Assembly: GCA_947034895.1 (NCBI GenBank)
Contig: OX344761.1
Location: forward strand, 29,586,863-29,650,862
Length of the DNA: 64,000 nt
DNA from: Rhytidiadelphus loreus
Taxonomy: Eukaryota; Streptophyta; Bryopsida; Hypnales; Hylocomiaceae
Direction of reading: 5' to 3'
The notes beneath the pieces were generated by a model. It worked only from the letters and a program-made list of their open reading frames with translations, did not search any database and was not told the origin of the DNA. This document shows, in pieces, positions 1-64,000 of the stretch. Numbering within the stretch: position 1 is the stretch's first letter; every line of letters starts with the position of its first letter. Both the position numbers and the translations under genes were made by a program.

Positions 1-674
1 CCCGAATCGACGCTGCCTGCGAACTCCACTCATACCTACCTGCCTATCTAACTGCCAGCTAGCTACCAAGGCTTATTCTCCCATGAAACCTTCAGACAAG
101 TGCGGCAACACACGGAAAAACCTACCCGACACCTCAATCTACACCCAAACAGAGCGAACTGCCACCGAATTGAATCAACGCTGAACCCCCGTTCCTACTT
201 ATCTAGACCCGATTTGCCAACGGAAAATTAGAGGGACAAAGCTGATTTGACACCAAGGCAGTCACGGCCCTTCTGAGCAGAGCAAGCAGGTTGCTGCACC
301 TCCTCCTGGGCAGATTCAGACTGGACTTGTGGCCTGTCACCGGTTGCTCCACACTATCATGTACATGAAGTTGGAAAAAACAATTTAAAAAAATTAAGAA
401 AGGTTCCATGAATAAATACCCTGTGCAGTCACTGGATTTACAGTACAAGGCTCCGGAAGCGTCGAGGTTTTGAGGGCCTGCACGCCCTAAATCTACCATC
501 ATGCCTGCCTGTCCCGACTGTGTGACTGCAAAAACAACAACCCCAGAAGCTCCAATTGCTATTGCAGAGCGACGCCCAAGGGACCACAACATCCATGCAT
601 CACGGACATAGCCGCGCAGAATTCCGGGTTCCCAACTCAATTAATCCCGCGAGCTCAGTCGTCCGTCGTCCTGG
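1..674. other. 3' flank of the AHL gene, no gene seen
   Basis: This stretch lies downstream of the minus-strand AHL stop codon and should hold its 3' untranslated region and terminator. I found no convincing protein in either strand and no clear AATAAA-type signal on the minus strand. Base composition is intermediate between the GC-rich gene and the A+T-rich desert elsewhere. Confidence 0.5.
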
Positions 675-1532
675 TTAGTATGGTTGTGATCTCTGCGCGT
701 GACTGCCACTCGACGCCCACTGACTGAGCACGTCCTGCGCCGTCGTCAATTGCGCGGCCTGCTGGCTGCTCAAATTCGGATTGTTGCCACCCTGAGGGAC
801 GATGCTGTACAACGACTGTAAGGCCGTCGAAGGGTTGTAAGAAGTCATCTCCGACGCTTGCATTGCCGGCGCCCCCGAAGCCGCCGTCGCTTGCAGCAGC
901 GGAGGCTCGTCGTCCGCCAGAGGCAGCCGATCGTACGTCGCGCCCGTGAACGACGTCGCGATGACTAGCACGGGACTGGCGGCCATCAGCGCCCCCGCCA
1001 CGCAGCCCCCCAGCACCTGACCCGACGCACCCGCGAAGGAGATGGTGAGCCCCGTCGGCGGTACGGGGGAAGGCGGAGGCAGATACGAGCCTGACAGCGA
1101 GATGATCTCGAACCGACCGTGGATGGTCACCGTGGCGCCCGGCGTCGTCGGCTGCCGGAGCGTCACATTCGTCACCGTGCCGCTCCCGCCCATCACGCAC
1201 ACGCCGCGTTGCCGACGCCTCGCGAAGTCGGCGACGCTCTCCCACACATCGTGCCCACTCGCCACCTCGAGCACGTGTGGACGCATGGCATTTCCATTCT
1301 CGCGCGTGATGATCACCGGGGGTTTAGGTTTGTTCTTCGACCCGGGAGGTCGCCCTCGCGGCTTGCGCGACGCCTCGCCGGGGCCGGGCGGCGCTTTGGG
1401 TTTGCCTTTGCTGCGCTTGTGGGGCCTGCCCGGTACGCTGCCGCCGCTGCCTTGCTCCTCGTCCGACGAGTTGTTCCCGGGCGGAGACGGCCGCGATCCC
1501 GCCTCCGCTCCCCCCTCGCCGACCCCGGCCAT
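675..1532 (-). CDS. AT-hook motif nuclear-localized (AHL) protein, one AT-hook plus PPC/DUF296 domain
   Basis: The 285-residue product is a plant AHL protein: a nuclear, minor-groove DNA-binding regulator. Known AHLs bind A+T-rich matrix-attachment DNA through the AT-hook and form trimers through the PPC domain, which also recruits other nuclear factors. Visible here: a low-complexity, acidic-then-basic N-terminus (SSDEE at about 22-26, KRSKGKPK at about 39-46); one AT-hook at about 56-70 with the RGRP core at 59-62 followed by GSKNKPK (type I hook); and a full PPC domain at about 84-207 including the diagnostic block [14 protein letters not shown] at 139-152 and the closing DRLPL. The tail is Gln/Ser/Ala-rich and ends in Pro-Tyr. 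One hook, one PPC and no intron fit clade A AHLs. The start chosen is the first ATG (+4 is G, -3 is T, so only a moderate context). The frame stays open 5' of it but has no ATG. The paralogue cannot be named from sequence alone. Confidence 0.93.
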
Positions 1533-1772
1533 AAACACATGCCCGAACTCCAGCGGCACAGGCTGGTGCGGCTGCTGGTGCGGTTGTCTGTGCCTGTCCT
1601 CCCAGAGCTTCTCGGCGTGGCCCCTCACGATCCCCCACGGTGCATCAATCTGAGTCACTTTATACGAAGTTAGGGTCGCCAGCGCGCACACTCGGGCTAC
1701 CTCACATACAAGCGACGCAGAGACGGAGGGAGCGAGCGAGTCAGGGGCACTTCTACCTCTCCTCAGGTCAGC
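1533..1772 (-). other. Open in-frame extension 5' of the AHL ATG, without a start codon
   Basis: The AHL frame continues open from its ATG back to a TAG at 1773-1775, yet I find no ATG in that interval. The nearest segment would read ...[20 protein letters not shown]..., rich in His and Gln. It is either 5' UTR that happens to be open, or coding sequence of a spliced form whose upstream exon supplies the ATG. A strong donor-like GTAAGT lies further 5' at 1818-1813. Confidence 0.5.
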
Positions 1773-1812
1773 CTAGCTACCCTCACAAACAAACTGATGA
1801 GGTGCGGGAAAC

Positions 1813-1818
1813 ACTTAC
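1813..1818 (-). other. Candidate 5' splice donor in the AHL leader
   Basis: On the minus strand the sequence reads AAGAA|GTAAGTG, a near-consensus plant donor about 280 bases 5' of the AHL ATG. It would allow an intron in the 5' leader. A short upstream reading frame (ATG at about 1923, 11 codons) lies just before it. No acceptor can be fixed by eye. Confidence 0.35.
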
Positions 1819-3364
1819 TTCTTGCGTCCGGGCTCTCGTCACGAAGCCGGGCCTATCCTCGATGAGCGTGACCCAACACCCTGGAATATCACTTTGGCTC
1901 TTGAGCAGGCCCACCACGCAGCATGGGAGGGAGTGACCCCAAGCTAGATTCTACGCAGCTGATCGCTCTCGTACTTAGTCAGGATCTACATCACGCAGCA
2001 GGCTCCCTCTTCTCCTTTGCAAATTAGAGTAACGATATCTCCAAGTGTTGCTCGACGTAATTCTCTGCTTAGAGTGCAAAGGTGGGCGAATTTTGACCGA
2101 AAATCCGATTCGCGGGGGGGGTTTAGGTAGTGGAGTTCGAAAATACGAGAGTGACAGAATAGGGTGCTTTATCATGAAAGACGCCTTTCGCAGTCACAAT
2201 TCAGTAAAGCGATGGTAGGAAAAGCCACATGTATTCCCACGTGGATAGGAGCTGCGTAGAATTCAGACGATGGAACCTGAACGATTTCGGCCGCGTCCTT
2301 CGTTTCTCAGATGGGTCCTCTGAAGTGACCAGCAGTATGATTCAGGCACAGATTGCTGCTAAAAAACTCAGTAATGTCTTATTCCCAATTACGCATGGAC
2401 GAGAATACCCACCAAAAAAATGGATCACCAGGTTAGCTCAAGCCTGAAGCGCAGAATGGGAATCAATCGTTCCCAGAAAAGGACGGGCGTCTCTGGCAAA
2501 CCTGACCCCGATGAAGTACCACACCAGATCGCGCGACCAGTGGCACTTGATGTTGACCTGCCTGCAAGTTGGTATTGTCAACTACTCTCCAAAGATGTCC
2601 GTCTCCCGAACAACAGGTGCCAGATTCTACTCGCACCACCTTCCACCAGGGAAACTACAAAACCGTGCCCTCTCCTGCGCTACGGATCCCCAACACGGAT
2701 CAACCCCGTCCTCCCAAATTCCAACACCTCAGTGCGCAAAAGCAGACTGGCTGTACCAAAGCGACTCCCCCTGTACTCTGTACTTCACCCGCAAGCACGT
2801 GAAACAACTCGACCAGTAAGTGCGCAACAACACTACCTTACTCTCATCCTCCTGACTTCAAAGGAAAGCGCTGGGCTGGGCTGGGTTCGACTCGGCTCGG
2901 CTGGGCTTGCTTCCCAGCAGCTCCAGGGAAGCAGGCAGGCAGGCGTCAACTGGAGTCCACCTCTGTCAAGCCCACGAGGACTGCAAGTCTGCGAACCACT
3001 GTAGACAGCTCGCAGCAGCAGGAGCAGTAATAAGAGACGGGGAATGGGAGAAGAGCGACTGAAAGGACCGTTCACATGCAGCGAGGTCCCGGTGGTGTGG
3101 GCACTGTAGATGTGAGTGCCGTGGTGAAGACTGACGAGGCCCACACCGGAAGAACTGTTGGGCAACGAGCGAGCGAGCTAGCTAGCGGGGATCGCAAGAT
3201 CGTTCGGAGAACGAAAGAGAGGTCGCAGCGAAGCTCCGGGTGGGTGGGGTGGGGTATGTTACGGCGGGGCGGAGTTCAGTGGGTGGGGTAGCCTGCGGAG
3301 CGCCAAAGCGTACCACCGGCGCTGCTGGTTTGCGAGCAAGGATGTCTAAGTTAGAATAAACTTC

Positions 3365-3370
3365 ACTTAC
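3365..3370 (-). other. Second candidate 5' splice donor in the GC-rich leader
   Basis: The minus strand reads GGAAC|GTAAGTG. Together with the donor at 1818-1813 this suggests a multi-exon leader, with transcription starting in the CpG-rich block around 3400-3780. Only RNA data could decide. Confidence 0.25.
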
Positions 3371-3780
3371 GTTCCGGGCTTCCGGTGTTCCAGCAGCGCG
3401 ATGAGTGTCGTGGCGCTGCAATGGAAGGGGACCTCAAGAGAGGACCGAGTGATTCGCGTTCTTCGGGGGGTGGGGGGGCAGGCAGGCGTCATGATTCGCG
3501 TTCTGACGATGGCGACGACGCCACTGCCCCCCCTGCAGGTGCGGCAGGGCTGAGCTTTGACCGCCAGGGCCTGAGCGCACCTCTGGACTCTGGAGCGCTG
3601 GAAGGGGGCCAGTGCGCGACGACAACGTGCGGGGATGGGCGCCCGTCCTGTGCGGGCGCCCGTGGGAGGTGGGCCTACCGCCCCCTAGCCTAGCTAGCCT
3701 AGCTAGCCAGCCTCTGTCCGTGTGCCCCCTGCCCCGCGCTTCCGGCCAATGGACAGGCGTCCCCCCCGTACCTCCAAGCT

Positions 3781-5106
3781 AGGAAGCCCGTTTAGACTAT
3801 TGGAAATTTGGAACCCCTACGGAAAACTAGAAAACCTAGTGATCCAAAATTTCTTTGTAGAGTAATCCATGTGGATCGTGGATTCAAGAGAAGAAGAAGA
3901 TTGAGGAACGAAACAAAGCATGAAACTCAAATCTTGAGTCAAAGGAGACTATACAAAGTTTGATGTTTTTTGTTTTGTTCAAGTAACCTTCCAACGATGG
4001 GCTAAAACAAGCTTGGTTTTAAGAGAATTGTTGACAAAAAATATTTTTTGTAATCTTTTTCAAATGTTTCTACCTACTAGGCCCACTTCAATACTAAATA
4101 TGACTTGACAAACATTACATTTAGATTGCAAAAGTCAAAGCACTATTCACTTTTGCCTAAATCTATAGGATTTTTAAGAGTCTTAAATTATGGAATGTAC
4201 TCCATTGGTTGTTATGTACACTTACATATAGGATGTCAAAGGGGAAAGAAACATGAAATCAAGAATTAGACTCAGTCTCTCTAGGTTATACTAAACATTA
4301 GATGTGTTTGCTTCACTTAGTTTGGTAGACATTTTCATTCTTTTCTCCTTGTAAAATATATTATATTAATTTTCCACATATTGGATTCTGCAAAAGGCAG
4401 GAATTAATTAGTTTTAACTTGTTTGTTATACAATAATAGACATTGTTATATTTCTTTTACATTAAGAATTCATTAAGGTAGGTATTTTCAAACATGACAT
4501 ATATCATTTACATTTGAGAGATACCTTTGAAGAAGAACCACATAAATATTTTATTCAATAATAATCACAATTGGGATTTTTCCATGTGAAGAAAGAGAAT
4601 TATTTGTGATATTTTGACTATTTCAATGCATTCTTCAAATCCAAACACTAATCCTTCATCAACATAATTTGTATAAAAAAAATACTCAAATCGTTTTACC
4701 TCATCAAGATTGAGAGGGTTGAACCTTTAAGGTAGATACATCCAATTGCACCTCTATTTCCTTATTCTTCCATTAGTCTACATTAGGACCTTGAATGGCT
4801 ACTTTAAAGAATTCTTTGAAGTACCTTAATGTATTGGAAAAGAACATGTCTCTCCTCATCCAATAAAATACTATCATCTATCACAAAATGGGATCCATTG
4901 AGATTATATTTTGAGGCCTAAAAACAAAAGATTTACTATTTGTTTCCAATAATTATTTTGAAAAGTATTCTCTAGTATTTTCATGATGCATTTTGATGTC
5001 ATTATTAGAATCACTGTTGAAGTTCAATTCTTAATTTCATGTTTTATTTATCCTTTGACATCCTATATATAAGATTATTTAATCATCAACAGAGTATGTC
5101 ACACCA
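3781..5106. other. A+T-rich intergenic DNA, nothing recognised
   Basis: Both strands are riddled with stops. I see only homopolymeric A/T runs and no element ends I can define. Confidence 0.6.
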
Positions 5107-6007
5107 TTAACTTCTAAAGGTCCAAACAATGTTTTTTGGTAACATAGTGATTTGAGGCAATTTACTACAAACAAAATTTTCATTTCTTTTTGGTGAAATT
5201 TTCACACAACATGTGCCCAAGGAGTAGCTTTAAGGCACAACAATTTTCATAACTTTTGACAACATGTTAAAAAATTATTGTGTAATATGTAATTATCATT
5301 GCTTGGTGGGTAGCCTAGGCAACTTAAAAAATTCTTTAAAAAACAATTTTTTAAGAAATAAAAATTTGAAATGGATTTTTTAGATTAATAAACACATAAA
5401 AAACTTTGAATCATTCCATTTTAATCAATGAGATGAAAATTTTGAGGAGTTTTAATTTGTAGGCAATTATGGATTTTCTACTCAATATTTTTGAAAAAAA
5501 TAAAAGCATTGGGTGTAGATTGTTTATTACAACATTATGACCATTGAAATTGACATTTTTCAATTCCATAACTAAATTCTTAACAATTTAGTATTTAAAA
5601 TCATATTGTACTTATTTCCACATATTGTTTTTTTCAAGCACTAATATGAATTATATTTTGTTTGAAATTTTTTATAGATATTCCCTACTTGTTTCTTCAA
5701 TATATTACATAAAGCAACAAGTTGTAGGTCTACACATTTTTGTGTAAAAATTTTGAAACATTAAATCTAATCATTTGGAAAGAGTTGAAAATATTTCTTT
5801 TTGAAATCCAAGCATCATGATTTTGCAATTGGTAAGGTTTTTTATTTTCAAAATTTTAGGAGGGGTGCACTCTAACAAGTTAACTAAAGGATCCTATAAT
5901 TTAATTTATTAAAAAATAAATATAGATGAAGATTTTAGCCTTGCTTTGGTTTTTAGTACTTTGAAGTATTTTTGGACCTAAAAACATCAAAAATCTTTAG
6001 GGGTTAA
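5107..6007 (+). mobile_element. TTAA-flanked non-autonomous element, CCCCTAAAGG family (diverged)
   Basis: TTAA at 5107-5110 is followed by CTTCTAAAGGTCCAAACAAT. The other end is CTTTAGGGG followed by TTAA at 6004-6007. The left half matches the copies at 54792, 26079 and 13129 (blocks reading TGTGCCCAAGGAGTAGCTTT, CATTCCATTTTAATCAA and others). The right third differs and instead matches, in inverse orientation, the sequence starting at 36635, so this copy may be chimeric or contain an insertion. No coding capacity. Confidence 0.65.
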
Positions 6008-9000
6008 AGACTAGTGAATTTCCTATGAATTCAATTTTGTAATCAATTTGTGAATCAATTCAAATTTTGCAAATATAGAATAAACAATATGCATGGAAGT
6101 TGAAAGTTGATTATAAAATCATCTAATACTGAAAGTTGCATGAGAAATAGAGTGAATAATATTCTACTACATTGATTAGTTGCAATCATGTAAATTCAAA
6201 TGTACTGACAACCTACAACAAAACCAACATGAACTCTTGCAAGTCTTTTCATGGTCATTTCCCTAGTTTTGTATAGCCCATGTTCTTATTAGTTTTGCAT
6301 AAGTTGCTCGCCATACCCAAAATAACTATTGATCCAACTACTTGATCTTATAAATATATGTTCTCACAATAAAGGTATATTTTAACATCTCTTATCAAAA
6401 TTTTGAAAATAAATATTCATTGAAAATAGACTATATGAAAACCTACCTAATTGTGGATAATTATCCCATGTAGGGACAATTGTTCTTTACGAATCAAATC
6501 CCAAAGAAAGGAAAGGGGAGGGAAAGGGGGGTGGAGGTTTATTCTTATTGAACCCAAGAAAATCAGTATGTTTCTACCCTTTGTTTGACCAAATTTTTAA
6601 CCTTTGGAAAAGCATTTATCTTTGTGGATAATATTTAGACACTTCTTTATAAGTTTTCAAAAGATAATCATACATTTGTAATAAATTGCTTAGATACAAT
6701 TAAGATTCATAGGTCTTTTTGATAGCCAATTTCGTGGCCCTAAAGCATTTATTGAAGTTTTAATTCTATTTTTCCTCTACTTCCACAAAGGTGAACACAT
6801 GGACCGAATTGCCTACTCAAATGGATGCGGGAAATTTTAGGACTTAATTGCTCATGGTTCTTTTGTAAAAAAATGAACCAAAAACTATTTTGAATGACTA
6901 CAAATGACAAGATAGTGAATGAGATATTCTATATGATTTGAAAACAAATTTTTATATGGTATAATGAAATGGACATTTGAGATAGCAATGGTGCAAGCTT
7001 AAATATTGAAATTTCAGCAAGTCTTAGATCATTGAGGAAGATGAAGAACGGGAGAAGAAGAGTGAATTTTTTTTATTTCTTAGAAATATGCATGTTCAAC
7101 TTCTAAAGTTCCAAGGTCATATTTTTGTCAAAAAACATTCAAAATTGTTTTTTCCAATGCAAAGAGCAAATCATTTCAACATTTGTTTCTTTTGCGTATC
7201 CAATTGTAGGATCTTACACTAGACTAGCATGGGAATGTTTGGCTGAAATTTTAGAAATTTTGACTCTGTTGATTACAAGGTATAAATGTTTAAAGTGAAG
7301 AAAATTAGTTTTTTTGCACCTTGCCTAAATAGATTTTTAAAGGTTTTGAATCCTCTTAAATAAAACTTTGTACTATAGATTTTGAATTTAAAAAAAATTA
7401 TACTGAAGAATTGAATTGAAAATTCAAGAAAATGAATTTAACAAAAAAAAATTATTTCCATTCTTTGAAAAATTGTTAAGTTGAAGTAGGTACAATATAG
7501 AGGAAAACTACATTGTTGATAGCTCTAAGATGGAATTGAATCACACTACTAATAATCCAACCAATGAGATTTGTTTTAACAAGCAAACTAAACTATGTGG
7601 AATGTATTTTTTTGAAAATAGTGAAGACTGAATTCAAAAATGAATCTAATACATTATTTTCCAAGAATGTGCTATGAACGCCACAAAACAAGATGCTTCA
7701 CAACTTTCACTTATTTAAATAGAATGAATCAATTCTTTTTACATAGACAAAATATAATCTATAAAAAATAAATTTAAAAATATATATTTCAGATTTATTT
7801 TTTTTGTTGCCCACCTTTGCTTGATGTTTGGTTTGGATAGCATAACTTTGTTATTGGACACCAATTGTAAATAAAAGATGTATTTCCCAAAGATATTCAA
7901 TTTTATTATCTTGAAAAAATGTTTCAAAAAATTATGCCAAAAAATGAGATCATAAGAACTTGTTTGAACTTTTGAGAGTCTTGAGGGGATTCTAAGACTT
8001 TAGAGGCTAAGAAATGCAACATTAAAAGTACAACTTTTTTTATCTAGTCTAATTTCACTTTACATTATTGGAGGTGACTGAATGAGGAAATTGACTATTG
8101 GTCATGGCTCTTGATTAAGTAAATTGTTTGTCTTCACTCTATATCATACATCAATTTGGCCTATTAGAGAGTGTACCACTAATTTACTAAAGACACACTA
8201 TTTGTAAAGAATCAAATGGGTGTAGATTTAAACATTATTGCATTATACCAATTTTCATTAAAATAGTTTTTTTATTGTGACACTAATTTGTAGGTGAAAC
8301 TAATATTGTAATGAGAGAGAAAAAGTTGTCCAAAGAGGTGCTACAAGCATTCATTGTTGGGTGACTAGGTCTTTCCCGCCACATGAGGACAATTGTAAAA
8401 AACTAGCAATAATAGAAAAAGGTGGTATTTGGGCAAAAAAGAATAGTGTCAAAGCATGTATCCAAGGCCCATATTGACACTAGCTCGGTGCCGAACAAAA
8501 AAGAATGACAACAAGATGCTTGACAAATTAGAAGTCAGGTGGAGCATTGTGTACATGTATTCTGTCTTCTGAGTGGATAGTGAGAGAATGTGCATCTCAA
8601 GGTTTAGATTTACATTAAGTTAATGATTAATAATTTTTAAGTTAATTTCCTCCCCCCCTCTCCATTCTTATATTTTTTAGACTCACTCAAGTGAGCAAAC
8701 AATACATGATAATGCATATGTATTTTGTATATATATTTTTTGGTATCCATATTATGTATATGTGTTATGTATATAGTTGATAGTATACAGTTGTAGAATA
8801 TACCCGGCTAAGATGCACCTCACTAATGGCTAGTTGATAGGAGGGAGTTTTTTTTCTTTTTGAAAATTGATGAGTGAACCAACAATATATCCAGCTGAGA
8901 TGTATGATAGGAGTACACAATAACGCAATGGATATTTTACTGGAAAAAAAATTAAATCAACGGATATAGTTGGTACTTATGAGTCCCATCAATGGTTCAC

Positions 9001-10880
9001 AATTTTTCATAGGGGGGAGCCCAAACACCTAATTCTGTAAACACAGAAGATAGTGTAAGCTTGGACAAGTTGACATGGCATGCAAGGGTAGAGTAGTTGT
9101 TCTAGCCCCTTGAAATACTTTTTTTTGTGAAGAAAGAATGTAGATACTCTAAAAACATTCAATATTTTATTTTTTAGCATAATTTATTTTATTGAAAAAA
9201 TAATTTCCCTAAAATTTTGACATTCATTTTTTGAGTTATTTTCCACCAAACTTACCTTAAAACTATAGTAGTTGGAGAACTAATTAAGTACTTCAATTGG
9301 CCACTAAAGGATTGGAGTGCTTTTCTTCAAAAAGTATCCAAAATGGACACTTTCTAGTGCATTGAGCATAGTTGAAATATAAAAATATTTTTCAAACTTT
9401 CAACTATACAAATTTGTACCCGAATCCCATGGAAATTGGTGGGAAAAAAATCAGCATACTTTGATTCAACTTTGTAGAGAAGAAGATACTATCCAACTTT
9501 GATAACTTTTGATGATTGGGTAGGTAGTTATTTTAGTTACTCGCATGCCAATCTTCAAAGAAAATAGAGGTGTCTACATATCTAACAACATCTTCCACTA
9601 AAAAGATGTTCAATAAACAACAACTACATTAGCAAGATTTCAATTATTTTGAGAACTCATTTTTAGAAGAATCAAAATCCCAATGGTCAACACAAAGTTT
9701 TTTTTAATTAAGTACCAAAGAAAAGAATTTTTTTATGAATTCACACTACAATTTGTGCCAATGATTATAAAATTGTTCTAAAATTGCCATTGCCAATGCA
9801 TTGAGTGAAAATTGAAAAGAAAAACAAATTATTTTCAATTTCACATTATTTTTCTAAACAACTATGAGAATGTGTGGAAAAAATCAGGCCCATTTGACTT
9901 CATAGATTGCAAGTTATAAGTGTTCAAAATTATTGGAAAGAAAATCATTGCTTGCTTGACTACTTGTTTGACAACTTGTAGTCAATATTAGCACATTGTT
10001 CAAAGCTATCTATAGACTTTCAAGCCCAATTACTTTTTATTCAAGCACTTGATTGAAAAAAAATAAAAAATAAGGAAGCTTATAAAAATGAGTATCTTTG
10101 GTAAGAATTCCACTTTCATCTACTTTAAATCAAATTCATATGAACCTATTAAAATATTTCATAAAGCTCTATAGGAGTGTACCCCTTGAAGGATGGGCCC
10201 ATGATCACTAATTTCAAGCCTCATTGTCCATCACTTTGTTTACTTCCATTTCACAATTAGGTATGAATGGAAAAAAATTCATTTGTTTTTTAGAAACAAA
10301 TTCATATCTCTACAAGTGATAAAAATTTCAATTTTTTATTTATTTTTACCATAGATGTATATTATAGGTGTATAACATCATGATATAAACCAATATACCA
10401 TGGCACTTTAATATTAGAAAATCAACCAACCATGGTTATAGGCACAAAGTTCATATTATTATAAAATATTGAAATTTACAAACTTTTCAAGATTTTCAAT
10501 TGGAGTAGAGAATGAATTTAATAAGCTTCATTTCATTAGTTAGACTCAAATTCAAAAAATATCATTTTCGTAGCTAGAATTTACATCAAGAGTAAAGAGC
10601 AAGAATGGGCCAAAAGACACTACAAGGTTGATCCGTGGAATAACCTTAAAGGACATGGCACCCAATGACCAATGTAGCACCCAAATGCTTGGATTATTGG
10701 ACCATTAGGTGCATTCTTTGTTTTTCTAGTAAACATAGTCAAGTCATCCATCGGCCACTTTTCAGTCTCGGCATCCTTTAAGGATTGAGCATCTCGTCAT
10801 CTTCTTCTTCTTTAAAAAAGCCAACAATACTATAATGAGCATAACATTCAATAGCATGCACTCACTATCTTTACTATAGA
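6008..10880. other. A+T-rich gene desert with degraded repeat remnants
   Basis: No gene is visible over nearly 5 kb. Patches at about 7130-7460 and 9280-9510 resemble the interiors of the CCCCTAAAGG elements (for example GGATCTTACACTA, a wording also seen at 28190), so much of this tract is probably eroded copies whose ends are lost. Confidence 0.5.
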
Positions 10881-11007
10881 GTAGATGGTGAGGAATATTC
10901 CACACCCAGTAGTACTTCATCAATAGCTAAAGGGACAAGTGGAGGATGCAAAGGAAAAGGTAGTGGGCATGAAGGTTTTTGGGTGTGGAATATTCTACAC
11001 CATCTAC
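10881..11007. mobile_element. Small inverted-repeat element, 127 bp
   Basis: Near-perfect 28-bp inverted repeats at 10881-10908 and 10980-11007 (GTAGATGGTGAGGAATATTC... against GGGTGTGGAATATTCTACAC...). A single arm of the same kind occurs at 30781-30806. The flanks give no certain target duplication. Confidence 0.6.
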
Positions 11008-11148
11008 TTTTGAGCCAAGGCAGTGATTGTGCATGTTATTGGGAAATTGCATTAGTAACTTACCGTATGTGAAGGTTTGAGTGCCAAAATTGAATTTCCA
11101 CATTAGATTCTCAAGGGTTCACATCACCCCAAACCATTCACAAAATGA

Positions 11149-11154
11149 CACGTG
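11149..11154. promoter_or_regulatory. G-box (CACGTG)
   Basis: TGACACGTGGCA is a textbook bHLH/bZIP binding core. It lies just left of a GC island, but no gene has been identified next to it, so function is uncertain. Confidence 0.3.
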
Positions 11155-11279
11155 GCACTTTTAAACAAAAATGACTTATTTTTTTGCTGAATATGACCTT
11201 CACGTCGTGTAGTGACTAAAAAGGTATTTAAGCAACTTCTCAAAAACAAAATTGCATGAAAAAATGTCTTTTTCCTACA

Positions 11280-12060
11280 GACTTTGGTGGAGTCACCCCA
11301 AGGACGTTTTGAGTTCTCAGTACAGTAGCGTTTAAACAACTGTACAGTACAGCAGGGGTTTACTACAACCCCATGAGAACAACGAAGCCCCAAAGAACTG
11401 AGTAACCTATCATAACAAGTAATGCGCAGAAAAGTTGTGCGTCTCTCTCCCCGGCCTCCTGATCTGAGTGTGCCTGTGCCTGACCTCCGTGATTCTGTGA
11501 AGTCCCGAAATCCCAACCACTGCGCTGGCTTCCGCAGATAACTTATTAGTAAAGAATGAACGCCGCCACTCCGTCAATTCTGTGCAATTACCGACAACTC
11601 TAGCAACTAGGGCTGACGCCAATGGAGGGAAGTATTAATTGGCCTCCAGTCAGAACCAAAAACAACAGGCAACAGGAGCGCCCGGTGCAGTACTGTACAG
11701 TAGTGCCGAGACTGTACTGTACAGTAACTGAGACTCACTGGAGTTGCGTTACTGTAATAAGTTATTTTGAAACAAATGAAACAGGATTTCATTGCAAGGG
11801 AGTACTGTACAAATACAAGGCCACCAGCCACAAGTGGTACTGTAAGTTATTTTACCCACAAACAAAAATTATTAATAAGTTCCGTGTAATCCCCACTGCC
11901 GAAGAGCTGCTGCTGCACTGCTCCGTCTGCTGTGCTGTGGGACAGACTGAGGGCCAAAACGGACGCAATCCAGGTGCACTCACTGACCGCGGTGAATGAT
12001 TTCCGCTTACAGCAGGAGCCGCGGGACACTCACTTTTAAAGGATCATGTGCACATGGAAG
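11280..12060. other. GC-richer island with TACTGTACAGTA palindromes, no recognised gene
   Basis: Composition rises well above the surroundings. The perfect 12-bp palindrome TACTGTACAGTA occurs at 11691-11702 and 11715-11726, with partial versions at about 11319, 11341, 11811 and 11838. Short frames exist on both strands but none is recognisable. It could be the remains of a promoter, a non-coding RNA gene or an unrecognised exon. Confidence 0.4.
11769..11838 (-). mobile_element. 5'-truncated retroposon 3' end, 70 bp
   Basis: Reads GAAACAAATGAAAC on the plus strand and is related along its length to the insert at 53796-53881 (shared blocks TTCATTGCA and the GCCACCAGCC/GCCGCCAGGCC region). It is bounded by similar sequences ACTGTAA(TAA)GTTATTTT (11751-11768) and ACTGTAAGTTATTTT (11839-11853), interpreted as a target-site duplication. 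Unlike the other copies it has almost no T-tract. Confidence 0.6.
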
Positions 12061-12089
12061 AGACGCTCTGCTAATGGCGCCACCTATCT

Positions 12090-12640
12090 ACACTTGTCCA
12101 AGATTTCAAGCTACTTGTAGAGCCTGTTTCCATTGGCCAGTTGGAGTGGGTCAGGAAGTGGAAGCCTAGTCCCTTTGTTTGGTTTCCATTGGGCACTCGC
12201 TCAACAGTCCAAAGCTCCCTAGAAATTAGCATGACACTCCAGATTTTTCTAAAATCTCTATAGAAATCACCGTACTTGAACATACTTTTGACCTTAGGAA
12301 ATCACTAGATGGTCTTGATTCCATCGAAAATGTAGGATTCTCCAGTGGAGCTAAATTTCGGGGAACTGTAGTTTTAATCTTGTCTTTTTTTTCTAATATT
12401 GAACCCCTCTAGCCATGTGTCAAGGCCCTCTAGCTTTGCATTTGAGAAAATTATGGACTGGAGGTTAGAGGAGATGCTAGAGGCACAACATGATGGACAT
12501 GTGCAATGGAAACCAACTCAACACTTTAGTTCGGGTGCTCCAGTTAGGCAATGGAGAGATACGTTACATGTGTTTTGGCTCTCGGGAGGGCTGCAAGTTC
12601 CCAACTCGAAACCCCCCTGAGAACTGCCGAAATCCGTTGT
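12090..12640. repeat. Copy of a dispersed repeat (CCTCTAGCTTTG family)
   Basis: Shares wording with 20100-20700 and more loosely with 34735-35470: GCCCTCTAGCTTTG, then a block about GGAGGTTAGAGGAGATG, and repeated TCCAGTGGAG/TCCATTGG phrases. No ends, coding frame or target duplication can be fixed. The family class is unknown. Confidence 0.4.
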
Positions 12641-12729
12641 TCCCCACCTGTGCTGACTTGGCCGAGAGACGGCCATGTTAGTTTTTTCGAAAAATAAATA
12701 AATTTAACTTTGTTTCTCATTTTAAGGAC

Positions 12730-12754
12730 TTTATTTATTTATTTATTTATTTTT
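12730..12754. repeat. TTTA microsatellite
   Basis: About six TTTA units, with an oppositely oriented AATAAATAAAT run about 35 bases upstream, so the segment could fold. Confidence 0.8.
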
Positions 12755-12901
12755 CAAAAAAATAAAAATCTGACAGCGGCGTTCTTTCGCTGCCCAGGGA
12801 AAAGCGCCGGGAACGGCCTTGAAACGGCCCTCAAAATCCTGAAATCTCTTCTAATGTTCTCACTCACCGTCATGGAAGGGCCAAGGCTAACTTAACTTAC
12901 T

Positions 12902-14332
12902 GGACGGCATCCTCAATGGAAGCGGTACGTTAGCCCTCTAAAATTTTCACTTTTCTAACTTTTCACAAGTTTATGATTAGAAATTGAAATTACTATCATT
13001 GGAAGCACACCCCGAAGTACTTTGAATATGTACAAGAAAAGTCAAATTTAGACATTGGACAATGAAAATAAATTGCTTTGAAAGCTAGCTACAAGGCAAA
13101 AATATGGAGTTTTGAGCAAATCACAAGCTTATCTCCTAATGCCCAAACTACATTTCTTTTGGCAACATGGTGATTTTGGACAACTCACTACAAATGGATT
13201 TTTTATTTTTTTTCTTTGAAATTTTCATACAACATGTGCCCAAGGAGTAGCTTTAAAGCCCAAGAATTTTCACAACTGTCAACTACATGGTTAAAAAGTC
13301 ATTGTATGATATGTAGTTTTCATTGCTCAATGGGTAGCTTAGGCAACAAAAAAAACTTCTTTAAAAATCACTATTTAATCAAATAAAAATCTGAAATTGG
13401 TTTTTTAGATTTATCTACACATGAAAAGCTTTTAATCATTCCATTTTGATTACTAAGATTAAAGTTAAGAGGAGTTTTAGTCTGGGGTAGTAATGGAATC
13501 TCTATTCTAAGACAAACTTTGAAGTCCTTTATTTAACTCAATTTTGAATATTTTTGGAAAAAAATAAAAACATTATGTGTATATTTTTTATTACAACATT
13601 GAAACTATTGGGATTGGCATTTTTCAATTTCATAAATAAATTGTTAATGATTTAGTATTTTGAATCATTCTCTACTTCTTTCTACTTATTATTTTTTTCC
13701 TATATGTTGTACAATTACAAATGATCTGATAATTTTCAAGCATGTAACCAACTTGCCTTGAAGAATAAATCCAAAGGGTAACCACAATTTTGGACATTTT
13801 TTCATATAAATGTGACCTTGTGAAGTGCAGCTGCCCGTTTTTTTGCAGGGACAAAAAAAAAGATTTTTGTCACTTCAAATGTGAATATCTTGCAATCTAC
13901 AAGGTGGAAATTTATGAAAATTTTCCCACATCTTCTCAAATCAACACACTACAAGATCCTAGAATCACATGTATCTAAAAATGATTTTTTTCTAAAATTT
14001 GGTACTTGTACTAGAAATGGTAGTTTTGGAGCAGTTTTGATGAAAATATAGTCCAAATCATTTAGGGGTCATTTGGAGTGCAATGGACATAGGTAATTGT
14101 GATTTGCTCAAAATTTCATAATTTTTGTCTTTTAATAAGCTTTTGAGGTAGTTTACTTTCAATGATAGTCTAAATTTGAATTTTCTTGTACCTATTCAAA
14201 GTACTTTTGGATGCACTTTCAATGATAGTAATTTCAAATTATAATTATAAATGATTGTTAGAAATATAAATAAATGATTATTAGAAATATATTTAGAGGG
14301 CTAATGTACCACTTTCATTTGACGGTGCCCTA
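12902..14332. mobile_element. Foldback-type element with about 230-bp inverted repeats
   Basis: The left arm (12902 to about 13128) and right arm (about 14098-14332) are inverted copies: GGTACGTTAGCCCTCTAAAA against TTTAGAGGGCTAATGTACC, and further in ACTATCATTGGAAGC against TGCACTTTCAATGATAG, then TTTTGAGCAAATCACAAG against GTGATTTGCTCAAAA. The loop holds a separate TTAA-family element (13129-14071). The outermost bases are about GGCATCCTC on one side and GGGCACCGTC (complement) on the other. The target duplication is unclear. Confidence 0.72.
13129..14071 (+). mobile_element. CCCCTAAAGG-family element nested in the foldback loop
   Basis: The interior matches 26079-26968 and 54792-55740 throughout: TTTGGCAACATGGTGATTTT, TGTGCCCAAGGAGTAGCTTT, CCTATATGTTGTACAATT, TGACCTTGTGAAGTGCAGCT. 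Ends are decayed: TTATCTCCTAAT at the left and ATTTAGGGGTCA at the right in place of TTAACCCCTAAA and TTTAGGGGTTAA. Confidence 0.7.
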
Positions 14333-14947
14333 AAAGCATCATCAATAGCACGCAACAAACAACATACAATCAATATATTTACTATGAATTTATTGAAAAC
14401 AAGCAAAATTTGGGTCCAATGAACAAACGCCAAGATATCAACACCTAAAACTAACTTTGTTTTCAAACAAGAAGTTTTGAAAACAATTTGGGGAAAACAT
14501 CATATTACATTAGTAGATGAAAACAAAAGTGAATGCAATTAGTTTGAGATTTTTTAGAGTTTGTATGAATATAATAAGTTGAAGTCATAGAATCACCTAC
14601 TATTGACACTAGAAAAACCTTAATTAGACATCTTTGAAGTACAAGATGCTTTAACTCTCATTGGTTGCTTCAAATAATCCTTCAATTTGTATTGGTTCTT
14701 TTTTGAAATCTAGTATTAAATTCAAGCAAATGTTTTGTCATATTTTGGTTTGATGGAAAAAAAAATATCCCATTGCTCAGGAAATACATCTCTACTTTTT
14801 ATTTCAAAATTTCAAAAACATCTATTCTAAAATTGACTTTGTAGAAATCTACTTGAATTTTCAATTGGTTCTTTACGACCATTTGGTCCTTTAGGAGGTA
14901 ACCAACAACAAAATAAGGGGATAATTTTTACATTTATAAACTAAGGT

Positions 14948-15040
14948 AAAAAATAGAGATTATGTCTCCTAGGTCTTCAAAAAATAGAGATTATGTCTCC
15001 TAGGTCTTCAAAAAATAGAGATTCTGCCTCCTAGGTCTTC
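14948..15040. repeat. Three tandem copies of a 31-bp unit
   Basis: The unit AAAAAATAGAGATTATGTCT plus CCTAGGTCTTC is repeated three times; the third copy has two substitutions. The lack of divergence suggests recent expansion. Confidence 0.9.
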
Positions 15041-15345
15041 TAATTACAAAATTAACATAATGGACATTGCAACTAGACTTTTATAGAAACCAAAGATTTT
15101 TTTATACTCCTAGAATGTTGAACATGATGGATATTGCAAATTCATGGCATACTAAAAGTGAAGATTTAGAATAGGAGGACAACAAGATTGGCAAATTACA
15201 AGATTAAAAAACTGAAAATTTTGAAAAATATAAAGGTAATATAGACTTTATAGATTGAAAAACAAAGTTTATGAATATCCAAGACTTATATTGGCAAAAT
15301 TGAGCGTTCTTTCATCTTGCCTTCAATATTTACTATCACCAAGTG

Positions 15346-15467
15346 TTAACCCCTAACTGCCTCATCGACCATATATGGTCGATCTGAAATTTCAGGCTCA
15401 TTTTGAAGTGGGCAGTTAAATTCATTTGCCTGTTTTAAAAAAAAAATTGGGCAGTTTTTAGGGTTAA
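15346..15467. mobile_element. Tiny TTAA-flanked element, 122 bp
   Basis: TTAACCCCTAACTGCC at the left and GGCAGTTTTTAGGGTTAA at the right, with an internal palindrome GACCATATATGGTC. It looks like a minimal relative of the larger CCCCTAAAGG elements. A fragment with CCCTAACTGC followed by a palindrome occurs near 38150. Confidence 0.65.
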
Positions 15468-18430
15468 CTATTCAAAACTTTCATTTTTCACTGAAAAAGG
15501 TACATATTTGAGTGTTGAGAGGTCTCCAAAGTCATTTATGTCCATTAGTGGAAGAGTAAAGCTTGCTAATTTTACTTCATTTTTCAACTTTGAGCAATTT
15601 CACTTGATTTGAGATCTAAAAACTTCAACTTATTCATTTTCTTTGAAAATGGTCCCAATCGAAAGAGTAAAGTGTTTTCATGATTTTCACCATTGAAAAT
15701 TTAAACAAGCAAGTGTTGATTTGGAGTTATTTGTGAATTATACTTATTAAAAAAATTGCATCTCAACAATTGCAAGGTGGATTGTGTAATGAGTTTAATA
15801 GCTTTTCAAGTGATATTAAGTTTTTTGAAAGGGTATTTTAGTGTGCTAACACAATTTGTAGTTGTTCATGTCACTTCTAATCCCAAAAAGCTTTTATGTG
15901 CAAATTTCTGAAACATTGTGGAGAGGGACAACATATTAAAAATAGAAAACGTACATTTCTCTTATTATAATCTCACAACTCTCATGGAATTTTGCACTCA
16001 AAATTGGTGTACATACCAATAAGCAAGCTCTTTAAACATCCATACGGTTAGATTTTGAAAAAAAATCATTTTGTTTCAATGGAGATAACTATAAGCCCAT
16101 GTTCTTTTTTCATGGGAAAAACACACTTAGGGGTTAAAGTTTCTTTATAAAAAAAAAATTCTATGAAGCATTGAGAAATTATAGGGATTACTATATTGTT
16201 TTGAAATTGTTATGAAAAAATGCACTATATAGTTTAGAATAGCCATTTAAAGGTTTCAAGTAGCCACACTAAATTTCCTAGAAGTCACCTAAAATACTTA
16301 GTGGATATTGTGGAAGGTATGGAAACCAAATTGAAAATTTTCGCTCTTCCAACTTGAATGTTCTATGTTTTAGGAAGCTTATTGAAAAATTAGATTCTAA
16401 CTGTAAAGGGTATTAATTACGAAGTAGAATTGATATGAGCTTGTTAGTTATTCAATTACAATTTGAAAGTGATAAAGTTGGTAGTTTTAGTTAGTTGGCT
16501 TTGTGCTTGTTGGCATAGTACAAATGGAAAAACAATCGAAGTATTTGTCACCTACTACTTGTTGCATGAAAGTCATGGCAGAGTTGGTTGTATAGTTCTG
16601 TTGCATTGTGAAGTAATAAATTTAGAATTTGATCACAATTAGAGTGTCATTGGTGGCGTTGTGTATGTGAGTACTTGCATGAGTTTTTTTATTTATTGTG
16701 ATTGTGTTTACGTAATAATTGTGTGTGTTAATGATAAGTTAAAAAATTGTTGTTATTGAAATTGTATGTTTAGACATTGAATTGTAAAAAGAACAATATG
16801 GTATTGAATTGATTATGCCTTATGTTCATTGAATCAAAACCATGTGGACATTTCATTTGAAGCTAATTGGAATTGTAATCTATCAAATCACCTCCGTTGG
16901 ATTGAACTAATATACTCTTAAGAAATATAAATTCTACTTAGACTATTTTTTCATTCAACATATATATTTCGGTTACCTTCAAAGAAAGTTTGAATTTTTC
17001 TAATTATTGTGAACTACTTAGATGTTTAAAAAATTATCCAAATTAAAGTAAAGCGTATGTCTATAACTCGTATTAGCAGGACAACCTTGCCACTCATTAA
17101 TTCAGTTTTTGTAGAAAATGTGTTATGTATTGTATAACATTTTAGAGCTTAGAGGTGCTTTTTACCAAGACTGCAATAAGGGTCCTTTGGAAATCTTGGA
17201 GTATTATTGGTTGATAAATAGGTTGTGGCAAAAATTAGATTTATTCTTAGGACAAGTCCTATGCCATTCTCAATGCACAAGAAGTGTACTTATAGAATTT
17301 TATATGGCCAAACTACGTAATATATCTTTTGTTTTTTATAAATATATATTTTTTTCAAGTAGGTTTAACAAATTCATGGAACCATGATACATTTAACCTG
17401 CAACTTTATCTGCACATGTATATCTACAACGAGAAGAAAAAAATTTATTCTAATTTTTAACCACTTCCTATAAAAAAAATATTTTCAAAAATTTCACAAA
17501 ATGGATGGTGCAAAATTGTTACTACAACAATATTCTTGATTTGTGTGTCAATGTATACAAAAAATCAACATTGTATTTGGAGCTTTTCTCCATTGTTAGT
17601 GCCCTATTGAAGTAATTCAATGTATGAGAAATTGCACTGTTTTTACCTATTCTAAATGCACAATATTCTCTAAGTAATGCTTTTCACTATCATAAATTTT
17701 TTAAGTTCTATGTAAAAGGATTGCCTACACTTTCTAAACTCATAGAAATATTCAAACCATTTTGCAATAGTTATTATTGTCGTACAAAACAAAGTTTGAC
17801 ATGAAGAGTATGAACATTATAATCTACAATAATAATGTATAAAAAGAATACAAATTGTAAGTCTCTAAAGTTTACCAATATTACAAACAAATGTTTTAGC
17901 TAGGATGGTCTTTGGGACAAAATCTTTGTTGTTGTTTTGCAAAGATTTGAAATCATTGTAAATTTTTGAAGAAAAGATTAAAAATATACATATCAAGTAC
18001 AAATAAACTCAATTCTTTTGAATTTCCTCTAGTTTCCTCTAGAGGTGCATAGTATATCATAAATTTGAAAGCAAAAATAAATAAATTGAATAGTTATTTC
18101 AATTTGAGCTTTGGGCCTAAATCATTATTTGTAGATTTTCAATGAATAGAATGACAAAAAAATTGATTAAGGTTAAAGACAGTGTCAATTTAAGAATATT
18201 TTGCCACTAGCCATTTACTCTATGGAACAACTACACTTGTTTAATCTTGAAACAATTGGCCTATCATCGAGGTCATTAGCTATGTACTTTACTATTAACA
18301 TTTCTATAGGCTATAAAAAATGAGAATCATTCAATCAACACTTTTCATCTTCCATATTCTTTCAAGGTTGAACAAAAATCCACATTAGGTAGTGCCAGAA
18401 GTAGATGATGGGAAGAGGGATTGAAACCCT
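15468..18430. other. A+T-rich intergenic DNA
   Basis: No gene. A solitary right-type end CACTTAGGGGTTAA is at 16124-16137 without an obvious partner apart from the TTAA element just to its left. The longest open frame (17118-17387) is low-complexity and not protein-like. Confidence 0.5.
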
Positions 18431-18529
18431 TGTTTTATCTTTCTTTAAAGGAAAAACAAAAACTTCCCCTAACAAAGTTTTCAAGCTCCAAAGATGCCAA
18501 AATCCACTTCCTATATTGGAGTAGATCTT

Positions 18530-19345
18530 GAACTTTTTTTTGTTTTTTACATTTTGAAGCACTCATCATAAATAATAAAGCTATGGATTTTTTTCAAAAT
18601 ACAAAGGGAGGAAACTCATTTCTGTTGTTCTTTCTTTGTGTCCCCCTTGTTCCCTCTTTAGTTTTATCTCTTCTTGTGATAAAGGGGTCTCAAAGTTCAT
18701 TCCTTGGTTTTCTCTTTTGACACTCCATGTGTGAAAACCCAAATTCAACTTCCCAAGTTCGAAAGATTTTGTAGTCAATTTTGAACTTTTTTTTTTTCTT
18801 ACATTTAAAGGCACTTAGCATAAATAGTAAAGTTTTGTTTTTTTCTCGAAATATAAAAAGGGAGGGAATGCATTTTGAGAGACTATTTTTGTTACTCTGT
18901 CCTCATGCCTCCCTTGTTTCCTCTTTGTTTTTTTCCTAAGGGGAGTCCAAGTTCCTTCCTTGGTTTTCTCTCTTGACACTCCATGTGTGAAAAGTCAAGC
19001 TCCAAAGATTTTGGAGTAGATTTTAGAGTAAATACAGAACTTCTATTTTTTTTCTTACATATTGAGTCATATAGTAAAGTTTAGTGTTTTCTTGAAATCC
19101 AAAGGGGAGGAATGCATTTTGAGAGCACATATATTTTTGTTGCTCTTTCCAACCTTGTGTTTCTTGTTGTTCTTGCTTCTTTTTCTTTTTTTGACACAGA
19201 AGATTGTTATTCTTGCTTTGATTTTTTCTGGTAAAATGTCCAAGTTCCTTCCTTGTTTTTTTCTCTTCATACACCATTGCCATGTGTGAAAACCCGAGTT
19301 CCATCCAACTTTTCCATCCAATTTCCCCAAACTCTCCACATGAGA
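18530..19345. repeat. Tandem array of an approximately 256-bp unit, about three copies
   Basis: The anchor GACACTCCATGTGTGAAAA occurs at 18719 and 18975 (spacing 256), and its degenerate counterpart lies near 19269 (spacing about 294). Each unit also repeats TTTTTTTCTTACATTT/ACATATTGA, AGTAAAGTTT, AAAGGGAGG and GGAATGCATTTTGAGAG. The extra length of the last unit is explained by the small retroposon insertion at 19179-19203. No coding capacity. Confidence 0.8.
19179..19203 (-). mobile_element. 25-bp retroposon tail inserted in the tandem array
   Basis: A T-rich tract followed by GACACAGAAGA, bounded by TTGTTGTTCTTGCTT (19164-19178) and TTGTTATTCTTGCTT (19204-19218), 14 of 15 bases identical. 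Insert plus duplication is 40 bp, matching the roughly 38-bp excess of this array unit over its neighbour. Confidence 0.6.
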
Positions 19346-19359
19346 AGGACGACTGAAAG

Positions 19360-20040
19360 TTCAAGCTTCGAATCCTTCATCCATTCCCTTACCCCCGTCG
19401 GTTGCTTTGAACTCCGTCCCTCCGGAGTTCAGTTGCGGTGACAGCACAGCTTGCCGCCCCACAAGGGACTTGTGAGGGGCTGCCCAAGTGTCCCCGAGGA
19501 GCACGTTGGCTGGACCGGACCGGAGTACCGGACCTCCTCCCTGACCGGCTGACTGACTGACTGAGACGGATGCGTATTTATGAGCGTATAGTTCCATCTG
19601 ACTACGGTACTACTACTGTAGACGTTATGTAGGAGCCCAACTGACGGAACTGAACGGAACTTCAGGGGCGTTATCATTTTCTTTTCGTAGTAATAGTAAT
19701 GGGACGGACACGTGGCATGGCCATGCTGACGCAAGACCACGTCATCGTCATCGTGCCGCAAAACGCCCCTCCCGCAGTCCCGCTAATTAGGATAGGTTTC
19801 CCAATTTCTTCAGTTCCGTCGTGGCTGGACCGGACGGACGGACGGTCGGTCGGCTGCCTGCCTGGCATGACGTACGGTATTTGTATACTTACCGCTTCTT
19901 GGGAGCTTCCGTCACTGGCGTGCTGGATTTTTCCTTTCCCTCGGAATCCTTGCACGTCGATTGCTTTGGCTAGTCTCTATTGCGTCAGTAACATAATTCG
20001 GCAAAATTCCGGATTAAGCATCACACGGAAAACACCATAA
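19360..20040. other. GC-richer island with bZIP-type motifs, no recognised gene
   Basis: A G-box (GACACGTGGC, core 19709-19714), CCACGTCATC at about 19737 and TGACGTACG near 19868 cluster within 200 bases, alongside GACGGACGGACGG and GACTGACTGACTG runs. Both strands have open frames of 80-110 codons but none resembles a known protein. It could be a promoter or exon of an unrecognised gene. Confidence 0.4.
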
Positions 20041-20099
20041 AAACAATGAATGCCCCATTAAGCATATTTTTGACGCTCAAAGTGCATTCTATTTTATTT

Positions 20100-20700
20100 T
20101 TTTCTCGAAAAAAGGCTCCAATCGACCCTCCAGTCCCTCTAGGTCTCCAAAGCCTAAATACAAGGCCTAGAGGATGGATGTTTAGTCATGAAACTTGGAG
20201 CCATGCATAGATGCAATGGAGGGCACTTAGAGGTCTAGAATTGGACGTCCATGTCTCCAATGGACATGGGATTTTAGCCAAAGAGACAAATTTTCATGCT
20301 ATGTGGGAATTGGAAATGGAGTTTCATGTTTGGAGAGTTAGAATGAGTTAAAGGCCGGTTGCCATTGGATACCTGGACCTCCAAGAATTGGAGACAAGCA
20401 TCTGGTAGCTTGCACATCTCAGAGATTCTCTCACTTCTCTACTAGGTTGCCTAACCATTCAAATTTTAGCAACTTGATTAGCCATCACTAGCTCAATTTA
20501 GCAACAAAGTTTTGTTCCCTTCAAATGACTCCCTCCATACCAATGTCCATGCCCTCTAGCTTTGTAAAGCCGATTTGCAAGGATTGGAGACTAGATGGAG
20601 AGGAGCTCATATGCAAAACTTCAATGGCTGGCATGTAGACCATCTGATTTGGAACCTCTGATGGCCTAATGGCAATTGGACCTAACTTATGTGAAGTTGA
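20100..20700. repeat. Second copy of the dispersed CCTCTAGCTTTG repeat
   Basis: Contains GCCCTCTAGCTTTGTAAAG followed by GATTGGAGACTAGATGGAG, the counterpart of 12410-12480, plus repeated TCCAATGGACATG-like phrases. No ends defined. Confidence 0.4.
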
Positions 20701-20769
20701 ATATTTATTAAGGTAGATGCACTTGGAATCGCCATTGATTATAAGTGAGCATAGTTACTATTATTATTA

Positions 20770-20919
<150 letters not shown>

Positions 20920-22384
20920 TGTTTGCAATGCAAAAAAAATTCCAATGCATTGGATCTTGCATTGTTTGGACCCTGCATGAATAAGTTATGACTTTTCAAA
21001 GTATTGTCTCAAAGTGTATCAAAAATAACATTAATTAGACTCTAATAGACTCTCATGTTTTCATTGTATACATCTTGAGTCATCAATATCTAGTTTTTTT
21101 TGTGATACTTTGTGGTTCAATGTCACTTTTTGAGCAATGTTGATTAGTAGTTTCACTTCAATGTTGGTAGGGCAGAACCTATTGTCAAACTAAAAGAAAC
21201 CTAAAAAAATAAACTTTAATGTTTAAAAAGTTATTTGCAAATTTGAAACTTGACTCCCTTGCTTTTCACTAGTTGTGGTTGAAATTCATGCCAACCAACA
21301 ATTCCTATCTAGACTAAAAAATGTTGTGCATTTTGATGTATAATTTAGGATTTCTTTGGTCTAATGTATAGATGTGACAAAGAACAACAACATGAAAGTT
21401 TGCTCTTAAGATAGATTGCCCTAAGTCATTCCTAAACCCTTAAAAAGAGACCCAATTAATCCTATCACCAAAATAGCCAATCAAGAATGATTGAATTTCT
21501 AGATGAATAGGTGTATTTTGAAGTCATTTATTGGACTCTTCTAGCCTCCAATATCTTTACTAACTTAACCCCTGAAAAAGAGACAAGGCAGGTTTAGTCT
21601 TCATTTTTAGAAATTTGCAAAGATTCATTACCAAACTCAATATTGATGAATATTTTGGAATTCTAGATTACATTTTGTATAGTTACATCTATTATTGCTA
21701 TCACCAATAATTTTAATACAATACTTGAAAATTCCTTCTTTAACTGATTGTAAACAAAGTATTGAAAAATTTTGAATGAAATTTGTTGTGATAAATTTGA
21801 AATGACATGACTTCTTATAGTAATGTTTTTGAAATTTTCTTGTTGCTTAAATCTATAAGCTCATATTTTCAATGCTACTTAAGAAATGAAAATATCACTT
21901 TTAAAGTATTACATCTCTAGTTAGTTCAATCAAAAGATTGTTACATCAGCCTAAATCTAATTTGTAGTGTAAGATTGAAACAATTTTGAAAGTCATAATA
22001 ACCTTTTTCTCTTCCAAGACTACACCCTTGGCTTTCCACCGCTTGTTTTTATTTCACTCTTGGAATAAACTGCAGGCTTAAAAAAAACCCTTATAAAAAC
22101 TAGAATCTAATCATGTATCCAAAAGATGCAAACAAATCACCTTTGCTTGCCATCCCAGACTCAAAAAAATCCAAGATGGTTGGTGTGCTTAAAAAAATTG
22201 AATCCTCTTTCCCATGTCCTTGATTTCAATTGCACAAAAAAAGTAGTTTTTATTGAATTCCTGCCATTGATCTCGAATACAGTACAGATCTCGAATACAA
22301 TACAGATACAGTATGATCACAAGCACATAATTGTGATGAATTAATTAATCGGCATATTGTGTCATTTGTCGCAATCTAACTTAG
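20920..22384. other. A+T-rich intergenic DNA, nothing recognised
   Basis: No gene, element end or tandem structure could be supported here. Confidence 0.5.
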
Positions 22385-22448
22385 TTCAAAGTGAGTGAGG
22401 ATTTTATTCAAAGTGAGTGAGGATAAATTAGTTCAAAGTGAGTGAGGA
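22385..22448. repeat. Three short direct repeats
   Basis: TTCAAAGTGAGTGAGGA occurs at 22385, 22407 and 22431. Confidence 0.9.
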
Positions 22449-22475
22449 TTTTGTTGAATGTCCTGGAACCCATTT

Positions 22476-22507
22476 TGTTTTGTTTTATTTATTTATTTTT
22501 GACACAA
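22476..22507 (-). mobile_element. 32-bp retroposon tail with target duplication
   Basis: A T-rich tract ending in GACACAAA lies between two copies of AACCCATTT (22467-22475 and 22508-22516). It is almost nothing but the terminal bases and tail of the same family seen at 29959 and 53796. Confidence 0.6.
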
Positions 22508-22537
22508 AACCCATTTCTGAGGAAACCCATTCTAAGG

Positions 22538-22761
22538 ATCAGGGTGGATTGACCCCCTCGCTCGTCCTAACCAGGGGTGCATGTGAAAAAAAAGCCCCCT
22601 ATTTTGGGCCATTCTAGGGTATAATCTTGACCTGACCTAGCTAATTCGGGGTCTCTGATCGCAGAAATGAATTCAAAATTTGCAAAAAAATTCATGTGCA
22701 GAAAATAAATAATTCCAGGGTTTGCTTGTAGAGCCGAGCGAGGGGGTCAGTTCTCCCTGGC
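22538..22761. mobile_element. Inverted-repeat element, 224 bp, 10-bp target duplication (MULE-like)
   Basis: Terminal inverted repeats CAGGGTGGATTGACCCCCTC... and ...GAGGGGGTCAGTTCTCCCTGG flank a non-coding core. The direct repeat CATTCTAAGG stands on both sides (22528-22537, 22762-22771). A 9-10-bp duplication points to a Mutator-like element; the CAGGG terminus would also suit hAT, but that superfamily makes 8 bp. Confidence 0.75.
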
Positions 22762-23164
22762 CATTCTAAGGTAGCTTTACTGCAAAATAACACCCCAAGG
22801 CGAGTACACACCCGAAGGTGAGGGTTGAGGAAAGACGGCAGGGTGAAAGAGATTCTAAACAGAGGAGCACCAGAAGGCGGGGGTGAAATGCGGAGCAAAA
22901 CGCAAGCAACGCAAGCAGGTTTGGACAGAAAAACAAGTCTCACACCAAGGAAGCAAGACACTCTCTACAAAACCTATTTCTGTATATCATCAATAAGCTC
23001 CCCAGTCAAGGTCACGAGTTTATTGACAATTGTACCTTTATTTGCTTGCAGTGGAATGAAATTCCTTTCTCGGAAAAGGATAGGAATCTTACTCCTTTGA
23101 AAAAACGCATAAGACTTTTGCCACTCACGCATGGGAAAATTACTGCAGCCTATTGAGTAAACAC

Positions 23165-23494
23165 TAAGGTAACAGGTCCATAAATCAACCATTTAAGAGC
23201 TGGAACTGATTTTGGGGGAGGTAAAACTTCTTGAAATATTTTTCAGTCAATTATGCTTGAAAGACAAGTGGAATTGGAATCTAACCCAAGTTATTTCATA
23301 TGTTTTGGAGCTTTCTGGAATTAGCTATGAATTTTTGAAGTTCAAATGCAGTGGGCTCTAAAAATTGCCCACCTCCTGAAATGTACACTATTTGCACATT
23401 GTTGATACCATGAAAAAGCAACATGTACGAATAGTGTACATTTCAAGAGGTGGGTGATTTTAGAGCCTAAGTGCTTCATGGACCTATTACCTTA
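23165..23494. mobile_element. Element related to the 416-bp GGTAGTATGC family, about 330 bp
   Basis: Ends CTAAGGTAACAGGTCCAT and ATGGACCTATTACCTTAG are inverted copies. The interior shares ACCATTTAAGAGCTGG, the GGAATTAGCTATGAATTTTTG block and GAAATGTACACTATT with 56041 and 57995. The flanking TTAA is altered on both sides. Confidence 0.6.
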
Positions 23495-23502
23495 GATGAC
23501 TT

Positions 23503-25068
23503 CAAATAACAATCCGCACATTGGAGTCATATTCATTAGACCCCATAAAAAATCATTTCTTTGGGGGTTGAAAATCTTTTCATTAATTTGATTTAGAATT
23601 TTTGGGATCTCATTTCACAAGATATGGAATCTTTTGTGATCTTTAGCAAGGTCCTCAAAGCTTTACCGCAGTATTTAGGACTTTATCGAATCCTTTGTGA
23701 CCTTTTGTAGTTTTAATCCCTTTCAATGAATACAATCTATCTTCAAGAGGGGGGGAAGGACTAAGCTTAATAAACTTATGTATTCCATTGATTTTTTTTA
23801 CATTTATAAAACAATCGCCTTGATATGTGTATTATTTATTATTTATTATTTATTTATTATTAATATTTTTTACACTATTCTATTGTGCCATGTCATAAAT
23901 TTTGAAAATTTCATTAGGTGCCATGTTTATTTATTTTTTAATTAATTTTTAACAAATCTTATGTGAGCATAGGGTATTGTAGTTTTGCTTTTGCTCCTTG
24001 GTCAAACTCTTGCTCAAGCATTTTAGAGCTCAAAACTAACTTGATTTTCTCACATTTTTTTAGGTGGACAAAGTTTGAAACAAGTTGATTTGTTGTCCTT
24101 TAATGAGGTTCAAAGCTTAGCTAAAAACATACAATTGTTGTATTTTTACTATGAGCAATTAAGCTTCCACCTTGCTCCAAATAATCCTATATCCTTTGAA
24201 CGCTCATGATGCATGTTGTTGGAAATATTATTTCCCTTACACTTAACAAAATCATGTTGTGTTCAAGACTATGCTTGCTAAAGTCTCATATGTGTTGACA
24301 TTTATCATGTTTGTTGGAATGCACGGGCATAATGAAGGCAAACATATTCATACCCATGTTTTTTCAAATGAATGTTGCATGATGAGAAATACAAGATATA
24401 ATGCATGCCAATAATATAAACATGATTTAAAGAAAAAAGTTTTGCAAAATGTGACTTTCTTTCTATTAGTATTAAGAGGTAAAATAGCCTACTTAAAGAT
24501 GTTGATATCCAATAGAATTAATGGGATTCCAAGATCATGCCTGACATGTAGTTTGTGCCTCCTATTGTTCATGAATAAATTACATTCTGCAATTTTCAAT
24601 TGCTCATAATTTTGCACTAAGAATTTTCCGTCAAAAATTAGAAACATCTAAGCAAGTGTAATGTATATAATTAAAAAAATACCACCTCAAGGCAATATTT
24701 TCAAAAAATCATGAAAGGTCAACATACTTGTGTTTATCAATATTTATTTGCATACATTTGCCTTGAGCTACTGATATTAGGCAAATTATTTCTAAAGTTG
24801 GAGATGATCCAAAAGAATTTTCTTATTGTAAAATCTCCAATTGAAGCAACAAAATTGATACTAAAATCACATAAACTTTTATCTAAGTAACTGTTGAAAC
24901 TAAAATCACATACTAGAATTATTGGAGAAATAAAAAGATGAATTGACACAAAATTTTGGAGTCCATTCAACAAAGATTTATTAAATGAGAAAACACCAAT
25001 TACATTTATATACTAGCAAATTTGACTTTATCATCATCGGAACTACTAAATGTAGAATTGCAAATAGT
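23503..25068. other. A+T-rich intergenic DNA
   Basis: No gene. A TTTATTATT-type microsatellite lies at about 23830-23866. Nothing else can be defined. Confidence 0.5.
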
Positions 25069-25798
25069 ATATGGGTAGTTGCAAGAAACACCTACCGGTT
25101 TTTGTTCAAAACGGCCATTTCACTCCTATTCGTGGATTTTGGAATAATTTTTTTTAAATAAAATAAAATATGGATAATGTGTAAAGAATTAAAAAAATGA
25201 TATGTGCAAAAATTTAGACCTTAAAAATTTATCTCTAAGAGTTATGCACGGTCAAAGAGGGTTGAAAAATGCAAGAAAATAGACAGTTTGAAATTTAATT
25301 CTTAAAAAATAGTCAAAAAATTCAAAAAATTCAAAAAATTCAAAAAAATTCCTAACTTATACATACTCCTTTTCACCAATTTCCACTATTGGAAAAATAA
25401 AATTGTGTTCTCTACACTTGCGCAAAGGGAGTGCACTTTGAGCACATGTGGAAGATAGAAAATTAACTATTTTTAGAAAATCTTTAATAAAATTGTGTAA
25501 CTTTAGTAGAAGTCCTAGTATACCAATTTTGAGCTTCAAGTTCATATTTTTGGGTGAAAAATAGTACTAAAAACCTTCAAAATGGCCAAGGTAGACATCC
25601 AATTGGGGCAGTTTAAAAATAGTAAAATAATTTTAAGAAAAGCCCAAAAATTACTCAACATCTGAAACTACCACATGTACCTTCATTTCAAGTTTCATAG
25701 AAGATGGACACACGATGCAAAAGTTATGAGCAAAAAACCACCTGTCTAAGGTCAAGGGGACAAAAAAAACATGAAGTGTTTCTTGCAATCACCCATAT
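25069..25798. mobile_element. 730-bp terminal inverted repeat element
   Basis: Left end ATATGGGTAGTTGCAAGAAACAC (23 bp) and right end GTGTTTCTTGCAATCACCCATAT are inverted copies with two mismatches. The interior is A+T-rich, with an ATTCAAAAA run at about 25315-25350. No coding frame, and the superfamily is unknown. Confidence 0.7.
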
Positions 25799-26078
25799 GA
25801 GAAAACACAAGCATGCGGAAGTAGCAACAAGAACATCATAGTTCCAACAATTCCCTGTTTTTGGATTATTGTATACCAAAGGGCATAGAGGTGTAGCCAT
25901 AGCTAAAAATGAAACTTATTGCAAAAAGAACAAACACAATTGAGGCAATAATAATGCAAAGAAGCTAATAAAAGGAAAACAAAGATGATTTGCGAGATGA
26001 TTTGTATTCAATGGTTCACCTTTGATGTATGAATTAAAGATAATTCAAAAGTTGTGAAAGTTGGTATTGGACTTATTT

Positions 26079-26968
26079 TTAACCCCTAAAGCATTGAATA
26101 GGATTTTTTGTAAACATAGCAATTTTGGATAGCTTGTTACGAACGTAATTTTTATTTTTTTATTTCAAATTTTCACACAACATATGCCCAAGGAGTAGGT
26201 TTAAGGCGCAATAATTTTCATAACTTTTGACTACATGGTTCAGAAATTATTGCATAATATGTAATTTTTAATGCTCAAAAGTAGCTTAAAAAATTATTTT
26301 TTCAAGAAATAAAAATTTGAACTTGTTTTCCTAAATGTATTTATACGTGGAAAGCTTTGAATCATTCCATTTTGATTAGCAAGATGAAAGTAATGAGGAC
26401 TATTAGTTTGCAGATAGTTACAAATTTTTTATTCTAAAATAAACTTTGAAGTCCTTTATTTAACTCAATTTTCAATGTTCTTGGAAACACAATAAAATCA
26501 TAGGATGTAGATTGTTTATTACAACATTATAACTATTGGGATTGAAATTTTTCAATTCTATAAATGAATTTTTAACAATTTTGTATTTTGAATCATTCTC
26601 TACTTCTTTCTACTCACTATTTTTTTCCTATATATTGTACAATTCCAAATGATCTGAAAATTTTCAAGCCAACTTACCTTGAAGAATGAATCCAAAGAAG
26701 CACCACCATTTTGGACATTTTTTCATACAAATGTGACCTTGTGAAGTGCAATTGCCTGGATTTTCGCAGGGCCGGAAACATGATTTTTGTCACTTCAAAT
26801 GCTCATATCTTGCAATCCATGCGGTGGAAATTTCTGAAAATTTTCACATGTTCTCAATCTAGAATACTACAATATGGTTACATGTGTCTAAAATTTGGTG
26901 CTTGTACTAGAAAGTGCAAATTGGGAGTGTTTTGGGTGAAATCATAGTAAAAATCGTTTAGGGATTAA
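26079..26968 (+). mobile_element. CCCCTAAAGG-family TTAA element, 890 bp
   Basis: TTAACCCCTAAAGCATTG at the left, CGTTTAGGGATTAA at the right. Aligns by eye along its length with 54792-55740 and, in reverse, with 40198-41059 and 50725-51629. No open frame of note. Confidence 0.75.
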
Positions 26969-27133
26969 TCAATGTGTAGATTTAAATCTAGATTGACACC
27001 TTCTAGGCTAAAAATCTAGAAATTAGTGTTAGACCTATTTTTAATCCCTTAACGACCAAAGGATAGTTTACATTTCTAAAATTGTATAGATGTATTATAG
27101 AATAGGGCTTAAAATAATAATTTAATTATGATT

Positions 27134-27700
27134 TTAATCCCTAAAGGACTGAGGCACATTTTGGGTAGAAATGATCAAGAATTGCTACTTTTAAAAAAAT
27201 TGTACTAAACTAATACAAGAATGAATGGAAAATTTTCAAAACTTTGACTACACAAATTGGAAGATAACAACATTTGAAGTTAGAAAAATATTTTTTTCCA
27301 ACCTTGCCTAACAAGGCCAATAAACTTTAACTCCTCCTAAAGTGAGATTTTTGCACTATACATGGTTATCTCTTACATTTGCATCCTATATCATGTTAAT
27401 TACGTACTTGCCAAATTTCAAAGAAAGAAGAGTAGTTTTGTTCTAATTGGACAAAGTTGGTTGCCAAAAATGTTCAAGGCAACATTACTTTTTATTTTTG
27501 AAAGAAATGGTGATGACTAGGCAACATACTTTTGATACATGGACCAAATTGGAAAGAAAATTCCAGCAAGTGAATTCATGTTTGCACCTTGTGTAAAATT
27601 TTTGTGAACATCTTATCTAAATTGACTTCATATGCAACTACCTTGAGATTTCTTGTGTACATGGTTTCTTATGTACAATGGTTTTAATGTCATTAATGCA
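27134..27700 (+). mobile_element. TTAA element, GGACTGAGGCACAT subfamily, right end decayed
   Basis: TTAATCCCTAAAGGACTGAGGCACAT at 27134 onward matches the start of 49564-50155, and shared blocks continue (CTACACATGGTT-like, TTTGCATC, TCATG.AA.TTAC). The right end is not recognisable; the position given is where similarity fades. Confidence 0.55.
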
Positions 27701-29339
27701 AACACATCCCCAAACTCAAAGAATCTTTAGTTTTTCATATGTGTAATTATTTGAAGATTCTTGTGTTAATTTTCTTACATTTGTATGGTATAGATTTTGA
27801 CAACTACTTGTTGCAAATCTTCTATAGATCAAGGTCAACTTTTTAGTTAAAAAAGAAACCCTATAGAAAATTAGAAATGACTTCAATAAATTATTAAAAC
27901 AAAAATCTTCAAAAATCACCATAATTAAAACTTAACATTGTAAACTGAAAGAAAAAAAACGGTTTTGACATTTAACCGGTTAATGACGTTTGCATTAATG
28001 ACAGTGTAATTTGAATGTTTGTATTTGTAGAGACTAATTAACTTTTAACCTAAAAGTGTTCAAATTGTATTAGACCAATCTTCAACCTTTGAAGAGTCAA
28101 GGTCATTTTTCAATAAAAAAACACTAAAAATGCCATTTCTATTGCAAAGAACAAAAATGTTTAAAACTTTTGCATATCTTACTACATGATCTTACACTAT
28201 ACCAATATGGAAATATGTGGAAGAATTTTCAGAAATTTTGACCATGTAGATTGCAAGATATTTACGTTTAAGGTGAAGAAAAAAAGCTTTTTGCAGCTTA
28301 TGTGATTGGATTATAAAACTTTGAATCTTCTTAGCTTAAAAGTTTTGTAATACAAATGTTGAATTTCTAATTTTTTATGTTGAAGAATTGAGTTGAGGGT
28401 TTGGAAAATAAATTCCAAATCAATGATGCCATCTAAAAATTATTTAGTAGACATGGGTGTGAGATTTTATAATAAACTAAGTTCCAAGAAGGAATCAAAA
28501 CATACTAATTCTAGTGGTGAGATTGTTTGAGAAAATAAATTGAATCTTGTAGGACTTTTCTTTTATATCATGAAAATTTAGTTCAAAAACAAACCCAATA
28601 CATTATTTTCACAAGAAGATGCAATGATTGCTTACCAAACAAGAAGCTCCATAATTTTCATATCACTAATCCAAATGGAATGAATAAAAGTTTTCACATA
28701 GACAATGATAGAATCTATGAGAACAATTTTTTTAATTTATATTTTAAGGTGTTTTGTTTTGTTTTTGCTACTAGGTGAACTAATTTTTTAGTTTAGAGTG
28801 GCATAACTTTTTTTCCAGTAGCTACTATATTTTTCTATCTGTATTTATTTTTAAATAAATTATGTCAGAAATTGAGATTATAGGAACCTACATGAACTTT
28901 CATAAGAACTCGCTAGGAACTTGAGGGAATAATATAATTTTTAAGTTTCTTTTGACTTAAGGTATGAATTATGTGGGGTCTAATTCATTTAGAAGACCAG
29001 GGTAGGACGTACATTTTGGAGAGGTTTATGGGTATGTGAAAGGGTTTCTTGTGACAACTTGCCCCAACATTTCGAGAAGATTCTAAGAAATTCACATTGG
29101 AGTTGAATTGTTCAAATGAAGGAGTGTAAACAAGGTTGTAGATAGCAAATGGACTTTGTCCTAAAAGAAATTGATAGGAGGTCTTTGTCATATCGAATGA
29201 GCCAATAAAACATATTGCTATTCTACTAGAAGGTTCATCCCTGTTGCTTTGGGTTGCTTTTTGAATACTGCAAGCTTTACACAGCATTGTATATAACCAC
29301 GCAATGTTCTTTCCCACATACTAAGAAGGTACTATGCCT
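27701..29339. other. A+T-rich DNA with an eroded repeat interior
   Basis: About 28080-28760 resembles 7080-7460 and 56900-57200 (GATCTTACACTA, TTTTCAGAAATTTTGACC), so it is probably another decayed element. The 110-codon open frame at 28985-29317 (minus) is discussed under rejected items. Confidence 0.4.
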
Positions 29340-29958
29340 CCCAAGATTCTTGGGAGAGACTTTTCAGTTAATTCAAAGGATTTGGGTTGGACGAGGAGCC
29401 ATATAAGACCATTTTGTTGATTGCAGGGGGCTTCTTTCCAAGGATGGAAAAGGACCCCCCCGTCGCCTCATTGATAAAACAATGTTATGTATTCCAGGTC
29501 TTGCATATGATAATCATCTGCCAAAAACTTGTCTCTTGATTCAGATCCTCAAAGGACACCACAAACACCGAGTATCCGATGTAGGACAAAGAATCCTTCT
29601 ATGTAGGACAAAAGTGCACATGTTGATCCTTGAATTTTTGTGTGAAAAGGCAAGCTAGTCTTGCATAGAACTTTGACCTCCAATGACTGCTCTTCCATTT
29701 TTATAAGCAAATGATTCCCACGGCACCCAAAAGGCTGATTCCCACAGTGACCTGCCCATCCTTCTGAGGTTAACCACCCCCCATGACAAACAAACAAACA
29801 AGCAGACATGGAAATTGAATCTGACTCCCCCCGAGTGCTTAATTTGAAATCTATATACTGCACACCGATAAGCTTACCTTACTTCAACAAGCCGGCAGTG
29901 CCAAACTAAGTTAAGTTACTCCTACTTCCTCAAATTCAATTCAGTGCTGGAGATGAAG

Positions 29959-30020
29959 CTTTTAAAAATAAAATTTTAATTTTTTTTTTTTGACACAAAT
30001 GAAATGAAAGGGGATTTCAT
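29959..30020 (-). mobile_element. Short retroposon 3' end, about 55-62 bp, with target duplication
   Basis: A T-tract then GACACAAATGAAATG and ATTTCAT, between CTGGAGATGAAG (29947-29958) and the same 12 bases at 30021-30032; both sides continue with a T/A-rich TTTAAA. The poly(T) on the plus strand means the retroposon is inserted in minus orientation. Confidence 0.7.
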
Positions 30021-30349
30021 CTGGAGATGAAGGTTTAAATGCCCACCCTGCCCTGCTCTGCCCTGCCTGCCCTCAGATCTGGACTATGATAGTGGTACTT
30101 CAGACAGTCCCAGCTCCCTAAGTCCCCAGCTTCTGCGTCCCTAGAAATGGGCATGATTACTACATAAGTAAGTTTGCCACGGATGGCCTTCAGTAACTTC
30201 ATAAGTGAAACGTGGAATGTGTTTGTCATGTGCAAGTGACTGCTGAATGCTTGCTAGCTTATTATTATTAACGTCTGCTACAGTACTCTGCTGGACCCGT
30301 CCGTTTTGATTCCCACAGAGATTCTTCACTTTGATGACCGGCATTGTGG

Positions 30350-30418
30350 GTGGATGGATGGATGGACGCAGCATGATGGATGGATGGACGGACACAGCAT
30401 GATGGATGGATGGATGAC
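30350..30418. repeat. GATGGATGGATGGACG...CAGCAT tandem repeat
   Basis: Roughly 22-26-bp units made of GATG tetranucleotides closed by a C(G/A)CAGCAT phrase, two full copies and a partial third. Confidence 0.85.
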
Positions 30419-30780
30419 TGGGGTCAGGGCGAGTTGGGTCCTGATTTGTACGAACAGTCAATGATCATACAGTAAGGTACGTGATGTCAAGTGGAATGCA
30501 GCCAAGCCAGGCCAGGCCAGCCCAGTTCACAACAGCAACGGAACAGGAACAGCTGCACGGCAACTTGCATTGATGGAGGATTTTTATGGGCAGGCGGACG
30601 GGGCTGCATGGGCAGGTGCATGGGCAGGTGGGTGGGTGGGTGGGTGGCTTGGGTTTCCTTTCCTTGGGGCAGAGCAAGAAGCAATCATCATCCATTACAT
30701 TACGTTACATCATCGAATAGCATGCAATATCACTCCCTTGGTTCTCTTCTCTCTTCTCTACTGTACTGTACAGTAGGAGG

Positions 30781-30806
30781 AGATGGTGTGGAATATTCCA
30801 CACCCC
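30781..30806. repeat. Single arm of the element seen at 10881-11007
   Basis: AGATGGTGTGGAATATTCCA plus CACC matches both arms of the 127-bp element. No second arm was found nearby. Confidence 0.5.
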
Positions 30807-30849
30807 AACAGCACTCCAACAGTAGCTAAGAGCAAAGAGACGGCTGCCA

Positions 30850-31971
30850 TTAAGGTAGGTGGCTCAAAAAGCGACACTTTCAAGGGCTGTTAGGACTTTT
30901 TGATGGGTTTCAGAGGCACAAAAATATTTTCCCTTCTTTTTTCACTTGAAGAAGAATTGATGTGGAATCTAACACAAGTGGTTTCATATTTTTCGGAGCA
31001 TTTATGAATTACTTATGAATTTCCAAAGAATTCTGCCATAGGCACCTATTTGTGATCCTAGGCCTTGCAAAACCCACACATGAAAAAATAAATGGCGTGA
31101 CCAAATACAAGCAGTGAAGCATTGAAAAAGTAATACTTAAGGTTCCCGAATGTGACCTTTATTAAACTGAAGCCCTAAACGCCCCAAGGAACCAATATTG
31201 TCTTCACATACTTTCGAGTCCAATTCAAAGTGCTGTAACTTTTGCATCCGATTTCCAAATTCAATAAAACTTGTTGGAAAATTTGGGCTCTCTCTTCTAA
31301 TTTGTGTGATATTATTTTCAAATCAATTCGTATTATACTTATTTTTTGGGGAGCCAATCGAAGTTTACAAGTTCAATTTGAGTTCACCAAACTGCATTTG
31401 CAGGTTGCAGCTTCGGGGGCTTCTATCTCTTTCATTCTAAGTTTGTTTTCAGTAAAATTTGTTGGGTTATGTTCCCCTTGAAGTCTACTTACTGTGGTAA
31501 AATTTTCATGTCACTTCAAATTGTTTTGAATGTTTGGGAGCAATTCAAAGTTCTAAATCCCGACATTCTTTGATCACAATGAACTTTGGCCGCTTATAAC
31601 TTCTTCATACAAGGTCCGTTTTCAATATTTTTGTTGGAAAAGTTGCGCCTACTAGTCTAGTTTGTGTGGATAAAATTTCATATCAATCCAAGAATTAATG
31701 AGTGACTGAGAATCATTTTAGTAAAAGGATGTTCAACCCTAAATGTGTTTTTTGCAAAAATGAGGTGGACACTCCACTCTTAGTTCAAAATCTACCCACC
31801 CTAGCTCTTATTACACCATATGTGAAGTATAAACCAACATCTAACAAACCTTATTAAGCTCTCACATTATCAAAAGTCCTTTTCGGAACCGCTTAGTGTC
31901 CATTTCAGAGCCTCTTGTAGGGATGGTTCCAAGAAGCGGGTCACAATTTGAGCCACCTACCTTAACCCCTA
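30850..31971 (-). mobile_element. 1.1-kb TTAA element of the GGTAG family
   Basis: TTAAGGTAGGTGGCTC at the left and GAGCCACCTACCTTAA at the right are inverted copies. The left third matches the minus-oriented 416-bp elements (CTAACACAAGTGGTTTCATA, CATAGGCACCTATTTGTGA). The remaining part is specific to this copy. Its right TTAA is shared with the start of the next element, so it inserted into that element's target site. No transposase. Confidence 0.75.
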
Positions 31972-32659
31972 AAGGACTAGATTGTTTTTTTTGGTTGTAT
32001 AGAAATTTTGGGCAGGTACCTACGAGCGGAGATTTTCATATTTGGGGCTGAAATTTTAATAGAATGTGGGGGCAAGGAAGATCTTTCATATGCACCAAAT
32101 TTCATGACATTTGGAAATACGAGTCAAAAGTTATAGCCTAATATGTTGCTTTCTTTTTGTAACTGGGCAATTTGGGCAGATTAGAAAAAATCATTTTTTG
32201 CAGAAACAAAAATTTGGAATTGATTTTTTAGAGTTTTATATACACGAAAAGCTTTGAATCATTCCGTTTTGATCAATGAGTCAAAAGTTATGAGGATTTT
32301 TTGTTTGCGGGCAGTTTTGGATTTCCTACTCTAAAATAAACTTTGAAATCCTTTATCTTACCCAATTTTCAATATTTTTGGACAAAAATAAAATCGTAGG
32401 ATGTAAATACATTATTACAACATTTCGACCATTGGGATTGGAAATTTTCAATTCCATATTTAAATTCTAAATAATTTAGTATTTTTATTCATTCTCTACT
32501 ACTACCTACTTACTATTTTTTTCCTATATGTTGTACTATTCCAAATGATCTAAATTTTTTCAAGCATGTGGCCAACTTGTCTAGGAAAAAAAATCCAAAG
32601 AAGCACCACCATTTAGGTCATTTTTTCATAGAAATGTGAGCTTGTGAAGTACAGCTACC

Positions 32660-33669
32660 GGGTAAAAGCACACTACAGTTGTCCGAAATCATAGTCACAA
32701 CAAAATTTCTGCACATGATGAAAGTTTGGTGTCAATTTTCTTATAGTTTCTGTGACTTAAAAAAGAAAAGAAAAGATCAGAGTCTTATATCTTGCATACA
32801 TTGATAATTGCAGAACAAAAAGTGAACTTCATCTATTAATTTAATGTACAGAGTACAAACATTAAGTGTTTGTATTGTGACAAATTCAGCTTGAGCATTG
32901 TTGTACTTCTTTTGCATAGCTTAGGGGTTCGTTTTTACAAATCAAAGAGCTAAATCCAATGCTCTTATGTTTAGGTACTTAGACTGGGCATTTAAGGTAG
33001 CATGCTGTAAAAGCGCTCACCTTCTTCAAACCACTCCTATTTTGGGGTGAAAAATGGAAACCAAGTGATCCTTAAATGGACCACTGTAACAATTGAATGC
33101 ATCAAGAAAAAATTATTTTTCTATTGCAAGAGCCAATCATTGCCTTTGATTTCTGCACATCTGTTTACAAATTGCAAGTGGACAGATTTTGGGAGACCTA
33201 TGGTCACAAATAGGTGCCTATGCCCTGAATCTTTGAAAATTTATAAGTAATTCAAAAATACTTGGAAAAATACAAAACCACTTGTGTTAGTTTCCACATC
33301 CATTTTTCTTTCTCTGAAAAATGATCTAAAAATAATTCTCTCCACTTCAGCCTATGAAAAAGGCAGACCAGCTCTTAAATGGTCGCTTTTAGAGCATACT
33401 ACCTTAATGAGTGTTTTAGGATCTATATAAGAAAATATCCTAGCAAATGTGTGATTTTAGTATGAGGGCCAAATTTTGATTTTAAATTGTTTTTTTTTTA
33501 ATTTTAAATTTGAGAATCTATGAAAAGGCCTTTTGATTTAGATGGGCCAATATTGAATTTTGGTATAAATGGCATTTTGGCTCCATTTAGTACCAATTAG
33601 CATACATTTTGTACTAGTTTTTACTGGATTGTATATTTGGCAGGGGGGCGACCGTAGTGTGCGATCACC
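32660..33669. mobile_element. 1.0-kb inverted-repeat element inserted in the TTAA element
   Basis: Ends GGGTAAAAGCACACTACAGT and (complement) GGTGATCGCACACTACGGTC are imperfect inverted repeats. CTACC stands on both sides (32655-32659, 33670-33674), a likely 5-bp target duplication. The host sequence matches uninterrupted copies at 13823 and 55500 across the junction. It itself carries a 416-bp element. Superfamily unresolved. Confidence 0.65.
32992..33407 (+). mobile_element. 416-bp TTAA element (GGTAGTATGC family), plus orientation
   Basis: TTAAGGTAGCATGCTGTAAA at the left, AGAGCATACTACCTTAA at the right. Its interior is the reverse complement of 33894-34309 with few differences. No coding capacity. 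Confidence 0.85.
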
Positions 33670-33893
33670 CTACCCTGCTTTTTGGAGGGTCAAAAAAATG
33701 ATTTTTGTTAATTTGAATGCTTATATCTTGCAATCCACCCGGTGGAAATGTCTGAAATTTTTACTACATGTTTTTGATACTATATAATACAAGATCCTAC
33801 GGTTAGATATGTTAAAAAAAATTCAAAATTTTGGTACTTGTACTAGAAATGGCAGTTTTGGAGCGTTTTTGGTGAAAGTATAGTGACGGTCCT

Positions 33894-34309
33894 TTAAGGT
33901 AGTATGCTCTAAAAGCGACCATTTAAGAGCTGGTCCGCCTTTTACATAGGCTGAAGTGGACAAAATTATTTTTAGATCATTTTTCAGAGAAAGAGAAATG
34001 GATGTGGAAACTAACACAAGTGGTTTTGTATTTTTCCAAGTATTTTTGAATTACTTATAAATTTTCAAAGATTCAAGGCATAGGCACCTATTTGTGACCA
34101 TAGGTCTCCCAAAATGTGTTCTCTTACAGTTTGTAAACAGATGTGCGGAAATCAAAGGCAGTGATTGGCTCTTGCAATAGAAAAATAATTTTTTCTTGAT
34201 GCATTCAATTGTTACAATGATCCATTTAAGGATCACCTGGTTTCCATTTTTCACCCCAAAATAGGAGTGGTTTGAAGAAGGCGAGCGCTTTTAGAGCATA
34301 CTACCTTAA
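33894..34309 (-). mobile_element. 416-bp TTAA element, minus orientation
   Basis: TTAAGGTAGTATGCTCTAAA to AGAGCATACTACCTTAA, exactly the length of the copy at 32992. It sits inside the right terminal repeat of the CCCCTAAAGG element, at a TTAA created by a G-to-A difference there. Confidence 0.88.
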
Positions 34310-34312
34310 GGG

Positions 34313-34730
34313 TTAAGGTAGAATGCTCTAAAAGCGACCATTTAAGAGCTGGTTTGCCTTTTTCATAGGCTTACGTAAACAAAATTATTTTTAGACCATT
34401 TTTCAGATAAAGAGAAATGGATGTGAAAACCAATACAAGTGGTTTTGTATTTTTCCAAACATTTTTGAATTACTTATAAATTTTCAAAGATTCAGGGCAT
34501 AGGCACCTATTTGTGACCCCATAGGTCTCCCAAAATCCGTCCACTTGCAATTTATAAACAAATGTGTAGAAATCAAAAATAATGATTGACTCTTACAATA
34601 GAAAAATAATTTTTTCCCAATGCATTTAATTGCTACAGTGGTCCATTTAAGGATCACCATGTCTCCATTCTTCACCTCAAAATAGGAACAGTTTGAAGAA
34701 GGCGGGTGCTTTTAGAGCATACTACCTTAA
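34313..34730 (-). mobile_element. 418-bp TTAA element, minus orientation
   Basis: TTAAGGTAGAATGCTCTAAA to AGAGCATACTACCTTAA. It is separated from the previous copy only by GGG and lies in the terminal TTAA of the host element. Very similar to its neighbour, implying fairly recent movement. Confidence 0.88.
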
Positions 34731-34734
34731 GCAG

Positions 34735-35470
34735 CCCAACTCCACTACAACCCAAACCTCCCACTCGGACCTCCAGCTACTAGAGGGGCCCGGACCTTCG
34801 AGTAGTACAGGGGTCCGGACTTCTTGCTCGAACCTTCAACTACTGGAGGGGACCAAACCTCTAATTGAGGTCCAGTAGCTTTCCATTGGAAGTTTAATAA
34901 AGAATCCAATAGTCAAAAATCACTACAAAACTTTGTAACTCTTGCGAAAATTTTGTCGCATCCTTATAAAAGGAGATCCATGTGACCCTCCAGGTTTGTG
35001 TTTCCCCTTAACACGGACCAAAGGGGTGGCTAGACCTCCGAATCAGACGTCTAGCTCCCCAATGGAGACTGACTCTTAGATAGCCCAACCTCCACCTACT
35101 AGAGGAGGGCCAAACTCTAAAGCATTGCTCTGGTGGTCTCCACTGGAAGCCTAGTCTGAAATTGAGCTCCCTCGAAATCTATAGAGTTCTCCGCTTTTCC
35201 ATGAGATTACAATATTTTCACATGATCCCTATGCCTTTTTAAGCATTACTATGCCCTTCCCATCGAAAGCAAAGAAACCATAGCTACACATTTTTGTTTT
35301 TTAGTTGTATTTGCACACCTCCGATCGAGGGTCCAAGTGTACAATTCATGAATGCACGGATTAGAGGGGAAGGGAGAGTGCAAAGCTCAGTAGACAACGC
35401 TTGGACCTCCAAGTTTAGGAGGTCCGGCTCCCCAATGACAATTGGCCCTGTGTGCACAATGGAGGCTCAA
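34735..35470. repeat. Dispersed repeat with CTCCAGCTACTAGAGG phrases
   Basis: A GC-richer block built of recurring phrases: CCTCCAGCTACTAGAGGGG, CTTCAACTACTGGAGGGG, CCACCTACTAGAGGAGGG, GGTCCGGAC. It shares style and some wording with 12090-12640 and 20100-20700. Ends undefined. Confidence 0.4.
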
Positions 35471-36634
35471 TGAGATGAAAGTTACTAAATGGGTAGGGTG
35501 CATGAAGGAAAGGTAGTGGGCATGAAAGCTACTAAATGTTATGATTGCAATCATGAAGCTCTTTACACCCATAGGATGGATGAAACTCACAAAATAGGGA
35601 TGGATAGAAACTCATTTCATCATCTACAAGTTTGTATATTCATCCAAAATGGAGAGATGTGGTATTTTTGGCAAATTTTGTAACAATTTAGTGCTTTCAT
35701 CCATTGAAAAAAGAAGGAATATAATACCATCAATATTTTCTTGAGCAATTTTTGCTCAAATAAAAACCTTGGGGTGGGGGTGATTGTAACATAAATTAAT
35801 CATATGATGTGGATGTGGATTGTTTGGAAGGGAGGGGGAAGAAAAACTCTCAAGGTCCATGGCTTGTCTTCGAGGGGCTGACCATTGGAGACCAAGGCCT
35901 TCAGAGGTAGTGTAAAGTGAGAGGACGGTAAAAAAGTGTCTAATCTATTGTTTTAGTATATGTTTTATATTAGGGCAACTCATAATGTGAGTTCTTTTTA
36001 AATTATTGGCTATGAACCTTTCAGCCCAAGATTCCCACGGAATTGTTATGAAGCCCACTTCCTCAGATGGCCTTCACTACAATTCTAGGGGACCTAAAAA
36101 TCTTTTTCATTTTTTTGCCATGCTAGGCAAAAGTGTTGGCCACATCATTCTCTCCCTTGGACTTAAGAATTTCAATTGTAATGTTACATTCCTTGATCTT
36201 CTCAATTTTGAAAGCTTTCTTTGCTTGAAAACTTGCTATCTTTTCACTTCTATTGTAAGCAAATCCCATAAGGAAAAATTTGGGGCCAACAATGGGTTGC
36301 GAGTTTGGAGTGATAGTAGTGCAATTATAGGGAAAAAGTAATTAATTAATTTTTAATAATTTTTCGGGGGGAATCCAACGTGGCGTTACTAGTGACACAT
36401 CAACTTTATGTTAGATTGGCGATTTGAAATTTTATTTATATTCCAATTAAGAATATTTAAAAATTATTTTGATTTCCCTGTTATTGCACTGCATCCAGAA
36501 TTTAAACAATTTTGTAATAGTCTTGTTGCTTTAGATTTTTTGTAATGTTATATAACATTCTCAAAGGACAAAAAATAGTAACGAAGGAATGTTCTTCCAT
36601 TGGATACTTTGGGGGGATTGAATTTAAGATTTAC
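35471..36634. other. A+T-rich intergenic DNA, nothing recognised
   Basis: An open frame of about 110 codons (36006-36341) lacks an ATG start and resembles nothing known to me. Confidence 0.45.
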
Positions 36635-36900
36635 TTAACACCTAAAATATTGTTGTAATTAGTGCCCAAAATTGCTTCAAAATACCGGTATCCAAAGCAA
36701 GGCTAAAATCTTTGTCTATGTTTATTTTCTAACAAATCCAACTATAGGATCTTTTAGTTAACTTGTTCAAGTAAATCCTCCCAAAATTTTAGAGTAAAAA
36801 TCCCCAACGATTGCAAGTTCAATGTGTCTAAAGTTCAAAGGATAGAGTTTGGTCTCAACATCTTTAGAAAAAAAAAATGTCCCCTAAGTTGATTGTTTTA
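36635..36900 (-). mobile_element. End of a further TTAA element subfamily
   Basis: TTAACACCTAAAATATTG, then CAAAGCAAGGCTAAAATCTT, then ATAGGATC.TTTAGTTAACTTGTT, matches the reverse complement of the right end of 5107-6007. The far end was not found. Confidence 0.5.
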
Positions 36901-39340
36901 GTCAATATGTTTGGAAGATGGGTTGAAAATATTTGTAAAAAAAATTTTACCAATTTTTTTTTCATATTCATCTTTAAGAAAATTATAAGTGGAATTGTGG
37001 AAGGTGGTATTGTATGAAAGAAGAAAACAAAATTGCTAATAACTTTGATAAGAATTGAGAATTGTAAATCCCAATGGCAAGAAAATTCAAGTATTCAACA
37101 TGTTTCCCATGCTTTTGTTTTTATTGATTTTCAAAATGGTAATTTATATTTGTACAAAATCAACCCTAGGCTCTCATATTCAAAGAGTGTACTTTCTAGG
37201 TAAGAATGTGCATAACTTGGTTTAAGTAATAGGATCAAAAGTAGGTGTTTTATACCAAGGTTTCCTTTCACTAATGACCCCCTAAAAACCATTGCCCAAT
37301 CTAAATTTAGATTGTTAAATCTCCAACAACCATTAATTTTTTTTTAAATATTTTTGTGCCTTTAAAAACACTATACATTGACGCTATGGAAACCTACCTG
37401 AAATCCTGCTAATCCACTCCAAGGCCTTGATTCTATTGGATCTAATAAATTCAAACTTGGATTTGTTCTATGTACTACACTTGAAACCAATAAACACTAT
37501 AGATGCATGAATGAAAAGAACAAACTCATCTATTTAAGAAAAATTCTGCCCAATTATACTTATTAAGTATTATTAGAAAATGAGTTTTTCATGTAGCTTC
37601 TCATAAATAGTTTTGTAGGTTATGATTATATATAGTGATAAATCATTGTATACCTCCAACAAATCAATAGTAATACCTAGAATATGCACATATTACACCT
37701 TTTAGGTGCACAGTAATAAACATGATAAACATGTTGCTTTTCCTCCAATTCACATGTGAAAAACAAAAGGGGAACACATGTCATTCTCCCATTGGTTGTT
37801 AAGCTTTCACATAAATTCTCAAAGGTATACACATGTAATTTTTATACTAATTGTAAAATTTGAGCACATTGTAATAAACACTTGTGAAATGAATTCATGA
37901 ATTGTGCTTGTGAGTAGTGAGTACACACAAAATCCTTTTCTTGGAACTTGAATGTTTGGATTGCAATCAATATGGGATATATATCAATTGCCGTATATAT
38001 TTCATATATATACATATGAATCGTGTGGATACATGTATATTCCATATATTTTTGTATGTATTTTGTATGAATTTTGTATTTTGTATGTATTATATATTTT
38101 CTAGTCCATATTGTACCTTGTATCTATATTTGGTATTCCAAAGTGTCAAACCCTAACTGCTTGACAATCAAGATCGTTTGTTCGACGAACAATCAATGGC
38201 TACCTTTTTTCCCATCTCATCATCTAATTGATGACAATAGAGGGGGAGGGAGGAGATTGCAAAAACAATAGGTGGATGCATCTTTTGGGTGCATAATGAT
38301 AAATCATTGTATATTTTCTAATCAATGAAGAACATTACATGTGTTCATTGCAACCTAAATAAAATTAGCCATGAGAAAGTATTTTTTTGACCCACTCAAA
38401 ACAATCTTATAAAAATATGGCATCCAAAGTGAACAATCATTTTGGGATGAAGGGAGTACTAAGTTATTTCCTAGAGTTCCTTTTTGATAACTTTTTGGCA
38501 AAAATTACTTGCTTTTAATGATGTCTACTTTGTAGCAAAAAAGGGGAGAAAGTGGATGGAACCATAAAAAAACATTTTCACAAGATACAATGTTCAACAA
38601 TTTTGTAATGAAGTGTATGAGGTTTAGAGAATATTATGGGTGAAATGATGTAAGTCAGTAGACTCTCTTAGAATGCATTTTAGTACATTACATGAATAAA
38701 TCATGAATTTTCAAAGTCCTCAAAATAGATGTACCCAAATGCAATCCTAAGTTTTCATAAATAGAGATTGTAAATTTTAGGCAAGAATTTATGGGGGGCA
38801 ATTTGAGAAAGGGGTCACAATTAGGTATTGTTTCCTAAACAAGAAAACAAAATAAAAATCATTGGTTATGAGGAGTGAGTTTGCAAGAGTACATTTGACA
38901 TTTAGAATTTTGTGCAATAAGAAAGAATATATCGTGAGAAAGTGTAATTAGAGTTGGAGACAAAAAGATCCATTCCTCATTGAGATGCTTCCTTAACATA
39001 GTAAATACTTCAACAAATTTTACAACTAACTACAATCATATTCTAAAAGCTATGAAAGAGAGACACAAGGTATTAAATTTTGAGGCATATCAAACAACAA
39101 GAAGCAATAATAAAAACACTTAGACTTAATAAATGAAAGTCACAATAAGAAGGCTTTGAAAGTTGTTATAAATTCACCACCAATTTAAAACCAATTCATT
39201 CTTGATTTGAGTCACTTCAAGTTACAAAAAGCAATTTAGAGTCAAAACAATGTTGTTGGATGTTGATGAGCATCACACATGCCTTGGGAATTATAAGTGC
39301 AAAATTATACTTTGGCAAGGGTTAAGAGGATGGTAGGATA
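36901..39340. other. A+T-rich intergenic DNA
   Basis: No gene. It includes TATATA-rich runs (about 37975-38100), a CCCTAACTGC fragment with a nearby GTTCGACGAAC palindrome (38148-38200), and one Stowaway-like end (38433-38459). Confidence 0.45.
38433..38459. repeat. Solitary Stowaway-like terminus
   Basis: CATTTTGGGATGAAGGGAGTAC closely resembles the right end of plant Stowaway elements (…GGGAGTA). No matching left end was found within a few hundred bases. Confidence 0.4.
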
Positions 39341-39593
39341 GGAAATTTCATTAAAATGGTGATAATCCATATGCCATTTTCGAACCACACAGTGTAAACT
39401 ACAAAATGTGCCATCTAGGATAGGTATAAATTTCAGACCATGAGGTCTAGACTGTAAAAGTGCCATTTAGGACATGCATAGTTTTTAGACTGCAAAAAGT
39501 GCCATTTAGAATAGGTATAGATTTTAGATTGCGAGGTCTAGATCTGAAAAGTGCCAAAGGTTGTTGAATGGCGTCATTTTAATGAAATTCCCC
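39341..39593. mobile_element. Small element with AATTTCATTAAAATGG ends, 253 bp
   Basis: GGAAATTTCATTAAAATGG at the left and GTCATTTTAATGAAATTCCCC at the right are inverted copies. The inside repeats a roughly 55-bp phrase three times (GTGCCAT.TAGGA...TAGATTTTAGA...GAGGTCTAG). Related copies at 45571 and 48343. Confidence 0.7.
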
Positions 39594-40197
39594 ATCAGGG
39601 AAATGGCTTACATTTCAATTTTTTTTAATACATCCCCCTTTTTAACTTCCAAAATATATATATATAGTTTTCAAAATAATTTTTGTGGAGAATGGACTCT
39701 CCATAAAAAATAAAAAAGGTTCAAGTGAGGAATGGACTTCAGTTTTGTCCACATCTCTAACTTATTACTTACAAGGAGTTCCCAGTCAGTGTAGGCTAGG
39801 CTACGAGAGGAGAGGCGCGCTTTCCTCTTTTGGCCATTTTTTTGACCTGGACCAAGCGAGTCTTGTTCACAACTGTCCATCTTGGTCAGTGTGCATTGAT
39901 ACTTCTGTCTCTTTATGTAGAACAAGGGAACATAATCTTAATGGTATCTTTGGGAGACGATGCTTGCTTGCCAATACTTTTATTACTGAATCAGAAGCTG
40001 GGCATCCAAAACTATTTGAAATTGGACTTTGTCCATGTGTTTCAAAATAAAAATAAAAAAAGATAAGAAAAATAAGAAAAATAAAAAAATTTGAATCATA
40101 GAACTGAACCAGGTTGAAATACTGCAAAATTAATAGGGCAAAGTATGACTTGCGGGACTGAGCACTCTAAAATAAAATAAAAAAACAGAGACTATCA

Positions 40198-41059
40198 TTA
40201 ACCCCTAAAGGTCATATACTATGTTTTCACTAAAACTGCCATTTCTAATACAAGCACCAAATTTTAAATGAAAAACATTTTTGGACACATGTAACCGTAG
40301 GATCTTGTAGTAAAATAGTTAGAGAAGATGTGGAACAAATTTCAGAACTTTCCATTGTGTAGATTGCAAGATATTAACATTTGAAGTGACAAAAGTCATT
40401 TTTTTGGCCCCTGCAAAAAATTGGGCAGCTGCTGTTCACAAGGTCACATTTGTATGAAAAAATGTCCAAAATGGTGATTACTCTTTGGATTCATTCCTCA
40501 AATCAAGTTGGTTACATGCTTGAAAATTTTTAGATCATTTGTAATTGCACAACATATACTAGGAGAAAAATAGTAAGTAGATAGAAGTACAAAGTGCTTC
40601 AAAACACTAAATTGTTAAGAATTTAATTATAAAATTGAAAAATTCCAATCCCAACACTGGTAATGTAGTAATAAACAATTTGCATCATTTGTTTTTATTT
40701 TTTCAAAAGATATTATAAGTTAAATAAAGGACTCCAAAGTTTATTTTCGTAAATCAAAATGGAATGATTCAAAGCTTTCCATGTATATATAAATCCAGAA
40801 AATCATTTTATTTTAAAATGATTTTTAGAGAAGTTTTTTGGGCTGCCCAGACTACCCACCGACTGCTAAAAATGACATATCAAGCAATAACTTTTTAACC
40901 ATGTAGTAAAAAATTATGAAAATTATTGTGTCTTTAAGCTCTCCTTGGGCACACATTGTGTGGAATTTTCAAAGAAAAATAAATAAAAATTCCAACTGTA
41001 GTGAGCTGCCTAAAATTGCTATGTTGCCAAAAAAACGGTGTTTGGTCCTTAGGGGTTAA
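40198..41059 (-). mobile_element. CCCCTAAAGG-family TTAA element, 862 bp, minus orientation
   Basis: TTAACCCCTAAAGGTCATAT at the left and GGTCCTTAGGGGTTAA at the right. It contains the reverse complements of the landmarks seen at 54792 and 26079 (for example AGCTGCTGTTCACAAGGTCA and CTCTCCTTGGGCACA). No coding frame. Confidence 0.8.
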
Positions 41060-42504
41060 AAAATTTGTGCATACTTGATTTTGTTGGCTCTGGATTGAAT
41101 GGAAGGAGTAAAAGAGGCTTTGCATTAATAAAAGCTACATGTAAGGTAGACATACCTATTTCTTATTGTTGCACACAATTTCATCTTCATATACCAATGG
41201 AGTACATTTTAGAAGACAAATGTGCATCACTGGTACATGAGGGAGGAATTCTTGAACATAACATTGTTAACTGGGGGGGCTCTTTCCTTGTCATAGAAGG
41301 GATAATCCCCCCTTGATACTTGGGAGGGCATTATGCTGTAATCCTAGGCATCTAATTGGTTTAGTGAGGGTAATTTGAGTTAGCCTTGGTTGTCATCAAT
41401 TGGACAGATCATTCTCTTTTCCTATTCACAACACTTTGTCATTTTTATTATAATATTTCTTTCTCTTCACCTAGTAAGATTATTGGGGGCTCCTGCTTCT
41501 GGGGGGAGCAAAAGGGACTCCCTAGTAAAGATTAGCAATGTTATGAAGGGATGTGAATGCATGTGTCTAGCTTAAGGAAGTTTGAATATAATCTTATTTG
41601 AAATTTGTGCTTGTCTTAACCTTGCAATGCTTCTATAAGAGGACATTTTGTACGAAAAGCCTTTGGGATGGAAAAAAACATTTTTTCATCCAATTTTTGT
41701 TGGAAATTTGCTTAAACTCATTTTCCATAACTAGAGTTAGATTTTCCCTCCCAATGACATTTTTTGACTTTCCTACTAGAGAAATGAAAAATCTTCCAAT
41801 CACTATGTAGTGTATTTTAGCAACTTTTGCCCGTGCTCTTAATTTAAATCTTAGTCATAAAAGTGATGTTTTCTAAATTCAAGACCAACTAGTAAAATCA
41901 AGCTTGTTAAATTTAGTATCTACTAAAATTTGAAATTTCCTAAAATTCAATATTTTAGTGCAATTTGAACTTTGGACTTATAACCATGGAGTGTTGATTT
42001 TCTAATGACAAATCAATTTACTTTGTCATTCTAACACTTTAGACTTCTAAGCACGTTTTGTATTTGATATGATTTTTTAATTTTCAATTTCTATTGAAGA
42101 ATTCACTATAATTTCAAGTTTTCACAATATTGCTTGAAATATTTATGACTTACTAAAAACATGTGTTTACATCTCTAGAAAAGAAATGAAAAAACTTCAT
42201 TTATAAATAGTTGCAAAATCGGAGCATACAAAAAGAAGAACTTTGAAGTTTGAAAATGTGGTCATACGCTTTGTTCTTTTAGGATTAATGTAAGGTGCAA
42301 AGAAATTAGCCATATTAGATACATTTAGGGTACTCATGATGTTTTGGATGAGATCCATTAGTTGAAAGTTTAATCACAAAAACTAAAAAATGTAAATGTC
42401 CTTCACATTTGCAGAAAGTCCAAAGCTAACCCTTTAGCAATTTTATTATATATCATTATATAAGGTGGTGTGTGCTAAAACTGCCACTACTCTAGCAACG
42501 TCCT
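41060..42504. other. A+T-rich intergenic DNA, nothing recognised
   Basis: The short open frames at 41065-41316 and 41598-41810 resemble no family I know and have ordinary A+T-rich composition. Confidence 0.45.
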
Positions 42505-42724
42505 TTAACCCTTAAGCACTCCGATGTCCATATTTTGGACGATGAATAGAGGCTTTGCAAGCGTTGTTTCATCCAACTACCTTCTCATTCATCCAATGTA
42601 ACACTTAAATCTTGAAAAGATAACCTTTTCTTATCCCCAAGTTCATGAAATTTTGGTAAATCATATTACTATAAGCAAAAATATGGCAAAAATTTGAAAA
42701 AGGATTGAGGCGCTAAGGGGTTAA
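42505..42724. mobile_element. 220-bp TTAA element with TTAACCCTTAAGCACTC terminus
   Basis: TTAACCCTTAAGCACTCCGA at the left and GAGGCGCTAAGGGGTTAA at the right are inverted copies (about 14 bp). The terminus closely resembles animal piggyBac-type termini (TTAACCCTTTGC-like), from general knowledge of that superfamily. Non-coding. Confidence 0.68.
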
Positions 42725-42899
42725 TACATTCCATTGGTACGTAGTTGTAGTTCCGATGTGTGTACAGGGAACATTTGAGGGTGGATTACAATTTTGGAGC
42801 ACCCCCAATTCTAAACTTATTAAAAAAAACACAATCAAATCACTGAATCCAAGTGAATTAGGTGCAGCTTCTTCTGGCGTTTTTCAAGGAAATTTTTTC

Positions 42900-44620
42900 T
42901 GAGAAATGATTTGAGCTGTGCAAGCAAACCTCCTGAAAATCCGGGTCGGTGGTGAGAACCTGGACGCTTCATGAACCCCCTCCACCTTAGCCTTAACTCA
43001 TGATGTCATTTCTACCTTTTGATGGGAGAAGAACGTCAGTCAGAGCCAGCTCTCCTTCAGCTCCTTCAAGTTCCCTGACGAGAAGTCGAGTACCGTTTCC
43101 GCTCCTTAATGAAAACCACCCTAACCCACGTGTCATGCTAATCCCCATGTCCCACCGCCCCTCCAGGACGCTCCTAATTCTCCACGCTATCCCAGGCACG
43201 ACATTTAATTAGCAGCAACTGAAATCTGACTCGCGTCAGGAAATCCAGTCTCTTGCAATCTAGATCCACAAGCCAAGCCAAGCCAAAGCCAAGCCAAAGC
43301 AAGGCAAGGCAAGGCAACGCAAGGCAACGCAAGGCTTGGTCCCATGATCCAATGGTCCCCACTCGCCAGTACGGAAGAGCGAGGGAAGCCGCAGATCTAG
43401 CTCCAATGCTGTGTGCCAACTCCCAAGTGTGTGTGACCATAGATGCCAGGCCTACTTGCTGCCCCAATGCAGGCAGTCTGCAGTCGTCCGCACTAATGAT
43501 CCAGTAGATCATGTCTGTCTGTACAAGTGGGTCCTTGCAATTGCAGCAGCAGGGAGCTTATCAAGTTCAGAAGCGCTTCCATCGCCTTGCGAATCGAACA
43601 GCTTCAAATCGACGACTAGCTAAGCTTAGACTGTTCAGAGCAGTGCAGTGGAGTGTTACCGATAGATAGATAGATAGAATTGAAGTGGGTCCCGGTTCTT
43701 CCTTCCTTGCGCGGCAACCCTACTTGTGGGGTTCAGACTTTGCGAGTCAAGCTAGTCATGAATGATGTCTCTTGCTTGCTTGTTGAAATTGCAGGTGCAC
43801 CGCTTATCACGCTTATCACGGCCAAGCATGTGGCCCAGCTTTCGATGTGGGTGGGCAAGACTTGCATGCAAGCAGGATCATATCGGAGAATAGATTCGAT
43901 CGCCACCGCAGGAGACTTCAACTTGCGGCAGAAAGCTTGCAGGTACTCACGTACTAGCTTTGTGGATTCTTTGCATGCCCTAGCTTTGTCCCCTTGGTGC
44001 TCATCTCGCCTGCAAACCTCACTTCAGTGGGCTTTAATTGTTGTTAGAGGCTCTAATGGCGATCGGCGTTGCCACTGCATCCCTAGTTAGTTGGTTGGTT
44101 AGTTAGTTAATCAAGGCTAGGCCAAAATTACTATTAGCTAGATCGAACTTCTCTGCAACAAGGTTGATGTGAGAGGTTCCGTCGCCGGCCAAGGAACAGT
44201 AATCAAGCTTGGTGTGGTTAGTCACTTACCACTCGTATATATATGTCCAGATGTAACTTTTTATGATCGCGTGGTAAGATAGAAATCTGCGAGTGTAGTA
44301 TGCTGTCGGTCTATGTAGTTTGGCGCCAGGATCAATGAAGATATGATTGCTTACCGTTAAAATGGCTTTTGGTTAATGAGACATCACGAACCTCTGTTGA
44401 AAAGGAAATTTAGGGCTCTATCAACCGGGTTTTGTGCTGCAAGAGGAATCCAGCATTCGAACGGCTAGTTAAGTTGTTCAGAATTTGAAGTAACTTAGAG
44501 TGTGTGTGCATAGCTCCCAATTCTACCCTATAACCACTGTTTGTGTCTCTACCCGAGATCGTGAACTCTGCACAGCTGCTCGTGGTCATTTCTCCAGCCT
44601 TTGCGAAATTAGACATTTAA
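42900..44620. other. GC-richer tract, possible unrecognised transcript
   Basis: Composition rises between two A+T-rich regions. It holds a CAAGCCAAAG/CAAGGCAACG simple repeat (43264-43336), GATA microsatellite (43661-43678) and acceptor-like TTGAAATTGCAG|GT (43784-43797) and GCTTGCAG|GT (43936-43944). Open frames of about 110-136 codons exist, but the longest (43680-44090) starts at TTG rather than ATG and resembles nothing known. It may be a non-coding or multi-exon gene. Confidence 0.35.
43264..43336. repeat. Degenerate AAGCC/AAGGC simple repeat
   Basis: Successive CAAGCCAAGCCAAAGC, then CAAGGCAAGGCAACGCAAGG, a purine-rich 5-6-bp periodic tract. Confidence 0.85.
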
Positions 44621-45570
44621 GAAGGTAGTGTGCAGCAAGCTGAATATGTCCATGTAGATCTATTTAAGTCTCAACTAATTTTCCAATAAGCCAACTAAGT
44701 CTCTTAATTAAAACTGTTCCTGCATAGGTGAACATTAATTTTATTTCTGGAAGGTAGGCTCAACACTTGTAGATTGGAACGTACCGTGTAAGAAAAGCGG
44801 TCAGTTAAAGGACCCCTTCTCAGTGAATTGAATGTTTTACATCAATGAGCTTAGAAGCTGAGAGAAATTGAATGACAATTCAGACATATTAAGGCTAGCT
44901 AGTGTCCGCTTCAATTCAGATCGCCTTACGCATGCCGAATGGCATCATGAAGGAAACAGAGTGCCACAAGCTAGTACGATCGATGAGATAATCAACTCTT
45001 CTTTCAAGGAATAGCTGAGATATCATTGAGTTCTTCGATAATTCGGAGGTAGTCGACCATGTGCGTATCGCGTGCTGAACGATCGACTGAGGAGTGAGTG
45101 AGGAGAGCTGTTCTCTGAAATTCAGGTCAAAATTCTGCATTCCGAAGAAAGATGAGCAAACTAGCAAGTAATTTCAATGTGACATATATTCCAGTCAATC
45201 ATGTCTGTACTGGGCTATCACAAGAGACGGATCCCTCTAAGTGGCGCACTAGCGTTGGACCTTGTAGAAAATGCTTGAACGTATTATTCGTCAACAATGG
45301 TTAAACAATACTTGGAAAAATTTGAATTCATCAAGAGACCCCAAACAAATTAGCTAGAAATACAAAATTAATCATTGAAGGAAAGGAGACAGATTTTGTC
45401 CCTTTATTCCCATGTGGATGGTAATTAAGAAATTCTCTTCTCCTAGGCACTTATAGCACTAGTTTAGAGTACTCCCAAAGAAATATCCAATAGTTTTGTT
45501 GCATATGGGGTAGTATTAAGAGTGTAGGAGTACTATGACTATATGACGTTTTAGTATTTATCCTAAACAT
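44621..45570. other. Intergenic DNA of intermediate composition, nothing recognised
   Basis: No protein family or element end seen. Confidence 0.4.
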
Positions 45571-45725
45571 GGAATTTTTTGTTAAAATGGCATATGAAAT
45601 GCACCATTATTCTATTCCTTTTTTAGCCCTAAAGTTTAGGACAAGTATAGATTTTAGACTGCATGGTTTGAACTATAAAGCGTCAAGTTTATTTTGTGGA
45701 ATACCACCATTTTAATGAAATATTG
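45571..45725. mobile_element. Diverged relative of the AATTTCATTAAAATGG elements
   Basis: GGAATTTTTTGTTAAAATGG at the left and CCATTTTAATGAAATATT at the right, with the shared internal phrase AGTATAGATTTTAGACTGCA. About 155 bp. Confidence 0.5.
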
Positions 45726-47984
45726 GTTAAACCTATAAAAACAAGGTACTGAAAATAAGTAGAATGCTACAAATAATATTTTTTTCAAAAAATAGATATA
45801 AGAAAATTTCAAGAAAATACATTTTTTGATGTTTTCATTTTTAGAAAATTACAAAAGCATTTATTAAAAAAAACTCATCATATTTAGCAATTTGAAGGAA
45901 CTTCTAGTCAACCGGTTTTATCTTAAGAAAAAGAAAACCATGATTCTTGCATTGATACAATGGAAGTGTACTTTGAGCACTTTTGGAAGATGAAAATTTA
46001 GAAGTCAGAGTTCTTTGTACTCATAGATGACCTCAAATCTTTTTTTTCAGATCCAGATTTGTTTTTAGGAACACAATAATACTAGAACTCCCTGAAAATG
46101 ACAAAAATGGCAAAAATGATTTTCAACCAAAGCTGCTTTTTGAAAACTATGAAAATAACTAAGTAAGTTGCAAATAGCCTACTTGGTGCGGGGTGGGCAT
46201 CTCACCTTTCATTTTGCATAGGATTGAATAGAATGTCATCAAACTATCAGGTTCTAAACAGGTACTAGATTTAAGAGATGATGAGTGATGCAATAAACAA
46301 TTGCTCCGACGCACTGATAGACTTAAAAGAAGCGGACTTTCCATTATATATGTAGGTGGCAATTAATTGTGAAAGATTTTCCAAGCAATCTGAAGTTGAC
46401 AAACTAAACTAAACCTCGACCGAATAGCAAATCGTCATGCAGTCATGTCGCGCCGATGCAATTGTATCATGCGTCCGAATTCCAAGTCTTTGAAAGTGTT
46501 GCATATACAAGAAATACTGGTATCAATTCAAAGCAGGAAGGAGGTCTTGCTAACTTGACACGCATCTGTGCAGTGACGTCAATCTAAGCACATTGCTGTG
46601 GAGATTTAATGAAGCTCTAGTATAGCTAGCTGACTGTTGTTTGTGTTTGATCGACAGTCTCCTTCACTTCCGCAGCTGAGTTACCCATTATTCAATGCAT
46701 CGATCTCCCGCTTAGAGCAACGAACTGCCAGCACCCTCTGCACAGCTTTGTCCGCTTGCGCAGTGTCGAACGTCCATTTAGCTCTTGCTACATTAATTCC
46801 CAGAGTGGTTAATTGGCTGTTTAGTTGGCTTTGTCGCCTGCTGCTGCAGGTACACTTCTATTCAGTGTTACTTCTGAAATAGTGTTACTCCGACAAACCT
46901 GGGGTCACACTAAATAGAGCTTTTATCATCCATTACTGTAGACTGTACTTCATGGTGTCCTATACATTGCAAACACCATAAATGGCAAAGACCATACTAT
47001 ATTGGTAATTGTAACACTATTCTTAATAAAAAGAAAAGCTCTATCACTAAATAGTGTGGATTCTTTTTAAATCATGGGACACTTAACCAAATGATCTCAA
47101 ATACTATAATGATATATATATAGAGAGAGGACCACACTAAATAGTATGAAGAGTGTAGCTATCGGCGGTGGAAGTGCCCTATTTGGTCGATTCCCACTTC
47201 TCACCAGCCACACTGATATAGTGGCCCGCTGGTTGGTCTTCTAGCTCGCCAGCATCTCCGATCCTGCTACCTCATGGGCATTCTCTTTCCAGCAGCATTC
47301 TGTGGAAACATACTTGAGGTCGGATAATAGGTTGCAATATGTTCATCTTTTTAATTGAACACAAGCTAAGATCGTTCAGTTCCATTATACTCCGAGGCGA
47401 ATACTCTGGATATTAATCGATACTTTTCCAGTCGAGCATTTGGAAACGTTCCAGTTCTAGTTCTAGCTAGTTTCTTGAGCCTTGTTCAGTTCAATGTCAC
47501 AATTTCGACGCTCTGAATCGCGTCAGTATTAACAATATTGACGTTTATTTGAGTAAAACTATGCATGGGATTGCTAGCATTACTAAAAAACTAAATCGCA
47601 ACATTCGTCTTGTATGAATCCTGGGGCCTGCAAACTTGGTGATCCACCTTTATAATCCTGGGGCCTGCAAACTTGGAATATGGATGCTAGGGTCACGAAA
47701 AATAAGGATTGAAATGGAGGCGTTTGATCTTTCAAGACTTTAGAGATCACATTAGGCTTACTAACAGTGCCTCCCCGCCCCTTTTGCTGACCCACAATCT
47801 TGGTCTCCTCGACATTGTCAAACGGAATTGAATATGAGGGAAAACGCTATATACCTCCAGCATGGGGACAATTGGCAGTCAAGAGCGCAGTCTTTGTCGA
47901 GTGCCACTTGTCACCGTCTGAATTAAGACTCTAGCGAGTGGGACCGGGGATCGGTTGTCGAACATTTAGCTTATGGTGGATACA
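45726..47984. other. Mixed intergenic DNA, no recognised gene
   Basis: 46400-47984 is GC-richer than the surrounding desert. A branch/acceptor-like CTGCTGCTGCAG|GTACAC is at 46840-46856. A near-repeat ATCCTGGGGCCTGCAAACTTGG occurs twice, about 38 bp apart (47617, 47656). No coding frame resembles a known family. Confidence 0.35.
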
Positions 47985-48177
47985 GCGTGCGACATGTGGA
48001 TGTAAGCAGGAGGAAACTTCGGAAGTTGAGTGAAAATCTCTTCCCCACTAAGCTTACTGTAGCTCGGACTGCATTTCTAACGTGCCGTACCCAGTGTGAA
48101 AATTTGAAGCAGGCCTGTAAGCTGGGTGTTTACTTATCTAGCGCAAATTCTAGATATCAATACTTCCAGTGATTGAA
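47985..48177. repeat. Segmental duplication, copy 1 (empty site)
   Basis: CATGTGGATGTAAGCAGGAG... through CAATACTTCCAGTGATTGAA is repeated at 48213-48511 with scattered substitutions. This copy lacks the 117-bp insertion carried by copy 2. Confidence 0.88.
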
Positions 48178-48212
48178 AGTGTTCCCACTGGCAACCTCTA
48201 GCTCTCCGAATG

Positions 48213-48511
48213 TGGATGTAAGCGAATGGAAACTTCGGAAGTTGAGTGAAAATCTCTTCCCACTACAGTACTGTAGCTTGGACTGCATTTCTATCGTGCC
48301 GTTCCCAGTGTGAAAATTTGAAGCCTGTAATAATAAGTTAGATAGGCAATTTCGTTAAAATGGCGGTATTCCAGTATAATGGCACTGCATTTGTTAGAAA
48401 ATAACACTACATTCCGGTAAAATGGCAAAAAACTGCCGCCATTTTAAAGAAATTGCCTATTTAGGTGCTTACTTATCTAGCGCAAATTCTAGAAATCAAT
48501 ACTTTTAGTGA
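48213..48511. repeat. Segmental duplication, copy 2 (filled site)
   Basis: Same sequence as 47985-48177 but longer, because a 117-bp inverted-repeat element interrupts it. The shared flanks are AAGCCTGTAA to the left and TTACTTATCTAGCGCAAATT to the right. Confidence 0.88.
48343..48459. mobile_element. 117-bp element with TAGGCAATTTC ends
   Basis: TAGGCAATTTCGTTAAAATG... and ...CATTTTAAAGAAATTGCCTA are near-perfect inverted repeats of about 25 bp. It is present in only one of two duplicated flanks, showing insertion after the duplication. Related to 39341 and 45571. Confidence 0.82.
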
Positions 48512-49563
48512 TTGAAAGTGCCTCTTGCGACTGGCAACCTTTCTCATCAAGAAGCAAATTACTCAATTCCGTAGAGCTTATCGAAACATTCTTTAGCAGT
48601 TGTGAAAATTCACTGACCTAAGAGTAGGCACTCCAGTCCACTGTAACTGTAGTAAGCTGCTGATTCTCTCTTACGCAAAGAGCATGCAGGTTGAGCAATC
48701 AGTGGGCAGCCAACACTTGTCTTCTTGTTGTACCTTTGCCGGCACCTCACCCTCACTCCCAGACACCTGAAATGAGGATCTGGATTTTTCTTTTCAAAAG
48801 GTGTATGATAGATAGAGTCAGTCGTAGACTGAGGCAATTATTCAAATTCAATTCTGTCTGTTATGATTTTTCCTTGTGGAGTCTGGAATTTATCAAAGGT
48901 TTAAAAAATATATAGATATAGATAGATAGATATATAACACTCCTGGTGAAAATGATTGAGATTCTGAACAGCAGCAGGGAGTCTATTTAAGCTTAACCCT
49001 TGGCAAGGACGGGGCTATGACCACTGAATTCAAGCCTCGCTGTACTGTACTTTCATCATTCTGTTTTGAAACTAAGGTAGAAATGAATGAAAAAATTTAT
49101 ATTTATTTTTCAGAGATGAAATCATAGGTCTACTACAAGTCATACAATTTTCAAATTCTGGGGGGAAATTTGAAATCATTGTGAGTTTCTTAAGGGAAAA
49201 AAATTGAGGAAAATTCATATGAAATGCAAAATATACTCAAAAAATCTGAAATGTTTACCATAGATGTATATTTTATAACATCATGGTATGAACCAAAGTT
49301 ATTGTGTCACTCTAAAATTAGAAAACATAAAAAACCCATCAATGGAGGCCCAAAGTTATTATTGTTGATTTGCTATAAAATATTGAAATTTATGATTTTT
49401 TTTCAAAATTTCCAATTAGTGTAGAAACTACACTTGATAAGCTTCATTTTATTAATGGGACTCAATTTCAAAAAACGCCATTTTAATGGCTAAAATTCAC
49501 ATCAAGAGTAAATAGCAAGAAATGGCCCAAGTACGCTATGAACGAGGGTGATCTGTGGATTAA
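48512..49563. other. Intergenic DNA, nothing recognised
   Basis: Begins GC-richer and becomes A+T-rich. A TATAGATA microsatellite is at about 48907-48938. No gene seen. Confidence 0.4.
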
Positions 49564-50155
49564 TTAACCCCTAAAGGACTGAGGCACATGTTAGCTAGAA
49601 ATTGTAAAAAAACTGCCACTTTTTTAGGGCAGTGAAAAAAAGATGAAGAAAAAAGTGTTTTTTTTCAAAATTCAACCGTACAAATTTGTAATAGCCTACT
49701 GTCGGAATGTGTGGAAAAAATTTCAGAAACTTTGACCGCATGGATTGAGAGATTATAAAGTTTGAAGTTGAAAGAAAAAAGTTCATTTTTGCCCATGCCC
49801 GACAGGGCCAGCACACTTTTAAGTCCTCCTAGGATGATATTTTTACACTACACATGGTTTTTTTTTGGACATTTGCATCTTGTATCATGCAAGTTACATA
49901 ATTGCCAAATTTCAAAAGTAGAAGAGGAGTTTTGCACATGCTACACGAAGCTGCCGAAGCTGCCAGAAAAGTTCAAGGCAACATAACTTTTGATTTGGGC
50001 ACCCAATCAGAAAAAAAATTATATTTCCACAAAGTAGGTACATGTTCACACATTGTGTCAAAATTTGAAGAACATTCATTAAAAAATGACTTCATACACA
50101 CCTACCTGAGATCACTTGCGTTCAACGAACGGTCATTCGATCATTTAGGGGTTAA
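49564..50155 (+). mobile_element. TTAA element, GGACTGAGGCACAT subfamily, 592 bp
   Basis: TTAACCCCTAAAGGACTGAG at the left and GATCATTTAGGGGTTAA at the right. Counterparts at 27134 and 61388. No transposase frame. Confidence 0.8.
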
Positions 50156-50724
50156 GCATCTTCTTCTTTAAAAAAAGTCAACAATACCACAATGAGAGGA
50201 TTTGCAATACTATTGACTGAAAATCTCCCAAGCAACTTCAAAAATAGAATGGATGAAAAATTAAACATTGAAGTCATCACAAAGTCCATTTTGCATCCTC
50301 AGCAGCATTTCAGGGTTAATTGAAAATGGTGGATTCATCCATCCTAAATGATCTCCTCCAGATGAGATTCACATCATGTGTGTAACCACAATTCAATTTC
50401 ATCACTGTGATCAATTGAATTCGTCGTTTTGCAACACAATTAAGCAGGAACTGAGGTAATGAAAATAAATGGAACAAAATTGTCCAAAATTTGTCCAAAG
50501 CCATTTGGCTCAAAATTGTCCAAAGCCATGCTGCTTTTTGGTAGAAATGAAAAAAAAACTCACATTAGTTTAGATAGCAGGATGTTAAAGTGGTCATTTG
50601 AAGTCTGCGTCTTGCGTCTGTCTTCCCCCAGTCAAGGGCAAATGTAAAAAAATTAATTATTTTTATTTTGTCGTTGCTAAGTGTCCTGTGTTCTTCACCT
50701 CTCCTACTATGTTCTTTGCCCCTC
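50156..50724. other. Intergenic DNA between two TTAA elements
   Basis: No gene or further element recognised. CAAAATTGTCCAAA is repeated three times near 50473-50525. Confidence 0.4.
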
Positions 50725-51629
50725 CTAACCCCTAAAGGACTGTGACAGTATGTTTTAGTCACTCCAAAACTGCCCATTTCTAGTACAAGTACCAAATTTT
50801 AGAAAAAAAAACATTTTTGGACACATGGGATCTTAAAGTATGTTGACTTCAGAACACGTGGAAAAAATTTCAAAACTTTCCACCTCGTGGATTGCAAGAT
50901 TTGAGCTTTTGAATTCATAGAAATCCTTTTTTTGTCCTTGCAAAAAATCGTGCAACTGGACTTTACAAGCTCACATTTGTATGAAAAAATGTCCAAAATG
51001 GTGGTGCTTCTTTGGATTCATTCTCCAAAGCGAGTTGGCTACATGCATGAAAAATTTCACATCATATAGGAAAAAAATAGGAACTAGAAAGAAGTAGAGA
51101 ATGATTCGAAATACAAAATTGTTAAGAAGTTAGTTATGGAATTGCAAAATGCCATTGCAATGTTGTAATAAACAATCTACATCCTATGATTTTGTTTTTT
51201 TCAAAAAATATTGAAAATGGAGTAAGATAAAGGACTTCAAAGTTTATTTTAGGGTAGAGATTCCACAATTGCCCACAAACCAAAACTCCTCATAACTTTT
51301 GACTCATTGATGAAAATGGAATGATTCAAAGCTTTCCACGTATATATAACTCTAGAAAACCAATTTCAAATCTTTATTTCTGAAAAAAGTGATTTTTATT
51401 ATCTACCTGGATTGCCTATTTATGAAAAAAGAAACATATTAGGCCATAACTTTTTACTCGTATTTCCAAATGTCCTGAAATTTAGTGCATATGAAAGATA
51501 TTCCTTATCCCCACCTTCTATTAAATTCTACTACAATTTTAGCATAAAATATGCAAATCTCTATTCATACATATTTGCCCAAAATTTCTATATTGCCAAA
51601 AAAATGCATGTTGGTCCTTTAGGGGTTAA
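50725..51629 (-). mobile_element. CCCCTAAAGG-family TTAA element, 905 bp, minus orientation
   Basis: CTAACCCCTAAAGGACTG at the left (target TTAA altered to CTAA) and TTGGTCCTTTAGGGGTTAA at the right. Carries the reverse complement of the whole-length landmarks of 54792-55740. Confidence 0.8.
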
Positions 51630-53519
51630 CTAATTTGAAGACTTTGATTCTAAATTCTAAATTTTATCATGGGTGGAAAATAAAAAATTCCAATATTTTT
51701 CCACGAGTAAAAATACAGATTTTGAATGACTACTTTAACATCTTGCCATTACATAATGTTCCTTGTAAACTTGTAATAATTACCCCCGTTAGGGATTGTA
51801 GGGCTATTTTATAGATCATATTTGACTCCTAGAATATCAAGTATGTATTCAAATATGGCAAGACATGGGGCAAAAACACAAGACACTTGTACTATAAGTC
51901 AGTTGTTGTATTTTGAGGGTTCAACTCAAATTTGATTTTAATATTAAACATGAAATTGATGTTCTTTGAATTTGAGTCCAACTAACTAAGTGAAACTTAC
52001 TAATTCTAATTTTTACCCCAATTTGAAATTTTTATTGTCATTTAAATAGTGGACCAATAACCATGGTCTTAAGTTTTTAAATATAGAATGACATGGAATA
52101 TTGACTTGGTCCATGATGTTATACACTATGACATATACCTATGATTCAATTTTCAATTTTTTTGAGTTCAATTCATATTAGATATGTAATTTCTTCACTT
52201 TTTTGTCAAAAATTCACGACAATTTCAAATTTTCACAAAAAATCTGAAATTTTTATGACTTGTAGAGGTAATGTGATTCCATCTCTAGAAAATAAATATG
52301 AAACATTGCATGCAAATTTAGTCACAAAATAAACTATACAAAGAGGAGGGCTTTAAAGTTTGACAAAGTAGTCATAGGCTCTAGTCTTTGAAGGGTTAAA
52401 TTGAAATGTTCCTTAATTATATATCATAAGAAGGGATATACAAACTTGTTATGGGATTTGGGACAAAAGAACAGCTCTATTGTGCATATTGCAACTACAA
52501 TTGTGCTTCCCAAACTCAAGATGTGCACTTAGTTCTACTATAACAAACCATGTGCAAACAAGTGGTTTCTAATAAACTATAATTTCAACTTAAAATTTTG
52601 AGCATTTTTTAATAATGACTATAGATTTCTATTGCCGAAATCTCCAACTCAAATAAAATATGAAATGATTTCTAGAAGAGGTTGAAAATTAACTAAAATG
52701 ACATGTTTTTCAACTCAAATAATTATAGAGAACACATTTAGATGACCATTGAATCAATATTCAACTCAAAATGAGCTTTCAATAGAGAATTATTTTTAGG
52801 AATTTTTTGTTCATTTTTTAGACAAATTTTTCTTATATAATATAGAGGTGTGAAAGTTATTTTTCAGTTCTACAATGTATCTTTTTACTTCAAAAATTTG
52901 TAACTAATTATTATTAACAAATAAAAATAAAAATAATTCAAAATATAAACTTTCAAAGTAGGAAAATCTATTCATATTTTGTTTTATTTTGTTTAATTTT
53001 AAATTCAAAAAGTATATAGGGGTCCAAAGTTTTGTTCGCACGTGGTTTCTAATGGACACTTTAAGTGCCCCCCCATTTCATGATCATTGAATGATGCATC
53101 TTGAAGATCATAATGTTTTTACAAAACATGATTATTGTAAATGTGGAAAATGAGATTCTTAGAGGTGCTCTAATTCAATGAGCAATAGGTATAAGGGAAT
53201 TTTTTCAAAAGTAAAGGTGAGCTACTTTTAAAATATATGCACTTGACAATGCAAAAATGATCAATTATACTTGTGTTTAATTGTCTAACTTATAGAATCT
53301 TTAATGTTTTTTTAGAGTTCATCGTTGCTTAGAATATATATAATACACAACAATGGATAACATAGAGAACATCCACTTACAAAGACTTTAGGGTTAAAAA
53401 CTTATTAAGATCGAGGTATGAGAAATTGATTATCTGTAATAACATTGTGGACATATTCCTTGAACAATCAGTACATTATTTGGCTTTGAAATACCACATT
53501 GTTAGTATTGAAAGTTGTA
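51630..53519. other. A+T-rich intergenic DNA, nothing recognised
   Basis: Stops in all frames and no definable element. Confidence 0.5.
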
Positions 53520-53572
53520 TACTCCCTTTGTCTCAAAATAATACCGATGTTTATTTTGAGACAAAGGGAGTA
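53520..53572. mobile_element. Minimal Stowaway-like hairpin, 53 bp
   Basis: Perfect 20-bp arms CTCCCTTTGTCTCAAAATAA (53522-53541) and its complement (53551-53570) around a 9-base loop, flanked by TA on each side. The arm matches the well-known plant Stowaway (Tc1/mariner MITE) terminus. Almost all of the usual internal sequence is missing. Confidence 0.8.
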
Positions 53573-53795
53573 CTTATTAAAGTCTAGATATCAGTTGTGT
53601 CTTCCTTTTGTAATGTCACCTCTTGCAATGAAACCCATTCATGTGTTTTCTCTTTACCTTCTTCATCCCTTGGCATTTGACCAAAACCAATTTCTTTCTA
53701 ATTTATTTTATACACATTTATTTTACACTGCTTGTCACTTCTTTTTCATTACAATGTCAGTACACAATAACCCCCTCTGTACAATCATGTATTTT

Positions 53796-53881
53796 TTTTT
53801 TCTTTGAAACAAGTGAAATGAAACTTCATTGCAGAACAACAGATAAGTTACAAAGCCGCCAGGCCAAAGACTGGTCAAGAA
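53796..53881 (-). mobile_element. 86-bp 5'-truncated retroposon with 15-bp target duplication
   Basis: A poly(T) tract then CTTTGAAACAAGTGAAATG... lies between two identical copies of ACAATCATGTATTTT (53781-53795, 53882-53896). Read on the minus strand it ends ...CATTTCACTTGTTTCAAAG followed by A's, the layout of a LINE or SINE 3' end. Confidence 0.85.
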
Positions 53882-53896
53882 ACAATCATGTATTTT

Positions 53897-54791
53897 GATA
53901 GTTTGTAAATCCAAATGATGATCCAATTATGAAGAATTATATTTATATATGCACATCTGAACTTCATACTTTACCACCCATTTTCCAATGATTTTCCAAG
54001 CCCCTGGAGACCAGAAAAGTGTCCACCTGGACACTCAAAATACCCGCCAGAATCCAAAAGGGAAGGGGCTGCACTGCATTGACCTCAGCCTGGAATTCCT
54101 GTCCTTTACCTCAGTACTCCGGGTCTAAAGCAGCCTTAATGTTGAATCAGCCGTTTTAAAGTGTTTTTTGGGCATGGAAAAAGTATGAATTTTCAATGAG
54201 AAAAGAAGCAATAATGAAGTCAACATATGCGGTCACCAGAGACTGAATTGGGTTTCATTTTTAAGTTATCTTAGCACTGGCGAAGATAGTTCTGCAAACC
54301 CTAATTGGTTGTGCTGTGATGACGGCCATTTTTCCCATATTGTGGCAACAGCATTCAGTTGAGTATCATCAGGATGCCATGGGTCCTAATTTACATGCCA
54401 AATGGATGTGCCTTGGTGCCAGTGAAGCCCACCAATGACAAGGAGGTAACTCTGCCTAAGGTGGAAGCACCCAAAACCATCAATATAAGCAATTCAGCAT
54501 AGTTGGAGATACTTTTTCCTAAAAATTATATTTTTGGAGTATTAGTAAGTGAAAATCATGAATATTCAAAAAATAAATTAGATTATCGGATGAGGTATGT
54601 AATTTCTATGATTTTTCAAAGTGTTGGCTCCCTAAGACCACTGGAACTGTCACACAGGTGGACCCTAAACCAGAATTTGCAAAAATGAGTAGTTAACAAA
54701 TTAGAGTTAAGTATGTGTCCTTCAAATGCGTCAACAAATCAGAGGTAAGCATTTGAATTGAAGGACTTATTAACTAAAGTCTAGGGACATA
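53897..54791. other. Intergenic DNA, nothing recognised
   Basis: A slightly GC-richer patch at 53990-54480 has no recognisable protein. Confidence 0.4.
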
Positions 54792-55740
54792 TTAACCCCT
54801 AAACGTCCAAACAATGTTTTTTTGGCAACATAGCGATTTTGGGCAACTCACTACAGACGGAAGTTTTTTTTCTTTGAAAATTTTACACAATATGGGGATG
54901 AGGAGTAGCTTTAAGGCCCAACGATTTTCATAACTTTTGACTACATGGTTCAAAAGTTATTGCATGATATGTAATTTTCAGTGTTTTGCGGGTAGCCTGG
55001 GTAGCCCAGACAGAAGCAAAAAATTCTTTGAAAATCACTTTTGAAAAAAATAAAAATTTGAAATTGATTCTCTAAATTTTTATATATGTGTTAAGCTTCG
55101 AATCATTCCATTTTGATTAATGAGATGAAAGTTATGAGGAATTTTAGTTTGAGTTAGTTTGTGGGTAGTTATGGAATCTCTACTTTAAAATAAACTTTGA
55201 AGTCCTCTATTTAACTCAATTTTAAATAGTTTTGGAAAACAATAAAAAAAAAAAATAGGTGTATATTGTTTATAACAACATTACAACCATTGGAATTGGC
55301 ATTTTTCAATTCTATAAATAAATTGTTAACAATTTAATATTTTTAATCATTCTCTACTTCTTTCTACTTACTATTTTTTTCCTATATGTTGTACAATTCC
55401 AAATGATCTAAATTTTTCAAGTATATAGCCAACTTGACTTGAGGAATGAATCCAAAGAGTAACCACCATTTTGGACATTTTTTCATACAAATATGACCTT
55501 GTGAAGTGCAGCTGCTTGTATTTTCACAGGGCCTAAAAAAGGATTTTTGTCACTTCAAACGTTAATATCTTGCAATCTACACGGTGGAAAATTCTGAAAT
55601 TTTTCCACACCTTCTCTAACTATTTTATTTCAAGATTCTACGGTTACATTTGTCCAAAAATGTTTTTCATCTAAAATTTGGTGCTTGTAAATGCAAGGGT
55701 AGTTTTGGTGAAAAGATAGTCTTTGACATTTAGGGGTTAA
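54792..55740 (+). mobile_element. CCCCTAAAGG-family TTAA element, 949 bp
   Basis: TTAACCCCTAAACGTCCAAA at the left and TTTGACATTTAGGGGTTAA at the right. It is the best-preserved plus-oriented copy and a good reference for the family. Inner landmarks include GGCAACATAGCGATTTTGGG, TGACCTTGTGAAGTGCAGCT and CTTGCAATCTACACGGTGGA. No protein. Confidence 0.82.
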
Positions 55741-55795
55741 GAGGCAATCTAGGATACAAGAATAGGTATATGGACGCTTTTGGGTGCCTTCACCT

Positions 55796-55926
55796 TATGA
55801 CAGGCAAAATGGGAGGGAGATAATTATAGGCAAAATTAAACTAATGGTGTACATTCTAGTTCTGAAATGTGCACCACTAGAATAATTTTGCTTGTGATGG
55901 GCTCCCTCCCATTTTGCTTGCCATAG
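55796..55926. repeat. Hairpin of about 130 bp
   Basis: Arms of about 60 bases pair: GGCAAAATGGGAGGGAG... against ...CTCCCTCCCATTTTGC, and AATGGTGTACATT against AATGTGCACCA. The right arm has a short insert (GTGATGGG). It could be a small inverted-repeat transposon or a foldback transcript source. Confidence 0.6.
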
Positions 55927-56040
55927 GCAAAGTTACCTCAGATGGGATTGAAACTTCAAAAAAATTGGACTCTCATTCCACTGTTGATCAGTGAGTTTCA
56001 TTGGCCCTTGACTCCCCTCCGAAAGTACGAAATTGGCCCT

Positions 56041-56340
56041 ACGGTAGTTTACTCTTAAAGCAATCTTTTAAGAAGTGATTGCATTTGGAGGGAAGCTAAA
56101 CTCTTTGAAACAATTTTCAATAAGTAGGAAGAAAAATGGAATTGGTATGTAACCTAAGTCATTTTTATAGTTTTTGGACCTTTGTGGAATTAGTTATGAA
56201 CTTTTGAAGTTGAAATGCAGTGATCACTAAAAGCGACCACCTCTTGAAATGTACACTATTGATTCATTGAAGAAACGAAATATACCTTTGTGTTAGTGGT
56301 TGCTTTTAGAGCAAGGGAGTTTTTAGAGCACCTTGCCTTA
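56041..56340. mobile_element. About 300-bp relative of the GGTAG elements
   Basis: CGGTAGTTTACTCTTAAAGC at the left and TTTTAGAGCACCTTGCCTTA at the right. Interior phrases match 23165 and 57995 (GAAATGTACACTATTG, GGAATTAGTTATGAA). Confidence 0.55.
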
Positions 56341-57994
56341 TATAAGAATGAAGTTGGAGCAAGTGACAAGTGGCAGTGGAACTTGATAGAAAGTCTATAC
56401 TGAAATGCCTATAAAGTGGGTGGGTTTGCTCCAAATCGCACCTTGCTTAAAATTGCCATCATCACTTTGTGTACATCTCCCAAAGCAATATGTATGTATG
56501 TCAAAGAAATGATTTTAGAACATCTACCAAAAAACCTTAGACCGGTACAAGGCTTCATAACTTTTGTATATAGGACCCAATGTCGCATTCTTTGGTGCAT
56601 TGGAACATCTAATTTGACTTCAAGTATGAAAATTTGATTAGTTTAATAATAGAAACTATGCAAAATAGCAAAAAGTCATGGTGGTTTTGGAGGTACTCAC
56701 CTTATTTGGACTTTCAAAAATAGAATGAATTGTACATGCTTAAAAACTTTGGCAAAATTTAAATCTTTGTTTTTGAGAACTTCCATATAGGCAAAGGAGT
56801 GTCAAAATTGAATTTTCACATCATCCTAAATCAATTACAAGATGACATTTGACACTTTAGTTAACTTCTAATGGTTTAAAACTATGTTTCACCAAAAAAA
56901 AAACCTCCAAAGTACCCCTTCTAGTACAATGACCAAAAATGACCAAAAAAACTAGTTCTTCATAATTACCTTAGGATCTTACTTTAAATGTGTATGAGAA
57001 TGTATTGGAAAAAAATTCAAGAGCTTTGACCAAGTAGATACTTGTGTTCAGAGTAAATAAAATAAAATTTTGTAGCTTCTTTTCCAGTTTTTTAGACTAT
57101 AAATCCTCTTAATTTAAAAAGTTTGTACTATATAATTTTTAGACTTAAATCTTTATGGTAGAAAATTGAATTGGGAATCTAGGAAGAAATTAAAGAAAAG
57201 ATAAAAGTTGATTTTCATTCTTTAATCTTGTAAGAACACTAAAGACCTAAAAGGTTCACGGTGGATGACTTCACTAAGTTAACTATAGAAATAAAGAATG
57301 CATCTATTGGTTGAATAATCAAAGTATCACAGTGAATACCTTTGTCATGGGAAGCTACATCCTCCCAAGGTTAAAAAATTGTTAAGAAGAAGTAGAAATA
57401 AGATGGATGACAAATTATATCATTAATAGTTCTAAAATGGAAATGATACATGTCAATCCTAAGGGTGAGATTGTTGTAGAAAATAGTCTACACCCTATGG
57501 AACTTTTAGTTTGGAAAGAATGTGAAAATTGAGCTAAAAAACGAATCCTACATGTTATTTTTTCATGAAGATGTATTGATTGCTTTCAAAACAAGACTAT
57601 TCATAATTTTCACATCAATAATACAAAGCTTCCCATGTAGACATAAATAAACTCAATAAAAAGAAGACTTGTTTTTAAGAAAATTGGATTTTTGCAAGGG
57701 GGTTTATTACCTACGGTCAAGCATTTGGTGCTTCTGAGGGCATAACTTTTTGTCTTGGACACCAATTGAAATAGAAATTGTATTCCCAAAGAACTAATAT
57801 ATTCCCTTACCTCCAAAAAAAAGTTTCAAAAATTGTAATAGAAATTGACATTACATAAACTTGTCCTTGAAAATCCTTAGAAACCCATTTCTAAGACTTA
57901 AAACCTTTAGGAATTAATTTATGTGGAGTTTGACCCTCACATAGGATAGTTTGATATTTGCTTAGAAGTTGGAGAGGCATTTGAGCAATCATGC
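56341..57994. other. A+T-rich DNA with eroded repeat interior
   Basis: 56860-57200 resembles the interiors at 7080 and 28120 but has no recognisable ends. No gene. Confidence 0.4.
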
Positions 57995-58702
57995 TTAAGG
58001 TAGTCTACTCTTAAAGTGACCTAACAAGAGCTGATTGCATTTTGGAGGAAGAAAAAATCCTTGAAATAGTTTATAGTTAATTTTCATAGTAAGATAAATG
58101 AAATTGGCATCAAACCAAAGTTGTTTCATATTTTTTGAACCTTAAGGTAGGAGGCTCTGAAAGCGTGCACTTAAGGGCTGGTTTGCCTTTTTCATGTCAT
58201 TTCTTGTATGGGATTATTTTTAGTTCATTTTTCAGAAAAAGAAAAATAGATTTTGATTGTAACTCAAGTCGTTTTGTATTTTTTGAAGCATTTCTGAATT
58301 ACTTATGAATTTTCAAACAAGATGAGTCATAGGGCCCTATTTCTGACCATAGGTCTTCTATAAATCATTCACTTACAACTTTTAGAGAGAAATGGAGAAA
58401 GCAAAGCAAATGATTGGCTCTTACAATAAATAACATTTTTTTTATTGATCCATTCAATGACAGTAAAAGGTCCATTTGAAGACCACCTCAAGTCCATTAC
58501 AGGTGAGCCTACATGAGTGGTTTAAATGACCCTCCAACATTAGAGCCTCCTACCTTAGTAGAATTAGTTGAGAATTTTTGAAGTTTAAATGCTATGGTCG
58601 CAAAGGCCGACCACCACCTCTTGAAATGTACACTACTGGTACATTGACGAATGCAAAATGTACCTCTCTATTAGTGGTCGCTTTTAGAGCACCCTACCTT
58701 AT
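57995..58702. mobile_element. GGTAG-family element containing another inside it
   Basis: TTAAGGTAGTCTACTCTTAA at the left and GCTTTTAGAGCACCCTACCTTAT at the right. The left and right parts match 56041-56340 once the inner 417-bp element is removed. Confidence 0.65.
58142..58558 (-). mobile_element. 417-bp GGTAG-family element nested in a relative
   Basis: TTAAGGTAGGAGGCTCTGAA at the left and TTAGAGCCTCCTACCTTAG at the right. Same length and interior order as 33894-34309 (CATAGG.CCTATTT.TGACCATAGG, AATGATTGGCTCTTACAATA) but more diverged. It interrupts a block that is continuous at 56160-56210. Confidence 0.75.
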
Positions 58703-61387
58703 ATTTTCTGCATTTGATGAATATAGGCGTGAAATATGAAACAATTAAATGTTGCCAAAAAGAAAGTAGAATTCTTCTTCTTTGTGTTTAGTGACATTCT
58801 GTGATACTGAGTGGATGGATTCATTATTTTTTGCCATTGGGGGGGGGAGTGGGGCAATCATTTTAATATTACAGTGAAAGGCAAAGGTGTCTATTGGAAT
58901 ATTGATTTTCATAATAACGGTAAGTACAGTTTTTTTCAGAATAATTGCAAAAAGCATCAATTGGAACTTGAATTCTGGTGTCTGGCTGATTAAAAAAACA
59001 TGATTTGATGTCGGTGATATATAGACAAGCAGCGGATGCCAAGACATAAGAATGTTTTTCTTTATCTTACAGGAGATAAAGAAAGATATTGGGCAAAATT
59101 TATTGGTACACAGGTTAATTCTAGGAGTGCAAGAATTTGTCAATAAGGTAGAAACACGTATAACCGTCCAAATAAGCAATTTCGCATAGTTGGAGGCACC
59201 TTTTTCTAGGAAAAATATTTTTGCGGTGTTAGCAATTGAAAATCATGAATTTTCAAGGGAAAAAAAAGATTTTTGGATAAGGCATCTAGTTTCTATGAAT
59301 TTACAAAGTAGAACTCCCTAGGGTACCTTGTACCGCACTTTCATTTTTTTTAGTGTACCTTGTAAATTTGTGCATTAATTCTAGAAATATTGTGAGTTAG
59401 TGGCTTAGTGTTAATAGTGTGGGACGCTATAATTCAATTATCTTATATAGTATATAAGTTAATTCAATTATTGCAAGGCACACCAATTGTTTTACATCAC
59501 ATTTTCTTATTACAAATGGTTTGTTTTTATTCGCTTAGTGGCTACTAGGATACAAGGAGATTATCCTCTTTGCCTTAAAATCATTAAATTTTGGGAAATA
59601 AATATTGTTCTACTAGAAAAATGTCACCAATTGAATTAACTTGAATAGTGAGACTAAACCCTAATTATATAAAAAAATTGCATCAATATGATTGAAGAAG
59701 ACAAAGAATTCCGATTTCTACTTCTAAAAGCTAGTATGAACTGAAAGGTTGTTGAGTGGTTGATTGAATTATAAGAACTATTACAAAGTTGAGTTAGATG
59801 TATAGAACAACAAAAAGTCAAGTACAATTTTTTTTATTCCCCCAAAAGAGCCAAAAATTCTTAGCTATTTGGTGTATCTAAATTTTCTCTCTAACTAAAA
59901 ATGTCTTTTATTTTTGTTAATTTTATTTAAATTTCACTAAACAAAATTTGATACGAAGAAGATAAAAATAAGTTTGACATGACAAAGAATTTGATGATTA
60001 GAAGATATTAAAAAATATTATAAACTAAATAAAAAAAAACTAAGTTGCTAGAGTTTGCACAAAAAAAATAAAAATTCATTTTGTTCAATGAAATGTTTAA
60101 AGAGTTAAGCCATATAGGACCTTGAACTCTTGAAGTAGTCTAAATGAATCATAATGCACAGATGGTTGATTCCATGAAACACTTGCACGATTTGTATGTC
60201 ACACATGGTGTATACATGATGTCTTCTACTATAACTTTTGAATTATAGAATTGATGGATTTCGAATTTTAAAGGAAGATGCATGATATCTTTTGTGTTGT
60301 ATTTGTTGTTGTTTTAATTAAAAAAACAATTTTTATTTATTGGTTAATTTTTCTAATTTGTCACAAATAAATTTTCATGTTTTTTTTAAACTTTGGAGTA
60401 TTCAAAATTAATGATCTAGGGGTGAGCTTTAAGAACCTTGTTCCCACTTTTGACATGAAGTGATTGTACAAAAGACACCTAAAAGTAGTAAATATGCTCC
60501 CTTCTAGCTATGTGCAAATGCCTTGTACTCATACTTTTGGACTTTCAAATATAGTTAGTCTCCATTTCTTTGATGGAATATCCAAGGGAACATCATCTCT
60601 AAAAAGTTCTTAAGAATGTACAATTTTTATTTTTATTTTTATTTTTTTATTTTTTATAAATTTTAAATTATTTTAATGTCATTGCAACCATTTTCTTGAA
60701 ATTTTGCACTTTCTTGGTTCTCCTAATTAGATAATTATTTGGGACTTGATCTTTCTAAGTTATAATCTCCTTTAATTTCAAAGTATTTTTAATATTCTAT
60801 TTTATTTTTTAAAAATATTTTAATTTGAAAAGATTCATGAAAAACCAATAGTATTGGACCAAAATACAAAAATAGCACATGCATTTTGAGAAATCATCTA
60901 ATATTAATAAAGAAATAATTTAGTGGTCACTTTTCAAACAAAAGTTGTAAATAATGATTTATAATTTATCTCCATGCTTTTAGATTAGCTATTGTATAGA
61001 CCAAATTTTGTTGAAAAAATTTGAGACCAAAATTTTAAAACTTCCTTAGTCCTTTATGGTTAAGTATTGGGTAGGTTTATACTTCAGTTTGGACTATTTT
61101 TGAGACTAACAATAAGATCGAGAATAAGATTTAGCTCTAGATAATTATACTATTTCAAGTTCATAGAAAAAAATGGTAAGGTATTTTGAAAACAATTAGG
61201 TTAAGGGATCTTTACACTAATGACCAAAAGTCAAGGCAAATCAATTTCTTGGACATAGCTCTTAATCACAAGGCTATGACCTAAACATATTCAACAACAA
61301 TTTAAAAATCTTTGGCAAGAAGTTTGATAAGTGAAATTATACAAGTAATAATTAGTCAAGTTTTCAATACATTATTACATGATAGTC
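58703..61387. other. A+T-rich intergenic DNA, nothing recognised
   Basis: One open frame of 144 codons (58745-59179, minus) is low in complexity and resembles nothing known. A TTTTTATTTTTA run is at about 60624-60660. Confidence 0.45.
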
Positions 61388-62294
61388 TTAACTCCTAATG
61401 GAAAAAGGCATACTTTGGGCAAATGAATTGTCAAAACTAACTAACACTTTTAATTTAGAATAGTGAGAAAAAAATGAAAAACAAAAGATTTAAGAAAATC
61501 CAACTTTACAAATTTGTACTAGACCACTATAGAAATGTGTAAAATTTCATAAACTCTTACATTAGAGAAAAAAGGAGGCCTATAGAGCTACTTCGGAGTG
61601 ACCAAACAAGGCTATTGTTTTCAAAGTAGTTCCTAGCGGGAATCTAGCTGTAGAGGAAAGTCAACTTGGGTGAATAGTCAGCCCCGACGACTAAAAATTT
61701 TCTTTTTTTTTTGAGAAAAAAAAAATGTAAAATTGAATTCTTGTGCCACCGGCATCATTGAAAACTGCAAGTTTGAGGTGGGCAATTTTAGGGGAAAAAA
61801 ACTTTTTTTTGCCAAAAAAGAAAGATGGGAGGGTAGTTCAACTGCTAGAGCAGCCCTTTGGAGGCTTCATTTTTTCTCTAATGATGTACAATTTGAAAGA
61901 TTATATTCATTATAATGTTTGAAGTTAGAAGAAAATGTTTATTTCCAACCTTGCATGATATGGTCAACACTTTAAAGTGAGATTTTTGCACTACACATGG
62001 TTATTTTTGGGGCAATTGCATAGTATGTCACATTAATTACATACCCACCAAATTTCAAAAAGCCTAAAGTAGAAGATTTTTGCACATGCTGGCCAAAGTT
62101 GTCTAAGTTGCTCCAAAAGTTCAAGGTAGCATAAATTTTGACTTAGGCATCTGATTGGAAAAAAATTCCAACAAAGGGATACATATTCATACATTGTGTC
62201 AAATTTTGTAAACTTCCAACCAAAATTGACTTCATGCACAACCACCCAAGATTCTTGCAAATGTTGAACAATCACTTGTTCTTTTAGGGGTTAA
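61388..62294 (+). mobile_element. TTAA element, GGACTGAGGCACAT subfamily, 907 bp
   Basis: TTAACTCCTAATGG at the left and CTTTTAGGGGTTAA at the right. It shares with 49564-50155 the blocks CACTACACATGGTTATTTTTG, TTTTGCACATGCT, AGTTCAAGGTAGCATAA and CATACATTGTGTCAAATTTTG (each in similar form), with extra sequence in the left half. Confidence 0.72.
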
Positions 62295-62772
62295 TATATT
62301 GTTTTCTTTGGTAAAATAGAGAAAGATGGTTTACAACATTCAAATATCCAATTTGGTGATCTACATATTTTACAAAAGTAAAACTTACTGCATTTTCCAC
62401 AGTAATTTTATATTTTAGTACTAATAGTGTTGAATAAATGAATCTTTAATTTATTTTTAAGTTCTTAGTTAATTTGTGTAAATTAAGGAAAAAAAATATT
62501 GTGGTTTTTCTACTTGTAAAACCTAGGAATTCATCAAACATTTTTCATTTGAATATATGATTTAGGATTCCTTCTCATTTCCCCATTCATTAAGAGCTTT
62601 AGTCAAATTTGTTTGGAAAAACTTCAATAAAACAATTGTTCATTCCATTTGAGGCAATGAATAAATGTATATAAAGATGAAGTTGTAGTTCTTAATTACT
62701 TGTATAAGGACCCAACATTTATACATAAACAATCATTTGAAGGTCGATACAATCAATTTTTTTTGTAAAGAT
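62295..62772. other. A+T-rich intergenic DNA, nothing recognised
   Basis: No gene or repeat defined. Confidence 0.5.
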
Positions 62773-63009
62773 TCTCCTCCGTTATCTAGTTATGTACTAA
62801 ATGACTAAGTGGATGGACTGATGGAGTATTAATTCTAAATCTATATTACACTCTCCTCCGTTATCTAGTTATGTATTAGATGACCAGGTCGATAGGGTAT
62901 TGATTCTAAATCTATATTACACTCTCCTGAGTCTCCTCCATTATCTAGTTATGTACTAGGTGACCAGGCGGATGGGGTATTAATTCTAAATTTATATTAC
63001 ACTCTCCTC
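62773..63009. repeat. Tandem repeat of a 79-80-bp unit, three copies
   Basis: TCTCCTCCGTTATCTAGTTA begins units at 62773, 62852 and 62932; each includes GATGACCAGGTCGAT-like and TTCTAAATCTATATTACAC phrases. Copies differ by several bases. Confidence 0.92.
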
Positions 63010-63110
63010 CAAACTAAATCAAGACCATCAAATCTTAAGGATCTACAATCCTCTTAAAGAAATAAAGGAGATGCAAATTACATGACATTATTAACCAATG
63101 TTGGGGATCC

Positions 63111-63145
63111 TTTCTTTTTCTTTTCTTTTTTTTGAAACAAATGAA
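63111..63145 (-). mobile_element. 35-bp retroposon tail with target duplication
   Basis: A T-rich tract followed only by GAAACAAATGAA, between TTGGGGATCC at 63101-63110 and 63146-63155. It is the last dozen bases of the family plus its tail. Confidence 0.72.
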
Positions 63146-63155
63146 TTGGGGATCC

Positions 63156-63479
63156 CTTTTGATACTTTGTGAAATGGAAAATGTCCCCGAGTTTCATTAG
63201 TTCAAGTTTTTGAAGATGGCACTACAATTTAAACCAAAGATCCTTGTGGTATCTTGGAGGGCATTATATCTTCCTCCCTTAGATCCATGATAGAGAAGGA
63301 GAGACCAATAAGCATTGTGCCATCTGTCAATGAATGTGCCCCGTGAGGGTTACTTATGAGATTTTACCGCATGCATCCCTGAAGTTCTTTTGAGTACAAA
63401 ATCCAGCAATCCAACAAAGGATTATTCTTGAATTCAATAATTGATATACGACCATTTAATTTAATTTAATTTAATTTCT
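63156..63479. other. Intergenic DNA, nothing recognised
   Basis: Ends in a TTTAA microsatellite (about 63456-63478). Confidence 0.5.
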
Positions 63480-64000
63480 TTATTTAACACAAAGAGCAAA
63501 GAGTCTTTCAAAGGGCGAAAAAGGGAGAATCGGTATACGAACACTGGTACCAGACTTCCAGCCCCAGAACACTTCCTTGGAAAAAAACAGGAAAGCAAAA
63601 TAATTCAACATCTGTCTGGTCAAATTCGCCACTAACTTCGATGCACATCGATCACAGCAAAGCAGGAAGCCAGGAAGAGATGGAGCTCGTGGCAAGAATT
63701 GAAGAGATAAGCTTCGTTAAGTTTAGTTGGAGAGAACGGAGGTGCAGGATGCGTTCCCGGCAGTCGGTGCCCGGACAGCGGGCGTCCCCCCTTCCCCGCA
63801 ATTCTCACGCGCCCATATCCTCCCCCATATTGTCAAGGCAGTCAAAGCCCGCTGTTGCGTGACCCTCGCTTGCTTGCTTGCTAGCGCCCCAGCAAGCTCC
63901 ATTAAACTTGCCGTCGTCAGAGCGCGAATCATGACGACCCGACCCGCGTCACCCGAAACAAAGCGGTCTTGGACTGGACGGGGCACTAGGCCCCGCACCC
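63480..64000. other. GC-rich right end, possible edge of another gene
   Basis: CpG-rich sequence rises sharply toward the window edge, as it does around the AHL gene, so a second gene or its leader may begin here. Open frames on both strands exist but none is recognisable, and the window stops too soon to judge. Confidence 0.4.

What the first reader, a model, noticed from the sequence alone, without database searches (positions are those of the whole stretch)
40198..55740. A family of TTAA-flanked elements ending in CCCCTAAAGG, with piggyBac-like termini, in a plant sequence
At least five complete or near-complete copies have mirrored ends (26079-26968, 31968-34316 once insertions are removed, 40198-41059, 50725-51629, 54792-55740), and decayed copies lie at 5107 and 13129. 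A subfamily with GGACTGAGGCACAT near its left end is at 49564, 27134 and 61388. All follow the plan TTAA-CCCCTAAAGG ... CCTTTAGGGG-TTAA. TTAA targets and CCC...GGG termini are the hallmarks of piggyBac (known from general family knowledge); Kolobok and Sola3 also use TTAA. I do not regard piggyBac as normal in land-plant genomes, so either this lineage carries it or a different TTAA-targeting transposase is active. The density is high: these elements make up more than a tenth of the window.
Basis: partly seen in the sequence, partly recalled or inferred. Interest (0 to 1): 0.88.

Follow-up and report, generated by a model that had tools for sequence, protein, structure and literature searches.

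The report
piggyBac transposon relics in a moss
This stretch of moss chromosome is littered with short, non-coding relatives of piggyBac, a jumping-gene family best known from animals, and the same moss genome also holds near-identical full-length versions carrying the enzyme, so this kind of mobile DNA appears to have thrived in a land plant.

Summary
Such families cover 16.4% of the window. In the 407-Mb genome the exact 14-mer TTAACCCCTAAAGG occurs 3,905 + 3,957 times; the reversed control 0 + 2. The host is a moss.

The piggyBac reading is supported. The genome gives 116 piggyBac (PF13843) matches above cut-off, the 116 scored of 767 candidates. Four coding elements were seen with both ends; three end in TTAACCCCTAAA, the fourth in TTAACCCT. 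One family, whose 626-aa protein has 12 copies (11 at 100%, one at 98%), shares its left 143 bp with window copy e. Empty sites hold one 4-bp target, TTAA in 8 of 10 in the best case.

These are non-autonomous piggyBac elements with recently amplified coding relatives in the same genome: a known kind, in an unusual host and at large scale. Transposition was not observed. Eight literature searches showed no account of piggyBac in a moss, though reviews do list it for plants.

The parts
40198..41059 (-). Family-1 non-autonomous piggyBac element c, 862 bp with both TTAA
   Evidence: ends 10/10 and 8/10 to CCCCTAAAGG, TTAA both sides; reverse orientation relative to copy e
54792..55740 (+). Family-1 element e, 949 bp with both TTAA; left 139 bp homologous to the left end of a coding piggyBac element
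   Evidence: 39 other scored genome copies are 87-91% identical
50725..51629 (-). Family-1 element d, 905 bp; left flank CTAA, right TTAA
   Evidence: both ends 10/10
26079..26968 (+). Family-1 element a, 890 bp
   Evidence: TTAA both sides, ends 9/10 and 8/10
31962..34316 (+). Family-1 element b, interrupted by an insert at about 32660-33678 and by a GGTAG element at 33894-34309
5107..5635 (+). Family-1 left part, truncated (i)
13129..14069 (+). Family-1 decayed copy (j), TTAA lost on both sides
   Evidence: 76-79% to copies a, c and e
49564..50155 (+). Family-2 element f, 592 bp; paralogous empty sites found, with an extra TTAA in the filled site
   Evidence: ends 10/10 and 9/10; empty sites in L063, L007 and L009
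61388..62294 (+). Family-2 element h, 907 bp
   Evidence: TTAA both sides, ends 8/10 and 9/10
27134..27661 (+). Family-2 element g, right end not found
15346..16137 (.).
   Evidence: ends CCCCTAACTG and CCCCTAAGTG, TTAA both sides
56861..57917 (.). Further TTAA element, 1057 bp, related to the 932-bp family
   Evidence: ends 7/10 and 8/10, TTAA both sides; homology in 56898-57225 and 57371-57876
7103..7962 (.). Copy of the 932-bp family, ends not defined
28098..28822 (.). Copy of the 932-bp family, ends not defined

Best explanation
The elements are non-autonomous piggyBac transposons (MITE-like, about 0.6-1 kb) of a moss. They were copied around by a cut-and-paste DDD transposase of the piggyBac superfamily, made in trans by 4.9-7.8-kb coding elements in the same genome that have the same type of termini. 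The transposase would recognise the CCCCTAAAGG-type ends plus subterminal sequence and insert the element into TTAA, which is duplicated. Shown: ends, TTAA flanks, empty sites with one 4-bp target, coding elements with matching ends, near-identical coding copies. Inferred: mobilisation in trans, and activity in the recent past.
For: (1) PF13843 in the genome: 767 first-look candidates, 116 scored, all 116 above cut-off, best 1.9e-80; 0 of 14 control genomes. L040 frame: PF13843 5.6e-79; solved piggyBac transposase 6x67, E 4.9e-31, the three aspartate motifs aligned (that they are catalytic is recalled). (2) Termini: two 7.6-7.8-kb copies (C1:28702495-28710317, C4:22264180-22271811) in different flanks lose homology exactly at TTAACCCCTAAACG... 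and ...CATTTAGGGGTTAA. Element C3:20616811-20621662 (4,852 bp, 530-aa frame) ends TTAACCCCTAAAGTCCC on both sides. (3) The left 143 bp of the first family match window copy e (72%, 5e-17); with the shared terminal 14 bp removed, 6 of 7 window copies beat all 500 block shuffles and b is reached by 1. (4) Empty sites: transposase element C1:6613689-6620912 lies in the TTAA of an e-like copy; 8 of 10 spanning copies have one TTAA there, 4 of the 8 in the window. Four nested short elements: 7, 32, 21 and 22 distinct spanning copies, with TTAA in 6, 2, 8 and 9; 81 of the 82 keep a 4-bp site. (5) 12 full-length copies of the 626-aa protein, 11 at 100% and one at 98%, 10 without stops.
Against: The window elements encode no transposase. 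Right ends were compared with the 626-aa family for four copies only, and they resemble it weakly or not at all: beyond the terminal 14 bp, the numbers of 300 shuffles reaching the observed score are 0 (e), 257 (a), 0 (c) and 4 (d); copies a, d and h gave no match to the L038 or C3 element at E 1e-3. The fourth coding element with both ends, C1:6613689-6620912, ends in CCCTTAAGCG/CCCTAGAGCG, not CCCCTAAA. Many empty copies have four bases other than TTAA at the site, and gaps lie within about 18 bp in 18 of the 82. Window copy f has an extra TTAA compared with its three empty sites; L010 against window 52735-53075 is gapped and not counted. Expression and transposition were not tested.
Confidence: 0.95

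Rival explanations
1. Another TTAA-targeting superfamily (Kolobok or Sola3) made these elements, and the piggyBac copies in the genome are unrelated to them.
For: A second TTAA family with unlike ends (GGTAG...) exists in the window, so more than one TTAA system may be present. No search for these transposases was made.
Against: Coding piggyBac elements share termini and up to about 540 bp of subterminal sequence with CCCCTAAAGG elements, and 143 bp with window copy e.
Confidence: 0.03
2. PIF/Harbinger (Tourist-like) MITEs with a 3-bp TTA/TAA duplication, misread as TTAA.
For: This is a common plant MITE kind. Empty sites alone cannot tell a 4-bp TTAA from a 3-bp TTA with one more base in the element, because the inserted length is the same.
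Against: TTAA at 13 of 14 window flanks; symmetric ends only if TTAA is outside; coding relatives are piggyBac.
Confidence: 0.01
3. Old relics only: piggyBac died out long ago in this moss and nothing moves now.
For: Window copies a, c, d, e and j are 70-84% identical to each other, and e is at most 91% identical to the 39 other genome copies scored.
Against: 12 copies of the 626-aa protein at 98-100% identity on contigs C1, C2, C4 and C5; two copies in different flanks 96-98% identical in DNA; 932-bp elements up to 96% identical. This argues for recent movement of some families, not of the window family.
Confidence: 0.2

Closest known systems
piggyBac superfamily (DDE_Tnp_1_7, PF13843), structure 6x67
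   Same: transposase domain over nearly its full length with the three aspartate motifs, TTAA target, CCC...GGG termini, Cys-rich tail seen in the frames
   Different: named animal relatives are at 27-32% identity; the 30 sampled proteins fall in several deep clades apart from the animal-containing side
piggyBac-derived MITEs of animals, e.g. mPok1/mPok2 of Daphnia (abstract starts in the listing)
   Same: short, non-autonomous, belonging to a TTAA-type piggyBac family
   Different: host is a moss; thousands of ends in the genome
piggyBac MITEs said to occur in angiosperms (PMC10004981, one passage)
   Same: same superfamily in plants
   Different: the passage gives no elements to compare; coding partners were found here
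Tourist/PIF-Harbinger MITEs of plants
   Same: size, AT-rich, high copy number (general knowledge)
   Different: 3-bp target duplication and another transposase

Membership tests
piggyBac superfamily | Transposase with PF13843 domain in elements with the same ends | tested here: met
piggyBac superfamily | Three catalytic aspartates | tested here: met
   motifs aligned to 6x67 for L040. Rough motif scan of 30 loci: third motif 30 of 30, second 21 of 30, first 21 of 30, one of these (L035) doubtful; misses not examined
piggyBac superfamily | TTAA target duplicated on insertion, one TTAA in empty sites | tested here: met
   best case 8 of 10 empty copies with TTAA; window f not clean
piggyBac superfamily | Termini beginning CCC | tested here: met
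   CCCCT, CCCTT/CCCTA. PMC10813416 names CACTA, CCCTC, CCCTT and CCCAT in animal elements (passage); CCCCT is not among these four
piggyBac superfamily | Zinc-binding Cys-rich C-terminal domain | tested here: inconclusive
   Cys/His-rich tail visible in both frames, but no second Pfam family for L040 up to E = 1
piggyBac superfamily | Seamless excision restoring TTAA | not testable with these tools
   needs an excision assay or pedigrees
Kolobok / Sola3 | Their own transposase | not tested
   no search made for either
PIF/Harbinger (Tourist) | 3-bp TTA/TAA target duplication | tested here: inconclusive
   TTAA at 13 of 14 flanks speaks against it, but empty sites cannot exclude it by length
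PIF/Harbinger (Tourist) | Harbinger transposase in a coding partner | tested here: not met
   the coding partners found are piggyBac; Harbinger transposases themselves were not searched

The most novel reading that the evidence does not exclude
Mosses, or some of them, host their own old and diverse radiation of piggyBac with several deep lineages in one genome, at least one of them recently active. Its non-autonomous offspring number in the thousands, and some may join a left end of one piggyBac lineage to a right end of another (window family 1: left end like the 626-aa element, right end of copies c and e like the L038 element), which would point to cross-mobilisation between lineages.
Probability: 0.5. 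Interest if true: 0.7.

Novelty: new member of a known kind. Interest (0 to 1): 0.6.

Why it matters
piggyBac is widely used as a genetic tool and is best known from animals (general knowledge). For plants, the passages that I saw are lists: a review counts PiggyBac among plant DNA transposons (PMC10794571), another says PiggyBac MITEs are known in angiosperms (PMC10004981), a third says piggyBac has been isolated from plants (PMC10813416), and a fern table gives 1,230 copies, 0.00% of the genome (PMC6890710). A moss with recently amplified, largely stop-free piggyBac genes and thousands of short-element ends offers a natural system to ask how such elements entered plants and spread there, and whether their enzymes could serve as plant-native insertion tools.

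Tried and rejected
Literature search on the terminal sequence listed 20 of 154 papers, none on transposons by title. Searches for piggyBac with moss/bryophyte/Viridiplantae terms and for TTAA or land-plant piggyBac listed no account of piggyBac in a moss; I saw listings and passages only, and not every paper counted was listed. The Niphotrichum paper holds the word only as 'piggybacking'. Coding genes in the window: 10 of the 19 frames of at least 110 aa were scanned; one has a PPC domain, the others nothing above cut-off, one weak match at E 0.26. No Rfam match at gathering scores and no tRNA. The 5,121-bp pair on C1 (L009) was tried as a coding element and holds no frame over 120 aa; its right 1.2 kb matches shorter elements. 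In one search locus L038 was joined in the wrong orientation; one search repeats it correctly and only one search is used. Of 38 end pairs tested for empty sites, 9 had spanning matches; 3 were dropped as tandem or adjacent elements (two in L061, one in L016) and L010 as gapped. Counts held overlapping loci (L008/L026); one search gives the distinct ones. The tree has long branches and unnamed environmental rows; it is used only to say that the 30 sampled moss sequences fall in several deep clades. Ages in years were not computed.
Full report
OBSERVATION. I scanned the window for the 14-mer TTAACCCCTAAAGG on both strands. At 13 or more matching bases there are 12 sites, against 0.05 expected from 20 first-order Markov sequences; at 12 or more, 20 against 1.15; at 10 or more, 85 against 64. 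With 49564-50155 and 61388-62294 there are seven copies with both ends; 13 of their 14 flanks read TTAA and one reads CTAA. Dropped from that count: 13129-14069, which has lost TTAA on both sides, and 5107 and 27134, whose right ends were not found. Copies a, c, d, e and j are related over much of their length at 70-84% identity (alignment). An element library covers 10,509 of 64,000 bases; the reversed library gives no hit.

HOST. The only clear gene found in the window, an AT-hook protein with a PPC domain (675-1691, minus strand; PF03479 8.5e-25), is closest among named records to Physcomitrium patens (81% identity over 97%). The next named one is from Morella rubra, a flowering plant (66% over 44%), and then come Sphagnum, Physcomitrium and Ceratodon; unnamed records reach 90% (120 of 4,578 hits listed). 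The window lies in a 407-Mb assembly of 489 contigs, C1:29586863-29650862. I take the host to be a moss; the species was not determined.

GENOME SCALE. The exact 14-mer occurs 3,905 times forward and 3,957 times reverse; the reversed control occurs 0 and 2 times. Only the first 100 of these places were listed. Among neighbours under 8 kb apart, 21 pairs face each other, 14 of them spanning 912-955 bp and the rest 78-5,121 bp; 8 pairs face outward and 8 point the same way. Thirteen elements of 912-955 bp were compared: 69-96% identical to each other, none aligned to window copies a, c, d or e at E 1e-20, though shorter stretches align at a laxer setting. The search with window copy e had 6,830 first-look candidates; 40 were scored, itself and 39 others at 87-91% identity, most of them full length.

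THE TRANSPOSASE. The piggyBac model PF13843 gave 767 candidates; 116 were scored and all 116 are above the cut-off, best E 1.9e-80, many in open frames of 500 to over 1,100 codons, others with stops; none of 14 control genomes rings. In the 30 loci cut out, a rough motif scan finds the third aspartate motif in 30, the second in 21 and the first in 21, one of them doubtful. The 530-aa frame of L040 matches the solved piggyBac transposase 6x67 at 4.9e-31, with the three motifs aligned.

LINK BETWEEN SHORT ELEMENTS AND TRANSPOSASE. Of the 30 loci, 14 show TTAACC facing outward in their 1.5-kb flanks; most of these were not followed to a proven end. L030 and L050 (97% identical) share a boundary exactly at TTAACCCCTCAAYGCCCC; their other end was not reached. 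Four coding elements were seen with both ends. (i) C3:20616811-20621662, 4,852 bp with both TTAA, has TTAACCCCTAAAGTCCC at both ends and shares its first 99 bp (83%) and last 298 bp (74%) with a 932-bp element. (ii, iii) The family of the 626-aa frame, at C1:28702495-28710317 and C4:22264180-22271811: homology starts and stops at TTAACCCCTAAACGCCC and CATTTAGGGGTTAA, with TTAA outside and unrelated flanks. (iv) C1:6613689-6620912 has other ends, CCCTTAAGCG and CCCTAGAGCG. The left 143 bp of (ii) match window copies e (72%, 5e-17) and c (70%, 2e-8), and shorter parts match a, d, i and j; b shows no left-end match in that search. Without the terminal 14 bp, six of seven window copies score above all 500 block shuffles, and b is reached by one. 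Right ends, tested for four copies, match this element weakly or not at all (300 shuffles: reached by 0 for e, 257 for a, 0 for c, 4 for d). Copies c, e, f and g share 52-187 bp (69-83%) with the end of a related coding locus, L038, one end of which was seen; a, d and h do not at E 1e-3. The window family may combine ends of two piggyBac lineages, or the right ends have simply diverged.

EMPTY SITES. Element (iv) lies inside an e-like copy, at a TTAA that is single in window copy e and doubled around the insertion. Of 10 spanning uninterrupted copies, 8 have TTAA, one TAAA and one TTCA. Element (i) lies inside a 932-type element; 33 distinct spanning places have a 4-bp site, TTAA in one, the closest (95%), and other letters in 32. 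Nested short elements, distinct empty copies: L005 806-1391, 7, 6 with TTAA; L025, 32, 2 with TTAA; L027, 21, 8 with TTAA; L028 (78 bp), 22, 9 with TTAA. Window copy f: 3 related empty sites, two with TTAA, but the filled site has an extra TTAA, so the case is not clean. L010 against the window was gapped and is not counted. Empty sites alone cannot separate a TTAA duplication from a 3-bp one with one more base in the element; the symmetric ends and the transposase decide for TTAA.

RECENT AMPLIFICATION. The 626-aa protein is present in 12 full-length copies, 11 listed at 100% and one at 98%, 10 without stops, on C1, C2, C4 and C5; 70 of 1,119 candidates were scored. The two fetched copies are 96-98% identical in DNA. 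This suggests recent movement of that family; window copy e is at most 91% identical to the 39 other copies scored.

RELATIVES. In the protein collection, the L040 frame has 140 hits at E below 0.001 (120 listed) and the L054 frame 103 (all listed). Among those listed, every record named with an organism is an animal (shark, bee, mussel, oysters, fly, flea), at 27-32% identity; the closest (82% for L040, 74% for L054) are unnamed environmental or assembly records; no plant is named. Gene annotation usually masks transposons, so this is weak evidence of absence. In a tree of 30 moss and 32 other rows, the moss sequences fall in several deep clades mixed with unnamed rows and separate from the animal-containing side at 100/100; the root is a midpoint and some branches are long.

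VERDICT. These are non-autonomous piggyBac elements in a moss, with coding relatives in the same genome. The kind is known; the host, the number of lineages and the copy number are unusual. In eight searches of the held library I saw no account of piggyBac in a moss, while passages in three reviews list piggyBac for plants or angiosperms. For the papers opened, only matching passages were seen.

Noticed in passing
32992-33407, 33894-34309, 34313-34730: A second TTAA-flanked family with 20-bp ends GGTAGTATGCTCTAAAAGCG, about 0.42 kb, copies 88-95% identical; decayed ends near 30850, 57995 and 58142. A 24-base end pattern occurs 110 + 110 times in the genome, reversed control 0 + 0. One copy sits at a TTAA within the end of element b. 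Its transposase is unknown.
   Followed up: partly
L028 501-578; L061 1884-2000: Very short units (78 bp, and 60-bp tandem units) bounded by CCCCTAAAG-type ends on both sides; the 78-bp one has 22 distinct empty copies, 9 with TTAA.
   Followed up: partly
49564: Copy f is preceded by an extra TTAA compared with its empty sites, possibly a footprint of an earlier event.
   Followed up: no
12906-13126 and 14097-14329: Inverted repeat of about 220 bp (76%) on both sides of the decayed copy j; j may sit in the middle of a fold-back element.
   Followed up: no
32660-33678: Insert in element b with ends GGGTAAAAGCACACTAC / GTAGTGTGCGATCACCCTACCC, kind not determined.
   Followed up: no
window, element ends: The termini contain CCCTAAA, the plant telomere repeat unit (recalled); probably coincidence.
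   Followed up: no
675-1691: Gene for an AT-hook (PPC domain) protein, the marker that pointed to a moss host.
   Followed up: yes
20755-20918: TTA microsatellite, 53 copies.
   Followed up: no
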